This document shows, in pieces, positions 1 through 64,000 of a stretch of 64,000 bases of DNA. Both the position numbers and the translations under genes were made by a program. Positions within the stretch are counted from its first letter, which is position 1; each line of letters begins with the position of its first letter. The notes beneath the pieces were generated by a model. That model searched no databases. It was not told where the DNA came from and was given only the letters and a program-made list of their open reading frames with translations. The DNA is from Symbiodinium sp. CCMP2592. Taxonomy: Eukaryota > Sar > Dinophyceae > Suessiales > Symbiodiniaceae. The stretch covers positions 38,579 through 102,578 of the forward strand of contig CAJNDT010001003.1 of NCBI GenBank assembly GCA_905221615.1, in the 5' to 3' direction.

Positions 1-289
1 TCAAGTCTTGCTCCACGCCCATCATTTGCTCACGTAACACGTCCGTCTGACGAGCTACTTCACTTCGATGGTGTTGCTGCAGTCGAGCCCACCACTGCTG
101 TGCCGTATCGTCCATGGTGCGTCTGACACCTTCGGTTACTCGATCTTCAAGATGCTCCAAAGAGTCCAAACGACTGTCCTGTCGTCGAAAGCCTTCGCGA
201 TTCGACTGACGAGTCGCATGAAGGATCGTCTGCAAGACATCAGCCTTCCTCTCGACGGCTTCCAACCGCTGCAGAGCCGTTGAGTCCAT
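1..289 (-). CDS. Coiled-coil protein, 5' part only (runs off window)
   Basis: Reading leftward from an ATG at 289 the frame stays open to base 1, giving about 96 residues (MDSTALQRLEAVERKADVLQ...). The sequence is rich in Leu, Arg, Glu and Gln with heptad-like spacing, so a coiled coil is likely; no enzyme motif is visible. The ATG is 39 bases downstream of an R1 repeat (328-346), the same arrangement as other minus-strand genes here. The family was not recognised and the C-terminal part lies outside the window. Confidence 0.55.
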   Translation of the reverse strand, partial: MDSTALQRLEAVERKADVLQTILHATRQSNREGFRRQDSRLDSLEHLEDRVTEGVRRTMDDTAQQWWARLQQHHRSEVARQTDVLREQMMGVEQDL

Positions 290-327
290 GGTTCGAAATA
301 TCTTACAGTCCCGCCTGACGCACCGAG

Positions 328-346
328 CTTTCGCAAGACAGCGTCC
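328..346 (-). repeat. R1 repeat copy, upstream of coiled-coil gene
   Basis: Plus-strand CTTTCGCAAGACAGCGTCC, the exact consensus of a dispersed short repeat with 23 copies in this window. Downstream bases 385-436 (GAGCCCAGCTG, GCGAAATTGAAAACGGC) also resemble those flanking the R1 copies of the kinase-like genes, so part of a longer leader cassette is shared. Confidence 0.85.
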
Positions 347-349
347 ACT

Positions 350-1599
350 CGGCGGCGTCAGAGCGGCAAGCAAGCAAAACGTAAATCGAGCCCAGCTGAG
401 AAACAACACAGCGAGCGAAATTGAAAACGGCTTAAATGCAGCCCCCCCCCCCCCCTCCCCCGGCGAGACCCGAGAAATCCCTTGAAGGGGATGACTACGT
501 GCCTGCCCCTGCCCAAACCCGATCTGTCTTCGTCCAGCCTCATTCCCGACAATCGTCTTCTCGCAGCTCACAAGATCTGCGAGAGGTTTAGGGGGGGCAG
601 TTGACATGGAAGGATAACTAAAGCAGGAGACACAGATGGAATGATATAACAAGGATCACAGGGCATTAGTCCAATCAGCCCTAAGGCGGCATCTGGCAAC
701 ATTCCGAAGTGGATTCCGCGATCCATGTAGGGTCTTATTCAGAAGTTCGGGAGATATCCTATCCCCTAATTTCACAACCAAACGGCCCGCCTCGCGGAGC
801 CGCGCCGCTGCTCGCCGCGTCTAAACCCCGATACAGGCATCGGGCAGGACTCATCCGAAAAAGAAGCACACCCAACAAAAGCAGAAACGCAACACCGACC
901 CTTCTAGCTACGCCAGATGCCGCCGATTAATTATCTGCACCATCACGGGCTCGATGAGCCGGCCTGCACATTGACTCGCGACAAGCAATCTCTTCTTGTC
1001 GAAATTTCCTCGTCTTCATCCCTGGGCACCGCTGGTTCTGCAGCAGGCCGTGAAGAGTCGGGCGCAGTCACTTTGACCGAAGAGTATCGCTAGGTCCAGC
1101 ATGGTGCCAGTTCACAGCCCCACATGAGACCGTGTGACCAGTGACCGCATGCGGCCAAGCTGCTCACATAGTGACTTTGCTGGAGGTTCCTGGAACTGGT
1201 CGGCACATCGACCGCTTCCTTCACGGCAAGCACCACGGCGGCTTTGACTGCCCGAACGCGGCTATCATCCCAAAGACCAGCCGCCAGCAAACAACAATTG
1301 GCAACCGACCTCTTACGTTGCCGTGTGCCTGGTCCTGGACGAACCTTGACTCTGGCTGGATACTTCCGTGATCCGAGCTCTTGTCACTGCCGCTCCACTG
1401 ATTGCCAATGTCCACAAGCTGCTTGCCACTTTCGAGGACGAGCCCGTGGTTCACGTTCTCTATTGTACACCGAACCGAAGCCTAGAAGATCACAAGAACT
1501 GCAGCAAACACACTACACTCAAAGTGGCGCAGCGCTAACCGTGAATACAAGTGTAAGGTTCGGGGAGTACCCTACCGGGTCGCGCCGAACGACTTCTGT
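350..1599. other. No supported gene
   Basis: Short overlapping frames occur on both strands but none has a recognisable domain or credible composition. A run of about 15 C lies near 440-455. The stretch is probably 5' flank of the coiled-coil gene plus old repeat-derived DNA. Confidence 0.5.
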
Positions 1600-1803
1600 G
1601 CTCCACTCGAAGCGCACTCCGAACACGCAACGCCTACGTAGCAGGTGTCGTTAAATCTCCAATCCAAAAGCGAACGCTGAATGCCTGCCAGGAGCAGATC
1701 CCGAATCCCGACAGAGACCGCCCGCCCAAAATGATCAAGCAGAATCAATGCAATGCGTCCGAAGCGCAGAAACTGGATCCCTTCGCGAACAGTGCATAAG
1801 AAT
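1600..1803. repeat. Left copy of divergent direct repeat flanking the DIRS element
   Basis: Bases 1600-1800 align at roughly 75-85% by eye with 13120-13330 on the other side of the DIRS element (shared words CTGAATGCCTGCCAGGA, AATCCCGACAGA, AAAATGATCAAGCAGAAT). The element therefore sits at or near the junction of two older tandem copies of an unidentified sequence. Confidence 0.65.
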
Positions 1804-1969
1804 GCATCCATCATGCGTGCGTGAATGGGTTTTATTTTCCGCCGAAAGTGTAGACAAAGTTTGTCGAAAAAGGAAAACAGTGTTTTCACTTGTGTGTGAG
1901 TGACACTAGACAAACTTTGCCGTGCAGCTTTCGGCTTGGAGTTGGATCTGTGATCCAAAAAGTTTTTGT
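1804..1969 (+). repeat. A1 split direct repeat (left end)
   Basis: 166 bp that recur at 12498-12663 with a constant offset of 10,694. Contains AGT-centred palindromes (GACAA-AGT-TTGTC 1853-1865; GAAAAC-AGT-GTTTTC 1873-1887) and TTGGATC-TGT-GATCCAA near its right end. Confidence 0.92.
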
Positions 1970-2052
1970 AGATTAGCTTGTAGTGCTCCGCAGCAGTGGG
2001 GGTCGTCAGCGACGTCCTTCCACTCCCCTTTTTATAACTGTCAGTGGCAGTT

Positions 2053-3432
2053 ATGGTTGACCAAGCAGCCCGCAATTACGCGGCTGAGTCGCCAGAGGCG
2101 CCGTACCCTAGAAGGGACGGTCGAGAGAATCAGTTGGCAGCGCCACAATGTTTGCAACGCGTGCGACAGTGTCGCTCCTGCCTCCGTTTTTTGCAGTGCA
2201 ATCCAATTTTCGTGCTAGAGCAGGCCATGCGTGAGGAGATGGCACAACAGGAGATAAGTTATCTCCTTTGGGCCATTAGCTGTGCCATGCGGGTAGATCC
2301 CGCGGTCGTCAGCGACGACCATGAATCTCTGAACCGCGCAGGGGAAGGGGAGTCCAAAGTTTGGCCTCCCTTTTACCCTTTCGCGCAGATGCAAGGGGAA
2401 CAACCGGATACCTCAGGCAGTGCCTATCCGATGCACCGGTATACCATGTCGCAGCGCGACGTGCCTATGCGGCCAGCGGCCACACCTGGCTGGCCGTATA
2501 CTGGCCTTTTTGACTGGCCCCCCAGTGGGGAGGAGGATAATGTGCCCAAACTCCAGTGGAGACTTAATTGGGTGGACGCCCTAGAGGGCCACGTGGCCAC
2601 CAAGGTGGAAGCCAGCGGCTTCCATTGGCACCCAGAGGGTAAGGGCAAAGGCAAGGGCGGTTGGATTAAGATAATCCCTTCGGAAAAGAAAAAGAAGAAG
2701 TCTCACAAAGTTGCCAGCGGCAGCACCGACCCTACCGCCTCGTCCAGTACCGCTCTGCCGACAGCGTCGGCATCGGCCTCGGACCCTCCCTTACCGCCGC
2801 CAGCGGCCGCTCCTGCTAAGCCCGCTGCGACCACAACAGGCAGCCCGCCCGCAGTCGCAGCTGCCGACGTCGCTCCGCCAGAGGCGGAGCCTGCCATCGA
2901 AGTTATCGATACTGACAGTGATCAGAACTCGGGAGACTCCGAGGTATCCCTGGCTAGCAGCCAGGCCGCAACGGCAGTGCCGTTCGCGCCCAACGCGAAC
3001 ACTGTGGTCGTGTCCCGACCGCAGCGTCGCAATCGCCAGCGGGGCTGGCAGTTCCAGCCCGGGGAGGACCCCCAAAATAACGATTGGCGCAACCTGGGGT
3101 CAGCGACCGACAACAGGTACCCTGGCCTCCGTGCGTTAGTGACGCACGCCAGGAGGGTTTCCCCACAGTTGCACGTCACGGACGTGCACGAATGGCCCTA
3201 TTGGGCACAACCCAACTCAGAGAGATGGGATAGGTACCCGGAGAGGCGAGGCGACCTCATGTGCTGTCTGCCCTGCGCGCAGCAGGGCTGCATTTCCCAA
3301 GGTATGGCAATTTGTGGGCGGCACTGCTCAGTGGGCAGGAGCCCCCACAATCATCACGAATGCGACAACTGCTACCGCAGCAGCCGGGGTCAGCGACCCC
3401 GAAACCACGGCGCCCGTGGCGGTCGCCGCTAG
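2053..3432 (+). CDS. DIRS accessory ORF A, Cys-rich, Gly-Lys linker
   Basis: 459 residues from ATG 2053; an earlier in-frame GTG at 2044 is less likely. The N-terminus has a Cys cluster (CLQRVRQCRSCLRFLQC), the middle has a short Lys/Gly stretch (GKGKGKGGW, then KKKKK) and a long Ala/Pro/Ser-rich linker. The C-terminus is a second Cys/His cluster (CCLPCAQQGC...CGRHC...HNHHECDNCY) that probably binds zinc. It is the first ORF behind the left repeat, preceded by CCCCTTTTTATAACTGTCAG, a possible trans-splice acceptor. A nucleic-acid-binding structural role would fit, but the family was not recognised. Confidence 0.6.
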   Translation: MVDQAARNYAAESPEAPYPRRDGRENQLAAPQCLQRVRQCRSCLRFLQCNPIFVLEQAMREEMAQQEISYLLWAISCAMRVDPAVVSDDHESLNRAGEGESKVWPPFYPFAQMQGEQPDTSGSAYPMHRYTMSQRDVPMRPAATPGWPYTGLFDWPPSGEEDNVPKLQWRLNWVDALEGHVATKVEASGFHWHPEGKGKGKGGWIKIIPSEKKKKKSHKVASGSTDPTASSSTALPTASASASDPPLPPPAAAPAKPAATTTGSPPAVAAADVAPPEAEPAIEVIDTDSDQNSGDSEVSLASSQAATAVPFAPNANTVVVSRPQRRNRQRGWQFQPGEDPQNNDWRNLGSATDNRYPGLRALVTHARRVSPQLHVTDVHEWPYWAQPNSERWDRYPERRGDLMCCLPCAQQGCISQGMAICGRHCSVGRSPHNHHECDNCYRSSRGQRPRNHGARGGRR

Positions 3433-3487
3433 TCTCTGAGCGCAGCGCGCAGCTGCTGGCTTCTCAGTGAGTCGCCCTAGTCACTTT

Positions 3488-3789
3488 GGTGCAGTGCACC
3501 TCTTTTTGCTTCGCCGCCGACAGTTCGGCAGCCTCTGCAGGGCGGGCGTCTCCGAGGTTTTTGGAACCTCGCCCACAGCGGCGAGCCGACGGCATGATTT
3601 GAAATGCGGCAAAAGTTTGCCGCTCGCCTTTTTCAGTCGTGTGTCACGCGAGCCTGGTAGGTCTCTCCAGCTGAGTCAGCTCTTTGAACCGTGTCGGTTT
3701 TCAAGCAGTGCTTTTCTTCCGCAGCCTTTTCAGCTTAGTAAGTCGCCCCTTTCGTGCCTTCAGCTAACAGCCTTTGTATGCTATCAGCG
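3488..3789 (+). promoter_or_regulatory. Inter-ORF leader with pyrimidine tract/AG acceptors
   Basis: Non-coding spacer between ORFs A and B. It carries AGT palindromes (GGTGC-AGT-GCACC 3488-3500; AGCTG-AGT-CAGCT 3669-3681) and the tract CTTTTCTTCCGCAGCCTTTT near 3710-3730. A related tract (TTTTTCCGCAGCCTTTTAAG) occurs before ORF C near 5585, so the leaders appear duplicated. Inference: sites for spliced-leader trans-splicing that resolve a polycistronic element transcript. Confidence 0.4.
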
Positions 3790-5166
3790 ATGGCGAACCC
3801 AACGAACGAGCAGATGCTGCAGGCGCTCAGTGCAGTGCCGGAGGCCCAGAGGGCCGCCATCTACGAAGCCGCCGTCTCCCTATCAGAGATAGGGGACGTG
3901 GTGGTAAATGCGGCGGAGGCAGCGGAACTCGCCGGCTGGACCAAGCCCGCCAGTGGCGGCTCAGAGGCCAATGCCGTCGCGCCGCTGGCGCCTGATCCCT
4001 GTCAGCTGCCGGCACTGCCGGGCTGGAGGACTTGCGCGCCACCTTGCCCTGAAGGGGAGGGTGCGGCTGCGCTGGCGGTGGCGGGGAGTCGCTCTCCGAC
4101 TCCGACTCTTCCGAGCGGGAGCCTTGGTCATCTTCGGTTTCGTCCCGCCGCCCGCTGGGCTCCTCCACATCCATATCCTCCGGCGCTGCCGAGGGAGCTT
4201 CCGCTGGAAGCGGTTCTTCTTTGACGCCCGAGCCCGCTTCCTCAGCGGGGCTGGTCGGGGAGCGGCGCTGCGAGGCCGGCGCTGCGGCCGACGTGGGAGA
4301 AGAGTTTGCCACCGCGCTGCGGTGGTCGTCGGAAGACACACCACGGGCCGCCGCTGGCGGCTCGGTGTTCGCAGGAACCACTGGGGGCTCGTAGCCCAAA
4401 AGAAGACGCTGGAGGGCCCCCGAAGGCCTCCGCCCCACGCCAGAACAAGCGGCCTCCCCCGCCGCCAGTGGCGCGTCGTGGGGAGAGCTCTCGCCCGCGT
4501 CCCTGTCAGCAGCCCCCGCGCAACAACCCAGCTGGCGTCGCTGGGACCCGGGCCAGCGGCCCGGCGTTAGATGACAACGCTGATCGAGACGATCAGGAAG
4601 CTCGCCCGCCAGCGGCGGAGCGTCCCCGAGCGGGGGAGATTCAGCGAGTCTTCGCATGTTCAGTCTGCGACAACATGCAGATGAACATTTGGAGCGATCC
4701 GTCTTCGGAATTCGTATGCAGTGCATGCGGAGAGCTCCACCCCTTCGTGGCTGCAGTGCATGCCTACGATCAGCCTAGCGCCAGTGGCGCTGTGGGACAG
4801 TTTTCCCACGAGCGTCGCAGCAAGGCCTGGCAGTGTCCAGAGTGCGGCGTGATGCATTGCACACGCTGCGCGAAAAATTACTCTTGCCCAGGCACTGTCC
4901 CGCGGACAGACGGCAAGCTCGAGTACCGTGGCGAGCGCCGCCCTACTAGGGGGCCGCCCGAGTCCCTTCGGCTGACCTTGCAGCGCGAGGCAGCCGAAGC
5001 CCGTGAGCGCGAGCACCGCGAACGGGAGTCCCGCCGCAGAGACGGCAAGGGCAAAGGCAAAGGCAAGGACCAGAGGTCCCGCCGTGACGACGAGGACCGG
5101 GACCAGTGGTCCCGTGGTCGCTGGTCCTGGGACCACGACCGACGCTGGAACCATCGCGAATGGTAG
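3790..5166 (+). pseudogene. DIRS accessory ORF B, broken by an internal inversion
   Basis: Starts at ATG 3790 (MANPTNEQMLQALSAVPEAQ...) and is coherent to about 3970. The next roughly 400 bases read as protein only on the minus strand (acidic, Ser/Pro-rich, with EEPLPAEAPSAAPEDMDVEE and SRSEESESESDS), and from about 4390 the plus strand is coherent again to 5166. Both plus-strand parts are in the same frame. The C-terminal part has a double zinc-ribbon-like cluster (CSVCDNM...CSACGELH...CPECGVMHCTRCAKNYSC) and an Arg/Asp/Gly-Lys tail. As it stands the plus-strand frame stops at 4224. Family not recognised; a Cys-rich nucleic-acid-binding role is possible. Confidence 0.6.
3965..4400 (-). other. 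Inverted segment inside accessory ORF B
   Basis: Coding sense flips to the minus strand here. Independently, the short palindromes flip too: flanks have AGT/AGC centres (CCGCC-AGT-GGCGG 3947-3959; a CGCC-AGT-GGCG copy near 4460), while inside they have GCT/ACT (GCGCC-GCT-GGCGC about 3978-3990; CCGGC-ACT-GCCGG about 4007-4019; GCTTCC-GCT-GGAAGC near 4200; GCCGCC-GCT-GGCGGC 4347-4361). Breakpoints lie between 3959 and 3978 on the left and 4361 and about 4460 on the right. Confidence 0.7.
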
Positions 5167-5584
5167 ATACGCCAGCGGCGTAATCCAGCGCATTCCGAAC
5201 AGTGTTCGGATAATTTTTTTTTTTTTTACGGGCCAGTGGCCCTTCCGTCTGCGCCCCTTTTCACACAGGTGCAGAGCACAGCAGTGCCGGCACAGTCCGG
5301 CCACAAGAGCCTTCGCTGCTCACCGGCCTGTCTGCGGATCGCAGAAGGCAGGTGCAGCGCACCTCGACAACCGGGCTCCGCCCAGAGACTCGCATCGCGA
5401 GGTTGGTAAAAAGAACACCGCAGGTTGCGTGTGCACACAGACCTTGTAGGACTGAATCTTCTTTTGCCTAGTAGGCTCTTCTTGCCTAGTAGGTTTGTGC
5501 GCAGTGCCCCGAGACCTGGTAGGTCCTCAGAGGTTGCTCTAAGTGCAGTGTCACCATTTGAGCCTGCGATCTTCAGTGCGTTTT

Positions 5585-5650
5585 TTTTCCGCAGCCTTTT
5601 AAGCCTCACTCTTCCCAGCTCTCTTTTTTCCTCCTCTCCTCCCTCAGGAC
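5585..5650 (+). promoter_or_regulatory. Pyrimidine-rich acceptor region before recombinase ORF
   Basis: Two pyrimidine runs each ending in AG (TTTTTTTCCGCAG, then TTTTTTCCTCCTCTCCTCCCTCAG) precede the recombinase ORF by about 150 bases. By analogy with dinoflagellate mRNAs these are candidate spliced-leader acceptors; no experimental proof. Confidence 0.4.
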
Positions 5651-5800
5651 TGAATGGGGAGGGTGCGGGTCGCAGCGCGTCGCTTGAATTGAGCTTTCCA
5701 GAGTGAGTGCACTTGTGTTCGTGTGCTGGTAGCCTTTTCTTGAAAGCCACCTGGACAACAGCCGTTGGCTTGAGCAGTGCTCCCCTTCCTTGTGTCAAGG

Positions 5801-7666
5801 ATGCTGCCCAGGGGCAGCGCCCCAGAGGGCGATTTCAACGACCAGGTTAGTAACCTTTGGTCGTCTATACCACGCCGAGCCGGTGCTCGTCAGCCGTGGG
5901 AATCAGCTTCATGGTTTGCGCGCAATGCAAGCTGGCCCTGGGAGCTGTCAGTGACTCGCCCCGCCTCCGTGGGCCCCGTGCCAGTGTTGCACGAGTCAAG
6001 CCTGATGCTTAAGCGGAAAGCTTCCGCTAGCACTCAGCCGCTAGTAGCGGAAGACACAGCCTTCGCACTTAAGGTGTGCTGCCGTCGTACAGCGTACGAA
6101 GGCGACCGCCGCGACAGCGCGGTTTTCAAACTGACGGCTTTGGTAAAAGCCTGGCCAGAGGCCTTCGAGATCGTCTCACAGTGTGCTGACGAAGCCGGTT
6201 GCGTCGACCTGGACGAGCTCGACTTCAGCATAGAGGCAGCGCTCAGCTACAAAGCCACAAACACAGTGGTTCGTCGTCTCAACTCCCTCAGCAATTTTGT
6301 CCAGTGGGCAAACTGCCAAGACCCAGTGGTGGTGCCCTTCCCAGTGTCAGAGCGCGCCACCTGGCGATACATCCAGTGGATGATGAGGAATGGGAAAGGG
6401 GCTAGCAGCCCCTCCAGCCTGATTCAGAGTCTGAACTGGTGCTCGGGAGTTTTCGGTCTTTCCTTCGAGTCGGAGGTGACCAGCTCCCGCATCGTGGGCC
6501 TTTGTAAGAGCACGGAAGCCAGCGCGCCTCCGCCGAGACGGGCCCCCGCCCTCAAAGCCTCGGAGGTGGCTACTCTTGAGCGCATCGCGCTGTCTGGCTC
6601 TGTGTACGACAGTGTCGTGTCTGGGGGCTTGTTGTTCATGCTCTTCGCATGCGCCCGTGCCAGTGACGCGGCCCGAGTTGCCTCCTTTTCGGTTGAGCTT
6701 CCGGAGGACCCCTGCGCCACAGTGTGGATGCAGGCGAATGTTCACAAGGCGAAAACCGCCGTAGGGGCTAGAAGCCGCCTGCTGCTCCCGCTGGTAGCCC
6801 CGGTGGTTTTCTTCGAAGAGTCTTGGGTGAGTCAGTGGCTCGCAAATCGAGAAAAGTTGGGCCTCAGCTCCAGTGGAGACATTCCGCTCGGGTCAGTGAT
6901 CCCTGCCTTCACATCGGATGGTGATCTAGCGGATCGCCCGATGAACTCTCAAGAGATTACCTCCTGGCTGCGCAGCGCGCTGTCCAACGCCGGCTGCGAA
7001 GACGCAGAGCGCCTTAGCAGTCACAGTCTCAAAGCGACCTGCCTCACGTGGGCCTCGCAAGCTGGCGTCAACCTGGATCTGCGCAGGCTCCTCGCCCACC
7101 ATGTGCACGACAGTGCTCGGAGCACCGAGACGTACAGCCGTAACGTGCTCATCCCCGCAGCGCGGGCTCTGGAGGAAGTTCTCATTGCCATCAGAGATGG
7201 CGACTTCCTTCCCGACCAGCCGCTCGGGAAACAATTCGCGCTGCCAAGCAGCCAGCTCAACCTGAGGCGAGAGAACCTTAGCAAGGTTTCTCACCGGAAA
7301 ACCTCCTCTGGCTCGGCACCCCCAGTGGGGGTGGAAGCCCTGAAGGTTTCGCAGCAGCAGGAGCTCAGCGACACAGAGGACAGTGCCAGTGACACTGACA
7401 GAGAAGACGAGTTCGTCGCCGAGCCAGAGGTCGAGGAGCACCCTCGCCTCAGAAGGGAGGTGCAGTGCACCCTCCCGGACTGGGCCGTCTCGTGGTGTCA
7501 TCTTGCCAGTGGCAAGCTCCACGCGAGTCGCGGTGAGAATGCCAAGAGGCTTCTCTGTGGTCGCTGTTTGAATGAAAAGTATAAGAGTTGCGAAGTTCGC
7601 GACCTGGCCCCGGGCCGGCCACACTGCAAGACGTGCTGGAGCAGCAAGTCTTTCGATGCAGAGTGA
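5801..7666 (+). CDS. Tyrosine recombinase of the DIRS element
   Basis: 621 residues from ATG 5801 (an upstream in-frame GTG at 5777 is less likely). The catalytic set of the tyrosine recombinase/phage integrase family is readable: Arg286 in CARASDAAR, His408-x-x-Lys411 in SHSLKATCL, a His cluster at 433-436 (AHHVH) and the nucleophile Tyr445 in STETYSR. This enzyme would join the circular cDNA into the genome by strand exchange, replacing a DDE integrase. The C-terminal 170 residues are acidic, then Cys-rich (CGRCLNEKYKSC...CKTCW), which looks like an added zinc module. The catalytic set appears complete. Confidence 0.85.
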   Translation: MLPRGSAPEGDFNDQVSNLWSSIPRRAGARQPWESASWFARNASWPWELSVTRPASVGPVPVLHESSLMLKRKASASTQPLVAEDTAFALKVCCRRTAYEGDRRDSAVFKLTALVKAWPEAFEIVSQCADEAGCVDLDELDFSIEAALSYKATNTVVRRLNSLSNFVQWANCQDPVVVPFPVSERATWRYIQWMMRNGKGASSPSSLIQSLNWCSGVFGLSFESEVTSSRIVGLCKSTEASAPPPRRAPALKASEVATLERIALSGSVYDSVVSGGLLFMLFACARASDAARVASFSVELPEDPCATVWMQANVHKAKTAVGARSRLLLPLVAPVVFFEESWVSQWLANREKLGLSSSGDIPLGSVIPAFTSDGDLADRPMNSQEITSWLRSALSNAGCEDAERLSSHSLKATCLTWASQAGVNLDLRRLLAHHVHDSARSTETYSRNVLIPAARALEEVLIAIRDGDFLPDQPLGKQFALPSSQLNLRRENLSKVSHRKTSSGSAPPVGVEALKVSQQQELSDTEDSASDTDREDEFVAEPEVEEHPRLRREVQCTLPDWAVSWCHLASGKLHASRGENAKRLLCGRCLNEKYKSCEVRDLAPGRPHCKTCWSSKSFDAE

Positions 7667-7721
7667 AAAGAGAGCGAGTTCTTGCGCCTGTCTATCCTAG
7701 TAGGGTCCCGCAGTCGGCACA

Positions 7722-7769
7722 GTGTGTGTGTCTCTCTCTCTCTGTTTTCTTCTCTCGCCCTGCAGGACA
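7722..7769 (+). promoter_or_regulatory. Pyrimidine tract and AG acceptor before Gag
   Basis: A (TC)n/T-rich tract runs to CCCTGCAG, ending six bases before the Gag ATG (GACAATGG). This is the clearest acceptor-like signal in the element and would fit trans-splicing of a spliced leader just upstream of gag. Confidence 0.45.
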
Positions 7770-9026
7770 ATGGCAAACCTCGTCGACAGCGTCGCGGAAT
7801 TCTCCAGCAGAGCTGGACAACTCCTAGGAGCCGCCGAGTCGGCGAAGCTCCTTGCGGCAGACATCCGCACCTTCGGCACGCTCGCTTACAGCGTCGCCGA
7901 CCAACCCGATCGCATCAGCGATGCGAAGTTTGAAGAACTCATCAAGAAGGTCTTCGGGGCGGCAGAGCCGACCTTAGGCACCAAGGCCGCAGCGCGGCGC
8001 CTGGCCTTCGAAAGCCTCACCTTCAGTATCCAGGATCTGAAGATGAGGGTCGAGGGTGACAGCGTCACCCCAAAGAGCCTGCCCCTGCACGAGCGCGAGG
8101 AGCGCCGAGCCGCGCAAGTTGCGCGCCTCAAGGGCGTCGTCATCGAAGGTGACTACGACCCCGCGAACAGCCTCGTGGACAAGGCCGCGCTCATGCTGCA
8201 GGACGGCATCGTCCGTTACATCCCGCCGTCGCAGTGCGTCAGCCGGGATGCAGAGATCGCCTCAGTGAGGCGTGACAAGGACTTCCTCTCCCTAGAGTCT
8301 GGGGAGATCACGGTAAAGAAAAAGGAGCACAGCGTGCACGTGGAGATCGGCAATGAGCTAAAGCTCACGCAGGCGCTGACGCGCCGAGGTCTCGCGCTCG
8401 ACAGAGTCGGCGTGTTGGATTTCACAATTCACGAGAGACTCGTGAGACAGTTTTTCTCCGTCCTGAACCGGCCAGCGCCGCCGGGGATGGAACGCGGCAA
8501 CAGCTGGCACGTAGTACGGGCCGACAAAGAACTGTGGACGCTGCTCGCGCGAGAGTGTCGCAAAGGGTGCAAGCCGGACAAGGATGGTAAGAGGCCACTA
8601 GATTCTCTAGTAGAGAACATGTGGTCCGATCCGATTGTTACGCTTCACCTGCTCCCCTCGCCAGTGGCGGACAGGGGTCGCAAGGGCAAAGGCCGCAGCT
8701 CGGCGCGCAGCGAAGAAGACCGCAGTCGTAGCACGACCGGCAAAGGTAAGAAAGGCGGCAAGAAAGGCCGCGGTAAGGGCAAGGGCAAGCGCCATGAGAG
8801 CGCAGACCGCGCCAGGCCGCCGAGCATGCCCAAAGAGCTTCGCCACTTGAACAGTGTTTCCAAGTCCGGCAAGCGCCTCTGCTACGGCTTCAACCTGCAG
8901 TGCGGGTGCGACCTCGAGACCTCCGGCTCCCCCAAGCAGTGCGACAGGGGGTTGCACCAGTGCATGAGCTGCGGCAGCACCGACCACGGAGCCGCAGATT
9001 GCCCAAAGAACGCAGGGGCCGCCTGA
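7770..9026 (+). CDS. gag: Gag-like protein with CCHC zinc knuckle
   Basis: 418 residues from ATG 7770 (MANLVDSVAEFSSRAGQLLG). Frame extension upstream to 7722 only adds translated pyrimidine tract, so ATG 7770 is preferred. The C-terminal third is basic (GKGKKGGKKGRGKGKGK), followed by CYGFNLQCGC and a canonical CX2CX4HX4C knuckle, CMSCGSTDHGAADC. The layout is that of a retroelement nucleocapsid: assembly region, then RNA-binding tail. It ends with TGA at 9024-9026, and the same frame continues open into pol. Confidence 0.8.
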   Translation: MANLVDSVAEFSSRAGQLLGAAESAKLLAADIRTFGTLAYSVADQPDRISDAKFEELIKKVFGAAEPTLGTKAAARRLAFESLTFSIQDLKMRVEGDSVTPKSLPLHEREERRAAQVARLKGVVIEGDYDPANSLVDKAALMLQDGIVRYIPPSQCVSRDAEIASVRRDKDFLSLESGEITVKKKEHSVHVEIGNELKLTQALTRRGLALDRVGVLDFTIHERLVRQFFSVLNRPAPPGMERGNSWHVVRADKELWTLLARECRKGCKPDKDGKRPLDSLVENMWSDPIVTLHLLPSPVADRGRKGKGRSSARSEEDRSRSTTGKGKKGGKKGRGKGKGKRHESADRARPPSMPKELRHLNSVSKSGKRLCYGFNLQCGCDLETSGSPKQCDRGLHQCMSCGSTDHGAADCPKNAGAA

Positions 9027-9030
9027 CTAG
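9024..9030 (+). promoter_or_regulatory. Candidate programmed stop-codon readthrough site
   Basis: The Gag stop reads TGA-CTA-G. The following frame has no stop from 9027 to the pol terminator at 12246. UGA followed by CUAG is a known leaky context for translational readthrough in viral and some animal mRNAs, so a Gag-Pol fusion by readthrough is the simplest reading. No ATG is needed for the methyltransferase/RT domain, whose listed start would otherwise be a GTG. Confidence 0.6.
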
Positions 9031-12000
9031 GCACCCTTGCACCGAGCGCGGCAGAGCCGCAACAGCCCTCAGAGACGGGGCCTGCAGCTCCTATCCCAGC
9101 AGCGCTGGGCTCTTCCGCCTTTGCTCCTCGCTCAGGGCAGAGCCCTGACCCTTCGGCCTCGGCACCGCCACTGCACCCGCCTGCAACAAGTAAGCCAGGA
9201 CGTGCAACCGCTGCGCCGTCTCACGACGCCGCGCCCGCGGTTAACGCCGAGCCCCCAGTGCTCCTCCTGTCCGAACAGCACAGCGTGCTGGCAGACAACG
9301 CTCGGAGCGTTACTCTTCCCGAGCCGGCTTCGCAAGCGACCCCTCGGCCTCCGCTTTTTGTGGAAGTTTTCTGCGGCCTCGGTCGCCTTAGTAAGGCAGC
9401 CATCGAGAAAGGTTTCTCGAATATCGCCGTGGATCACAGGACCAAGGCCAGAGGCCTCAAGGTCCTTCAGCTCGACCTCTGCACCCAGTTGGGTCGCAAC
9501 TTGCTGAGAGCAGTGCTCTCACACCAAGATTTGAGATGGGTCCACTGGGCCCCCCCGTGCGGCACCTTTAGCAGAGCTAGAGAGATTCCCAGGCCGGGAG
9601 CTCCGGGCCCCTTGCGCAGCGAAGCGCGCCCAGCGGGCCTTAAAGGCCTCAAAGGAGCCGACGCCGCGCGAGTTCGCAGCGCGAACAGCCTAGTCGCTTT
9701 TATGGCACAGTGTTGCCACTCCCTGTCTCAGCGCGGCGTTTGCTGGTCCATAGAAAATCCGGCTCGTAGCCTCCTGTGGAGGATGCCCTGCCTCAGAGAG
9801 GCCTTGCAGTCAGCTCACAGAGTAGAGTTTGACTCGTGCATGTTCGGCAGCATGCGCCGCAAACGTACCGCAATCCTCTCCAACCTGGATTGGTTCGCAG
9901 GTCTGAGCAGAGACTGCGACGGAGGCCACCAACACCTGCCGTGGGGCAGAGCCTCAGTTGATGGTTCCACAGTGTGGTCCACATCCCTGGAAAGCGCCTA
10001 CACTACTCAGTTGAGTTCCGTCTGGGTTTCCCTCGCGGCCGACCAATGCGCAGCAGCACTCCGGGCAGCGCCTCTCAGTCGCAAGCGACTGCGTCGTCTG
10101 CGCTACGAGCCAGACTTCAGTGACAAAGTCACTCTCCAAGGCCCCGCAGGGCGGTGCTTTCGAGGCTGGAAGACTCCGCAGAAGATTCCACAGTCGTGGA
10201 CTTGCTTCCCAAAGGGCTCAAGGCTCATCCAGTGGATTGAAGCCTCCCAGAAAGCCATCATCGCCATCCCGCTGCAGCCTCTACACTGGGTGCGCAGAGC
10301 GCACCTGATCGATCACCCGGCCAGGGACATCGAGGCAGTGCCTCTATCCCTGAAGCGAGCCATTGCCGCCGAAGTCCACGAGGACACTGTCCTGCTGGCC
10401 AAGCGCCGCACGGTGGCATCGATGCATATCTCTCGAACTTGCACAGAGTGCCAAGTCCGCGAGACCGAGGTACGTTCGTCGATTGACGCTCAGGTGAACA
10501 GCGTCACCAAGCCCAAGCAGACAGTAGCTTTAGCAAAGCTTCTGACCGAAATCGACTTTCCGGACAAGACTTTGGCCCAGCAGGTGCGAGAAGGCTTTCC
10601 CCTGCTTGGCTGGATACAACCCAGTGGGTTGTGGCCAGTGCAGATTCTGCCACCTTCTCTAGACGAGAAGTCACTACTGGAAAACGCCCAAAGCATCAGT
10701 ATGCGAGGTGTTCGCAGCGCTCTGCGCCCCTCGCAAGACGGGATCTCGGACAGGGTCTGGGAAAGCACTATGGAGGAAGGCCAGCAGGGCTGGCTCTCTT
10801 TGGAAGACTTCTCGCCAGGGCAGCTGCACGAGACGATAGTATCGTCCCGCTTCGGCGTCGTTCAAAAGGGCAAAGTGCGCCCCATTGATAACTTCAAAAG
10901 CAGCTTCATTAACAGCTGCTGTGGGACCACAGAGAAGGTCCAAGTCGATAGCATCGACGAGCTTCTTGCAGTTTGCCTGGAGTGGCTTCGCCAAGGTGTT
11001 CCCGCAGAGCGGGCCCACCGCATTGTAGGCAGGACCTGGGACCTTAAGAGTGCCTACAAGCAGCTTGCAGTGCAGGCCGCACACAAGAAATTCGCGTGCA
11101 TCGTCATGCTGGACCCACAGAGTGGGAAGGTCAAAATCGCCCACCTGCATAGCATGCCTTTCGGCGCCGTTGCCGCCGTGCACGCTTTCCTCCGCTGCAG
11201 CGAAGCGCTCAAAGCCATCGGCCGCGAAAAGCTTGCTTTAGTCATGACAAGCTTCTTTGACGACTTCACCGTCCTTACGCGCAGCGCGCATTCAAAGCTC
11301 GTCACGTTGGCAGTGTCCAACCTTTTTCACAAGCTGGGTTGGCAGGTGGCCACAGAGCCCAAAAAGAACGCAGACTTCAGCGAAGTCTTTGACGTGCTAG
11401 GCGTGCGAGTGGACTTGTCCAAGCAGCACCTCGGAGAAATCTCAGTGAGCAACAAGCCAACCCGCGCAGCAGAGCTGGGATTGGTCCTCAGCGAGGCCCT
11501 CGCCCGCGGAAGCATGTCCCCTTTGGAAGCGCAGAGCCTGCGCGGCAGGCTCATTTTCGCTGAGCAGCAAGCCTGGGGTCGTAACACTCGCATGGCAGTG
11601 ATCTGCGTAGGCGACGTCCTTGGGGATGGACCAGAGCAAGTCCCCCTAACAGAGCAGCAATGCCAAGCCATGGCGTTCCTGCTGCAGAGAGTCGTGCACG
11701 GACCGCCCAGGACAGTGTCCATCCATGCACGCCGCAAAGTGCACCTTTACATCGACGGGGCCTGCGAGTGGGAGACCCCGAGACTCGTGCCCAAGTGTGG
11801 CCTCGGAGCAGTGCTCATCGGAGAAGGCATCGCCTTCACCTGGGGGCTGCAGATCAGCAGCCAAGTCACAGCCCAGTGGGCTGCCAGAGCTCAGAAGCAG
11901 CAGCTCGTCTACGAGTGCGAGCTGCTGCCCTACTTGCTCAGCCTGCAGATGTGGGCTAAGCACATAGCAGGCAGCGACCTGTTCGTCTGGATAGACAACG

Positions 12001-12248
12001 ACGCAGCGCGTACCTCCCTGCACAAGGCCTTCACACGCAAGGTGGAAGGAGCTGCGATAGTTTCGCAGGCGGTGGACTTCGAAGAATCCCTGCAGTGCAG
12101 GGCCGCTTTCTTTCGAGTCCCCACAGACAGCAATATAGCTGATGGCCCCAGCAGAGACTGGTGGGAAGAGACACAACGGCTTGGCGCAGAGCGCCAATTT
12201 TTGCCTCCCAACGCAGTGTCGTTGGCTTTGTCACTCGGCGCGGACTAG
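9027..12248 (+). CDS. pol: Pol: C5-methyltransferase-like domain, reverse transcriptase, RNase H
   Basis: 1073 residues in frame with Gag, read after the TGA. After a Pro/Ala-rich linker comes a Rossmann-like start (FVEVFCGLGRLSKA), a Pro-Pro-Cys catalytic-type loop (WAPPCGTFSRA, Cys codon 9556-9558) and SIENPA, matching motifs I, IV and VI of C5-cytosine methyltransferases. The reverse transcriptase follows, with DLKSAYKQL and FFDDF (aspartates at 11259-11264). RNase H follows, with YIDGAC, YECELL, WIDNDA and NIADGPSR, supplying the acidic residues. The protein would copy element RNA; the methyltransferase may act on element or host DNA, which is unproven. The target-recognition part of the methyltransferase looks short, so activity is uncertain. 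Confidence 0.85.
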   Translation, partial: LGTLAPSAAEPQQPSETGPAAPIPAALGSSAFAPRSGQSPDPSASAPPLHPPATSKPGRATAAPSHDAAPAVNAEPPVLLLSEQHSVLADNARSVTLPEPASQATPRPPLFVEVFCGLGRLSKAAIEKGFSNIAVDHRTKARGLKVLQLDLCTQLGRNLLRAVLSHQDLRWVHWAPPCGTFSRAREIPRPGAPGPLRSEARPAGLKGLKGADAARVRSANSLVAFMAQCCHSLSQRGVCWSIENPARSLLWRMPCLREALQSAHRVEFDSCMFGSMRRKRTAILSNLDWFAGLSRDCDGGHQHLPWGRASVDGSTVWSTSLESAYTTQLSSVWVSLAADQCAAALRAAPLSRKRLRRLRYEPDFSDKVTLQGPAGRCFRGWKTPQKIPQSWTCFPKGSRLIQWIEASQKAIIAIPLQPLHWVRRAHLIDHPARDIEAVPLSLKRAIAAEVHEDTVLLAKRRTVASMHISRTCTECQVRETEVRSSIDAQVNSVTKPKQTVALAKLLTEIDFPDKTLAQQVREGFPLLGWIQPSGLWPVQILPPSLDEKSLLENAQSISMRGVRSALRPSQDGISDRVWESTMEEGQQGWLSLEDFSPGQLHETIVSSRFGVVQKGKVRPIDNFKSSFINSCCGTTEKVQVDSIDELLAVCLEWLRQGVPAERAHRIVGRTWDLKSAYKQLAVQAAHKKFACIVMLDPQSGKVKIAHLHSMPFGAVAAVHAFLRCSEALKAIGREKLALVMTSFFDDFTVLTRSAHSKLVTLAVSNLFHKLGWQVATEPKKNADFSEVFDVLGVRVDLSKQHLGEISVSNKPTRAAELGLVLSEALARGSMSPLEAQSLRGRLIFAEQQAWGRNTRMAVICVGDVLGDGPEQVPLTEQQCQAMAFLLQRVVHGPPRTVSIHARRKVHLYIDGACEWETPRLVPKCGLGAVLIGEGIAFTWGLQISSQVTAQWAARAQKQQLVYECELLPYLLSLQMWAKHIAGSDLFVWIDNDAARTSLHKAFTRKVEGAAIVSQAVDFEESLQCRAAFFRVPTDSNIADGPSRDWWEETQRLGAERQFLPPNAVSLALSLGAD

Positions 12249-12280
12249 ATGGGGGGTGAGTAAGGCTTCGAGTGCCTTCA

Positions 12281-12497
12281 AGGGGGGTGAACCAGTCGTT
12301 CGCCTTACCACCGACCAGCGGTCGAGTTTTGGTTTGAAATGCCAGTGGCATCGTTTCGACATAGCCCGAAGATCGGGCCCGAACCGACCCCCCATGTCCG
12401 CTAGGAGAAAAAAGAGAGTGCTTTGCACAGGGTTCCTTTCTGCAGCGCAGTTAGGGTTTCCCAAACGCGCGCTAACGGAAGTTTCGTTGGAAAATAA
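12281..12497 (+). repeat. B1 split direct repeat
   Basis: 217 bp that recur as B2 at 12897-13113; the two differ by one G in the initial G run and one T in GGTTCC/GGTCC. Contains CGACC-AGC-GGTCG and ATGCC-AGT-GGCAT palindromes. Ends directly at A2. Confidence 0.92.
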
Positions 12498-12663
12498 GCA
12501 TCCATCATGCGTGCGTGAATGGGTTTTATTTTCCGCCGAAAGTGTAGACAAAGTTTGTCGAAAAAGGAAAACAGTGTTTTCACTTGTGTGTGAGTGACAC
12601 TAGACAAACTTTGCCGTGCAGCTTTCGGCTTGGAGTTGGATCTGTGATCCAAAAAGTTTTTGT
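12498..12663 (+). repeat. A2 split direct repeat
   Basis: Identical by eye to A1 (1804-1969). The B1/A2 boundary (12497/12498) reproduces the sequence expected when the element's two ends are joined in a circle. Confidence 0.92.
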
Positions 12664-12896
12664 CCCACCCACCACACCCTGTATAGTATGCGGGGTCCGG
12701 GACACCGCTTTGGCAGCAGAGCTGCCAGGAGCAGCGCTCCTATGCTCTCTCCCGCGGAGAGTTTTGAGCACAGAGTGCGCTTTTGTATATAGGCCGTAGG
12801 CCGTGCAAATGCAGAGTAGCACCTAGTAGCTGCAGTGACCCAGTAGGTCCTAGCATGTTTCACTTTATCTCCCCGTGGTACGGGTTGTCCCCTAGT
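12664..12896 (+). other. Spacer between A2 and B2
   Basis: 233 bp of non-coding element sequence without a match on the left side. Contains CCCC-TAGTA-GGGG near 12890 and several CAGTG/TAGTAG words, consistent with the element-wide palindrome signature. Confidence 0.6.
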
Positions 12897-13113
12897 AGGG
12901 GGGGTGAACCAGTCGTTCGCCTTACCACCGACCAGCGGTCGAGTTTTGGTTTGAAATGCCAGTGGCATCGTTTCGACATAGCCCGAAGATCGGGCCCGAA
13001 CCGACCCCCCATGTCCGCTAGGAGAAAAAAGAGAGTGCTTTGCACAGGGTCCTTTCTGCAGCGCAGTTAGGGTTTCCCAAACGCGCGCTAACGGAAGTTT
13101 CGTTGGAAAATAA
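12897..13113 (+). repeat. B2 split direct repeat (right end)
   Basis: Right terminus of the DIRS element, homologous over its full length to B1. Host sequence (AACCGAC...) follows. Confidence 0.92.
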
Positions 13114-13330
13114 AACCGACAGGACCACACTCAAAGCCCGCTCCGAACGTTCATAGCAACAGCTATCGGGCGGAGTCAAATATCCATTCCAAGTTCCTCG
13201 AAGAAGCCAAACCAAAGGCGAACACTGAATGCCTGCCAGGACCGGATTCCCAATCCCGACAGAAACGACCCACCCAAAATGATCAAGCAGAATCTAGGCA
13301 ATGAGTGCGAAACGAAGAAGCGCAACCTCG
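13114..13330. repeat. Right copy of divergent flanking direct repeat
   Basis: Partner of 1600-1803. It begins immediately at the element's right end, so insertion occurred at a boundary between two copies. Confidence 0.6.
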
Positions 13331-13956
13331 AATCGGCAAGAGCCGAAGGCCCGGATGAAGCCCTCCTGGAACCCTACTTGAAGCCTTTAATATGCCCTGC
13401 ACGCACAACGAAGCCAAAGTTCTTACCTTCCAAGCAACTGCCCCGACCTGCTGGGAAACGCAGATGGCATACCAGACAAACACCTGTGAGTGTGCCGGGA
13501 GCAGCTCAGCCAAAGGCAATGCGCTTGCTAGCTGCATACGATGCAAACAACGGGGTCTGCAGACTGAAAATCGAGGCCCTGGATCACTTGCCCAAGACGA
13601 AAGAACCAAAGCTTCCGCAGGAACTGTGTCTGCCCGAAATGAACACCGCGAATACAACGAAGCCTCGCCGAAGACTGCAAGCCTCGAAAGTGATTCCACC
13701 AAGAAGCGTTTGCCGAAGAGAAGAAAGGACGTCGGACCCTGAAAACAATCCACAAGATTGCAGCCAGCATGAGACGACCAAAACCCCGAGTATCTAACAC
13801 CGCGATCTTGCAATGTCAGAGCAGGTAAAACCCGAATCAAAAGTGCAATCCATACAGTAACGATCAGCAAATGAAATCGCAGTCAATGGAGTAGGTCCGT
13901 GAAGTCTCATGACGCAATGTCCTTGTTCAATAACGCGTCGGTCCAAAGGCAGTTTG
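13331..13956. other. No supported gene
   Basis: A 172-codon plus-strand frame (13279-13797) and an overlapping minus-strand frame are present, but neither has a recognisable domain and both begin in the flanking repeat. Left unassigned. Confidence 0.4.
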
Positions 13957-14367
13957 TCAGAACTCATACCAATGTTCCTGATGACACGCAACGCGCCTCG
14001 CAATACGTGCGTGCAAGAATAAATGTAAGATCAGTCGGCATCGAACAGCCGCAATCGAACAATGACATGAGCAAAATGCTCCAAGGAATGCGCGCGAAAA
14101 TTCATGAACACGAATGTCACTCCAATCATTACAATCTCGGTCCCTCGGCTGGAGATGGTGACGCATGTGCACAATCTGTGGCAGCGCTCCTGGTACATGC
14201 CCGTCTCTTAGTAGTTCTTGAACAATTTTCAAGCAGACGTTCAAAGCAGCATAATTCGTCAAAAGTCGTGACAACAGATCGCAACGCACGTGCTCAATGC
14301 AAGCTCGTCCTCTTTGCACAGGTAGTGTTGTCGCCACCACCGGGCCCAAATCGGCCGATACGTACAA
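13957..14367 (-). CDS. Unrecognised minus-strand ORF or exon
   Basis: A 136-codon frame with reasonable protein composition (LNVCLKIVQELLRDGHVPGA, QPRDRDCNDWSDIRVHEF) on the same strand as neighbouring host genes. No family was recognised and the start is uncertain. It overlaps another minus-strand frame (14259-14987) that begins in an R1-like repeat. It could be an exon of the gene led by that repeat or a decayed gene. Confidence 0.3.
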   Translation of the reverse strand: MYVSADLGPVVATTLPVQRGRACIEHVRCDLLSRLLTNYAALNVCLKIVQELLRDGHVPGALPQIVHMRHHLQPRDRDCNDWSDIRVHEFSRAFLGAFCSCHCSIAAVRCRLILHLFLHARIARRVACHQEHWYEF

Positions 14368-14914
14368 CGCAATGTATTAGGATGCACTCTATTACAATGA
14401 GTCGTGGAAGCAAGTCGCATATCGGGGGCAGAGGTAAGGAAACTAAGCAGGCATCTGCACGTTGCAATTATTCCGTGGCTTACTGGTCCTACAAGAGCTT
14501 CGGGACTAGCAGTACCGCTTGCTTTCAATCTCGCATCTTGCGAGTTCTGCCTCCTTCCAGAACGAAACCTGAAGCAAGGACACAAACTGAAGTCCTTACG
14601 TCCCTTCCCAAACGCTAGCTGGAAAGAAACCCACAGGGGCGGCTTCAGGATGGGGGTAAGAAGATTCCGAAACTGCCAGCACCACCTCCCGCATCGGCCG
14701 TCCCTGCCTCGACGAATCGAGCACTGGCCCAGGGCTCGTCGTGCCCAGGAAAGCCTTTCCAACACAGGTGAATCACGACGAGGAAACCGCGACAAGTGGT
14801 TCACAGCGATTTTGCGTCGCACAACGGCCTCCCTTGAAAATCGACGTGACAGTCCTGAGCCGCACATCCGAAACTGCGGTCGATCCAAGACAGCGAAGTA
14901 GCCGCAGCCTCGCA

Positions 14915-14933
14915 CTTTGGCAAGACGGCGTCC
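14915..14933 (-). repeat. R1 repeat, variant copy
   Basis: CTTTGGCAAGACGGCGTCC, two changes from the consensus, followed by ATGCGGTGCTGCGGCCATG as in other 52-bp R1 units. Same orientation as the other copies. Confidence 0.75.
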
Positions 14934-15276
14934 ATGCGGTGCTGCGGCCATGTCTCGTTCAGACAGGCATCTCCATGCGGATGGCACAGTATCTGGATCC
15001 GAGGGCTTAAGCTCGATAGATCGTCACGTGTCGTCCACTGAAATAACGCTGTTTGGCGAGACTCCGGAAGTCCACTGAAGGAGGTAACTACGGGCCTCCG
15101 CGACGACGGCCGCCACTTGCTGTTCCAAAAAAGGCAGGAGCCCTTCCAAGAGTTGTTGAGCACGCAGCACGGCATTTGGCGTGTGCTCTGTCTCAGTCGC
15201 GTTTCTCTTCGCTTGCAGTGGAACCGTCTCTTCGAAGAGCTGTGCCTGCCCCGCCTGACAAGCTTCCTCGGGCAGA

Positions 15277-15625
15277 CTAGGCTGCCGCGGGTTGGACACC
15301 TCCGATGGCTCGGGAAGACATGGAGGCAAAGGCGGCAGCGGCAGTCTCGAGCCCGACTCGGCCACCGACTTCTCGTATTGTGCAACCAACGCCGCGTCTG
15401 TGCTGTTGTGCCCAGAACTCGAGGCACGACGCCGCTTGCAACTTTTCCGTCGATCGCCGCTGCAGTGCTCGCCCTCTTGTATCCAGCGCAGCAGTAAGTC
15501 CAAATAACCACAGCCTCGATGGACAGCGAGCCGTCCGGCGTGGATGCTCGCATGCCGCGCTTTCTTCCATCACCGGCGTTATCAGGGGCACGTGCTTCCA
15601 GCGGCGCAAAAAAGCTCTGGCTTCT
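15277..15625 (-). pseudogene. Host ORF, 3' part, separated by copia insertion
   Basis: Continuation of the minus-strand ORF that begins at 27006. Taking away the copia element and one CTTCT duplicate, codons ...K-L-L-R-E join A-R-A-F-L-R-R-W in the same frame, and the ORF runs to a stop at 15277 for a combined 242 codons. An overlapping minus-strand frame (15024-15503, ending SVISVDDT) also looks protein-like, so an intron or alternative 3' end cannot be excluded. Product not recognised. Confidence 0.55.
15621..15625. repeat. Target-site duplication, left
   Basis: CTTCT directly before the left LTR, repeated at 26622-26626 directly after the right LTR. Five bp is the usual duplication length for Ty1/copia elements. 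Confidence 0.9.
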
Positions 15626-15802
15626 TGTTAAACATCTTGCCAGGAACAGTAACACAGTTAGTGCAGTGCAGTTAATGTACAGGAACAGCCGTCACGCACA
15701 CGCGACGTGCAAGGCTCGAGACCAGCGGACACAGTGACCCACAAGGAAAAGTGACCGCTTCAGTTTGAGAGTAGGAAGCTTAGTGAAGCCCGTTCTTTAA
15801 CA
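15626..15802 (+). repeat. Left LTR (177 bp)
   Basis: Starts TGTTAAACATCTTGCC and ends CGTTCTTTAACA; identical to 26445-26621. It has two AGGAAC copies. The final base is also the A of the polyprotein ATG. Confidence 0.95.
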
Positions 15803-18800
15803 TGGTAGCGGAGCTGCCTCCAGGAACCTCCTTGGCAGCGATGATGCTACTCGTAGCCATAGGAACCATGATGCTCGGCGCCATGGCAGTTTGCCTCGTT
15901 GCCGGATGGAAGCAGATGCGCGCGAATGAGCAGATCACCAAGAAGACAGAGACAGTGCTCAACATGCCCACGCTCAGGATCGCAGTCCGTTCAGGAACAA
16001 AGTACCACCGCAGAGGTTGTGGACACCTTCGTAACCACAACGTGACAGCAGGAAACGCGCGAGACTTTGACGCTTGCAGCGATTGCTACCCCGACCGAGT
16101 GTTGGTGGAAGAGAGAGAGAAAAGGAACATGAAGTGCTACGGTTTGGCAGCATGTATGGTGCTGCTGGTTGGTTTCGCACTGGGAAGCCTCGCAACTTTG
16201 TGCGGGATGATCTTGGTCCCAGGAGCAGGAAGTATGGCGGTGAGACCGTGGCAGGCCCTTGGCAACAAAGTGGAGACCAAGGAAGAACTTGCCCTTGGAG
16301 ACGCCTTATCCTCCAAGGAAGCGAGCCGTGGGAGAAAGGAACTACCGTACGTTGAGAGTGACGAGAGCGAGCTCATGGCAGTGTGGTCGAGCAGAAGGAA
16401 GCCCAATACGCACCCCAATACGCACCGGAACCGCTACAGGAACTATGACGTGTACGGCGAGTACTACCAGCAAGGCTACAACGAGTGCAGCGTGAACCCC
16501 GACGGCACCAACGTGAACACGATCAGGAACACGAACGCGTACACGATTAAGGACTATGTGGAGATAGGAAAAGTCATGGTACCGTACGCTTTGTTGTGCG
16601 CGAACCAAGTGATGAACGAGCTCTACAGCGTCGTTAGCGTGACCGGCGAGTACTACACGGAAGAGAACAGGAACGGCGACCAGAACACCGAGAACCAGGA
16701 GAGTGAGAGCCTTGAGTCAGGCTACGCCCCTAGGTACCTAGTAAAACAACAGCGAGAAGTACTGAGGAAAGTTGTACAGGAACATGTTCACAGTTTCGTA
16801 GAAAAGCTAGCAACCGTAGGAAAGAAGTTTCACGACGTCGTGCATGTGATAGTTCAGGAAGTCATTTCCAACAGAGTTGTATTTCAAGGAATTCGCATAG
16901 CAGTGTTCTTAGGAACCCCAATGGGACTGATTACTTGGATCACCCTGTCGTACTATTCTAGTTTGTTTTTCGCAAGAGCAAGCAACCGCTCGAAGCACCA
17001 AAGGAAGACAAGAGGAGAAAGGAGAGCACAAGCAGTGAGCAGGAAACAGTGCAAGTCACTACTTTTAGCAGCACTAGTGTACAGCAACCTTGAAGCAGCA
17101 AAAGGAATGGAGGATGCATTGAAGGCACTTGCCGAGATCAATGCACAGACCTTACAAGGAATACAAACACTAGCAGAGGAGATCAGGAACTCAGCAGCTT
17201 CAGGAAGTCAAAGAGAAGCAGGACTCACACAAGCATTCCAGGAAACCCTGACAGCAGTTCAGGAACAACAGAAGACAGCACAAACAGCGTTGGCAGACGC
17301 TCACACGAACGCAGCAACGACACTTGAGGAGATAGGAGCATCTCTGGAGAAAGCAGTAAAGGAACAAAGAAAGCCTGGAGAAGTGGAGTTGCACAAGCTG
17401 ATTAAAAGCCCCGAAGCATTTTCCCCAGGAACATGGCAAGAAGAGAAGAGTGGATGGACAGAGTTCAGGAACAGGATGCGGATCTGGCTTGGAGCAGTGG
17501 ATTCCAACATGGTGAAGATCATGGACATCGCAGAAAGGAACCTAAAAGATGATAAGCAAGTGAAGATGGCTGAGATGTCTGCAGAAGCAAAGGAAACAAG
17601 CCGACGCCTGTACAGTGTTCTTTGTTCGTACACTAAAGGAAGGCCGTACCGAGTTGTAAAGCATGTAGCTGAGGAAAACGGTATGGAAGCTTACCGTATG
17701 CTACTCAAGGAATATCAACCAACGAATCGTGCGAGATCGTTGGAGTTGTTTCACAACATTCTCAACTACAAATTTGCTCACAACAAAGGAATTGCTGAGA
17801 ATATCCTCGAATATGAGGAACACATCGAGAAGTACGAGAAGGCAACTGGAGAAAAGGTACAGGAGAATTTGAAAGTATCTACTCTTATTCAAGGTATGAA
17901 ACCTGACGTGAAAAGGCACTTGTTGCTCAACATGGATGAGAAGACACAGTACAATACTCTTCGTCAGTACCTTGTGAACTATGAGTCAACCGAGCGTTGG
18001 ACTAACTCTTTAGCAGCCCAGCAAGGAACACCTCACCGAACCACAACCGACTTGATCGACAAAGGTGATGACCATGGTGGTCTTGCAGCAATGGATATCA
18101 ACCAAGCATGGTACAAAGGAAAGAAAGGCTATGGCAAAGGTTATGTTCACCATAAAGGCAAAGGTAAAGGAAAAGGCAAGAAAGGTGGAAAGGACTTCGG
18201 AAAAGGTTTCGGCTTTGACAGCAAAGGCAAAGGTAAAGGTAAAGGTTTCGGAGGTTTTGGCAAAGGCAGAGGTCGAGGCAACTGGAAAGGCCGAGGTAGA
18301 GGTTTCAGAGGTTACAAAGGAAAAGGCAAAGGTCGAGGAAGAGGTTTCTTCAGACACAAAGGAAAAGGTAAAGGAAAAGCCCAAGCAGCTACAGGAGTGT
18401 GTCACTACTGCCATAAGTATGGACATTTCGAAGCACAGTGTAGGCAGAAGATGCGTGACATGGGTTATCAGGCAAGGAACGTTGACCTTGAAAACCAGAG
18501 CGAGCAAGCGAGCACTACAGGTACTTCGACTCAGGCCCCTTCGTCAGCCAACAAGACCTCAACAAGCCAAAGCCAAGCAAGCCAAGGAACCCAAAGACCA
18601 GTGATTAGGATGGTCTCCATGTACCACATGGGAGACGAGCCCACAAGCTTTCCGGAGGAATTCGAGATGAGTGAGAACTCTGATGAGATAGAGATTGAGT
18701 ACTTCGGAAGAGTTTTGCGGGTTGTTGGTGAAGAAGTTCAGGAAGAGAGAAGTGAGACAGAAGAGTTTTGGATTGGTGATGAAGATGATGAGTTTCAGGA

Positions 18801-21800
18801 CTGTGATGAGGTTAGTGATGATGCATGGTTGCAATGGCACTTAGAAGGAACTCCGATAGGAACTCAGGACCGTGGATACTACTTTGAGTGTCCCAATGGA
18901 TGTCATGAAACACCGTGGCACCCAGACATGCAGGAATGTGAGAACGGATGTCACCATCCTCCTAGAAGGAACAGAGTAGAGAGAACAGCACCCTCAAGGA
19001 CCATTACCAGGTTTGCGCGTGCAGCGAGGAACGCGAGAACTCGAGAGATCGAGGTTGTGCTGGATTCAGGAGCCGACATTTCGTTGGCACCAATGTGGAT
19101 GAAGAAGTACGGAAGGAAAGCACCCAACACTACCAAGGTAGTTTTGCGAGATGCGCAAGGATCCCGAATTAAGGTTTCAGACCAAAGGATTATTGAAGTT
19201 GAGTTTCGGGATATTCAAGGAAACATTGTGAAGGTTGAAGAAGTGTTCTTGATTTCATCGGTTGTGCACCCTCTTTTGGCAGTAGGTAAACTGTTGAAGA
19301 AAGGCTGGGAGTTCAGAGATGGAACAGCAACAGGCACTTTCCTAACAGAAGGAACAACCAAGATCGCAGTGAACTACAACAACAACTCACTTACAACAAA
19401 AGCCTTTGTGAGAGCAGTCAACTGGGAAGCAGAAGCAAAGCCTATCCCTATGTACTTGTGCGAGAACTTGAAGGAACTCATTGAAGAACAGCGTGTTGGT
19501 TGGACCAACTGGCGAGACCCTTACCAAGTCCACTTCAGCCTAGGAACCTCAGAACACGTTGATACTTACTTGATGTTTCCACCAGGAAAGTTCGCATATC
19601 GAGCAGTGCTTATTGAGGATGATAATCAGTGGTATTTGTTGCATCACAGCATCATGTTTGAGGAACTTGAAGAACCGTTTGGAACAATCTTCGATGGTAG
19701 CAAGGAGTATCGCACACTTACGCTAGTATCGCTCAAGGAATTTCCGCTGAACCTCATAGGCACCCCCAAGGAAGATGAAGATCGAAAGATGTTTGAAGAG
19801 TACACTGAGGATGCATGGTCAATCAGCATGGATGGCACCACACTCACGAGGTACCATAACTCGTTGAGGAAGACTTTGTTCAATCCTCGAGATACCAATG
19901 ACATTCCAGTGGACATAGGAAACCTCAGACCAGACAGGTACACGTATGGAGAAGAACCGATCAACAAGGATTTCTTTGAGGATGACAAGTTCTGGACTTT
20001 GGATGAGCCTCACAGAGACCCAGAACCACTAGGAGGTTTATCCTGGACAGGACGCAGTGTATTCGAACTCATCGAACCAGTGAACCCCAAGGCCAGAAGA
20101 CCAAAACAGAAGGTTCACCAACTGGACACGATTCCAGAACAGGAAGAAGAACAGGAAGAGACCTCAGAGGCCCAAGCACCAGCGCACAGGCACGAACTTG
20201 CAGGAGAACTGTCGTTTACATTCAATGGTCATGAGTACAACCAGCAGAACAGCCTCAAGGCCCTGAGAGAACTGTGCAAGGAACTAGGAGTTTCAAAAGC
20301 TGGATCTAAGCAAGAGATCCTCAGAAGGCTCAGTAGATCCATCATGGAAGCAGAAAGGCACATGGAACTTGTTTCAGGCCAGAAGAAGTACAAGGAGTTT
20401 CTAGAAGCTGAACCTCTGAAGGTACCCAAACAGCCAAAGCCGGAGGAAGTTGCAGTGCATAATCTCACACACTTACCTTATGCATCTTGGTGTCCGACGT
20501 GTGTAGCATGCAAAGGAAAAGAGTCTCCACACCTTCGTGAGAACCCAGAGAAGGAAAGATCTTCGAGACCAACTTTCTGTATGGATTTCTGTTTTACAGG
20601 AACAAGTCATGATGAGGCACCAGCGGCAGTATGTCTTGTGTGTGTTGATTCTTGGAGTAGGAACATGGTCTGTATCCCGACAGCATCTAAAGGAAAAGAT
20701 CTTGTAGAGCACCTTTGCGAAGGAGTGACCTACTTGAGTACTCAACTTGGATACGGAACTATCAACTTGAAGGCAGACAACGAAGGAACAATGATGAAGC
20801 TGAAGCAAGTCATCCAGAAGCAGAGAGCAGCTTTAGGTCTAGGAACAGTCTTGCAGGACGCAGTCAGTGGCCAGAAGGAAACCAACGGCATGGCAGAGAG
20901 AGCAATCCAAACCATTAGGAGACAAGGAACAACCTTGATTAGGCACCTTGAACACAGAACAGGAACATATATTGCTCATACACATCCAATCTTCAGTTGG
21001 GCTTTCAGGCACTCGGCATGGACCTTGAACAGGTACCATCGCCATTCCTCCACAGGAATGACTCCGTATGAGTTCATGGCAGGAAGGCCTTACGAGGGCC
21101 AGCTCGCCGAATTTGGCGAATCACTTTTGGTTTTGACCAATCGTTCAGGAACTCGTGGCAATAGGAAAGGTGACCCTATTTGGTTGAGAGGAGTGTTTTT
21201 AGGAAAAACAGACAACAACCTTTTCATTACGTGGCACATGGACGGCATCAAGACGAGCCGTAGCGCAAAACGTTGTGTGGAACACTTCGACGTGAAAGGA
21301 ATCAGCAGTGTAGGAATTCATACTTGGGAAGTGAAGCACACTACACTGGCAACAAGGAACATTCCCAGGAAGAACATTCCAGGACCAATTGCAGAGGCGC
21401 CACCTGTCGTGGATGGAACAACTCAGGAACAGTCGGTTGAGGACTCGGCACCTTCAGCACCTTCAGGACCGATCGCAGGACCGATTGTCATCCAAGGCGG
21501 GGACTCTGCAGGGAAGTCAGGACCTACTAGGACAACCTACCTAGAGAGCAAAGCGAAGCAGGCACAGAGCAAGAGAAAGGCAGAAGAAGAACTTGAGCAG
21601 GAATACGACGACCAAAACAAACACGACGAAGCAGCTTCAGACCCAACGTCTTCTAGTAGCAGCAGTAAGGAAATGGACGCAGCCTCAGAAGAAGAACTCA
21701 TTCCAGACAGTGCAATGGCAAGTGAACTTCTTTCAGCTAGAGGACCAGCACCTCTTAGGAAAATGGAGTTTGATGATGTAGGAACAGGTTCCAAGATCCC

Positions 21801-24800
21801 AAAGATTGATTCTCCCAAGAAGAAGTACCCTCCGTTCAACGTAGGAAGAGTATTTGAGCACAATGATGAAGAATTACCTGAAGCAGAACCAGGTACAGAG
21901 GACATTTTCTGGGAAGATTCGTATTCGGACATTGGCGATTCCGACGAGGAACAAGACATCTTCAAGAGCGAAGATTCTGGACCTCCAGAAGTTGCAGAAG
22001 CCCAGTTGCAGGAACTGGATCGTGAGGCAATGCTCACAGAGATCAACAGACTCACCGAGATGAAGGCATTGGCAAGGAAACCCTTGCAAGAACTCGAGAG
22101 AGAAGAGGAGAGAGAGACAGAAGAAGAAGAGAGCAACCAAGGAACAAAGTGGTTGACGACGAAATTCGTCTTCGATTGGCGATTCAGGAACGGCCGATGG
22201 ACAAGGAGAGCTAGGCTAGTCGCGAGAGAGTTCAAAGCAGCAGAAGTAAGGAATGACACATTCAGCCCAGCAACAAGCGCATCGTTGGTGAGACTTATCC
22301 CTATTTTGGGACTACAACAGGAACACGCCTTGTACTCCATTGATGTCAAGGACGCATTCTTGCAGGTACCACAAAGGACCCGATGTGCATGTCAATTCCC
22401 AAAGGAATATGTGGATCTGTTTGGCGACCAGGACCCTAGTTGTAGGAACGAAGGTTTGTTACTGCTAAGAGTACTTCCAGGACAGCGAGATGCAGCACTA
22501 CTATGGAGTGATCATTTTGCAGGAACCCTCAAAGAGCAGAACTTTGATAGGAGCAAAGCATGCCCTACTTTGTTTCGTGACGACAGGAACAGCATACTTG
22601 TTGTGCATGTAGATGACATTCAGGCAGCAGGGAAAACAAGGCACCTAGAGCCCAAGCTAGGAAAGCTAGGAGAAACCTACGAGCTAAAGGTTGAAGGCCC
22701 CTTCTTGACAGAGCAGGAACTTGAAGTAGGAGAGTCACACCAGACAATCCGATTCCTTAAAAGGAAATTCAGCTACCACAATCACGAGCTCCACATCACG
22801 AGTGACCCGAAGTATCTTGTGAAGCTTAAGGAAGAACTGAAGCTTACCAGCAAAGCCTCAAAGCCAACTCCGTGCACCCAAGAGTCGCAGGAACAGGACA
22901 ACACTCAGACCTTGAACCAGGAACAAGCAGCATCGTTCAGGAAGAGCGTTGGCATACTCTTGTATGTCAGTCAGGACCGCCCTGACGTGCAGTTTGCCGT
23001 GAGAGGTTTAGCCTCCAAGATGTCGGAACCAACACATGGTTCTTGGAAGCACTTAGTCCACCTAGTGCAGTACATGTCGAGAACTGAAGGATACCATCTA
23101 GTGTACAGGAAGACACCCAGAGGACTCAGTAATCTCAATGAATCCATTAGGAATGGTAACTACGACTTTACAGGAACAAGGCCCAAGGAACACCACCTTT
23201 TGGAAGTCTTCAGTGATTCAGATTGGGCAGGAAAGAAGGACACAAGGCGCTCAACATCTTCAGGAATTGTTTGCTTAGACGGTCAGTGCATTTACTCTTT
23301 TTCTAGGAACCAGAAGTCGGTTAGCTTGAGCAGTGGTGAAGCAGAGTACTACGCAGGAGCGTCAGCAGCGTCAGATTCTATCTTGTTGAAGGAAGCAGTG
23401 GAATTCTTGACCAGGAAACAATGCAAGGTACACTTGTATATGGATTCTTCTGCAGCTAGAGGAATTATTACAAGGCAAGGTGTAGGTAGAGTCAAGCATT
23501 TGCAGATCAGGACCCTTTTTCTTCAAGACCTCCACAAAGAAGGAACAATTAGTGTTCACCCAGTAGGAACCAAGGAAAACACAGCTGATATAGGAACCAA
23601 GCCCCTTTCAGCGAAGCGTATCAGACTGTTGTTACACTGGCTAGGTTTTCAGACCAGCGAGAACGAACCAGTAGGTAGAGAAGAGCTCAAGGAACACAAG
23701 GCCCAAACACAAGCTAAAGCAGTTGTAAGGATGATCAAGAGCCCAGGAACTTTGTCTTTTGCAGCTTTGTTGTTTGCAGGAATTTCAGGTATTTCGGACA
23801 GTCTTCAGATTCAGAGTTTCAAGGAACAGTGTTTTGAGAGTTGTGTTCAAGAAGAAGAGTTTCAGGCAGACTTTCAGGAACATGTTTTCTGCTGTGCAAG
23901 TGCATGCGAGCAGGACGGCATATGCAGTGACACGAGTGCATGTGAGCTAGGAACGTTTGCAGGAACAGCGCATGGAACAACATGTAGTGAGATGCTTTCG
24001 CAGCTCAAGGAACTCTGCGGAACACTCGCGGAACGCTCAGGTATCCAGGAACTAGTACGCCCAGTAGCAGGTCAAGGCACCTTACCAGGAACCTCAGCAG
24101 CCATGGAAGCGAGCGCGAGTTCAAGCAAAAGCTCAGAAGAGATCGTCAAGGAACTTCAGACCTTGAAAGAAGCGGCAATCACGTTGAAGACCGCTACAGA
24201 AGAAAGGAACTTGATCGCGGAGTCGATCAGGAAGAACACAGAGGAAGCTGCGCGTTTGCGCAAAAGTCAGGAACACGTTGCAGGATGTGTGGAAAGTTTG
24301 ACATCCCAAATCTACAGCGTGAAGCACCAGGTTCAGGAAATGGCCGAAGAGAACGAAAGAGACCGGAAGCAGGTCAAGGAACACATGAACTTCGTCCTAG
24401 GTACATGTGATGCCGTGAAGGAACAGCTGAACCAGATGATGCAGGACTTCTACGAGCAACAGCAAGAGGAACAAGAAGAAGAAGAAGACGAAGAGGAACA
24501 AAGGAAAAGAGAAGCCAAGGACCGAGAACTAGAAGGTGAACTACGTCGTGAAGGACACGGACAAGGAACAGCACCTTCGAGAGCTACGTCACCTACCTCC
24601 CAGGAACACAAAGGAGAAGACGATATAAGGAACTGGTCAGACAGGAGCTACTTCGAAGGACTCCAAGAACAGGAAGAAAGCCAGGACCACTTCGGCGAGA
24701 ACGAGAACGAGGCCTACGTGGACAGCTACGTTGGAGGAGAAGATCCCGGGGAGTACCCCGAAGAAGCCAAAGCAGAAGAAGGAACAGCAGCAGCAGAGGA

Positions 24801-26151
24801 AGAAGAAAGCGAGGAAGCAAAGGAAGAAAGAAGGAAGAAGAAGATCGCGGAGATCAACGCCAAAAGCAAGCAAAGGCTAAAGGAGAAAGAAGAGGAAAAG
24901 AAGCAGTTTCCGTACCCCTACGACTACAGCAGCGAATGGAAGGAATACTCCGAGAACGGCGAGATCTACAAGCAGCACAGAGTCACAGGAGAAAAGATCC
25001 ACATCGACAAGGACTACACGTACAAGCACGAGAAGGGAACAAAAGGAAAGAAGGAAGGAAAAGGAAAAGGAAAGCCAAAGGCAAGAGCAGAAAGCACAGG
25101 ATTTCGACCTCGAGATGAAGATGATCGCAAATATTGGGATGAACAGGACAAGATCTCAAAGGAGCAGAAGGAAGCAAAAGCCAAAGCAGAAGAGGAGAAG
25201 AAGGCAAAGGAGGAGCAGATTGCCAAAGCAAGAAGGATTTTGGAAGAGGCAGCAGAAGAGCAGGAGAAGAGAGACAAGGAAGCAGCAAGACAGGAAGCAG
25301 CCGCAGCCGCCGAGAGAAGGCGAGAGGTAGAAGCAGCAGCCAAAGCAAAAGCAGAGAGAGAAGCAAAGGAAAAGGAGGAGACCGAAGCAGCGGCAGCAAA
25401 AGAAGAAGAGGAAAAGGAAAGAAAGGAACAGGAGAAGAAAAGAAAGGAGAAGGAAGCCAGGAAGAAGAGAGAGGAAGATCAAAAGGCATCGTCAGCGTAC
25501 ATTGCCAAGAAGGAAGCAGAGAAGAAGGCAGCAGCATCAACAGCAACAGGATCAGGAGAAGCAGACAGGATCCAGAAGCTTGAAGAAATGATGAAGGAGA
25601 TGATGAAGGAACGCAAAGAGGATAAAGAAAGAATTGCAAGCCTTACACAGGAGCTTGAGAGCAGAGGATCAGCAGCCGGGTCGCAAGCACCCACGGAACC
25701 AGACACAACACCAGCAAAGGAAGAGGAGAAGCCAGAAGCACAAGGAACAGGAAAGGAGCCACCGAGTGTCACACAGCAGCAGCAAAGGAAAGGAGGAAAG
25801 GACGACCCAGAACTTTCCGCCAAAGGACCAGTGAACGAAGAATCGTTCATGAAAGGAAAAGGAAAAGGAGAGCTTGAAGGAAACTGGTTTGCAGTCTACG
25901 GTTTCCAGAACAAGAACTACCAGTGGAAGTGGAACGAAGCCAAGACGCAGTGGTACTGGTATTCCGGATCAAAGGAAACAGGTTGGAAAGCAGGATCAAG
26001 AGACAAGCAAGGAAAAGAGAAGTGCATAGCACAAGCAAGGCAGCGTGCAGAGTGGCTAGAGCAAGAACTCAAGGAACAGAAAGAAGTCAGCAACGAAGAA
26101 GAAGGAGTAAAAGTCTACAAGGTCGACGACGGCGAAGTGACCTTCCAGTGA
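15802..26151 (+). CDS. gag-pol: Copia polyprotein with membrane-like N-terminus and long charged C-terminus
   Basis: 3449 residues. Residues 1-400 hold three hydrophobic spans (about 9-34, 112-145, 360-390) and a Cys/His patch (RGCGHLRNH...CSDCYPDR). A Gag region follows, then a Gly-Lys-rich stretch and a CCHC knuckle (C867, C870, H875, C880). Protease has DSGA at 1088-1091. A SAP-like stretch (LKALRELCKELGVSKAGSKQ) lies near 1485-1515. Integrase has H1553, H1557, C1564, C1567 and D1595, D1659, E1699. RT has D2181/D2184 and D2271-D2272 (HVDD). RNase H has D2472/D2474 and E2513 (SDSDWAG, SSGEAEYY). The last roughly 830 residues are an added acidic/basic coiled-coil region ending in a Trp/Tyr-rich module (QWKWNEAKTQWYWYSGSKET). 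Catalytic residues all look intact. Function of the extensions is unknown. Confidence 0.93.
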   Translation: MVAELPPGTSLAAMMLLVAIGTMMLGAMAVCLVAGWKQMRANEQITKKTETVLNMPTLRIAVRSGTKYHRRGCGHLRNHNVTAGNARDFDACSDCYPDRVLVEEREKRNMKCYGLAACMVLLVGFALGSLATLCGMILVPGAGSMAVRPWQALGNKVETKEELALGDALSSKEASRGRKELPYVESDESELMAVWSSRRKPNTHPNTHRNRYRNYDVYGEYYQQGYNECSVNPDGTNVNTIRNTNAYTIKDYVEIGKVMVPYALLCANQVMNELYSVVSVTGEYYTEENRNGDQNTENQESESLESGYAPRYLVKQQREVLRKVVQEHVHSFVEKLATVGKKFHDVVHVIVQEVISNRVVFQGIRIAVFLGTPMGLITWITLSYYSSLFFARASNRSKHQRKTRGERRAQAVSRKQCKSLLLAALVYSNLEAAKGMEDALKALAEINAQTLQGIQTLAEEIRNSAASGSQREAGLTQAFQETLTAVQEQQKTAQTALADAHTNAATTLEEIGASLEKAVKEQRKPGEVELHKLIKSPEAFSPGTWQEEKSGWTEFRNRMRIWLGAVDSNMVKIMDIAERNLKDDKQVKMAEMSAEAKETSRRLYSVLCSYTKGRPYRVVKHVAEENGMEAYRMLLKEYQPTNRARSLELFHNILNYKFAHNKGIAENILEYEEHIEKYEKATGEKVQENLKVSTLIQGMKPDVKRHLLLNMDEKTQYNTLRQYLVNYESTERWTNSLAAQQGTPHRTTTDLIDKGDDHGGLAAMDINQAWYKGKKGYGKGYVHHKGKGKGKGKKGGKDFGKGFGFDSKGKGKGKGFGGFGKGRGRGNWKGRGRGFRGYKGKGKGRGRGFFRHKGKGKGKAQAATGVCHYCHKYGHFEAQCRQKMRDMGYQARNVDLENQSEQASTTGTSTQAPSSANKTSTSQSQASQGTQRPVIRMVSMYHMGDEPTSFPEEFEMSENSDEIEIEYFGRVLRVVGEEVQEERSETEEFWIGDEDDEFQDCDEVSDDAWLQWHLEGTPIGTQDRGYYFECPNGCHETPWHPDMQECENGCHHPPRRNRVERTAPSRTITRFARAARNARTREIEVVLDSGADISLAPMWMKKYGRKAPNTTKVVLRDAQGSRIKVSDQRIIEVEFRDIQGNIVKVEEVFLISSVVHPLLAVGKLLKKGWEFRDGTATGTFLTEGTTKIAVNYNNNSLTTKAFVRAVNWEAEAKPIPMYLCENLKELIEEQRVGWTNWRDPYQVHFSLGTSEHVDTYLMFPPGKFAYRAVLIEDDNQWYLLHHSIMFEELEEPFGTIFDGSKEYRTLTLVSLKEFPLNLIGTPKEDEDRKMFEEYTEDAWSISMDGTTLTRYHNSLRKTLFNPRDTNDIPVDIGNLRPDRYTYGEEPINKDFFEDDKFWTLDEPHRDPEPLGGLSWTGRSVFELIEPVNPKARRPKQKVHQLDTIPEQEEEQEETSEAQAPAHRHELAGELSFTFNGHEYNQQNSLKALRELCKELGVSKAGSKQEILRRLSRSIMEAERHMELVSGQKKYKEFLEAEPLKVPKQPKPEEVAVHNLTHLPYASWCPTCVACKGKESPHLRENPEKERSSRPTFCMDFCFTGTSHDEAPAAVCLVCVDSWSRNMVCIPTASKGKDLVEHLCEGVTYLSTQLGYGTINLKADNEGTMMKLKQVIQKQRAALGLGTVLQDAVSGQKETNGMAERAIQTIRRQGTTLIRHLEHRTGTYIAHTHPIFSWAFRHSAWTLNRYHRHSSTGMTPYEFMAGRPYEGQLAEFGESLLVLTNRSGTRGNRKGDPIWLRGVFLGKTDNNLFITWHMDGIKTSRSAKRCVEHFDVKGISSVGIHTWEVKHTTLATRNIPRKNIPGPIAEAPPVVDGTTQEQSVEDSAPSAPSGPIAGPIVIQGGDSAGKSGPTRTTYLESKAKQAQSKRKAEEELEQEYDDQNKHDEAASDPTSSSSSSKEMDAASEEELIPDSAMASELLSARGPAPLRKMEFDDVGTGSKIPKIDSPKKKYPPFNVGRVFEHNDEELPEAEPGTEDIFWEDSYSDIGDSDEEQDIFKSEDSGPPEVAEAQLQELDREAMLTEINRLTEMKALARKPLQELEREEERETEEEESNQGTKWLTTKFVFDWRFRNGRWTRRARLVAREFKAAEVRNDTFSPATSASLVRLIPILGLQQEHALYSIDVKDAFLQVPQRTRCACQFPKEYVDLFGDQDPSCRNEGLLLLRVLPGQRDAALLWSDHFAGTLKEQNFDRSKACPTLFRDDRNSILVVHVDDIQAAGKTRHLEPKLGKLGETYELKVEGPFLTEQELEVGESHQTIRFLKRKFSYHNHELHITSDPKYLVKLKEELKLTSKASKPTPCTQESQEQDNTQTLNQEQAASFRKSVGILLYVSQDRPDVQFAVRGLASKMSEPTHGSWKHLVHLVQYMSRTEGYHLVYRKTPRGLSNLNESIRNGNYDFTGTRPKEHHLLEVFSDSDWAGKKDTRRSTSSGIVCLDGQCIYSFSRNQKSVSLSSGEAEYYAGASAASDSILLKEAVEFLTRKQCKVHLYMDSSAARGIITRQGVGRVKHLQIRTLFLQDLHKEGTISVHPVGTKENTADIGTKPLSAKRIRLLLHWLGFQTSENEPVGREELKEHKAQTQAKAVVRMIKSPGTLSFAALLFAGISGISDSLQIQSFKEQCFESCVQEEEFQADFQEHVFCCASACEQDGICSDTSACELGTFAGTAHGTTCSEMLSQLKELCGTLAERSGIQELVRPVAGQGTLPGTSAAMEASASSSKSSEEIVKELQTLKEAAITLKTATEERNLIAESIRKNTEEAARLRKSQEHVAGCVESLTSQIYSVKHQVQEMAEENERDRKQVKEHMNFVLGTCDAVKEQLNQMMQDFYEQQQEEQEEEEDEEEQRKREAKDRELEGELRREGHGQGTAPSRATSPTSQEHKGEDDIRNWSDRSYFEGLQEQEESQDHFGENENEAYVDSYVGGEDPGEYPEEAKAEEGTAAAEEEESEEAKEERRKKKIAEINAKSKQRLKEKEEEKKQFPYPYDYSSEWKEYSENGEIYKQHRVTGEKIHIDKDYTYKHEKGTKGKKEGKGKGKPKARAESTGFRPRDEDDRKYWDEQDKISKEQKEAKAKAEEEKKAKEEQIAKARRILEEAAEEQEKRDKEAARQEAAAAAERRREVEAAAKAKAEREAKEKEETEAAAAKEEEEKERKEQEKKRKEKEARKKREEDQKASSAYIAKKEAEKKAAASTATGSGEADRIQKLEEMMKEMMKERKEDKERIASLTQELESRGSAAGSQAPTEPDTTPAKEEEKPEAQGTGKEPPSVTQQQQRKGGKDDPELSAKGPVNEESFMKGKGKGELEGNWFAVYGFQNKNYQWKWNEAKTQWYWYSGSKETGWKAGSRDKQGKEKCIAQARQRAEWLEQELKEQKEVSNEEEGVKVYKVDDGEVTFQ
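15803..15814 (+). promoter_or_regulatory. Primer-binding site, initiator tRNA-Met type
   Basis: TGGTAGCGGAGC immediately follows the left LTR. TGGTAGC is complementary to the GCUACCA 3' end typical of animal-type initiator tRNA-Met. It lies within the first codons of the polyprotein. Confidence 0.65.
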
Positions 26152-26444
26152 AGCAAAGGAACAGCGAGCAGTACTGAGGCCAGAGAGCCGAGGAAAGAAG
26201 CAGCAGGACACAGGAACCGTGGCACAGCCCTTTTGTTTCTGTGGTGATCTAAGTATAGTAAAGGAACGTCTTTTGTACAGTCGAGCAACCTTGGAGAGGA
26301 TTGCGAGTGAACATAGGAACATATGTTTGCGATGAGGCAGAGTGTTTGTTTTGCAAGTGAAAAGGAACTGCAGTGTGTTTACTGTTGACAGGAAAAGTCG
26401 GAGTCACCTCAGTCGAGGAACTTTCGCTAACTCCGAAGGCGGGG
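26152..26444 (+). other. Copia 3' untranslated region and polypurine tract
   Basis: Non-coding, yet contains six AGGAAC copies (about 26157, 26213, 26262, 26315, 26363, 26416). The purine tract GAAGGCGGGG (26435-26444) directly precedes the right LTR and would prime plus-strand cDNA. Confidence 0.8.
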
Positions 26445-26621
26445 TGTTAAACATCTTGCCAGGAACAGTAACACAGTTAGTGCAGTGCAGTTAATGTACA
26501 GGAACAGCCGTCACGCACACGCGACGTGCAAGGCTCGAGACCAGCGGACACAGTGACCCACAAGGAAAAGTGACCGCTTCAGTTTGAGAGTAGGAAGCTT
26601 AGTGAAGCCCGTTCTTTAACA
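26445..26621 (+). repeat. Right LTR (177 bp)
   Basis: Identical by eye to the left LTR; followed by the CTTCT target duplicate at 26622-26626. Confidence 0.95.
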
Positions 26622-27006
26622 CTTCTCGCAAAAGCTTGTCCGCGCGACATATCTCGGCGAACAGCACATCCAAGCTCAGTCGCTCGTGATGCTCGACGAG
26701 ACAGTTCAACACTTCTCGAACTTCCCCCAGAAAGTTGCGCTCATAAACTCCTCCCGGCTCCTGAGAGGCCGTGATAGGCTTGCTTTCATGATTCGATGCC
26801 AGGCTGCCCTTGAGCTTGTTGTGAAAGAAGCAAGCCCTGTAAACGAGATCGGTAAGCTCTTCGTTTGACTGGACAAGAGACTGTTGCAGCAGAGCAGACA
26901 AGGTTCTCTGCAGCAGCTCGACGTTTTGCAATGGCCGGCCTCCTTCGCAAGGAAGCAGCAATGCCCGATCTCCGCCACCCAGAGAAGTCGTCTCGGCAGC
27001 CTCCAT
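26622..27006 (-). pseudogene. Host ORF, 5' part, interrupted by copia insertion
   Basis: Starts at ATG 27006 (MEAAETTSLGGGDRALLLPC). The protein is Leu/Glu-rich with helical character (LLQRTLSALLQQSLVQSNEE) and no recognised motif. The frame reaches the target duplication at codon Glu (...ADKLLRE) and then, in this allele, enters the LTR and stops. The matching downstream half is at 15277-15625 in the correct frame. An R1 repeat (27041-27059) lies 35 bases upstream of the ATG and an R2 module is at 27200-27228. The insertion is likely a loss-of-function allele. Confidence 0.65.
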
Positions 27007-27040
27007 CGCTGGGAGTTCCACGGCCCAGCAGCACCCCGAG

Positions 27041-27059
27041 CTTTCGCAAGACAGCATCC
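27041..27059 (-). repeat. R1 repeat upstream of disrupted ORF
   Basis: CTTTCGCAAGACAGCATCC, one change from the consensus, just upstream of the ATG at 27006 on the minus strand. Confidence 0.85.
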
Positions 27060-27199
27060 ACTCGGCGATGCCGCGGAGACCAGCAAAAGGGAAATGCAAA
27101 TCGAGCCCAGGCTAGGTAACGAAAACAGCAGAACTGGAAGCAACCTCGGAGCGGAGAACATCGGCAAGCCAACCGACTTCAATGCCACCCCCCCTTCAG

Positions 27200-27228
27200 A
27201 GCGATTCTCTTGCTGAGGACAAGACCGA
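27200..27228 (-). repeat. R2 module copy
   Basis: GCGATTCTCTTGCTGAGGACAAGACCG by position. On the minus strand it reads GGTCTTG-TCCTCAG-CAAGA, a potential small hairpin. Related copies are at 31286, 32948, 37151 and 38383, each upstream of a minus-strand gene. Confidence 0.7.
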
Positions 27229-27426
27229 TAGACCTCGCGGTGCGAGTCGAGACAGCCTAAGCAGCAACAGCAGCCATGCCAAGCCCTGCAAACCACGATC
27301 TGAATCTGGACCCGGACCCCGATGAGAGCAAAGTTCGGCAAGTGCGTTGTGGCATTTGAAGTGAATGAAATCATTTTGTTTTGGCAGAAGCGCAAGCACC
27401 ACCGCAAAAGATCAGCGCCTCGGGAA

Positions 27427-27625
27427 TGAATGGCCCCAGCCCCGCACTTTCGCAAGACAGCGTCCATGCGATGCCGCGGCCATCCTACGCGAAGCTCAGC
27501 GAGCGTTCCTCCACGGCCGCCACATCCAAGTACTGCCTCGTCCAAGCCGCTGTCTAAGCCACGTGGTGGCCGAAGCCCCGCACTTTCGCAAGACAGCGTC
27601 CATGCGGTTCCGCGGCCAGCCTACA
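27427..27625 (-). repeat. Two R1 units in tandem
   Basis: R1 cores at 27447-27465 and 27583-27601, both inside longer units bounded by TGGCC and GGCCA-type ends. They lie in the spacer upstream of the disrupted ORF and downstream of the next minus-strand gene. Confidence 0.85.
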
Positions 27626-28193
27626 TCTGCGAGGCAGCGGCAACACTTTCCTGCGCAAACGTTGCTCTATGCAAACGCACGTAGGCACTCAGATAGCGCA
27701 TGTGCGTAAATGCAAGGGACGTCGCTTGTGCAGCCACGGCTTGGATTTCCTCGTCCGACATCCAAAAACCCCACCACTCCAAGCAATGGCTCCAATGCTC
27801 CGTCTTCTTGTCATGCGAGATGTTATCGTAAGAGCACGCTCTGACCCTCAGGAAAGCAACAAGGCCCCTGGCCACATTGTGCAGCTCGGCCGGCACAAAG
27901 CCAAAGTCCTGCTCCTCTGCAGCAGCTGTCGGCTGTACAAAGCACTTCTCCTCGATGAAGTCGTTCAGCTGGATAACCATGCTATGCTGGGCAAACTTGA
28001 ACATGCCTCGATCGGTTTTCCTGGATTGCTTTCGCGGCTTCGTTCTCGCCGGCCGCTCCCTGCATCCGGCCGGTCGCTGCCCTCGCTCGTTGCAGCGCTC
28101 CAGCGGCAGAAGTTGGTGCAGGTTCTGCAGCAATGCCTTCCGCGGATCAAACCAATGCAGAAGACACACGAGCGAGGAAAACAAAACGAACAA
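27621..28193 (-). CDS. Unrecognised minus-strand ORF, likely 3' half of next gene
   Basis: A 190-codon frame without an early ATG (first at 28004, MFKFAQHSMVIQLNDFIEEK). Composition is protein-like throughout (PTAAAEEQDFGFVPAELHNV, EHWSHCLEWWGFWMSDEEIQ). Its beginning overlaps the end of the ORF at 28147-28935 by 46 bases in another frame, so the two may be one gene joined by an intron or separated by a one-base shift. No domain recognised. Confidence 0.4.
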   Translation of the reverse strand: MFVLFSSLVCLLHWFDPRKALLQNLHQLLPLERCNERGQRPAGCRERPARTKPRKQSRKTDRGMFKFAQHSMVIQLNDFIEEKCFVQPTAAAEEQDFGFVPAELHNVARGLVAFLRVRACSYDNISHDKKTEHWSHCLEWWGFWMSDEEIQAVAAQATSLAFTHMRYLSAYVRLHRATFAQESVAAASQM

Positions 28194-28935
28194 AGTAATG
28201 TACAGCTTCGAACACTTTCATACGCAGCAAAGCGACCGTCAATGGCTTGTGCCGGTAGCTGGGAATGTCTCGCATCCTCTTGTTCGGTTGCTGGTCGCCA
28301 TAAGTGCTCCCTTCGGCTTCGCGCTCTTCTCGCGTGAGGGGCTTTTTGTCCAGTTTAGTCGTCTTTCGATTGACCCGTTCATGTGTGTCTAGATCATGGA
28401 TAGGCTTGTTGTAAAAGCCCCTCTGGTCAGCGACGACGGTCACGTCCTTCATCGCCTTCTCCAGGGTTTCCAACGTCAACTTAGGTGCCTCTGCACGCTT
28501 TTGAGTCTTGCCAACCACAATCTCGTGCCAGTCCTGCAAAGACTTGGGCCAGCTGTCCCGATTCATTTGATCCCAGTAGACCCGCGCGAGGGAAGCGTTG
28601 ACATGCATGCACTGACGCACTCTGTGACGCTCCGCATATTTGTCGGTGGGCGTCCATGCGGTACTGCAGACAAGCTCAACCCGAAGAAGCCCGGGCTCGC
28701 GCTCGCCCTCAATCATGTGAGAGACATCCCGTGGTGTCGCCGCCAAAACGTGCGCTTGCACGTGTTGAACCGATTCAATCACCTCGACGTCCTTCTCCTT
28801 CACGGTGCACAAGAGCTCTATCGCAGTATCGCCTTCTTCCTTGGGCAGCACCTGGAACACCACCAGTGCACTGCGACCAAGCAACCCCTCGCACACGGTG
28901 GGTCCCCATTCGCTTAAATCTCGCGATGCATCCAT
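28147..28935 (-). CDS. Unrecognised minus-strand protein
   Basis: 262 residues from ATG 28935 (MDASRDLSEWGPTVCEGLLG). The frame is open a further 24 codons upstream without ATG. The middle is Val/Glu-rich (ALVVFQVLPKEEGDTAIELL). The C-terminal third is basic and hydrophilic (THERVNRKTTKLDKKPLTRE, NKRMRDIPSYRHKPL) and ends in a hydrophobic tail (AVHYFVRFVFLARVSSALV). No known family was recognised. Confidence 0.5.
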   Translation of the reverse strand: MDASRDLSEWGPTVCEGLLGRSALVVFQVLPKEEGDTAIELLCTVKEKDVEVIESVQHVQAHVLAATPRDVSHMIEGEREPGLLRVELVCSTAWTPTDKYAERHRVRQCMHVNASLARVYWDQMNRDSWPKSLQDWHEIVVGKTQKRAEAPKLTLETLEKAMKDVTVVADQRGFYNKPIHDLDTHERVNRKTTKLDKKPLTREEREAEGSTYGDQQPNKRMRDIPSYRHKPLTVALLRMKVFEAVHYFVRFVFLARVSSALV

Positions 28936-29099
28936 GCGTTGCCTGAGCTCAGCGGCCAGCAAGACACCGCACCTTTGAGTTGCCAAGGTCCGGACATCTT
29001 GGCACACTCCGACTCTTCAGTAGGCGGTTCATTCCTGACCGTCGGATTTGTTAGCCGTCGACGAGACAGCGCCAGTGCCACGACCCGAGGCCCGCCTCG

Positions 29100-29830
29100 T
29101 GACTCGAGAACCGGACTTCTCGGCAGGCTCCGACTCTTCCCGCGGCGACTCTTTCCACGGCTCGTTCCTGGCCTTCACGCACCTTGGGTCGCGGGCAGGA
29201 GCCCCGTTGCACACCCGTGAAAAGCAAGCACGAGGACGCATGCAGGGTCCTCTGCACAGTTGCTGGCAGGAGCCAACCACTGGCCGCCATCGTCGTGGCC
29301 TGAGGTCCGGACTTCTTGGCAGGCTCCGACTCTTCCCGCGGCGACTCTTTCCACGGCTCGTTCCTGGCCTTCACGCACCTTGGGTCGCGGGCGGGAACGC
29401 CGTTGCACACACGTGAAAAGCAAGCACGAGGATGCATGCAGGGTCGTCTGCACAGTTGCTGGCGGGAGCCAACCACCGGCCGCCATCGTCGTGACCTGAG
29501 GTCCGGACTTCTCGGCAGGCTCCGACTCCTTCGACGGCTCGTTCCTGGCCGTCGGATTTCTTTCGTTGCACACACATGAAAAGCAAGCACGAGGATCCGT
29601 GCAGGGTCCTCTGCTGGGTTGCTGGCAGGACCCAAAGACTGGCCGCCATCGTCTCGACTTGAGGTCCGGACTTCTTGGCAGGCTCCGACTCCTTCCACGG
29701 CTCGTTCCTGGCCGTCAGATTTCTTTTGCTTGGCCTAAGCTCGGAATCCAACAAGGAGACGCCGACCGCCACCGTCGTGACTTGAGGCCCGGACTTCTTC
29801 GCAGGCTCGGACTCCCCCGTCGGCTGGCTC
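29100..29830 (-). repeat. Minisatellite, about 197-bp units
   Basis: The word GGACTTCT(C/T)GGCAGGCTCCGACT recurs near 29108, 29307, 29504 and 29666, with a diverged copy near 29793, giving spacings of about 198, 197, 162 and 127 bp. The array overlaps the C-terminal half of the next ORF, where each unit encodes ARNEPWKES-EPAKKSGPQV-like peptides. Confidence 0.8.
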
Positions 29831-30021
29831 CTGGCCGTGAGGTCTTGTGCACTAGCTCCTGTTTCCAGCCACAATCCCCAGAACACCTGTCGGCAAACGA
29901 AGATGCGGGAGACGTCGAAATCCTCGCGATCAGGACATACGATCAACCGCAAAGCAACGAGCACGAGCAGCCAGCTCTTTCTGCCGAGAAGCCTGAACAT
30001 GTGCTCTGCAAATGCACGCAT
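29371..30021 (-). CDS. Leu-rich N-terminus plus repeat-encoded tail, unrecognised
   Basis: 216 residues from ATG 30021 (MRAFAEHMFRLLGRKSWLLV). A hydrophobic stretch (LLVLVALRLIV) near residues 18-28 could be a membrane or signal segment. From about residue 65 the sequence is made of repeats from the underlying minisatellite. A diverged, shortened copy of the first 20 codons lies at about 31720-31800, downstream of the second kinase-like gene, so the pair kinase-plus-this-ORF was tandemly duplicated. Function unknown. Confidence 0.4.
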   Translation of the reverse strand: MRAFAEHMFRLLGRKSWLLVLVALRLIVCPDREDFDVSRIFVCRQVFWGLWLETGASAQDLTARSQPTGESEPAKKSGPQVTTVAVGVSLLDSELRPSKRNLTARNEPWKESEPAKKSGPQVETMAASLWVLPATQQRTLHGSSCLLFMCVQRKKSDGQERAVEGVGACREVRTSGHDDGGRWLAPASNCADDPACILVLAFHVCATAFPPATQGA

Positions 30022-30102
30022 TATCTTTTCGTCGATCCTGCAAACTGCGAGTGCAACACACAGTGACACACACACACACACACGCAGACACATTTATGAG
30101 TT

Positions 30103-31022
30103 TCATGTCCAGAGAGAACCTGTCCTCGCCCAATACAGTTGTCGACCCCAAAACAATTCAGCAGCTTGGCCCAAGTACCGGGGACACATGTTCTTGAAAA
30201 GCGGCACCAGCCATTCCCGCCACGTTTCATGAGTGCCTCCCGCTCCCAGCAAGTCGACTGTTGCCTTGCAAAAGCGCTGCATGATCCTGTACAGCAGCTG
30301 GCCATCTTCGCGGGTCGTTTCTTCACCTCTGTCGTCTATGGCCGCGAGGTCCAAGAACTGCAACCGCTCGTAGTTTCCCTCGTCCATGCCGTAGTTGTCA
30401 GGTTTGGCATCCCAGAGGATCCACCCGTTCTCGAAGAATGTGCCGAACATGACGAGCGCGGATGTCCACAGTTTCAGGTGCTCCTCAAGCAACCGATCCG
30501 TCATGGGCAGCTGCCAAAGCTGCAACAGTGCCGTCTCCATAGAAAGCCCAACGCGATCGCAGACCATGACGGCGCCTGCGACCTTCGAGTCCCTGGCCCT
30601 GGGATCGTCTTGACTCCCTGCCATAGACCAGTCACAGTCGCCCCACAGGTGCACGCCTCCGTAGTAATGGGGCATGCACGGTCGTACTTTGCCACTCCTC
30701 TCGTACGCAGCCGTGTACATTTTCAGCTGCGCAGCGGATCGTTTTTCCCCATCCAGTCATTTCTGTTCATGCCCGCATTGGGCACGATCTTCACCGCCAA
30801 CTTCCAGGTCTCCAAGCCGTAGACCACCTTGTAAGCTCCGGTACCCAGACGGTAGAGCATTTCGTCGATGAAGATGGCATCGCCGCCGGGCACGCGGAAC
30901 TCGAGCTTGGCTCTGCCTGTCCGCCATTTGATCATTCCGCTTTTCCTGCCGTACCTGTCCAGTTCTGCTTGCAGCTCTGCTTTGAACAAATAGGCATTCG
31001 AGGGCAAGGAGCGGGCCGCCAT
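30103..31022 (-). pseudogene. Kinase-like gene copy A, frameshifted
   Basis: Close paralogue of the gene at 31866-32783. The N-terminal part runs from ATG 31022 (MAARSLPSNAYLF) through a glycine-rich loop and lysine (RLGTGAYKVVYGLETWKLAV) to NDPLRS and a TGA at 30725-30723. The C-terminal part continues in another frame from 30720 (HYYGGVHLWGD..., ENGWILWDAKPDNYGMD, LQFLDLAAIDD). Alignment with copy B shows one base fewer near 30727, enough to explain the shift. WDAKPDN and FLDLA resemble the catalytic-loop and DFG regions of protein kinases but lack the usual HRD, so the fold is kinase-like at best. Confidence 0.65.
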
Positions 31023-31029
31023 AGCCCAG

Positions 31030-31160
31030 CGGCACACCGAGCTTTCGCAAGACAGCGTCAACCCGGCGGCACCGCGAAGACTAGCGCCACCACAGAAATC
31101 GAGCCCGAGCTACGCAGCAGCCCAGCGGCACACCCAGCTTTTGCAAGACAGCGTCCACTG
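31030..31160 (-). repeat. Two R1 copies upstream of kinase-like copy A
   Basis: Cores at 31042-31060 and 31138-31156 (variant CTTTTGCAAG), 96 bp apart. The nearer one ends 20 bases before the ATG at 31022. Confidence 0.85.
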
Positions 31161-31285
31161 GGGGTCACCGCGAAGGCCAGCGCGACCACAGGAATCGAGC
31201 CCGAGCTACGCGGCACGCACAAAAAAGCATGCAAAGGACCGCATGCAGCGAAATTGAAAGCGCATCGAATGCAACCCTCATCAAA

Positions 31286-31313
31286 GCGATCGTCTTACTG
31301 AGGACAAGACCGG
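31286..31313 (-). repeat. R2 module upstream of kinase-like copy A
   Basis: AGCGATCGTCTTACTGAGGACAAGACCGG by position; the flanks (CAGCGAAATTGAAAGCGCATCG on the left, AGCAGCCTAAGCA on the right) are shared with 32948 and in part with the window's left end. Confidence 0.7.
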
Positions 31314-31489
31314 TAGTTCTCGTGCTGCGAATCGAAGCAGCCTAAGCACTAGCAGCAATGACAAGTGCAAGGTTTTGCTCGAAGGCGGCCCTCCAACTCA
31401 CCATCTAAAGCTCGAACCGGCTCTGGCAGGATTTTGACAGGAGCGCCGCCAAGCCTGTCACAACTCACCGCCTGGGCCATGATGAGGTG

Positions 31490-31690
31490 ACCGCAGCCCC
31501 GCGCTTTCGCAAGACAGCGTCCACGCGGTTCCGCGGCCGCCATCCCACGCCGCCTGGGCCATGATGAGGTGGCCGCAGCCTCGCACTTTCGCAAGACAGC
31601 GTCCATGCGGTTCCGCGGCCATGCTACATCTGCGTGTCGGCGGCGCTATTCCGGCCTCAGCCCGCACTTTTGCAAGACAGCGTCCGTGCA
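31490..31690 (-). repeat. Three tandem R1 units
   Basis: Cores at 31504-31522, 31586-31604 and 31667-31685, spaced 81-82 bp. The middle copy shows the full 52-bp unit with TGGCCGC and GCGGCCA as inverted ends. Confidence 0.9.
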
Positions 31691-31865
31691 GTAGAAAAGG
31701 GCATCCTATATTTGCGCGGCAGCCAACTCTTTCTGCCGAGAAGCCTGAACATGTGCTCTGCAAGTGCACGCATGCACGCTTCGTCGATCCTGCAAATTAT
31801 TGCGAGTGTAACACACGGACACATCCACACGCCACGTATGGTTCAGGGTTCAGACTTCCGGCTTA

Positions 31866-32783
31866 TTAAGGATTTAATGTCCAGCAAACGCCTGTCCTCG
31901 ACCAATACAGTTGTTCACCCCACAAAGGTACAGCTTCTTGACCGAAGTACCGTCGACACATGGTTTGGAAAAGCGGCTGCAGCCATGTCTGCCACGTTGG
32001 ATGACTGCCTCCCCTTGTCAGCAAATCGACTGTTGCCCCGCAAAAGCGCTTCATGATCTTGTACAGCAGCTGGCCTTCAGCGTGATTGGGATCACAGCTT
32101 TTCTCCTGGATGGTCGCGACCCTCAAGAACCGCATCCGCTCGTAGCCTGCCTCGTCCACGCCGTAGTTTTCAGGTTGCGCATCCCAGAGCACCCACCCGT
32201 TCTCGAAGAATGTACCGATCATGGCTAGCGCGGATGTCCACAGTCGCAGGTGCTGCTCGCGCAACTGGTCCGTCATGGGCTGTTGCCAAAGCTGCAGCAG
32301 TGCCGTCGCCATAGAGAACTCCGCGCGATCGCAGACCATGACGGCGGCTGCGACCGTCGACTCCTCGTCGACCTCAGAGGATGCCAGAGTGAAGTCCCTG
32401 TCGCCCCACAGATACAGGCCTCCGTAATACCGGAGCAAGTACGGACGCACTGCGGCATTTTGGAACGCCTTCACGTACTGCTTCAGCTCCCGCAGCGGAT
32501 CGTTTGTCGTCATCCAGCCACTTTTGTTCATGCCCGCACGGGGCACGATCTTCACCGCCAACCTCCAGTTCTCCAAGCTGAAAGCCACGTTGAGAGTCCC
32601 GCAACCAAGACGGTCGATCCTTTCCTCGATGGCGATGGTATCAGGGCTCCCAGGCACCCGGAAGGCAAGCTTGGCTGTGCCCGTCTGCCATCTGATCAAA
32701 GGCTTTCTGCTGTTCCACCCTTCGGTAGCTCGCAGATCTGCTTCGAGCAAGTAGGCATTCGAGGGCAAGGACCTGGCCGCCAT
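31866..32783 (-). CDS. Kinase-like protein, copy B (intact)
   Basis: 305 residues from ATG 32783 (MAARSLPSNAYLLEADLRAT). Visible features: a Gly-containing loop (RLGCGTLNVAF), an AVKIV lysine segment, FFENGWVLWDAQPENYGVD in the place of a catalytic loop, then MRFLRVA where DFG would be expected. Copy A has WDAKPDNYG and FLDLA at these sites, so B has lost the Lys and Asp and may be a pseudokinase. ATG 32783 is 20 bases downstream of R1 (32803-32821), and R2 is at 32948. An atypical kinase or pseudokinase is the best guess. Confidence 0.6.
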   Translation of the reverse strand: MAARSLPSNAYLLEADLRATEGWNSRKPLIRWQTGTAKLAFRVPGSPDTIAIEERIDRLGCGTLNVAFSLENWRLAVKIVPRAGMNKSGWMTTNDPLRELKQYVKAFQNAAVRPYLLRYYGGLYLWGDRDFTLASSEVDEESTVAAAVMVCDRAEFSMATALLQLWQQPMTDQLREQHLRLWTSALAMIGTFFENGWVLWDAQPENYGVDEAGYERMRFLRVATIQEKSCDPNHAEGQLLYKIMKRFCGATVDLLTRGGSHPTWQTWLQPLFQTMCRRYFGQEAVPLWGEQLYWSRTGVCWTLNP

Positions 32784-32802
32784 AGCCCAGCGGCACACCG
32801 AG

Positions 32803-32821
32803 CTTTCGCAAGACAGCGTCC
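32803..32821 (-). repeat. R1 repeat upstream of kinase-like copy B
   Basis: Exact consensus CTTTCGCAAGACAGCGTCC, same distance from the ATG as in copy A. Confidence 0.88.
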
Positions 32822-32947
32822 ACCCGGCGTCACCGCAAAGGCCAGCGCCACCACAGCAATCGAGCCCGAGCTACGCGGCACACACAAAAAGCATCCAAAA
32901 TACTGCATGCAGCGAAACTGAAAGCGCATCGGATGCAACCCTCATCA

Positions 32948-32976
32948 GAGCGATCGTCTTGCTGAGGACAAGACCG
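32948..32976 (-). repeat. R2 module upstream of kinase-like copy B
   Basis: GAGCGATCGTCTTGCTGAGGACAAGACCGG by position, within a stretch nearly identical to that around 31286 (tandem duplication). Confidence 0.72.
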
Positions 32977-33214
32977 GTAATTCTCGTCGTGCGAGTCGAA
33001 GCAGCCTAAGCAGCAGCAGCAGCAGCGACAATGACAAGTGCAAGGTTTTGCTCGAAAGCCCTCCAAGCCACCATCTAAAGCTCGAACAGCCTCCAGACCC
33101 CCAATCGAAAGTCAGGTTTCGCATAGCAAGTTACGGCATCGGAAGTGGCGGGATTTTGACAGAAGCGCCGCCAAGCCTGTCACAACTCACCGCCTGGGCC
33201 ATGATGAGGTGGCC

Positions 33215-33406
33215 GCAGCCCCGCGCTTTCGCAAGACAGCGTCCACGCGGTTCCGCGGCCGCCATCCCACGCCGCCTCGGCCATAAGGTGGCCGCAGCCC
33301 CGCACTTTCGCAAGACAGCGTCCATGCGGTTCCGCGGCCATGCTACATCTGCGTGTCAGCGGCGCTCTTCCGGCCTCGGCCCGCCCTTTCGCAAGACGGC
33401 GCGGTG
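33215..33406 (-). repeat. Three R1 units
   Basis: Cores at 33226-33244, 33305-33323 and a variant at 33386-33404. The middle copy has clear TGGCCGC...GCGGCCA ends (about 33292-33343). They lie just downstream of the ankyrin gene's stop, i.e. between it and the kinase gene. Confidence 0.88.
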
Positions 33407-34396
33407 CTACTCTTCGCGGCGGCCGGCAGGTCTTCTTCTGGCCCCAAACCCGCGAAGACGTCTTCTGAATTGAACCCGACGCTCGAAACCGGACAAGCGC
33501 AGTGCCACGTCGAGGGGAAGATGCCCGAGTTCGTCACGAGCCTGGGGGCTAGCTCGCGCCCGCACCAAACACGTCACCCAGTTCAGGCTGCCTCTTTCAG
33601 CGGCTTGATGAAGCAGATGAAAGTTCTCCGTGTAAGGTCGCACTGTAGCACCGGCTCGCAGCAAAGAGATTACCGGACCGATCGAAGAATCTATGAAGCA
33701 CCTTTCGATGGGACCGCGACCTTTGGCATCCTCCTGAGAAGCGTCCGCCGCATTTCGCAGCAGAAGCCGCACCATCGATCTCGAACCCATCGACGCGGCA
33801 ATGAGCAAAGGAGAGTCCATGTCCCAGTCTCGGCGATTGACATCTGCTCTAGCAGAGATCAACGAGGTCGCCACTTCCACGTTGTCCACGCTGCAGGCGC
33901 AGCAGAGAGCCGTGCTTCCTTCCGTCTCCAACGTAGCTCCTGAGGCAAGAAGGCTCTCCACTATGGGGTGGCGCATGGTAGGAATCATCGAAGCGAGACA
34001 AAGCGGAGTATAACACCCTTGCTCCCTCAGACCGCGACGATGCGACAAGTCAACGTTCGGATCCACCCAGCTTGCAAGCAGCCGATCCACCTCGAACCAG
34101 TGGCCACGCTCTATGGCCCAGGCTAGCTCGTCCTCGCCGCCGGCTCGACATGGTCGCATTAGCATGAGAACATCCAAATCGTGGCCTGCCAGCAAACGCT
34201 CCGAATCCTGCCAAGAATCCAATAGGTCGAGCGGCCGAGTCTCATCCATGGAATGAAAGTTCAGGCGAGTCTCTACCACTCGAAGACGAGTAGCCATGAT
34301 AGAATACAACGTATCCAAGACACTCTGCAAGGGAGCCTGCTCCCGCGGATCCACGACCAAGAGCTGCTCACCGCTCAGAGCGCGAAGTCGCAACAT
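33407..34396 (-). CDS. Ubiquitin-like N-terminus plus ankyrin-repeat protein
   Basis: 329 residues from ATG 34396 (MLRLRALSGEQLLVVDPREQ). Residues 1-75 resemble the ubiquitin-like leader common in dinoflagellate ankyrin proteins. About five ankyrin repeats follow: DELAWAIERGHWFEVDRLLA, TPLCLASMIPTMRHPIVESL, TALCCACSVDNVEVATSLIS, SPLLIAASMGSRSMVRLLLR and HLLHQAAERGSLNWVTCLVR. It ends in a basic tail (RRVQFRRRLRGFGARRRPAG). Ankyrin repeats bind proteins; the partner is unknown. An R1 copy (34558-34576) lies 162 bases upstream. Confidence 0.8.
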   Translation of the reverse strand: MLRLRALSGEQLLVVDPREQAPLQSVLDTLYSIMATRLRVVETRLNFHSMDETRPLDLLDSWQDSERLLAGHDLDVLMLMRPCRAGGEDELAWAIERGHWFEVDRLLASWVDPNVDLSHRRGLREQGCYTPLCLASMIPTMRHPIVESLLASGATLETEGSTALCCACSVDNVEVATSLISARADVNRRDWDMDSPLLIAASMGSRSMVRLLLRNAADASQEDAKGRGPIERCFIDSSIGPVISLLRAGATVRPYTENFHLLHQAAERGSLNWVTCLVRARASPQARDELGHLPLDVALRLSGFERRVQFRRRLRGFGARRRPAGRREE

Positions 34397-34557
34397 CTCC
34401 GAGCCTGCCGACACAGCCGACAGCACGAGCAAGAGACGGCTACGAGGGGCGAGCGACTTCTAAGATCACCCAAGACAACACGCGTCGATAGCTCGTTTTG
34501 TCTGGAACCTCGATAGGAAATCACAGCCTCGGCCATATGGTTGCCCGCAGCCTCGCA

Positions 34558-34576
34558 CTTTCGCAAGACAGCGTCC
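34558..34576 (-). repeat. R1 repeat upstream of ankyrin gene
   Basis: Exact consensus; unit continues ATGCGGTACCACGGTCATCC. Confidence 0.88.
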
Positions 34577-34707
34577 ATGCGGTACCACGGTCATCCTGCA
34601 GCCTACATCCGTGCGACAGTGACACAGCGGCCGAAGGTCAGCCTTCTGGCCACCTCCAACGAGATGAAGCTCGCAACGAATTATGAATTTCAGACACGCA
34701 GCCCGCC

Positions 34708-35112
34708 TCAAAACCAATCCTCCTCAACAAAAATGCCGAAGATCTCAACGTCCTTAGTCCCGAAGCCTTGGCGAGCCATGTGCTCCATGTACTCCTCGAC
34801 CGTGCATTCGAAGATTACCAAAAACAACTCCCGCACCTGTGTACGTGCGCTTGGGATGCGCACATAGTGGTACTCCAGCAACCAGAGCAATTCCGCTGCG
34901 GTGTTGTCTTGAGTTTCTGCTTCGAACTGCGCCAGCAACGCCGTCACCGAGTCCTGCATGCGGCCACAGAAACGTCTGCGATACTCGCAGTACTCGGCGT
35001 ACATTGCTGCCACATAACGGCGAACATCCCGGTCCGACGGGTACGGCCCCTGATTCTGGATCAAAGGACCACGGATCGGACACAGCAGCTGCGAGATCAG
35101 GGGCACTGACAT
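34708..35112 (-). CDS. Small unrecognised minus-strand protein
   Basis: 134 residues from ATG 35112 (MSVPLISQLLCPIRGPLIQN). It is Tyr/Glu-rich and helical in the middle (YVAAMYAEYCEYRRRFCGRM, TAAELLWLLEYHYVRIPSAR) with an acidic end (KDVEIFGIFVEEDWF). Composition supports a real protein, but no family was recognised. It sits directly upstream, in minus sense, of the R1 copy at 34558. Confidence 0.5.
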   Translation of the reverse strand: MSVPLISQLLCPIRGPLIQNQGPYPSDRDVRRYVAAMYAEYCEYRRRFCGRMQDSVTALLAQFEAETQDNTAAELLWLLEYHYVRIPSARTQVRELFLVIFECTVEEYMEHMARQGFGTKDVEIFGIFVEEDWF

Positions 35113-36606
35113 GGCTCGCCTCCGAAAACTTCAGTAGGGACGGATTTTCAGCCTGCTGATACCCTTCGCACAGCCCTCCCACGTCGCGTTTTGAACTGCT
35201 CTTACAATCACCGAACCCGTACCAACGCTCACAGAAGCACCAAGGTCTTGACCACTGAAGAATCTCGCCGCCGACCTGGGCCGCCAGACCGATGCCCAGA
35301 ACCAGCCATGAATCCAAACCAAGCCCCACACACTAAGAGACGGGTGAGACGGGTCTTATTCTACTTACACCTCGGCCTCCGGAATTTCGAACGCCTAGTT
35401 TTCTCCTTGGCCTCCTGGAGTCGCCTTGCATCTCCGAGCCTCTCCCGATTTTGGAGCAAGCCCAAGCGCAGACCTCAATCCCGCCAAACGCCTGCCTCGC
35501 CAAACCCTCTTAAATTAGGGTTTGGGGTTTAGGGTTTATATAGAACCCTATAGCACCCTTTAAGGAGGCAACTCCTTCCATTTGCCGCTATTTGATGTCT
35601 CGAACGTCAAACACTAACATGTCAGCCCTACATGCCACTAGGTGGAAGTTACGCGAGAACAGGCTGATAGAGCGCGGGGCGAAAGTTGGGATCGGCAGTG
35701 CAATGGAACCTAGTCGGAGGAGAGCTCATGAGATCGCCTCCTACCCAGGGTTCGCTAAAAATATTCCTACCGCCGCAAGACACTGGGTTGGGATCTGCGG
35801 CAGTGCAAGCCTGCTTCCATGCAGGATGAGAAGAATCGAGAAGGGACTCGAATGAGAGACACGAAGGCAAGCAAACACGATGGCAGCCTAGGGAAACCCC
35901 ACTACACTTTCGAGGTTCCGCTTTCTCTCTTGGATTCCACTGTGGGTCAGGGATCTTAGGGACCGAAAAAAACAAAACCTCCCGTCATGACTCGGTGCGA
36001 GGCAAAGCAGCATGTCGACCTGGGTCGCAAATGTGGACTTCGAAATCAAGCCCAGTGGCATAACCCAATCCCGAAGGGCAGAACTAGTCGGGAGCAATAA
36101 TTCCGGCAGCAGGTGCAATGAAGCAACGAAACAAGAAAGAGGAAGAACAGGGCTCGGCGATCCCCATTCCGGGTCGAAGTTCTCCGGATCCCACTCAGTG
36201 CTGTGGGCCGTAGAGTACCACGTGCCGCTGTTGGTGGAAAGGTTCAATCGATGTAGCCTGTAGAGGGCGTTCTCGACATGAGACTTTCGGGTGGGTGCAT
36301 GGCCTTTCGCCAAGTACTCGTGTGGAGAACGTTCGCGTCGCACAGGACGGCCAAAACCAGCTCGACTGGAATCTCGTCTATCCGGTGCTCACGAACCAGA
36401 CTTTGGAACTCAAAGTGCAGCGTCGTGGAGCGGCGCCCGACCGTTCTTTTCTCGGTGGTGCTTTGTTGGGTGGCCTTATTGACATCTGGCCGTGAAGCCG
36501 CAAGTGGGGCATCCGCGGATGCAAGGATTTAACGTTAAAGCCCTGAACACTGGTCCGAATTAGAGGCCTCATCGAACTTATAGGTAACCACCTACTGCTG
36601 CTTACA
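35113..36606. other. No supported gene; short interstitial telomere-like tract
   Basis: Only short frames without domains. At 35514-35538 the sequence TTAGGGTTTGGGGTTTAGGG resembles the TTTAGGG telomere unit of plants and dinoflagellates; it is too short to mark a chromosome end. Confidence 0.5.
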
Positions 36607-36789
<183 letters not shown>

Positions 36790-37062
36790 TCTTGCGGAAC
36801 CTTGCTTGCTGCGTCTGCTGCGATTCTGGTTGAAGGCCCAATAGATTCGCTTAGGGAAAGCAGAACGAGTATAAAATAAACACACTCCGAAAGAGTATCA
36901 CCTCCACAACCAGAAACACAATCGAACGCAATGTTCCATAGGGTCTGGCCGCGTCGACGCCACATCGTCTCAGCAGCACAACAGCACCTTTGAGCAAGGG
37001 CACGATCAGCAGAGCTTCGTCGAGCTTGATCTACGTGACTTTGTTCACATCCGCGACGCCGC

Positions 37063-37470
37063 TAGGTGCACGTTGTCTTGCACACAATCAACACAACGCG
37101 TCGCTGCACCACTTGCAAAATTGGAAACGGGATAAGTACAGCCCGTTACCGAGCGATTGTCTTGCTGAGGAGAAGACCGGCGGGCATCTTGCGAGTCAAG
37201 AGAACCTGAGCTGCAGCAAACGGTCTTGGAATGGATGCAAGAGAAGCAAAGAAACACACACACCAATACGCACTCGCTTTCCTACTGCCACGCATTTTTT
37301 GTGCACAGCAGCCTTGCCTTGCTAACTTTGCTACACCGCGCCGCCGAACTTTCGCAAGACAGCGTCCATTCGCCAGCAGCGCGTGCCTCCAAGTTCAGAG
37401 ACCCACAGCCTCGCCTTGCTAACTTTGCTACACCACACCCCCGAACTTTCGCAAGACAGCGTCCATTCGG
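37063..37470 (-). repeat. Leader cassette upstream of next minus-strand locus (R2 plus two R1)
   Basis: R2 at 37151-37180, R1 cores at 37349-37367 and 37446-37464, and a weak opposite-orientation R1-like word near 37066. The block is tandemly duplicated at 38279-38600, about 1.2 kb away, together with the J-domain gene. Confidence 0.75.
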
Positions 37471-37488
37471 CAGCGCGCGCCTCCAAGT

Positions 37489-38133
37489 TCAGAGACCCAT
37501 GGTGTGCAAGCAGGCCTCCATCTCTGCGGTGAGATGCTTCCCGGCCCAGCCGCGAGCGTTCATCCTCGAAGAGACGCAGTGCACATCGAAGTTCGGGAGG
37601 CCGGCGTAGTGCTGCATGCAGCGAACGCATCCCTCACTGGCCGCGTAAAGAAATTTGTACTGGGCTTTTCGCTCTGCCGTCAGCTTGTCGTGCTTCCTTT
37701 CGAAGCCAAGGCAATGAGGCGCATCCGGACAGTCAGATCCCGGACGCTCGGTCTCAGATGCAGGCCCGGGCTCATTCCGAGATGCAGGCCTTGTCTTCGG
37801 GCCGGCAGACGGCGGCTGCGGTCCACGCCTCCCAGAGCCTGCCGCCCGCGAAGCGGTGTCATTTGCATGACTCCAAAACCCGCTGTTCGCAGAGCCGGAG
37901 GTGCCGGAGAACCACGGGGGGACATCAGCGAGATTTTTGCGATACGTTTCAAGACGAGTCATTTCGCCGGTGAGAAACTTGGTGATCTCATTCCCCGCGG
38001 GGCCGATCTTGTCTGGATGGCACCGAAGCATCGTCTTTTTGTACCTGTTCCTCAGCAACTTCATGTCTACAGTCGCTGCGCATTCACTAAACACTCCAAG
38101 ATGATCAAGAAAGTTCTTGAAAGATCCATCCAT
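37489..38133 (-). CDS. J-domain protein, copy 1
   Basis: 214 residues from ATG 38133 (MDGSFKNFLDHLGVF). Residues about 25-45 hold the J-domain core RNRYKKTMLRCHPDKIG with the HPD motif that stimulates Hsp70 ATPase, and the following helix (EITKFLTGEMTRLETYRKNL) fits helices III-IV. The C-terminal part has paired Cys and His (CPDAPHCLGF, GCVRCMQHYAGLPNFDVHCV) and may bind zinc or client proteins. A likely Hsp70 co-chaperone. R1 (38151-38169) is 17 bases upstream. Copy 2 is about 75% similar by eye. Confidence 0.78.
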   Translation of the reverse strand: MDGSFKNFLDHLGVFSECAATVDMKLLRNRYKKTMLRCHPDKIGPAGNEITKFLTGEMTRLETYRKNLADVPPWFSGTSGSANSGFWSHANDTASRAAGSGRRGPQPPSAGPKTRPASRNEPGPASETERPGSDCPDAPHCLGFERKHDKLTAERKAQYKFLYAASEGCVRCMQHYAGLPNFDVHCVSSRMNARGWAGKHLTAEMEACLHTMGL

Positions 38134-38150
38134 GTGCTCCACACACGCTG

Positions 38151-38169
38151 CTTTCGCAAGACAGCGTCT
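38151..38169 (-). repeat. R1 repeat upstream of J-domain copy 1
   Basis: CTTTCGCAAGACAGCGTCT, one terminal change. Confidence 0.85.
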
Positions 38170-38278
38170 GCACTGCGTAAACAGAATAGCTACAATCGCA
38201 CCGATCTTGAGCCAGGCTGCAAGAGACTGGCATCACGTGCAGAGCATGCCCTGCGAGACATATGTGCAGCAGAGGCAA

Positions 38279-38600
38279 GGTGCACGCTGTCTTGGAAAAA
38301 AAACAAAAAACAAACACAAACACACAACGCGTCGCTGCACCACTTGCAAAAATTGGAAACGGGATAACTACAGCCCGTTACCGAGCGATTGTCTTGCTGA
38401 GGAGAAGACCGGCGGGCATCTTGCGAGTCAAGAGAACCTGAGCTGCAGCAAACGGTCTTGGAATGGATGCAAGAGAAGCAAAGAAAAACGCACCAATACG
38501 CACTCGCTTTCCTGCTGCCACGCTTTTTTTTGTTGCGCAGCAACCTTGCATTGCTAACTTTGCTACACCGCGCCGCCGAACTTTCGCAAGACAGCGTCCA
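38279..38600 (-). repeat. Second leader cassette (R2 38383-38412, R1 38581-38599)
   Basis: Tandem duplicate of 37063-37370, with longer A-rich stretch near 38299. Contains an opposite-strand R1-like word (ACGCTGTCTTGG near 38283). Confidence 0.78.
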
Positions 38601-38626
38601 TTCGGCAGCAGCGCGCGCCTCCGAGT

Positions 38627-39262
38627 TCAGAGACCCATTCCTTGCAAGCATGCCTCCACCTCTGCGGTGAGATGTTCCTCGGCCCAGCCACGAGCGTTCT
38701 TCCCGCACGAGACGCAGTGCACATCAAAGTTCGGGAGGCTGGCGTAGTGCTGCATGCAGCGAACGCATCCGTCACTGGCCGCGTACATAAATCTGTACTC
38801 CGCTCTGCGCTCTGCGGTCAGACGGCGGTATTTGCCTTGAAAGCCATCGCAATGAGGCTCCTTCGGACAGCCAGATTCCGGACGCTCGGTCTCAGATGCA
38901 GGCCGGGGCTCATTCCGAGACGCAGGCCTTGGCTTCGGGGTGGCAAACGGCGCCTGTGCTCCACGACTCCCAGAACCTGCTGCCTGCGAAGCGGTGTGAT
39001 TCGCATGACTCCTAAACCCGCTGTTCGCATAGCCGGAGGCGCCAGAGGACCACGGGGGGAGATTTTTGCGATACGTCTCCAAACGAGTCATTTCCCCGGT
39101 GAGAAACTTGCAGAGCTCATTCTCCTTGTCGCCGGCCTTGTCGGGATGGCACGTAAACATCTTCCCTCTGTACTTCCTCCTCACCATCTTCATGTCTACA
39201 GTCTCTGCGCGTTCAGTAGACAATTCAAGAAGTTCAAGAAATTTCTTGAAACCTCCAGCCAT
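38627..39262 (-). CDS. J-domain protein, copy 2
   Basis: 211 residues from ATG 39262 (MAGGFKKFLELLELS). J-domain core VRRKYRGKMFTCHPDKAG with an intact HPD, then NELCKFLTGEMTRLETYRKN. The C-terminal Cys/His pattern matches copy 1 (CPKEPHCDGF, GCVRCMQHYASLPNFDVHCV). Tandem paralogue of 37489-38133. The ATG is 17 bases downstream of R1 (39280-39298), the same spacing as copy 1. Confidence 0.8.
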   Translation of the reverse strand: MAGGFKKFLELLELSTERAETVDMKMVRRKYRGKMFTCHPDKAGDKENELCKFLTGEMTRLETYRKNLPPWSSGASGYANSGFRSHANHTASQAAGSGSRGAQAPFATPKPRPASRNEPRPASETERPESGCPKEPHCDGFQGKYRRLTAERRAEYRFMYAASDGCVRCMQHYASLPNFDVHCVSCGKNARGWAEEHLTAEVEACLQGMGL

Positions 39263-39279
39263 GTGCTCCGCACACAGTG

Positions 39280-39298
39280 CTTTCGCAAGACAGCGTCC
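39280..39298 (-). repeat. R1 repeat upstream of J-domain copy 2
   Basis: Exact consensus CTTTCGCAAGACAGCGTCC. Confidence 0.88.
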
Positions 39299-39589
39299 GC
39301 ACTGCAAGAATAGCTACGATCGCACCGATCTTGAACCAGGCTGCAAGAGACTGGCATCACGCGCAGAGCATGCCCGACGTGCAGCAGAGGCAACCCAAAA
39401 CACCGAGTAAGGCCCGTGCAGCAAGGACTGGATGGTGGTCGCCGAAGAACAGGAAACTGCGCAGCAAAGAAAAGCAAGCGACGCCGATGCACTCGTTTGC
39501 TCCCTCACACTCACTCAGCAGCTTTTGCACACTCCGTCGGTGCAATCACGGCTCCGTGCAGAGGCTACATATATAGCCCACGAGCAGAA

Positions 39590-39710
39590 CGTGCAGCTTT
39601 CGCAAGACAGCGTCCACTGCTCCGCACAGGGAGGCTACATATAACATATATAGCCCACGGTCGGAATGCAGCTTTCGCAAGACAGCGTCCACTGCTCCGC
39701 ACGAGGACAA
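39590..39710 (-). repeat. Two R1 units with TATATA words
   Basis: Cores at 39597-39615 and 39672-39690, 75 bp apart, each with a TATATAGCCCACG(A/G) word on its left; the same arrangement recurs at 40160-40202. Confidence 0.88.
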
Positions 39711-39739
39711 GACTGCACGACCTTTAGTCAACTCTACTC

Positions 39740-40159
39740 CTACGTGCGTCTCTGTCGCTGAAATACGATCATAAGTTCGAGTTCCGTCTTCAGCAACTCC
39801 TTCATGAGATCCGTCGCGTGGATGGTGTTCACGGAAACGATCTTATCCCCTTTCTGCACCCGCCGCACACGGCACGACGACGAGGAAGGCATCGACTCCA
39901 TGAATGCGTTGTGCGTGTCAACAAGCCCATCTGGTACGACTTCGAACACCTCCATGGTGCGAGTGACAAATTTCAATCCGATCTTACTCTCTCTGCTGTC
40001 ACGATGAAGCATCACCATAAATTCTTTCTTATGGGTCCGCATTCCATGAAGCGGGGGTGGAGGCGCAGGACGATGACCGCCTCCTTGCTCGGCACCACGA
40101 TTGCACAAAGCAGCCACACGCTCTCTGACGATTTCATTGCCAGGACGAGGCCGCCGCAT
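39740..40159 (-). CDS. Small PDZ-like protein
   Basis: 139 residues from ATG 40159 (MRRPRPGNEIVRERVAALCN). Residues about 50-130 resemble a PDZ domain: a carboxylate-loop-like IGLKF, then FEVVPDGLV, VQKGDKIVSVNTIHATDLMK and a final strand ELELMIVFQR. PDZ domains bind C-terminal peptides of partners. The ATG directly follows TATAT, and R1 (40184-40202) is 25 bases upstream. Confidence 0.6.
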   Translation of the reverse strand: MRRPRPGNEIVRERVAALCNRGAEQGGGHRPAPPPPLHGMRTHKKEFMVMLHRDSRESKIGLKFVTRTMEVFEVVPDGLVDTHNAFMESMPSSSSCRVRRVQKGDKIVSVNTIHATDLMKELLKTELELMIVFQRQRRT

Positions 40160-40183
40160 ATATAGCCCACGAGCAGAATGCAG

Positions 40184-40202
40184 CTTTCGCAAGACAGCGT
40201 CC
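40184..40202 (-). repeat. R1 repeat upstream of PDZ-like gene
   Basis: Exact consensus, rightmost copy found in the window. Confidence 0.88.
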
Positions 40203-40483
40203 ACTGCTCCGCACGGGGAGGTTATCAAGGCGGTTCAGGCCAAACACTGCAGAAGTGTGTACAGGCCGCCACTGTTCCGCGCGGTCGAGAACCGTTTGCT
40301 GGCAGACGCCATCTCGACGACAATGAAAGTAGCCCTGGACATCGTGATGGCAGGTCACGACGTCGTGTCCGTTCCTCCAATGAACCTGCACACTCACGTG
40401 AACCCACATTGCATCGCACAGCAGCCTTTCCAGCAACGGCGCCGGCAAGCAAGAAGCCTTCGCCATCGCTGGTTCTGCCGCCA

Positions 40484-40640
40484 TATCAGCAGCTTTTCTT
40501 GCACCTGAAAGGCCAGATATTATGTATGTCCTGAAGAAGCTGTCGACAAAGCTAGCATCGCCCGTTGAAGCAGACATGGAACTGCTGAGGTACGTTGGAA
40601 AGTATCTGAAGGGAACGCCGACGGCCAAGAGAACCGACAG
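40484..40640 (+). pseudogene. Decayed copia RT fragment
   Basis: Plus-strand LAPERPDIMYVLKKLSTKL, then MELLRYVGKYLKGTPT match the end of the copia reverse transcriptase (ERPDI...LSR...RYLKGT). No Gag, integrase or LTR nearby, so it is a short relic of an element different from 15626-26621. Confidence 0.65.
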
Positions 40641-40845
40641 TCATCGCTGCCGCGAAGTGGAGGTCCTGATCCAGGACCGGCGGGTGTTCTGTTGGCAAGG
40701 GGTCGTCTCCCCTAGCCAAGGCCCGCTCGAAATGCTCGTCCGGTGTTGCTCAAGCTGCTTACCGAGCTCGTCGAGGGGTCTGGAAAAACGACCTGAACAG
40801 AGAACAACGAGGACCGCCTGCCCAACTGGATTGCTCGATCCCAGG

Positions 40846-41545
40846 GAATGACCGCCGCGGTCACCGCACTCATGAAGCAGCTCCTGAACATGGATGCGAA
40901 GGAGACCAGGACGTATTTCCTCTTTGCCGACGGTTGGGTCGTGGACGAGGACAGCCACGAGATCAAGCGTTGCGAGCCCGATCTGATCATGACGCGATGC
41001 TCAGGCATGCCCTTCCCCGAAAAGGAGTTCCGCGAGTTCGAGGCCAGCGGTCTGATTGGAAGCAGTTCTTGGACAGGGGTCACTTGCTGGGCGGAGGGCA
41101 TGGCAAGAGGGTATTCACAGCGGTGATCGATGAGGTGCTGGGTTCCTATCATGCCGAACCGGACTTCAGCCTGTCACTACCAACTTCAACGTTGCTTCTG
41201 CCAACCCGGAGGCCTTGCGGGTGAGAGCGAGGAGGGTGCTGAGCATCCCAGAATCGGAGGTAACACACTCCAGATCAAGAGCAAGACGCTGAAGTTGTGG
41301 CGCGACCAACGACCTGGAGCTCTTGCCGGGGCTTGTACAAGGCTCCGGTGTCTTTCAGTTCTCGACCAACAACCCTGGTCGCTTCAGCAGTGTATGAGGA
41401 GCCTTTCGGTGCTCCCATGCAGCCGCAACCTGAGCTCGTCAAGGAGGCCTTCGCGAGCTTCACTGCCGGGGACTTCGTCTACTTGCTGGACGATTTCAAG
41501 CAGGCCAGCGAAGGAGACGGAGATCAGATCAGTAAGGCATTCTAG
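40846..41545 (+). pseudogene. Frameshifted helicase-like relic
   Basis: ORF 40849-41126 reads FLFADGWVVDEDSHEIKRCE, similar in style to the segment before the ATPase in D5-type primase-helicases. Another frame (from about 41060) continues LLGGGHGKRVFTAVIDEVLG, which resembles a Walker A region followed by the VLGDY-type strand of superfamily 3 helicases, although the typical GKS/T is altered. Two or more frame changes separate the parts. The assignment rests on short motifs only; it could be a relic of a large DNA virus or of a mobile element. Confidence 0.3.
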
Positions 41546-42019
41546 GGCTTCGCCAGGAACGCCATCGACAACGTGACAACCGCCAACCGGGTGCCTGAAG
41601 CACGTGCATTGCGCTCGCGGCTACTATCTGCGTTACAAAGACAACGCCCGGGGCTGGCTGCGCTTGACGAAGCAGCCGGCGCCTGAGTAGCCGAAACCCC
41701 TCCTAGCAAGCGGGGTCACATCTACCCGAGACGGTCATAAATTCCTAGCTTTAGGGTTGCGGCGAGGGTGGGTCGAGGTCCTGGAAGTTGCAAGTGCACA
41801 AGGGATGTGGGACTTTCTGCGTGTCTTTCACACATGTCGTTTCTGCATGCTGCACTTATATGTCTCGTGCAGGCGCATATGGCTCACTCGGTTTTGCGGG
41901 GCGGGCGGTCCGACCCCGGCGCAGGAGACGAGGCCGTGGGTCGCACTTTGTTGAAACATGAAGCAGCTCTCGCACAGGTGTGCTTGAGCGGGTGCCGGAG
42001 CCACGGAGTGCGCAAGGGG

Positions 42020-43810
42020 TCCCTCGGTTACCCCAAATCCCGAGCCTTTTGGCCCGAACCCCTAAAACTCTATGCCAGGCATGCCGGGGGTTCCGGTGAT
42101 TCGGCTCCTGCGAGCAGGACAGAAGAAGGCACGTTGATTTGGATGCTACACATGCTACATGACAAGCAGGCATAAGTCGCATGGACCAGGGAGTCCGAGA
42201 ACCCCAAACCCCCGGTAGCGCGGTAGCGCGTGGACTGGGGGTCCCGTGGAAGAAATCGAAACGGGCAGGTAGCATAGGTAGCATGTCAAATGGGGGCTCC
42301 TGCCGGGCAATCGAAAAAGGGCAGGTAGCATAGGTGGCATGTAGAATGGGGCGGCTCCCGCCCGGGCGTGGAGGAATCGAGAAAGGCCAGGTAGCATATG
42401 TAGCATGTAGAGTGGGGGGCTGTGCCGAGGGATCGTGAGGCATGTAAAATCGGGGGTCCGGCGGGGCTGGATGGCAAACGACAAAAAGTCGCGTAGCACA
42501 TGTAGCATGTAAAATCGGGGTCCGGCGGGGGCTGGATGGCAAACTACAACAAGTCGCGTAGCATATGTAGCATGTAAAATCGGGGTCCGGCGGGGGCTGG
42601 ATGGCAAACTACAACAAGTCACGTAGCATATGTAGCATGTAAAATCGGGGGTCCGGCGGGGGCTGGATGGCAAACGAAAAAGTCGCGTAGCATATGTAGC
42701 ATGTAAAATCGGGGGTCCGGCGGGGCGGCGGGCGAACGAAAAAGTCATGTAGCACATGTAGCATGTAGAATTGAGGGTCCTTGTCGCGTACCATATGTAG
42801 CGTGTAGAATGGGGGGGGGTTTGTCGGGGGAGCAAACGAAGGAGGTCAGGTAGCATAAGTAGCGCGTAGATTGATGGGGTGTTTGTGGAGGGATGATTGG
42901 GATGCTACGGCCAAGGGGCTCTGCTTCCTATAAATCGTTTAGAGTACAGTATAGCATAGTACAGTATATTGTAGTATAGTATTATAGTATAATACTATAA
43001 TATATTATACTACATTACTATATTATACTATACTATATTGTGTGATGTCATGTTATGTTATGTTATATTATACTATACTATACTATGTTATATTATATTA
43101 TAGAATAGGATAATTAAAGATAAACATACAGCCACCCCAACCTCTCCTCAGCTCCATCCCCCAAGAGATCTGGGCTTCACCCCGGCCCTCCCACATGCTA
43201 CATATGCTACCTGACTTTTCGGATTTACCGCCGACTGCCCCGAAGGCCCCGATTTTCCATGCTACATATGCGAACTGACTTTTCGGATTTACCGCGACCC
43301 TCCCAAAGGCCCCGATTTCCCATGCTACATATGCCACCTGACTCTTCGGATTTACCGCCGACCCCACCAAAGGCCCAGATTTCCCACGCTACACATATGC
43401 TACCTGACTTTTCGGCTTCACCGCCGACCCTCCCAAAGGCCCCGATCCCATGCTACATATGCCACCTGACTCTTCGGATTTACCGCCCGACCCCACCAAA
43501 GGCCCAGATTTCCCACGCTACACATATGCTACCTGACTTTTCGGCTTCACCGCCGAGCCTCCCAAAGGCCGCGATTTCCCATGCTACATATGCTACCTGA
43601 CGTTTTTCGGCTTCACCGCCGACCCTCCCGAAGGCCCCGATTTCCCATGCTACATATGCAACATGACATGTAGCACGTGTAGCATCAAAAAACATGCCGA
43701 CCAGACACACTGTACACGCTGGGACGATGCGAGGAAGCCTAGTAGGGCTAGGGTTCTAGGGGTTCGGGTCGAAGGGTTCGGGATTTAGGGCAACCGGGGA
43801 AGCCACGCGG
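42020..43810. repeat. Large imperfect inverted repeat with minisatellite arms
   Basis: The left arm carries GTAGCATATGTAGCATG-type units (about 42240-42860) and the right arm its reverse complement CATGCTACATATGCTAC (about 43190-43690), both with about 60-65-bp periods. Further out, CCCGAGCC...CCCGAACCCCTAAAA near 42040-42070 pairs with CTAGGGGTTCGGG...TTCGGGATTTAGGG at 43750-43790. An AT-rich core lies at the centre. It lies between the minus-strand gene run (to 40159) and the plus-strand run (from 46925). Confidence 0.8.
42944..43110. repeat. AT-rich TATAG/TACTA core of the inverted repeat
   Basis: About 165 bp almost free of GC runs, made of ATAGT/ACTAT and TATGT words, themselves palindromic. 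This could melt or extrude readily. Confidence 0.9.
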
Positions 43811-43954
43811 TTGAAGTGCGCAGCTTGCGGCAGTCTCCAGTGCCTCCACCCGCGGCTGCAGCTTCTTGCCCACAGCAAGGCAAATGAGGTAAATCGGGTA
43901 AGCGGGGTAAATGAGCCAGACAGCCTCCAGAGGCTACAATTCACCCCGGAGCAT

Positions 43955-44300
43955 CAGCGGGTAGGCGGATGAGCATCAGCCGGCGGGTGGATGGCAGGCG
44001 GGTGGATGAGCATCTGCGAGCATCAGCGGGCGGATGGACGCTCAGCGGGCGGGCGGATGAGCATCAGCAGGGCTGCATGCAGATGAGCATCCGCGGGCGG
44101 GCATATCAGCCTTCTCAGCATCAGCATGAGTCCAGCAGGAGCCCAGTATGCAGCGTCAGCCCCAGATGAGCCCAGCATGAGCTGCCCAAGCATGAGCCCC
44201 ACATAACCCCAAATGATCAGCCCAGTGAGCTACGCATGAGTTCGGCATGAGTTGTACGTGACTTCAGCATGAATCCACATGAGGTGTACATGAGTTCAAG
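43955..44300. repeat. Degenerate short tandem repeats
   Basis: First GAGCATCAGCGGGCGGATG-like units (43960-44110), then irregular GCATGAG words (44120-44300). No coding signal. Confidence 0.75.
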
Positions 44301-45590
44301 ATGAGTCCGCATCAGTCGCGCATGTAAGAGCACAGAAATCCTGGGCTTGCATGAGTCATGAGCCCATACGTCCCACGAGTTGAACATGAGTTGAACATGC
44401 GGTCAACATGGAGCACCAGACATCTGGGCACTGGCGGCAATCCGGCACTAGGGATCAGGGCTGCCTATAGCCTCTTCGCCCACCAAGGGGCACAAATCGT
44501 GTACACGAGGCACAAGCCCCAGCGGACCACCTTTTGGACACTCGTTTTTGTTCGACCGATGGGCCGCATCTACAGAGGAGAACCGGAGGCCTTGAAGTAC
44601 TCTTGCTGGCTGAAACCTGAGGCCTGAGTGCCCAGCTGAACTTTGCCGCACCGAGACAGCCGAATTTGCAGGGGTTGTGGCCTTAAGCCGTTTGATTTCG
44701 ACTGGAGGACGCCCTGGCAGCCCAGCGCTTCAATCCAAAAAGTTGGGGGCCCACAGAGATGTTGCTGTTTCCTTGAACCGGGAAAGGTTGCAGGTTGTGA
44801 GAACAAAAGTCTCAGAAGTGGTTTTCCATATAACCATAGAGATGCCAAGCAGCAACAGACTTGCCTGCAGCAGCGCCAGTAACTGCGGCTGTTGCAGCAA
44901 CTGGTGCTGTGCACATACTTGCCAGGGTCTTATTTGCGTGTGTTCGTTTTGGGCATGATTTTGTTGATTCATTTTTGCGTGATGAGTCATGATTGATATC
45001 GGGTTGTGCGCATCACCGGCGCCATCTTCTGCAAGGACTAGTCGCGCTCTCGCTTACTGTGGCGTGAGTGGTGCCAAGTTTTGTGACCGAAAGCACTGCT
45101 TGGACCCGCGCCGCGCTCACCTCGGCTCGCTTCGTTTTGGGCCGGCAATGCACAGACAGACGCGTTGTAGCAGATTTACACACAGGAAGCAACACAGAGG
45201 CATCTAGACGTAGTGAGGCGGGCCTGCCTTTAGAACACGTCACGAAGGTCCACACACTCGTTTTGAGGGTTGGATCCTTGGGGGCTGGATCAGGGGGGTT
45301 TGAAGGCCAAAACCAATTTCCTCAATAGTGCAGTTCAATATACCGATTTAAGGTTTCAAGCTGTTGTAGTATTAGCTTATTTATGTATTTTATTAGGAAT
45401 TTCAGTGCCGGGGGCACGGCCGTTGACCAAAACATTTTAAAGCACACTGGGAAGCCAGCGTGAGGAAACCCTTTTTTGCCAAACATTTTTGCATTTGTCC
45501 AAGCCGGATGTATTGAGCGATGGTGTTCGCTTCTGTCCAAGCCGGATGTGTTGGAAGCTGAAACGTGGTCCTTTGTCACGTGCCACTGCT
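44301..45590. other. No supported gene
   Basis: Several short frames on both strands, none with a domain or continuous protein-like composition. Confidence 0.45.
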
Positions 45591-45657
45591 TGGTTGGCTT
45601 GGTTGCTTGGTTGGCTTGCTTGGCTTGCTTGGCTTGCTTGGCTTGCTTGGCTTGGTT
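45591..45657. repeat. TTGGC/TTGC simple repeat
   Basis: Alternating GGTTG and GCTTGGCTTG units, about 65 bp. Confidence 0.9.
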
Positions 45658-46269
45658 CGACTCGCCCTACCCATCCTGCACGCCCCAGCTCAGAGTGGTC
45701 TTAGAGACCGCTCCAGTCGGGCTCGGACCACGTGAGCAATGGGTCCTTGATCCGTGCGGGACAGCGTCGCTGGCCGGGCGCTGGGGATTTACTCTGTGTG
45801 CTGCTCGCCTGTCCAGCCAGGTGGTGTGTCCGCCGCGGGGTGAAATGCACACAGATTGCAGGGAAGGCCTCGCTACTATTAATAAATACTATGCCACGTA
45901 CCCACACCACGGTCGAAATATTAACTTCGATCACTGCTGCTTGCCGGCATGGCCCCGCATGGCATCTTATGCTGTGCCTCATTGACAGGTCTTCAGTAAC
46001 CGGCGCGTCGCGCAGCGATTCCGGTGCACTCGATGACGAGCATGACCTGTCCTCTTGCGGGCCGGTATGCAAGGCAATTGGATTTCAGCGCTCCGCATAG
46101 GGCAAAGAAGGCAAGCACGACGTCCAAGGCCCTGATTTGCCGGCGCATACTCAGCAGGGTGACCCCATCTTGGCCGAATGGGGGTGGCATTTAAAGAAGT
46201 CTCCAGTCCGCATGACTGTCAGAGCACACTCGTGTTTGCAAAGACGCTGGGGAGGCCGTTACTGTGTCG
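45658..46269. other. No supported gene
   Basis: A 169-codon plus-strand frame crosses from the simple repeat but has no recognised domain. Confidence 0.4.
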
Positions 46270-46705
46270 GCATGGCATTGCTTGGCTTGGTTGATTCGAT
46301 TCTGCAGTGGCATCAATTCTGGTAGCATCAATCAATTGTGGTAGTCAGCATGGCATTGCTTGGCTTGGTTGATTCGATGCTGCAGTGGCATCAATTCTGG
46401 TAGCATCAATCAATGTCAATGGTGGTAGTCAGCATGGCATTGCATGGCTTGATTGCTTCGATTGTTGCGGTGGCATCTGATTCGATTTTGCGGTGGCATC
46501 AATTCTGATACCATCAGTTCTGGTAGCAGCAACTGTGGTAGTCAGCATGGCATTGCTTGGCTTGGTTGATTCGATTTTGCAGTGGCATCAATTCTGGTAG
46601 CATCAGTTCTGGTAGCATCAATTTGTCAATTGTGGTAGCAACAATTGTGGTAGCGCTAATTGTGGTAGCATGATTTGCGGTAGTATAACTATTGTGGTAG
46701 CATCA
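46270..46705. repeat. Minisatellite (GGCATTGCTTGGCTTG / GGTAGCATCAATT words)
   Basis: Units such as CAGCATGGCATTGCTTGGCT and CTGCAGTGGCATCAATTCTG recur at least four times with irregular spacing, then decay into TGTGGTAGCA words. Confidence 0.85.
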
Positions 46706-46905
46706 ATGGCAAGGTCTGCCTGGCATGTTTTGACAGAGCCGGGGGGGGGGCAGGGCTGGCATGAAATTTGCATTTTGCCAGGTGAAGTCGTTTCAGAAGG
46801 CATGTGAGTGATATTTGCGCGGAAGGCTCAGTGAGTGTGTGTGTGTGTGTGTGTGTCAGCTTGCTTGGTGATTGATTGTGAGCCCCTTGTAACCTAATGC
46901 TGCAG

Positions 46906-46917
46906 TTCTGGCTCAAG
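46906..46917 (+). other. Weak spliced-leader-like relic
   Basis: TTCTGGCTCAAG, eight bases before the ATG at 46925. Nine bases match the end of the dinoflagellate spliced leader (CCATTTTGGCTCAAG). A nine-base match could occur by chance in this window. Confidence 0.2.
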
Positions 46918-46924
46918 TTGTGCT

Positions 46925-47140
46925 ATGTCGAGTGTGGCCCTCCAGCATCTCCCTGAGGAATTGTGTCTCGAGGAGCAGGGCCAGGATCTCCGGAAAGCAC
47001 AGCAAGCAATCTACTTGCTCTATTTGCTCTGCCCGAGAAAGGCTGGTGATCTTGTGACACCTGCAGTACATTTCAGACAATTTCCAATTGAGAATAATTT
47101 GCTACCTGACATGTCATTGTTTCAATGCAACAACATTTGA
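46925..47140 (+). CDS. First small ORF of right-hand array
   Basis: 71 residues (MSSVALQHLPEELCLEEQGQ), acidic N-terminus, then a Leu/Tyr helix (AIYLLYLLCPRKAGDL). Not recognised. First of a series of plus-strand ORFs. Confidence 0.4.
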   Translation: MSSVALQHLPEELCLEEQGQDLRKAQQAIYLLYLLCPRKAGDLVTPAVHFRQFPIENNLLPDMSLFQCNNI

Positions 47141-47337
47141 GGAGATCTTTCAAACGGGGAAGAGACGGCATCCAGAAACCAGAAGCCTGGATTCTGTCAG
47201 CCTGTAACAAGAACGTTAGAGAGCACTTTGGCAAAGATTGATGCAGCCCTTTTTTTTGGCGCTTAAGCTTTCATCATTACAATTCCGTGTTCATTCGAGG
47301 CACAATCAAAGCTTGGGGATAGTATACAGCCAATTCG

Positions 47338-47931
47338 ATGTCGGGAACTACGGCAGCAAGAAAGCAGACGCCTCAACGAAAAGTTCCGGTGACTTGGGGC
47401 GAGGCAAAGAAGAAGACGACTCGGACGATTGGGGACGCAAGTGGAAGGACCCCGAGAGAAACAAGAGACCACGAACCGGCTATTGATGCTACTGATGACG
47501 ATGTGAGCTCTATTGACAACCCGAGCTCTTCGGCAGCTGCTTTCTGCTCCAACACTTCGAGGTCAGTTTTCCTGGGCGGCAAAACCTACGTTTGGCCGAA
47601 GAGAGTGGTGATCGTTGGTTATGGGGTTGCCCACCATGGAAATCGTCCATCACCTCAGATGGCAGACTTGTTGGAGAGGTTGGACAGGGAATGTAACTTT
47701 TCTAACAAATGGGAGGTTCGCTTGCAGCAGTCAATGCACGTGTCGAAGCTTCATGACATTTGTACATTTTTCATTCATTTCAGTTTCACTCAATTGACAA
47801 TTGAGGGCAGTGACAGTGACAGTCATGGATGGAAGCCAAGGGAGGCCGAAGGAGGAAGGTTTGGCAGAGAATGTGGCCTATACCAGCATATCATGGAACA
47901 GGTGCCTGGTCGAACAGGTGTTGCTTCATGA
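47338..47931 (+). CDS. Unrecognised plus-strand protein
   Basis: 197 residues from ATG 47338. Residues 1-75 are basic and Ser/Thr/Asp-rich (TAARKQTPQRKVPVTWGEAK). A short hydrophobic patch follows (YVWPKRVVIVGYGVAHHGN), then a charged helix (ADLLERLDRECNFSNKWEVR). No family recognised. TCAATTGACAATTGAG near its 3' end is part of the region-wide CAATTG enrichment. Confidence 0.5.
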   Translation: MSGTTAARKQTPQRKVPVTWGEAKKKTTRTIGDASGRTPRETRDHEPAIDATDDDVSSIDNPSSSAAAFCSNTSRSVFLGGKTYVWPKRVVIVGYGVAHHGNRPSPQMADLLERLDRECNFSNKWEVRLQQSMHVSKLHDICTFFIHFSFTQLTIEGSDSDSHGWKPREAEGGRFGRECGLYQHIMEQVPGRTGVAS

Positions 47932-48243
47932 ATCGAGTTGTATAATAATTAATTTTAATTTTAATAAGAATTCACCCTAATGACCGAGGTGTATAGTCAT
48001 CCCGCAGCGCTCAAGACGCTCCACTTCATCCTCAATTTTCCCGACAAGTTGCTCAGGCTTCTCGAGTCTTTGAATGCTGAAGGTCTTGGAGGTTTTTTTT
48101 AGGTTCAGGGACTAGGATAATTATAACCCTCCTATGTGGTCCTTCAATTGTCAGGATCTGCTGTTCGGCGGGATGGCACAGGACGTGTGCCATGATTGCG
48201 TTGGTCATGGCTCTCTTCCAAGTCGCTGTGCTGAACTGACTCA

Positions 48244-48672
48244 TTGGTCCAGGTGACACTCAATTGTCTAGTTTTTGTAAGTATATCAGCTGTCAGTGCA
48301 GGTCTGTGGCATCGAATGCGTCGCATGGTTCGACACTTTAGTCCAGAGGCACAGAAACAAGATCACAGAGCCATCGCTGCCGATCAACAGCACATTATCG
48401 ACTTCGCCAATGGCCATCACGTGTCGCTGAGCAGCTTCAGATTTTCGAATGTTGTTTTGAGGTTGTAATATGTAAATATTTAAATGCAATCCATGGTTCT
48501 GCCAAAGTGTGCATCAGGAAGCAGAAGCATCTCCTGCCGTCCATTGGTTGGTCGTCGGATGAATGGAAGGCAGCATTGCAAAATGCTTGGACCACATGGA
48601 CCGACCAATTTGCAAATCAGACTGATTGGGCTTCCATTCAGATGTGCCTGGACTCGAATTCCGCATTGATTT
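48244..48672 (+). CDS. Possible gene with two overlapping protein-like frames
   Basis: Frame 48244-48468 reads RMVRHFSPEAQKQDHRAIAA and ends at 48466-48468. A second frame from about 48500 reads EWKAALQNAWTTWTDQFANQ and ends with TGA near 48672. Both are protein-like, so one gene with a small intron or a frameshift between them is likely. Function unknown. Confidence 0.3.
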
Positions 48673-48735
48673 GATTTGCAGTCTGCCCTGTAGTGCCAAC
48701 ACGTACCACTTTGACTCAGGAACTTGAAAACAAGA

Positions 48736-48888
48736 ATGGTCAAGGACAAGCAGGAACATCCCGTGGACCTACCTTCCAGGACATTTCAGAAGCTTCAGAA
48801 GCGAAATCAGAAGACGAAGTCAAGAGGAACTGCTGCAGCAGCAGCAGCTGGGAGCAACACTACATTTTCGCTTCAGCTTCAAGAATAA
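48736..48888 (+). CDS. Short basic ORF
   Basis: 50 residues (MVKDKQEHPVDLPSRTFQKL...), Lys/Arg/Gln-rich then an Ala run and TTFSLQLQE before TAA. Too short to classify. Confidence 0.3.
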   Translation: MVKDKQEHPVDLPSRTFQKLQKRNQKTKSRGTAAAAAAGSNTTFSLQLQE

Positions 48889-48944
48889 ATAATAACATTT
48901 CAGTCACAATTGACATCCTCAATTGAGTGTGTGTGTGTGTCGTC

Positions 48945-49867
48945 TTCAATGCAAAGCATTTGAGGTGCTGCCAGATGCCAAAAGAGCACGAACTGCTCCG
49001 CGTGAGATCCCGGAGACAGATGTCGATGACGCCACAAGAGGGGGTGGTGATCCTGCATCCTCCAGTTCTGCTACTCCGGCTTTTGCCAGGCCACCAGTGC
49101 CCGCTCCAGAGTGGACCAATGATCCAAAAGCATCACCAGCAAAAAAAACAAAAGCCAGCGCAACAGCATCAACAGACGAGCCAGGGGCAGGACCAAAAGC
49201 AGGAGCACCACCAAAAGCAAGACCGCCAGCAAAAAAATGGGCATCAGCAGAAGTAGGGGCAACGGCAAAAACAAAGCCAGCACCTCTTACGAAAAGCATG
49301 CCTGCAAAGCCGAAAAAGCCGGCTGCAAAGCCGCCAAAGCCGCCAGTGTCAGTGGTTGAGGTTGATTCTCCAGAGGGTGTGCCGGAACCGAAAGATCCGC
49401 CCAAGTCTCGTCCGTTACATCCAAGGGATGCACGTCTGGCAGCAACACATCCAGTTCAACCTGCCTTTCCTCCGCCGGCGCCAGCAAACCCAACACTTCC
49501 GATGATGACGGCATGTGAGATGGCTGTTGGGGAATGCTTTCAGACATTCCTAGGTGGTGGTGCTGCACTGCCGAGCAACAGTTCAGCTCGATCTTCAATT
49601 GAGAACATGGTGTCGAGTTTGGCGAATGCTGTGTGGGAGAGGCTGCAGCCAAAACTTGTGGAACTTCAATTCATGTCAACACTTGAGCACAGTGTTCCAC
49701 TGGCACCTGCCGGTGCGCTGGCGGACCTCACAGCGTGGAATCCGAGTCTTCCTGAGAAGTCGGAGCCCTACAAGGCTGAGCAGGAGCAAATCGACCAGGA
49801 GGCGGAAGAGGAGGAAGCAGAGGAGCACGATGAAGAAGTAGCCCTACCATCGACAGAAACCCTGTGA
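48945..49867 (+). CDS. Ala/Pro/Lys-rich protein with acidic tail, start unresolved
   Basis: Open frame of about 300 codons ending TGA 49865-49867. There is no early in-frame ATG: the frame extends to a TTG at 48923 through a GT run, so the first exon is probably upstream. It has a long low-complexity region (AKKTKASATAS, PAKPKKPAAKPPKPP), then a more regular part (LPMMTACEMAVGECFQTFLG, SSIENMVSSLANAVWERLQP) and an acidic end (QIDQEAEEEEAEEHDEE). No domain recognised. Confidence 0.5.
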
Positions 49868-49916
49868 TGCAGCCTGGCAGGGATTTGCATGCAGTTTACA
49901 GTGTTGTATTGTTTAT

Positions 49917-50228
49917 ATGAAACAGTTGAGGCTGGAGATCTTGGAGGACTACTATATCCCTGAAGATGTCAAGGACAGTTCTTCCACGTGGCCACCCATC
50001 ACGATTTCCCATTGCAGCGCCAGGTCAAGCTCATGCCGCTTGAACTGTTCATTGGTTCATTGTGCACCATTACATCCCTTTAAGACTCAGACTCACATGA
50101 ATCAATCAATATCTGTAGTGCCAAGGATGAACATGCTGATGCGCCATGGTGAGAGACAACAGAGTACGAGCTGGCTGAGACAATGTGTGGGCAACTTGTC
50201 CTTGTTCGGGGACAGTGCAAGTCCTTAA
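49917..50228 (+). CDS. Doubtful small ORF
   Basis: 103 residues from ATG 49917 (MKQLRLEILEDYYIPEDVKD). Protein-like at first. From about 49970 an alternative frame (QVKLMPLELFIGSLCTITSL, stop about 50082) looks better, so a frameshift or intron is possible. Confidence 0.25.
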   Translation: MKQLRLEILEDYYIPEDVKDSSSTWPPITISHCSARSSSCRLNCSLVHCAPLHPFKTQTHMNQSISVVPRMNMLMRHGERQQSTSWLRQCVGNLSLFGDSASP

Positions 50229-50934
50229 ACTCAAATGTGGTGAAGTAGTGAGCTTGTGCTGGCTACAGGAAACGAAATGTCCCAGCCACACCCGCCATCC
50301 GCTTCGACAGAGCGGCCGCCACTGGAACTGTTCGACCCGACTTGAAGTGAGCTGACTGCCCGGCTGACTGAGCTGAAAGCTCCAATGAGATGTTGAGCTT
50401 TCATCCATGGCACTTTCTGGTGCTCGTACACTAAGTACCATACTCAGCTGGTGATTTGGTTGAGTGAATCTACTCAGCTGATTCCAGCTCTTCTGATTGG
50501 TTCATTCTCCTCGACTCACACAGACTCTGACAATTCCGTGTCAGTCAGTTTGAAGTTAATTCATGCTATCACCCAAGCACACACACACACACAGAAACAC
50601 ATAATATAATATCATATCATACAGCTTCCAATGTGCTCAGGTGCTGGAGTTCCTCGAGTTGCAGGAGGCAGTGACATCGATCTCACTGGTGAGTTGTCGA
50701 TGAAAATGTTGTGTTAGTCAGTCGTCTGGTCATAGATTCATGTTTTTGCAGCTGTTGGTGTCAAAGTTCAGAACTGCTCCGAACAGTAGTTACACTTTGG
50801 ATTCCCATGCTACTGGATGAACACTTTCACAATTGAGTCTCAATTGTCACAATTGCAGCATTTTAGAATTGAGAGGTGGCTGCTGAGGCCAAACGCAAAT
50901 AGCATTTTTTCGCATGTGACTTTTCCTGGTGGCG
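50229..50934. other. Spacer, no supported gene
   Basis: AT-rich with a (CA)n run near 50580 and three CAATTG words within 40 bp at 50822-50860, shortly before the next ORF. Confidence 0.5.
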
Positions 50935-51960
50935 ATGGAGTGTCCTTTTTGCAAGCGTTGCCTGGGTCATTCATACTGGAGGAAATCCCAGTGGTACCAG
51001 AAAACAGCTGAAACGCCAATTCGGCACTACTTCAATTGTTGCCGTGACTGTAGCAATGTCCTGGAGAACCTGTATGTGGATCCACGTGAAGTGCGGTCGG
51101 CAACAATATTTGTGGCCCAGATGATTGATCTTTTGAGAGCAGATTCAGGCCAACTTCAGCGCAGGTTTCGGAGTGTGTTCCAGGGCTTGGCTGACTACCC
51201 ATCACAATTTCGAAAACACATATCTCACGGAGGCTGCCTGTACTACAATGGGCAACCGCATGATCCTGGGAATGCGTTATACACAATGGCGTTGGAGTTG
51301 CTTCTGCCTGGATTTCGCAGAGCCTATCCTTGGGGCGAAGAGAAACTTGGAGACCTGGTTGAGGGGCTTCTTTGGGTATGGTCTCCGGAATTTTTTGCCT
51401 CGGAGGAGTTGCAGCGCAAGGCGGATCAGACCAGGAAGCATTATAACAAGAACATCAAGTGGCTTCTACATTGTGCCGAGCCGGCAATTACACGAGATTT
51501 GACGATGATCGGATTCTTGCATGGGTGGTTTTCATCTGTTTTCATGCTTTCGAGAGCCACTGGCTACACACAACCGTTCTCAAACGTGGAGGAGCTCCTT
51601 ACTTTTCGGGATTGGACCCCTGAGAACTCTTGCCCAAACAAAAAAATGCGGGCAGAATTGGAAGCAATGGCTCTGAAGTTGGACGAGGTTCTGATGCAGT
51701 CGTCAGAGTCTGAGGAGTCACTGGACCCTTATCATTGTAAAGCAGATGAGGATCTAGAGGATGAAGACCCAGAGGAAGACAAAGTTCCCGAAAATGAGGA
51801 TATAGAGGATGAGGACGAAGACGAAGCCCATGCAATGAGTGATGATGAGCCAATGTACAGACATGAAGTGTGTGACGAAACATCAGACTCAGAGAACGAA
51901 TACTTACACATGCTGTTGGAACAGTCCTCTGAATCCGAGGACGAGCACGATCCGGCCTGA
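50935..51960 (+). CDS. Zinc-finger-like N-terminus, helical core, acidic tail
   Basis: 341 residues from ATG 50935 (an in-frame GTG lies two codons upstream). N-terminus MECPFCKRCLGHSYWRKSQW and HYFNCCRDCSNV form CxxC pairs likely to bind zinc. Residues about 60-230 are an even, folded-looking region (LYTMALELLLPGFRRAYPWG, LHCAEPAITRDLTMIGFLHG). The last 90 residues are very acidic (EDLEDEDPEEDKVPENEDIE). Not matched to a known family. One of the two best-supported genes in the array. Confidence 0.65.
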   Translation: MECPFCKRCLGHSYWRKSQWYQKTAETPIRHYFNCCRDCSNVLENLYVDPREVRSATIFVAQMIDLLRADSGQLQRRFRSVFQGLADYPSQFRKHISHGGCLYYNGQPHDPGNALYTMALELLLPGFRRAYPWGEEKLGDLVEGLLWVWSPEFFASEELQRKADQTRKHYNKNIKWLLHCAEPAITRDLTMIGFLHGWFSSVFMLSRATGYTQPFSNVEELLTFRDWTPENSCPNKKMRAELEAMALKLDEVLMQSSESEESLDPYHCKADEDLEDEDPEEDKVPENEDIEDEDEDEAHAMSDDEPMYRHEVCDETSDSENEYLHMLLEQSSESEDEHDPA

Positions 51961-52110
51961 AACTCTGACTCCTCGAATCGGTGTCGAGTCCTTTTGCCAA
52001 TTAGGTCAGTGAATTGATTTATTGTGATGACAGTTTCGTGCACAATGAAGTGACAGTGTTGTACACAATTAATTGAGAGTTTGCTTGACTTGCAGATTCC
52101 TTATAAAAAC

Positions 52111-52275
52111 CTGATGGTGCTGTACAACTCTATGAACCATCAGAGTGCAAAAGGAAACAGTGTCATGGGCACAGCAAAGTCATCCAGTGAAACTTTGCCT
52201 GACAAATCTGTGTCAGTGCATGAGTGGGCAACTGGCATGGCACATGTTGCGGTTGAAAGCCAAGCCAAGAAATGA
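52111..52275 (+). CDS. Small ORF with decayed copy downstream
   Basis: 54 residues from ATG 52111 (MVLYNSMNHQSAKGNSVMGT...), preceded by CTTGACTTGCAG, an acceptor-like site at 52096. A diverged copy with stops lies at about 54430-54590, so this unit was duplicated within the array. Confidence 0.35.
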   Translation: MMVLYNSMNHQSAKGNSVMGTAKSSSETLPDKSVSVHEWATGMAHVAVESQAKK

Positions 52276-52324
52276 ACAATTCTTCAATTCTGTCAGGTTG
52301 TTTGCGACAAAGAGAACCATCACC

Positions 52325-52444
52325 ATGCAGCCGCCTCAGTCTTCAGTGAAAGCCTCTTACATCCAGTCTTGGAATGGTTTGCCTGCTGTTAGAATTGTCT
52401 TGCTTCAGCTGCAGCCATTGTCCCCCAAGATCAATTTGGTTTGA
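52325..52444 (+). CDS. 39-residue ORF
   Basis: MQPPQSSVKASYIQSWNGLP... ending TGA at 52442-52444, only 17 bases before the next ATG. Composition is protein-like but it is very short. Confidence 0.25.
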   Translation: MQPPQSSVKASYIQSWNGLPAVRIVLLQLQPLSPKINLV

Positions 52445-52461
52445 AATTTTGATTGACGATC

Positions 52462-52698
52462 ATGTCGAATCCCAAGAAGGAGGGCTATGTGGAATCCCTT
52501 CAGTGCTATGTGGACGAAAAAAGGTGCCTCAGCTGCATGCTGTTCCACTTTGAAAGCTACCTGCCGGCATGGGACTACAAGCGCTTGGAGATGATCTCGC
52601 ACGACTGCAAATGTGATGATGTGGTTTTGGCGGAGTCCAAAGGCAGTGTGTCAGAGGAATCTGCAACCTGCAAAAGCCAGTTGCCGGTCAAGCACTGA
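52462..52698 (+). CDS. Small Cys-rich protein
   Basis: 78 residues from ATG 52462 (MSNPKKEGYVESLQCYVDEK) with CLSCM, HDCKC and one late Cys. Could coordinate zinc. Unrecognised. Confidence 0.45.
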   Translation: MSNPKKEGYVESLQCYVDEKRCLSCMLFHFESYLPAWDYKRLEMISHDCKCDDVVLAESKGSVSEESATCKSQLPVKH

Positions 52699-53065
52699 TG
52701 TTTCACCGATGTGATTCGCACAGGACAAATTTGAATTAGTAATTATTCTGCCATTTGCAGATCACTAGCTGCAATTGCAGGTTCCAGAAGATTCCAGCAA
52801 GTTTCGATTGGGGGAAAAAGCTGTGGGAAACCTGAGCTATTGCCGAAATTGTCCTTTGTCCAGTGATGCTTGTGGAAATGAATTGCATGTCCATGAATTG
52901 TGTCACAATTGTCGTGTCTCAGATCAATTGTGAAGCGCTGAGAACTGGACGGTTCTACATCTGGAGCAAGGAAGGATCTTGAACAGTAGCAACTCAATCG
53001 TTGATTGAGTCAGCGGATAGCTCCAGTGACAATGGGCTGGACAGTTTCAAGGAAACAGCAGAATC

Positions 53066-54106
53066 ATGCAAAGGGGCCGTAGCCGGAGCAATTCGCCCTT
53101 GCAGCCGCCGTTGCCGCCGCCGTTTAATTATGATAATTTCAATTGGCGTCGCTTTTCCAGGAGCAGATCCAGCAGCCCTCGAAGCCCACTCCCCCCGTGG
53201 TCCGAGTCCAACCGATCCGACACGCCGGAGAGACTGCGCATGTATAACGGAAGAAACAGGCTTCGTTTTTACAGGACGAATCTCAATGGTTACGTTTTGT
53301 CCGGCTGGGAGGAGGAGCGCATGAGACGACTCAGGGCAAACAATCCGCCAATTTTGCCACAGGAACGCCCCATATTGATCGATCATGTTTTGCATTATGA
53401 TGTCAATCGTCCTCTTTGGAGGCACGAGTATCCGTGGCAACCAGTGCGATGGCGAATCAACCGCCTTGACCGCCATGACGATATGAACAAACAAGAGGGT
53501 GCAATGTCGGTACACCATCTAGTGAATTTGCAAGATGGTTACTATTGGCTTCATGTGACTCACGAGTTGCTCACTGTGGACTGCCTTTGCAATTTTCGGA
53601 CAACTTGCCGTCGTGCTCGCAGATGCTGGGTTATGAGTGAACCGGAGCTGGTCAGGAGGTGGATGCGGCACTGCCTCAGGACACTCGTTCACTCTCAGAG
53701 GAATATCGATTATGTTCGAAGGCTGGAAAGAGCCGACAGCTGGGTTGTGCTCCAGAGCAACATGTGGGACGAAGCACAAGAGTACGGGGTAGAGTTTGCT
53801 TCATATATCATCCACGCAAGTCGTCGCAGCTATTTCCATCGGAACGAGCACTTTTCCCTGACCCGCCCGACCCATCAGATTCTGCACATTCCTGGCACGC
53901 GCGGTCGGCGTGTTTTTCCTCCAGATGAACCGCAGGAAGAGCCTGAGACAGATCCTGACAGTGTGGCTGAGAGAGAGCTACGTGCACATCGTCCGGAGGA
54001 AGAGCCTGACACAGATCGTGACAGTGTGGATGAGACAGATTTAGATGATGGATGGCGGCTCTGGCGGGAAGAAGCCAGACGACTGCAAGTGAACAATGAC
54101 AATTGA
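53066..54106 (+). CDS. Arg-rich protein with RS-like N-terminus and duplicated acidic tail
   Basis: 346 residues from ATG 53066 (MQRGRSRSNSPLQPPLPPPF). The N-terminal 55 residues are Arg/Ser/Pro-rich, like RS regions of RNA-binding proteins. The core (about 70-285) is rich in Arg, Trp, His and Cys (LTVDCLCNFRTTCRRARRCW). The tail contains a near-repeat (EEPETDPDSVAERELRAHRP and EEPDTDRDSVDETDLDDG). No known family. With 50935-51960, the best-supported gene of the array. Confidence 0.65.
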   Translation: MQRGRSRSNSPLQPPLPPPFNYDNFNWRRFSRSRSSSPRSPLPPWSESNRSDTPERLRMYNGRNRLRFYRTNLNGYVLSGWEEERMRRLRANNPPILPQERPILIDHVLHYDVNRPLWRHEYPWQPVRWRINRLDRHDDMNKQEGAMSVHHLVNLQDGYYWLHVTHELLTVDCLCNFRTTCRRARRCWVMSEPELVRRWMRHCLRTLVHSQRNIDYVRRLERADSWVVLQSNMWDEAQEYGVEFASYIIHASRRSYFHRNEHFSLTRPTHQILHIPGTRGRRVFPPDEPQEEPETDPDSVAERELRAHRPEEEPDTDRDSVDETDLDDGWRLWREEARRLQVNNDN

Positions 54107-54429
54107 ACGACAATTGAGTTTCACTGACTGGGACTGACAAGTCTGGAAATGAAGTCCCCCAGTTTTTGCTTGGCCTTGGCTGAGAAGACTTGACTCAATT
54201 GTGTTACACTCCCCAATTGTGGAAACACTTCAGCAACATTTAGCTCCTGCTGTGGTCTGAGGCGAACCAGCTTGAGAAGAGCACTTGGCCGGGGCCCAGA
54301 ACTCACAACTGTTGTGTTTGATTCATATATTGCATTTGATCTGCTGTCTAAGTCTATTCAAGTCCTGCAAGATTGGTGGTGTGGACCTCTGTCTGGGTTT
54401 GTTTCACATGTTGTCAGTTCCTCTAGAGA

Positions 54430-54590
54430 ATCTGATGGTGCTGTTGAGATTGCTCCAAAAACCATCAGAGCATCACAAGAGGAAACAGTATGGGCAGTCA
54501 TCCAGTGGGACTTTGCCTGACTAAACAGTGTCAGTGCAAAGAGCATCATCTGGAATGGCACAGCTCTCCTTCAAGGTAATGAGTGCAATT
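54430..54590 (+). pseudogene. Decayed copy of the ORF at 52111
   Basis: Shared words GATGGTGCTGT, ACCATCAGAG, GGAAACAGT, GTCATCCAGTG and ACTTTGCCTGAC in the same order as at 52110-52240, but with stops and indels. Confidence 0.5.
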
Positions 54591-54680
54591 GTCCTGCAGG
54601 CTTCTTCCGACCTGGACACCCAGAAGCTCTTCTTCGCCGTGTCCTAAGCAGCCAAGCCTAGTTCAGACTGTCAAACCCGG

Positions 54681-55088
54681 ATGCATGTTGGCAAATTGTC
54701 TTGGGAGCTGTCAGGCTCAGAATGCAGTTTCACAATAGTTTTCGAAGTATCACATGACATGACTGAAGCCATGTTGAAACAGCGAAAGCGAAAGGCTGCA
54801 GAAGCGGGTCTGACCTTTGCCGCACAAAACTTTCGGGTGGATATTGTTATGGATCCTGATTGGGTGAACAATTTCCAAGGATATTCGAGTCACTTGGTGG
54901 TTTCGAGTACTGACTTGATCGACCGAGTCAAGTACAAGATTGCAACAGAGCTCTGGACTATTCACCACAGGTGGCTGAAGCCGGACACATTCCATCTTGT
55001 ACAATGTGAGATTCATCTGCCATACTACTTTCCGGTGACAAGCTATGCCACAGGTCATGTTGTGAGAATTGTTCGTAGTAATCCTTAG
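54681..55088 (+). CDS. Unrecognised 135-residue protein
   Basis: MHVGKLSWELSGSECSFTIV from ATG 54681. It has alternating hydrophobic/charged strands and a basic segment (MLKQRKRKAAEAGLTFAAQN), and ends FPVTSYATGHVVRIVRSNP. No motif recognised. Confidence 0.5.
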   Translation: MHVGKLSWELSGSECSFTIVFEVSHDMTEAMLKQRKRKAAEAGLTFAAQNFRVDIVMDPDWVNNFQGYSSHLVVSSTDLIDRVKYKIATELWTIHHRWLKPDTFHLVQCEIHLPYYFPVTSYATGHVVRIVRSNP

Positions 55089-55199
55089 ATTGACAAGGTT
55101 TCACTGCCACTGATGAATGTCTGTGTGTGCAAAACAGAATTGGCAGAACAGTGTAGTTCGGCAAATTGTGCATGTCTGCAGATGTGTTCGAGTTAATAG

Positions 55200-55490
55200 T
55201 CGTGCAGCTCGGCAGCAGAAGTCTGGCCCTACCAAGAGGGGTGACCACCCGCTCCAGTCACCCTTTCACACCGCTGGCCGGGTGTGGGGCACCCAGGGCC
55301 TGTGCTAATAAGCACAGCACTGCTGTGGCCAACAGGTTGGGGGTGCAACCTGAGCAGGACAATGAGCTAATGTGCTTGCTGGCAGTGCTTCCACAATGAG
55401 TGTGGGAACCCACACCGTGGCGGCCCTTGGGTTAGTTTGGGAGGCCGTTCTGCATGATTATTAAGTCTGGCTTATTGTTTTTTTTTCATT
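55200..55490. other. GC-rich island, possible short retroposon or structured RNA
   Basis: About 240 bp clearly richer in GC than its neighbours, with GC stems (CCCACACCGTGG, GGTGTGGGGCACCC), ending near a T run at 55479-55487. It could be a SINE-like insertion; no tRNA-like promoter boxes were recognised. Confidence 0.3.
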
Positions 55491-55633
55491 GTGTCCCAAT
55501 AAATAATGCAGTGTATAGTCTCCTGTTCAAATTTCTTGACCTGCCGGTAATGCTTTGGTATGTGAGTGGAATTGAACCATTCTGCAGGTTTGTGGCTTCA
55601 AGCGTATTGCCAGTCCTACTTAGTGAGCACAGC

Positions 55634-55945
55634 ATGTCGCAACATGCAGTGGAGAGGGTTCTGGAGAGGAGAGCAGAGCGTGCCGACGCTCTTCTGCGGG
55701 TCTTGGCGGAGGTGGCGACAGAATCTCCTGCGTCTGAGTCATCAGCTGTGTCATCGAATAGCCCGGGCTTTGTTGAATTTGGCAACAACCCACAATTTTG
55801 GCGATTGCTGAGTGAGTTCATCACAAGCACTGATGAAGCCATTATTTCCTTACGGAATCGTGTCACACAATTGGAAGCAATTGTCAGCTGTGACACAGCA
55901 TCTCAACGAGATGAAGTTCAATCTGATGTTCATCTGAGTGAATGA
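55634..55945 (+). CDS. Small coiled-coil protein
   Basis: 103 residues from ATG 55634 (MSQHAVERVLERRAERADAL). N-terminal helix RVLERRAERADALLRVLAEV, a Ser-rich linker and a C-terminal heptad-like helix (STDEAIISLRNRVTQLEAIV). Unrecognised. Confidence 0.45.
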   Translation: MSQHAVERVLERRAERADALLRVLAEVATESPASESSAVSSNSPGFVEFGNNPQFWRLLSEFITSTDEAIISLRNRVTQLEAIVSCDTASQRDEVQSDVHLSE

Positions 55946-56257
55946 ACTTGGACCTTGCAGAGGTTTCCAAAACACTTCAATGTTTCTTTTCAGTCACTTG
56001 CTTTCGCAGTGTGGACCAGACCAGGAGAACAGTTCCAGAGAGAGTGTGTGCGTGTTTGTCAAAAAGTCTGTGATGTGTACAATTCTTCAGGAAGATGTGC
56101 CATGCTTGATCGGAGACCAGTTGAGTGCTCTCAGAATGTTAAATAGGACACTGTCACCTGTCGGTCTGTGCTGATTCGCAGCATTACTATTTGTCAAGTG
56201 AGTCAGTGAAGCTTCTTTGCAATAGGGCTACTTGCTGCTGCTGGTTCGGCCATTGCA

Positions 56258-56533
56258 ATGGGGAACCGATTTTGTCCACACCGAGCAGGAGCTTCTTTGT
56301 CTCCCGGTGGTCATCGCGATTGTGGAGGAAGCTGTTTGTTCAATTGTGAGATGCACGATCAACCTTGCATGAGAACAAAATGGGGACACCAAGTCCATTA
56401 TTGCACACTGTGCATAGTGGATTGGTACAACGAGACGGATATAAGGCGTACCACCCTTGACGACGTCAGACGGAGGTCCACAGCTGATTCCCAACAACGT
56501 GGTGAATTAAATGGAGAAGGTGATGAGGATTGA
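56258..56533 (+). CDS. Small Cys/His-rich protein
   Basis: 91 residues from ATG 56258. Nine Cys and His in the first 55 residues (FCPHRAG...HRDCGGSCLFNCEMHDQPC...HYCTLCI) suggest a compact zinc-binding module. Acidic end. Confidence 0.5.
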   Translation: MGNRFCPHRAGASLSPGGHRDCGGSCLFNCEMHDQPCMRTKWGHQVHYCTLCIVDWYNETDIRRTTLDDVRRRSTADSQQRGELNGEGDED

Positions 56534-56980
56534 TTCCGTTTCACTGATTCTGCTGGCATCTTGTGGCATTGCTGGCAAAACATCTCTTTGTGTTGCAAGG
56601 CTTCACATCTTTGCCAGTGCTTGTGATTTGTAAATCCCTGTTATCCAGAGCTTTGTGTGATAGACAGACAAGCCCTGCACACAGATTTGCATTGTGGAGC
56701 TGGGTGTGTGTGTGTGTGTGTTCTTTTCCTAAATGCGCCCGCACTTGTACTAAGGAGATGATGCAAATCGTCAGTGGGCCGGCCCCCAGCAAAACAGATT
56801 GAATGTACAGCATGTTGTGACAATTCCAAACATGATTTTCAGTGGATGCTGGCTTGTTCTGTTTGATGTTTTTGTCATCGGTGTGCTTCATGTCAATGTC
56901 ATCACTCGCAATGTCACAATGTTCCTGCAGTGTTTTGGTTCAAGAGGAGGAGCACTCTTTGTAGCAAGTCGAGCTGCAAC

Positions 56981-57253
56981 ATGGGCGATGAGGCAGCTGC
57001 CCAGGAACGCCGACTGGCCAAACTTTGGCGGATGAACAAGCGATTGATCGATGACTCGGCTCCACTTTATGGCTGTGTCGGTTTTGACTTGATGAGCTGC
57101 CTGGTTCCACGCCCAATGCTTGGAGAAAGAAAACAAGACTGGGAGGATAAGGTCTACAACTTCAAAGCGCTCATGAAACTCAATCCTTCCGCCTCGCAGC
57201 TGATGGGGCTTGTCCTCCATGCTGCAATATTGGCAATGCTTGCACAGCAATGA
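56981..57253 (+). CDS. Small unrecognised protein
   Basis: 90 residues from ATG 56981 (MGDEAAAQERRLAKLWRMNK) preceded by CCTGCAG about 50 bases upstream. C-terminus hydrophobic (ASQLMGLVLHAAILAMLAQQ), possibly a membrane helix. Confidence 0.45.
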   Translation: MGDEAAAQERRLAKLWRMNKRLIDDSAPLYGCVGFDLMSCLVPRPMLGERKQDWEDKVYNFKALMKLNPSASQLMGLVLHAAILAMLAQQ

Positions 57254-57562
57254 TTCTCAATTTGTAATTCGATCAATTCAGCCAGCTGCCTGATTCGTGA
57301 CCAAAACAATTGTGCAGATGCCCATTGAGAGTTGCATGTGAGCTTCACTGTCATGTTCCACCTTGCAGACAAGTTGAAGAAAGCAGCAGACGTGGTGTTG
57401 CATTGCACAGTCATGTGGTTCCATGATGACTGTGTTCGGAGAAAGAGTCTCAGTCCTATCCTTGTCTCGTTCTGAATTACAACTGACAAGTGGATGAAGG
57501 AGTTGTGATGGTGGTCTCGGCTGTGACCAAATACATTTGTCATAATTCCAACCAATATTTGA

Positions 57563-58400
57563 TGTATTCAACACCTGCAAGACAGGATGTCAAAGTGCAT
57601 TTTGACAACAGTTCCAGCACAACTGGATGCATTTCGTCTGTCATTTCGGTTTGCTTGCAATGCATTTCGGATCCAAAACGGACGTCCAAACTTTCATTTC
57701 AAATGCATTTCCAGCTCACAGAATGCAGATGCTGGATGCATTCAACATGTGCCAGACAGCATCTCAAAGTGCATTTTGACAACAGTTCCAGCACAACTGG
57801 ATGCATTTCGTCTGTCATTTCGGTTTGCTTGCAATGCATTTCGGATCCAAAACGGACGTCCAAACTTTCATTTCAAATGCATTACCAGCTCACAGAATGC
57901 AGATGCTGGATGCATTCAACATGTGCCAGACAGCATCTCAAAGTGCATTTTGACAACAGTTCCAGCACAACTGGATGCATTTCGTCTGTCATTTCGGTTT
58001 GCTTGCAATGCATCTTGGATCCAAAACGGACGTCCAAACTTTCATTTCAAATGCATTTCCAGCTCACAGAATGCAGATGCTGGATGCATTCAACATGTGC
58101 CAGACAGCATCTCAAAGTGCATTTTGACAACAGTTCCAGCACAGCTGGATGCATTTCGTCTGTCATTTCGGTTTGCTTGCAATGCATTTCGGATCCAAAA
58201 CGGACGTCCAAACCTTCATTTCAAATGCATTTCCAGCTCACAGAATGCAGATGCAGGATGCATTCAACATGTGCCAGACAGCATCTCGAAGTGCACTTTG
58301 ACAACAGTTCCAGCACAACTGGATGCATTTCGTCTGTCATTTCGGTTTGCTTGCAATACATTTGTAGTCCAGAAAAGCGTGCACCAATTTGATTTCAATG
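57563..58400. repeat. 174-bp tandem repeat, nearly five copies
   Basis: GTGCATTTTGAC recurs at 57595, 57769, 57943 and 58117, and as GTGCACTTTGAC at 58291: exactly 174 bp each time. Because 174 is a multiple of three, two plus-strand frames stay open across the array (58-residue units such as SSVISVCLQCISDPKRTSKL). Treated as satellite DNA rather than a gene. Confidence 0.93.
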
Positions 58401-58659
58401 CAACATCGGCCCGCCAGAAATGCATTTCGAGGAAGTGTTCAATGCATTTACATTCTCGCTGAACCTGTCTCAAATGTGCACATCGTTGTCGGCAGACCTG
58501 CATTTGCATCATTCCAGAAGGACTGGCTGATTGCCAAACACTCTTAAAAGCACGTGTTCTGCTTCAATTCTGGTTTCAATTCTGAAACCAATGCATTTTG
58601 CAGTCAGCTTCTTTGCATGAAAGCTCAGCTACCAATGGCTCCGATACCAATTTGCATGC

Positions 58660-58870
58660 AAGACCAAAGCTCCGCTACCAATACAAACCCCTAGAAACAC
58701 CTGAGTCAAGCCACTTCTGAATGCAAACGTAATCATTCTCTCCAAACAGTTTGGTCCAGAAGTACACGAAATTGTGTAGCAAGGGAGGAAGGTATCCTCT
58801 AAAAAACAGACCAAAGCTCAGCTACCAATGCAAACCCCTAGAAACATTTGAGTCAAGCCACCCCTGAATG
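58660..58870. repeat. Short direct repeat pair
   Basis: CTACCAATGCAAACCCCTAG followed by AAACA..TGAGTCAAGCCAC at about 58820 has a close copy at about 58673; no gene in between. Confidence 0.6.
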
Positions 58871-59059
58871 CATCGACTTTGTATATAGCCATCACCAATA
58901 CAATCAATGCACGTCCTGTGGCAGGCAGGCAAACTCTGAAAAAACCCCAAACCCGAAGCTACCAATGGAAACCGGAGCCAGAAGCTGCAAGCATTGGAAT
59001 TACATTTCTGTCACCTTCCAAAATAGCAAAAACTACATTTCTGTCAACCTCGAAAATAT

Positions 59060-59215
59060 CAAAAAGTCATCAAAAGTTCTCAAAAGTTCATCAAAAGTTC
59101 ATCAAAATGTCATCAAAATGTCATCAAACCGTCGAAAATATCAAAAGTTCTCAAAAGTTCTCAAAAGTTCATCAAAAGTTCATCAAAAGTTCATCAAAAG
59201 TTCATCAAAAATGTA
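59060..59215. repeat. TTCATCAAAAG simple repeat
   Basis: Roughly 10-11-bp units, TTC(AT)CAAAAG, about 14 copies. Confidence 0.9.
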
Positions 59216-59317
59216 TAGAAACCTGTTAAGGGAACAATTTTAGACTGTATTTCACTGATGAACAAGCTGAGAATTGTCAATTTGGAACACAATTGCTGTT
59301 GCACTTTCAATCTACTC

Positions 59318-59361
59318 ATGCGCGCATGTGCGCGCGCGCCCGCGCGCATTCGCGCGCGAGT
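59318..59361. repeat. Alternating CG/CA tract
   Basis: GCGCGCATGTGCGCGCGCGC and continuation: alternating purine-pyrimidine, capable of Z-DNA. Confidence 0.85.
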
Positions 59362-59529
59362 ATCTGAAGAGAACGTTCATTGATGTGCATCTGGACAGAG
59401 AAGAGCTGGGGCTTTTCACAGGTTCTCTTTGATGACAACTGCATTTGCCTTGCATTTGCTCTCAAGTGGAAGATTGAGCAGAAACAAGAGTTCACCGTTT
59501 CAAATGCATGGTGGCTTGAAATGTATCAA

Positions 59530-60765
59530 CAATTCCTTGCATTTGCAATGTTTCAAATTGGCCCATAATGCAAGAATGTTTGTGTGAAAATGCATTGGAA
59601 CAAGATTTTTGCATGGGTAAAACTAAATCTTTGCATGGAAGCTTGCATTTGGGATGTTTCAAAATTCGCCTGTAATGCAAGAATGTCTGTGGGAAAATGC
59701 ATTGGAACAAGAGTTTTTGCATGGGTGGAGCGAAATCTTTGCATGGAAGCTTGCATTTCGAATGTCTCCAAATTGGCCCACAATGCAAGAATGTCTGTGT
59801 TAAAATGCATTGGTTGCATGGGTGGGACTAAATCTTTGCATGGAAGCTTGCATTTGGGATGTTTCAAAATTCGCCCGTAATGCAAGAATGTCTCTGTAAA
59901 AATGCATTGGAACAAGAGTTTTTGTATGGGTGGAGCAAAACCTTTGCATGGAAGCTTGCATTTCGAATGTCTCCAAATTGGCCCACAATGCAAGAATGTC
60001 TGTGTTAAAATGCATTGGTTGCATGGGTGGGACTAAATCTTTGCATGGAAGCTTGCATTTGGGATGTTTCAAAATTCGCCCGTAATGCAAGAATGTCTGT
60101 GTAAAAATGCATTGGAACAAGAGTTTTTGTATGGGTGGAGCAAAATCTTTGCATGGAAGCTTGCATTTCGAATGTCTCCAAATTGGCCCACAATGCAAGA
60201 ATGTCTGTGTTAAAATGCATTGGTTGCATGGGTGGGTCTAAATCTTTGCATGGAAGCTTGCATTTGGGATGTTTCAAAATTCGCCCGTAATGCAAGAATG
60301 TCTGTGGGAAAATGCATTGGAACAAAGTTTTTGCATGGGTGGAGCGAAATCTTTGCATGGAAGCTTGCATTTGGGATGTTTCAAAATTCGCCCGTAATGC
60401 AAGAATGTCTGTGTAAAAATGCATTGGAACAAGAGTTTTTGTATGGGTGGAGCGAAATCTTTGCATGGAAGCTTGCATTTCGAATGTCTCCAAATTGGCC
60501 CACAATGCAAGAATGTCTGTGTTAAAATGCATTGGTTGCATGGGTGGGACTAAATCTTTGCATGGAAGCTTGCATTTGGGATGTTTCAAAATTCGCCTGT
60601 AATGCAAGAATGTCTGTGTGAAAATGCATTGGAGCAAGAGTTTTTGTTTGGGTGGAGCAAAATCATTGCATGGAAGCTTGCATTTCGATTGTCTCCAAAT
60701 TGGCCCACAATGCAAGAATGTCTGTGTTGAAATGCATTGGTTGCATGGGTGAGTCTTAATTTCTT
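59530..60765. repeat. Satellite of about 205-bp higher-order units
   Basis: Two related subunits of about 105 bp alternate: one with TTGCATTTGGGATGTTTCAA, the other with TTGCATTTCGAATGTCTCCA. They share GCAAGAATGTCTGTG and CTTTGCATGGAAGCTTGCAT. About six units. Long minus-strand frames (up to 236 codons) reflect the repeat, not a gene. Confidence 0.93.
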
Positions 60766-60768
60766 TGC

Positions 60769-61835
60769 ATGGGCACAGTCATGAAAATGGCAATTTCCCT
60801 TTTTCATACAAATTCCATATTGGTTGCTGTGTTGTGTGAGCAGGACAATTGTTTGCATTGCCCGAACATTTTGGCTCAACTCTGTGAATTGCATGAACAT
60901 TGTGCTGGCTGTCTAACCTTTCATGTTCTCAATTGTCGAACAAGACCAGGTCAACATTGTGGTGGCTGTGTAGCTCATATTTCCTTTTGCCATCCTGGAC
61001 ATCAAACATGTGGGTTCATGTCAATGGATGGGTCAAGCTTCCGCCTGGAGCACAGGTCTGGCATGAGGCTGAGTCGGGTGCACGCAACAAGCGGACTTGG
61101 GAAGCCCAAAGCCAAAGCAGCGAAGACCCCACACCACATGAGACTACGGATTGGGCAGGTCGTGGCTGGCAGAACTACGATCAAACAGAAGGAGTTGCCA
61201 TCCAGTCAAGTCAGGACCCTCCAGTGGACATGGAAGAAGACAACGACCGTCCGATTCAGCAAAAGAGCAAACACCAGAAGATGACATATCCTTGCGACTC
61301 CTGGGAGGCAAACTCCTGGGATAATCCAAAAGACTCCTGGTGGAAGTGGAAAGGCGGCTGGCATGATTGGAATGAGTCCTACCCGTCTGCGCTGGTTGAC
61401 TCCACGGCAGAGGCCAACCCGGGTGAGGTCAACCCGAACCCGGAGGCCAACCTGAACGCGGAGGGTGCCAGTTACACATGTCTTCAAGGAGAGGAGTCAG
61501 TGGACGCAAAAATGGCAGGTGCTGTGCAGTCAATGCAATTGAGTTCAGAGATTCCATTGCCTCCATTGCCTTCAGATTCCAATGCAGCTTTGCTCTTGCC
61601 GAATCCGAATGTGATCGCTTCTGATGCTCCGGACTTGGTTCTTCCAGCAGCAACAGCAGCAGCAGCTGCCGCGAGCTCTTCAGGGGATTTGGCTCTGAGT
61701 CCAACCCGGTCTGAATCTCAGTTGCCAATGGCCAGTGGCGATGGTGTGCACACTAAATTCAAGTTGCAGCTTCTGAAACATAAGAACAACGAGTCCAAAA
61801 AGAGGAAGAGCCAAAGGAATGACAAGCACAAGTGA
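60769..61835 (+). CDS. Cys-rich segment plus Trp/Asp and Ala-rich protein, frames joined by intron or shift
   Basis: The frame from about 60841 to 61020 is Cys/His-rich (CLHCPNILAQLCELHEHCAG, HCGGCVAHISFCHPGHQTC), zinc-binding in style. From about 61050 the other plus frame is better: RNKRTWEAQSQSSEDPTPHE, WKWKGGWHDWNESYPSALVD, an Ala run, then a basic end KKRKSQRNDKHK at TGA 61833-61835. One gene with a junction near 61000-61050 is likely. Unrecognised. Confidence 0.45.
60867..60879 (+). other. Spliced-leader-like 13-mer
   Basis: CATTTTGGCTCAA, preceded by CCCGAA. Matches 13 consecutive bases of the dinoflagellate spliced leader (CCATTTTGGCTCAAG) and diverges at the final G. It lies at the start of a Cys-rich frame and could be a relic of a reinserted mRNA, or chance. 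Confidence 0.3.
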
Positions 61836-62109
61836 CAAATTTTGAACAACTGTATAAAGAATCAAGCAAGTTGAATTCACTACTTGTGCTGTATTGCAGA
61901 ATTGCAGCAGCACCGTGCTCAATAACAGCTTCTTCCTTTGCCATGTGTATAGATTATGTTGGCTTTTTTGCATAGGGGCAAGCACGATTGTGACATTCAT
62001 GTCAAAATTCCAGTGCGGTTCTTTGGGATGTTACTTGTTCAATTGCTTTCTTTGCCACCACTGTCAGTGAGGTCAGGCCATGTGATGTCCTCCATGATTT
62101 GTGCATATC

Positions 62110-62119
62110 TTGGCTCAAG
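62110..62119 (+). other. Spliced-leader-like 10-mer before an ATG
   Basis: TTGGCTCAAG, the last ten bases of the dinoflagellate spliced leader, eight bases before ATG 62128 (GCAGAAAC between). The position in a 5' leader supports a relic, the length does not prove it. Confidence 0.35.
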
Positions 62120-62127
62120 GCAGAAAC

Positions 62128-62472
62128 ATGACTTTGGCTGAAGAACAGCAATGGGCTTTGGAAGCAGTGCAGGCTCTACCGCCTACTTGGCCGGAGGTGG
62201 AAGGAAACCGAGTCAGTGATTGCTTGTTACATTTGTTGCAGTGTGACCTGCCATTGGCCTGGTCTCATCGATTGCTTCTCTTCAAAGCCAAGACCATGTT
62301 GGCGGCTCTCATCGCTCCGTCACCCCATGATGTGCCAGCAAACAATTCTGACGATGATGATACACTTCTGACAGCTGATTCATTTCAATTGAGGTGGCAT
62401 TGTGTCAGTGCCTTCAGAGCAATCATCCTGATGTGTTTGTCCTTTGAACAAAACCGCTGTGTTGTTTGTTAA
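62128..62472 (+). CDS. Unrecognised 114-residue protein
   Basis: MTLAEEQQWALEAVQALPPT from ATG 62128. Helical and Leu/Trp-rich with an acidic loop (SDDDD); ends CLSFEQNRCVVC. A GTG-initiated extension to 62101 would translate the leader-like word and is less likely. Confidence 0.5.
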   Translation: MTLAEEQQWALEAVQALPPTWPEVEGNRVSDCLLHLLQCDLPLAWSHRLLLFKAKTMLAALIAPSPHDVPANNSDDDDTLLTADSFQLRWHCVSAFRAIILMCLSFEQNRCVVC

Positions 62473-62523
62473 ATCATAACACATAACCATAATAAAGTGT
62501 TGCTGCCCCCCTGAGGTCACTAC

Positions 62524-62721
62524 GTGCTGGAGGATCTGCAGGTGCTCTGTGACTTGGAGATTGACATTTCCGATTCACGGTCAACATGGCAACAAGTGAG
62601 CACTCTCTTGGCTGACTGCTTTCAGTCAAATTCAATTTCGCAATGTTCACACCCGGGCCAGAAAGGGTCGGGCAAAACCAAAAGTGAGATTCGGCAGTGG
62701 TACAAGTACAATGTTTACTAG
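62524..62721 (+). CDS. Exon-like ORF without ATG
   Basis: 65 codons (LEDLQVLCDLEIDISDSRST, then a basic end KTKSEIRQWYKYNVY). No ATG. Upstream GCCCCCCTGAG is acceptor-like, so it may be an internal or last exon. Confidence 0.3.
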   Translation: MLEDLQVLCDLEIDISDSRSTWQQVSTLLADCFQSNSISQCSHPGQKGSGKTKSEIRQWYKYNVY

Positions 62722-62944
62722 CTCGCTTGTTTCTGCTAATACTGTGTGGACCAACACGGCTCGGAATGGCTGCAACAAATAAGAAGCTCTGTGCTTTTCG
62801 GAGCTTTCTGTACTGTAGTCATCTGTATGTCCTGCAGTGTTGCTTCAACTTTGAATTGTCAATTGTGTTTGCCTGAATTGCTCAAGGGTTCGGTTTGAAG
62901 TACCATTGCTACAGGAACACCAATTGCCTGTAGTTGCAGAAGCC

Positions 62945-63657
62945 ATGGCAGGGCTTATTCACCGACGCCACAAGCGGGCCCGTCTTGCGGATTCCAGGAA
63001 TGGCAATGGACAGCACATGGTCATGACAGGCCAGATGCAGCCGACCATGCCCCCAATGATGTTTCCAGCTCATCCTTAAATGACCATGAACCCCGGCACA
63101 TTGATGGGCATGAACCCGGGTATGAACATGCCCATGATGCACCCATGCACTGGCATGCAGAATAATATGTCGATGCCCATGCACGGTTCGGCAAACCCGG
63201 CTGCTGCGATGCAGGGCAATCCGATGATGAATGCCCATATGAATATGATGCCAGGATTCTCCCCCCCCAGGTGAATGAGGTGGATGACGATTCGGAACAG
63301 GAAGAGGAGGAGGAATCCGACAGGGCCACAGCACAACATCAGCAGGTGGTTCCGGAAGTTCTATCAGCATCGGGCTCGGGAAATGAAGTGCCTCAGGGCC
63401 CTGTGACAGTTCCTGCTCATCCTGTGCAGCCCCTCCCACCACCCACAGTCGGCTATGTTTACAACAAGGGGGAGGATGCCACAATCACAGGGAGCACAAC
63501 AGTATTGAAAGGTCTTCCAAGGACAATGCTTGTGGCCAGCTTGGAGAAATTGTACGGTGAGCTGGAGGCGGGACAGGAATTCCCATTTGTGTCACTTGTT
63601 TTTGTTTGTGCATTTGACAATTTGTCTAACATGATGAGAAGATGCTATGAACGCTGA
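62945..63657 (+). pseudogene. Met/Pro-rich protein with one in-frame stop and one C-run shift
   Basis: ATG 62945 (MAGLIHRRHKRARLADSRNG) runs to TAA at 63077. The same frame continues immediately with a Met/Asn/Pro-rich stretch (MNPGTLMGMNPGMNMPMMHP) to 63274. At an 8-C run (63261-63268) the coding frame moves by one base to DSEQEEEEESDRATAQHQQV... ending 63657. One extra C would keep it open. Either a sequencing error, a real pseudogene or, at CCCCCCCCAG, a splice acceptor. Confidence 0.4.
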
Positions 63658-63886
63658 GGCTGGGTACCTCAGTCAATTGAGCCAAAGGGGACTCTTGGTA
63701 CTTCTGTGGATGCTGACGAGGCTCAGGCCAAGTAGCCTGCTCTCTTATCTCCGTGACTTGTCAGATGTTATTGCCAGGACACTATAGAGGAAATGTCATT
63801 TTGGGTCAGTGAATGATCATGCCATTACGGGTTGTTCGTCTGGTCGGTTTTTTCAGCTTTATTATTCATAAGAACATTCAATTGAG

Positions 63887-64000
63887 ACTTCATCTTTGGC
63901 TGTGCAGGTGTGATATCCTACGAAGACTTGCACATGCGGTTTCAAACGGCATTCAATCGTGTCCGACGGTGCGAACCACAGTTCATGGAACAGTTGGCCT
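63887..64000 (+). CDS. Start of a further exon or ORF, cut by window end
   Basis: From about 63887 the frame is open to the end (VISYEDLHMRFQTAFNRVRR). TGTGCAG at 63901-63907 could be a splice acceptor. No ATG before MRFQ. Confidence 0.3.

Follow-up and report, generated by a model that had tools for sequence, protein, structure and literature searches.

The DIRS-like retrotransposon of 11.3 kb that lies in the window, by which we mean the whole analysed stretch of 64,000 nucleotides of DNA from Symbiodinium sp. CCMP2592, an alga from a genus of coral symbionts, carries an array of triloop hairpins that act as sense RNA, are specific to its family and are under purifying selection. We conclude this because short palindromes around the loop AGH (H being T, C or A) are strongly enriched, stop at the edges of the element, are lost in synonymous shuffles, show a bias towards G.U pairs and a constraint on silent sites, and are absent from pieces of three other DIRS families in this genome. 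On the further proposal that the array, of about 140-160 hairpins, would by analogy serve as multivalent candidate binding sites for a protein encoded by the element, in the style of dispersed packaging signals, our judgement is evenly balanced.

The element has the split-repeat layout A1 ... B1A2 ... B2, with A repeats of 166 bp and B repeats of 216 bp (Table 1). As in DIRS-like elements, it has a reverse transcriptase and, in place of a DDE integrase, a tyrosine recombinase. The matches of the recombinase ORF to PF00589 (E 4.2e-4) and of the Pol ORF to the reverse transcriptase family PF00078 (E 8.5e-5) both lie under the Pfam curated cut-off; the former has 14 homologues (26-51% identical) and the latter 22 (26-50% identical), two of them with a precomputed PF00078 match. 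ORF1 had no match in Pfam. The reading frame of ORF2, as read from the printed frames, is broken in the window copy inside an inverted block. In the N-terminal part of Pol we read the motifs FVEVFCG, PPCGTFS and IENP, which we take to be cytosine-methyltransferase-like, and no Pfam methylase matched this region at E 0.01. AlphaFold models of ORF1 (pLDDT 35.8) and Gag (pLDDT 51.6) were of poor quality and unusable for a fold search. SymbioDIRS-Dnmt3 of Symbiodinium, a dinoflagellate DIRS-like element with the repeat order A - coding - B - A - B, shares the repeat layout and the recombinase ORF with the present element, and the methyltransferase-like domain of its Pol has a putative counterpart here, whereas ORF1 and ORF2 are extra in the present element when it is compared with the description in PMC5890265; in the main text of that paper "hairpin" and "palindrom" occur 0 times.

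Table 1. Positions in the window of the element, its parts and individual hairpins (arm-loop-arm)
Feature	Position	Strand	Remarks
DIRS-like retrotransposon with hairpin array	1804..13113	+	AGH hairpins confined within its edges
Terminal repeat A1	1804..1969	+	3 AGH sites, arms of at least 4
ORF1, 459 aa	2053..3432	+	Lys-rich stretch, Cys-rich C-terminus; 23 AGH sites, arms of at least 4
ORF2, Arg/Lys-rich, CXXC pairs	3778..5166	+	From frames and reading of the sequence
Inverted block, 439 bp	3979..4417	-	Opposite orientation in five other genomic copies
Tyrosine recombinase ORF, 621 aa	5801..7666	+	Weak Phage_integrase match; 22 AGH sites
Gag-like ORF, 418 aa	7770..9026	+	CX2CX4HX4C knuckle CMSCGSTDHGAADC near C-terminus; 15 AGH sites
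Pol ORF, 996 aa	9258..12248	+	Reverse transcriptase; 32 AGH sites
Repeat B1	12282..12497	+	4 AGH sites
Repeat A2	12498..12663	+	100% identity to A1; 3 AGH sites
Repeat B2	12899..13113	+	99.5% identity to B1; 4 AGH sites
GAAAAC-AGT-GTTTTC	1873..1887	+	In A1
TGGAAGCC-AGC-GGCTTCCA	2606..2624	+	Copy L033 keeps 8 bp, L032 6 bp
GCTCCGCC-AGA-GGCGGAGC	2872..2890	+	L032, L033: AGC loop, 5-bp stem
AACGGC-AGT-GCCGTT	2970..2984	+	
GTGCGTT-AGT-GACGCAC	3131..3147	+	First pair T.G in window copy
CCGGGCC-AGC-GGCCCGG	4548..4564	+	
AGCGCC-AGT-GGCGCT	4777..4791	+	
CGGGACC-AGT-GGTCCCG	5098..5114	+	Unchanged in window, L031-L033
TCCGAAC-AGT-GTTCGGA	5194..5210	+	Unchanged in window, L031-L033
CACCCCC-AGT-GGGGGTG	7317..7333	+	Unchanged in window, L031-L033
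CTTGCC-AGT-GGCAAG	7502..7516	+	
GGGTGAC-AGC-GTCACCC	8054..8070	+	
TTCTCT-AGT-AGAGAA	8603..8617	+	
TGAGAGC-AGT-GCTCTCA	9505..9521	+	
GGTGCGC-AGA-GCGCACC	10289..10305	+	Pair 6: G-C in 21/30, G.T in 9/30 copies
ACAACCC-AGT-GGGTTGT	10616..10632	+	
CCCTGC-AGT-GCAGGG	12088..12102	+	
TTGGCGC-AGA-GCGCCAA	12181..12197	+	Loop AGA in 22/30 copies, AGC 6, AGT 1, GGA 1

An earlier sequence-only reading had quoted 12 palindromes, all of which were found in their places, and had put the total at at least 30, which was real but far too low. The element has 137 AGH sites with perfect arms of at least 4, and 163, against 13.3 expected, when G.U pairs are allowed in stems of at least 4; this amounts to about one hairpin per 80 nt, in coding and spacer sequence and in the terminal repeats alike. 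Perfect inverted repeats with arms of at least 5 and a 3-nt spacer numbered 123 in the element, and their spacers were AGT (38), AGC (30), AGA (20), AGG (2) and others (33). AGH was thus the spacer in 88, out of 763 AGH triplets, where 2.19 were expected from the control loops of the same element (29/10,083; Poisson p 7e-106). In the 50.9 kb to the right of the element (13114-64000) there were 63 such repeats in all, with flat spacer usage; the AGH signal stops at the element edges and the remainder of the window, where a copia-type polyprotein of 3449 aa is encoded, is almost free of it. Synonymous-codon shuffles of four ORFs (200 per ORF, arms of at least 5) abolished the excess: 11+15+10+19 = 55 sites were observed, the shuffle means were 0.42+0.82+0.29+0.89 (about 2.4), and no shuffle of any ORF had more than 4. 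When the spacer length was varied, even lengths stayed near background and lengths 1, 5 and 7 were also above it, which we read as largely nested forms of the same sites. When 2.5 kb of sequence per family was taken from three other DIRS families of this genome, it contained 0 AGH sites with arms of at least 4.

This distribution bears on the possibility that the reader of the hairpins is an RNA-binding protein of the host, which the element would exploit for export, stability, translation, localisation or hiding from silencing. The presence of hairpins throughout the terminal repeats and all ORFs is in keeping with it, and the loop preference and the sense-RNA constraint described below would suit any RNA-binding protein. 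However, a useful host factor would probably serve other retroelements, so the absence of hairpins from the pieces of the three other DIRS families and their near absence from the rest of the window, copia-type polyprotein included, count against it. In addition, one site per 80 nt far exceeds the usual regulatory need. We therefore regard a host reader as unlikely; were it correct, it would point to an unknown triloop-binding protein in dinoflagellates.

The hairpins had been described as having AGY loops, always on the sense strand, and usually a conserved closing C-G pair. AGT and AGC do dominate, but the rule is AGH because AGA, which accounts for 20/88, had been missed, and the C-G pair is common (74/115 stems of at least 5) but not universal. 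The orientation is nearly uniform except for 15 antisense-type (DCT-loop) sites with stems of at least 4, of which 8 are scattered elsewhere in the element and 7 are inside the inverted block; the block has zero AGH sites (arms of at least 4), its hairpins being reversed along with it. The length of the stem and the GC content of its first four pairs were weakly negatively related (p 0.06).

The tolerance of G.U pairs in stems of 4-5 bp, together with the silent-site constraint, leads us to conclude that the hairpins behave as single-stranded sense RNA. Among single mismatches in 4-bp AGH stems, read on the sense strand, G.U outnumbered A.C by 29 to 7, as against 63 to 115 around control loops (p=6.7e-7), and the 5-bp stems gave 27 to 9 with controls at 22:42 (p=1.4e-4). 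The excess was gone at 6 and 7 pairs (21:18 and 11:10). One-sided variants of stems of at least 5 in the window and 7 copies comprised 8 G.U, 6 A.C and 6 other, and variants in 30 young copies 11 G.U, 11 A.C and 9 other. Predicted folding of 87 hairpins gave a mean stem pairing probability of 0.66 for sense and 0.72 for antisense, so the sense strand is not favoured by this measure. The same asymmetry speaks to a role at the DNA level, in which cruciforms, one of the hypotheses of the earlier reading, or hairpins of single-stranded cDNA would be bound by the recombinase, the methyltransferase-like domain or the reverse transcriptase. Perfect inverted repeats in general can fold as DNA, and DIRS elements replicate through single-stranded and circular DNA. 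But a G.U excess confined to one strand is unexpected for a cruciform, which is therefore disfavoured, and since first-strand cDNA is antisense the asymmetry there would be opposite, which indicates sense RNA and not cDNA. The array also spans coding regions besides the repeats, and we consider a DNA-level role very improbable.

That selection acts on structure, and not only on protein, was borne out by the silent sites of the stems. At codon position 3 in the 5' half, compared in the window and up to 7 copies, 20/186 positions were variable in stems and 297/844 outside (p=3e-12), a threefold reduction. In the reverse transcriptase ORF, with 30 copies including the window, the figures were 21/129 and 292/831 (p=1.2e-5). 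Stems of control palindromes were unconstrained (43/106 with arms of at least 4, 16/53 with arms of at least 5). Deeper comparisons between copies showed few changes of the loop A and G, and a third base that mostly moves among T, C and A: relative to L032 and L033, base 1 was changed in 1/77 and 2/70 loops, base 2 in 1/75 and 1/68, and base 3 in 7/75 and 5/65, and for loop bases that fall at codon position 3 the variable fractions were 0/21, 0/9 and 7/20. Loops switch within AGT/AGC/AGA at 11 sites, with AGA and AGC interchanging between copies, and at 6 further sites at least one copy has a loop other than AGH. In the 30 young copies (44 sites), loop A, G and H were variable at similar rates (0.14, 0.11 and 0.09), and in non-coding loops of the 5' half base 3 varied in 0/15 and bases 1 and 2 in 2/16 and 1/15; the freedom of the third base thus rests on coding sites and pairwise counts. 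The arms were mostly conserved. Exchanges between Watson-Crick (WC) and G.U pairs took place, with a single clean WC-to-WC double change (site 3138), and strict evidence of covariation is thin. The latter site is the hairpin at 3131..3147, in which the first pair is T-A in L032 and L033 and the second pair is C-G in L033, a double compensatory change. Other double changes were one WC-to-G.U (site 5027) and two rows of WC-to-mismatch (site 2669).

A mutational process acting in reverse transcription or repair, for instance a switch of template or the correction of palindromes, might also leave functionless palindromes around AGH. The stems are often perfect, rearrangements (inversions) occur in ORF2, the proteins are altered to fit the hairpins (see below) and the rare variants of young copies have no G.U excess, as such a process would allow. 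Neutral decay, however, should give G.U and A.C equally, yet G.U dominates the 4-5 bp stems, and in pairwise comparison WC/GU exchanges exceeded WC/AC exchanges by 21 to 8, L032 and L033 not being independent. Moreover, silent sites are constrained in these stems and not in control palindromes, copying gives no obvious cause for keeping the loop A and G, and perfect stems seldom exceed 7 bp (pairing at position 8 in 3/25), though 14 reach 8-9 bp with G.U allowed. This explanation is therefore improbable.

The protein sequences of the element themselves bend to suit the hairpins. Compared with their own shuffles, the compatibility of the amino-acid sequences with AGH hairpins was 5.1x for ORF1 (z 8.4), 4.5x for the recombinase (z 7.4), 3.4x for Pol (z 7.3) and 1.7x for Gag (z 1.8), whereas for DCT loops the four proteins gave 1.1-1.7x. 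The identity of reverse transcriptase hairpin codons to relative P0001 was 0.45 as against 0.50 outside (p 0.3), so there is no clear sign that hairpins shun or break up conserved residues; the conservation of alignment columns among relatives was a little lower within hairpins, with p 0.04 for arms of at least 4, 0.02 for at least 5 and 0.25 for at least 6. A search for DNA of the relatives in viral contigs and genome contigs found none, and the same footprint was sought in the proteins of 38 relatives (22 of the reverse transcriptase and 16 others). It was not clear in the 22 (P0001 0.67x; the highest, P0005, 1.8x, z 2.0) or in P0024 (0.65-0.71x). The ORF1 relative P0023 reached 3.4-3.8x, yet DCT was also raised (2.7-3.3x), and recombinase relatives were mixed: P0036 3.3x (z 4.0), P0032 2.2x with DCT equal, and P0026 0.6x. 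We therefore draw no conclusion on other species.

Returning to the sense-RNA array, the genomic or messenger RNA carries stems of free sequence, mostly of 4-8 bp and closed most often by C-G, below an AGH triloop, and a protein would recognise the first two loop bases, A and G, where they cap a short stem, the third base merely having to be other than G. The reader would be encoded by the element, candidates being the Gag-like protein, which has a zinc knuckle, and the basic, Cys-rich ORF1 and ORF2 proteins. Many copies of this reader would coat and condense the RNA for selective packaging into particles, in the way that multiple dispersed packaging signals work in small RNA viruses. Binding by Gag as a packaging or assembly signal, as the sequence-only reading had suggested, is a candidate role and a leading guess; as the reader, ORF1 or ORF2 would be no less plausible than Gag. 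A knuckle-like motif is also found at the end of Gag in the hairpin-less family L052, so the zinc knuckle alone cannot account for the hairpins. Among the matches listed, no ORF1 relative lay less than 30 kb from the listed loci of the three hairpin-less families. A more specific version, in which ORF1, ORF2 or Gag would bind cooperatively to an AGH hairpin every ~80 nt, so that packaging specificity would be written along the whole RNA, including by the bent protein sequences, and not in one leader signal, we hold only tentatively, with doubt somewhat outweighing belief.

Retroviral packaging signals are a few hairpins in the leader, unlike the genome-wide triloop array of the present element. 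Retroviral nucleocapsid zinc knuckles bind exposed guanosines of hairpin loops, and the psi hairpins described in passages of PMC7599994, two of them tetraloops, resemble those found here in having a loop G on a short stem, here as a candidate ligand of the CX2CX4HX4C knuckle of Gag. In single-stranded RNA viruses, MS2 among others, dispersed stem-loops with a short loop motif in common are thought to promote coat assembly, and passages of PMC6281560 describe, as found here, many stem-loops with differing stems and a common loop motif along the whole genome. Both the number of such stem-loops in the element and their conservation beyond coding needs agree with dispersed signals, but unlike in those viruses there are ~150 near-uniform, sequence-detectable AGH triloops in a tyrosine-recombinase retrotransposon, known from sequence alone. 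The titles, abstract openings and some passages of the literature surveyed describe no such hairpin array in a retrotransposon. In our view the weak and degenerate motifs of dispersed packaging signals make them difficult to establish in RNA viruses. The motif of the present element, a retrotransposon, varies little, recurs densely, is oriented and stands out beyond statistical doubt, and the pieces of sister families sampled from the same genome lack it, so that one can trace how it was gained and which protein reads it. The element offers a natural way to ask if assembly instructions can run along the whole length of an RNA, and its protein-coding sequence has been shaped to serve RNA structure.

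The loop sequence also raises the question whether the hairpins hide or display splice signals, thereby obstructing cis- or trans-splicing of the full-length RNA or serving as decoys for it. In dinoflagellates the 5' splice site takes the form GT, GC or GA, exactly G then H, and the acceptor is AG; AGG loops are scarce and the third base alternates between T, C and A, which fits this donor set. Most AGH triplets, however, are outside hairpins (763 in total, 163 with stems of at least 4), and other DIRS families of the same host manage without hairpins in the pieces sampled, which makes this explanation very improbable.

Finally, a search of Rfam with the whole window gave no family at gathering score. 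A likeness to the iron-responsive element had been noted in the C-AGU-G top, and it is there in the AGT subset only; unlike that element as passages of PMC8466369 describe it, these hairpins have no unpaired, bulged position 19 as in a CAGUGN pseudotriloop, no bulged C8 five pairs below the loop and no fixed 5-bp upper helix, and use AGC and AGA as well. The link was thus not sustained: the arms pair directly under the triloop and are perfect up to 7-8 bp.

The hairpin array in the DIRS-like element is real. All 12 palindromes quoted in the sequence-only reading were found in the window, and within the element 88 of the 763 AGH triplets (H = T, C or A) are spacers of perfect inverted repeats with arms of at least 5, against 2.19 expected from the control loops, that is, the other spacers of the same element. 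With G.U pairs allowed in stems of at least 4, there were 163 AGH sites versus 13.3 expected (summed over stem classes 4-9). Sequence to the right of the element (50.9 kb) holds 63 inverted repeats with arms of at least 5 and a 3-nt spacer, any spacer counted, without spacer preference. In kb 12-13 the count of AGH sites with arms of at least 5 is 14, and it drops to zero from kb 13 on, save three elsewhere in the window. Codon-preserving shuffling of four ORFs, the check proposed for the array, abolished the AGH hairpins, 55 being observed against shuffle means summing to 2.42. Perfect arms of at least 4 occur at 137 sites, which cover 16% of the element and are spaced at a mean of 82 nt (CV 0.86). 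In a scan of spacer lengths, 3 was highest, 1, 5 and 7 were raised too, and 0, 2, 4, 6 and 8 were near background. Pairing given all inner pairs was 0.65, 0.78, 0.83, 0.64, 0.59 and 0.48 at positions 2-7 and 0.12 at position 8. The closing pair is C-G in 74 of 115 stems of at least 5, and the hairpin flanks have no clear consensus. A minor class has a TGT loop, with four independent sites with arms of at least 5 (1949, 3692, 5793 and 9775) and 3-4 sites per copy in L032-L037, which are genomic copies of the element.

Layout of the hairpin-bearing element and its coding regions (window positions)
Feature	Position	Remark
DIRS-like element	1804-13113	split direct repeats
Repeat A1	1804-1969	
Repeat B1	12282-12497	
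Repeat A2	12498-12663	
Repeat B2	12899-13113	
ORF1	2053-3432	
ORF2	about 3778-5166	frame interrupted
Tyrosine recombinase ORF	5801-7666	
Gag-like ORF	7770-9026	
Pol ORF	9258-12248	

The hairpins behave as sense RNA. Where a single mismatch fell within the first four pairs, it was of the G.U type at 29 AGH sites and of the A.C type at 7, versus 63 and 115 at control loops (Fisher p 6.7e-7). Taking five pairs, the ratios were 27:9 and 22:42 (p 1.4e-4). Over six and seven pairs the AGH ratios (21:18 and 11:10) did not differ from what base composition predicts. If perfect DNA palindromes simply decayed by neutral mutation, G.U and A.C would arise equally, and antisense cDNA would yield the opposite bias. 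The orientation of a block in ORF2 gives a natural control for strandedness. This 439-bp block (3979-4417) has seven antisense-loop (DCT) sites and no AGH site in the window. Six fetched copies span it, and it is inverted relative to five of these (L032, L034-L037); L031 does not reach the block. Those five have no antisense-loop site with arms of at least 5 within their 6 kb. The sixth, L033, is rearranged differently and only in part in this region, and has four such sites. The region reads as one of repeated inversions at a hairpin-rich spot.

Comparison of copies shows that the stems are kept by purifying selection. In the RT ORF of 30 genomic copies including the window, 21 of 129 stem sites at codon position 3 were variable versus 292 of 831 outside (p 1.2e-5), while positions 1 and 2 were no different, and 57 of the 68 sites in 7761-13113 (arms of at least 4 in any copy) were present in at least 25 copies. 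In the 5' half, where the window was compared with six copies (left part) or seven (right part), the variable fractions of stems and outside were 20/186 versus 297/844 at codon position 3 (p 3e-12) and 15/169 versus 190/976 in non-coding sequence (p 7e-4); control-palindrome stems had 43/106. Pairwise divergence was 3.6% in stems and 10.2% outside against L032, and 5.5% and 11.6% against L033. Covariation of the arms, which had been proposed as a check, is thin in the strict sense since double changes are rare and one-sided types are mixed; it is stem conservation that carries the case. The L032 and L033 comparisons, pooled and not independent of each other, gave 21 one-sided changes of the WC/GU type, 8 WC/AC and 10 WC/other mismatch. 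A double change from WC to WC was seen once (T-A to C-G at site 3138); one other replaced WC by G.U, one turned a mismatch into WC and two did the reverse. One-sided variants comprised 8 G.U, 6 A.C and 6 other for stems of at least 5 in the eight-sequence set, and 11, 11 and 9 in 30 young copies.

The proteins yield to the RNA, their amino-acid sequences being shifted toward AGH-hairpin compatibility relative to shuffles by 5.1x in ORF1, 4.5x in the recombinase, 1.7x in Gag and 3.4x in Pol, versus 1.1x, 1.7x, 1.1x and 1.4x for antisense loops. Pairwise, loop base 1 was changed at 1/77 (L032) and 2/70 (L033) sites, base 2 at 1/75 and 1/68, and base 3 at 7/75 and 5/65. Swaps among copies were AGC/AGT at 7 sites and AGA/AGC at 4; six other sites depart from AGH in some copy, two of them involving AGG. 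In the 5' half the third base was variable as often as ordinary sites at codon position 3 (7/20) and at 0/15 in non-coding sequence, where bases 1 and 2 gave 2/16 and 1/15, and all three bases were similarly variable among the 30 young copies (0.14, 0.11 and 0.09).

The array is family-specific and was found in one family. With P0001, a protein 49% identical to the element's Pol, all 46 scored genome matches (of 4063 candidates) were the hairpin-bearing family again, and P0010 as query finds other DIRS families. The 22 Pol relatives came from ENA (17 rows), EukProt (4) and one further source. About 30 AGH sites per 2.5 kb are expected at the element's density (137 per 11.3 kb), and 2.5-kb pieces of three other DIRS families (L050-L052), which form the hairpin-less sample with two further DIRS groups outside it, have none with arms of at least 4. 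For relatives of ORF1 in the genome, 134 candidates were scored and yielded at least 140 matches with 40-66% identity to P0023, itself an ORF1 relative; among the matches listed, which may miss more diverged relatives, three contigs are shared with listed other-DIRS loci, the nearest about 34 kb away. Since the Gag of hairpin-less L052 has a knuckle-like motif, the evidence points to ORF1/ORF2, or a changed Gag, as candidate reader of the hairpins. In two other-DIRS groups a single TGA lies in frame in otherwise long open frames (five copies of one group, most of the other), perhaps at the same position.

These results show an oriented, selected, sense-strand triloop array in one family. A protein would recognise the loop A and G. 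The reader would be element-encoded and would act in packaging or assembly; the analogues are dispersed packaging signals, described in part of PMC6281560, and the binding of loop guanosines by zinc knuckles, from an excerpt of PMC7599994. The suggested likeness to the iron-responsive element does not extend to membership, going by the features in an excerpt of PMC8466369. Titles and abstract openings in the literature gave no published description of such an array.

The element has the same layout as SymbioDIRS elements, as far as the excerpt of PMC5890265 goes. The deposited 752-aa gene model P0024 of Symbiodinium sp. CCMP2592 ends at its C-terminus in an ORF1 piece, 54 residues being 100% identical, and looks like a chimera of that piece and another gene. 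Given this identity, the element's host is probably that alga or one close to it. The N-terminal part of Pol has the motifs FVEVFCG / PPCGTFSRAREI / IENP, which presumably resemble a cytosine methyltransferase and are without a Pfam match. A 113-bp repeat (85% identical) flanks the element outside both ends (1659-1771 and 13207-13319). Elsewhere in the window, 15802-26151 is one open frame of 3449 aa that encodes a reverse transcriptase of the copia type (RVT_2) and matches a SAP domain weakly, and 24-26 kb has a strong purine skew.
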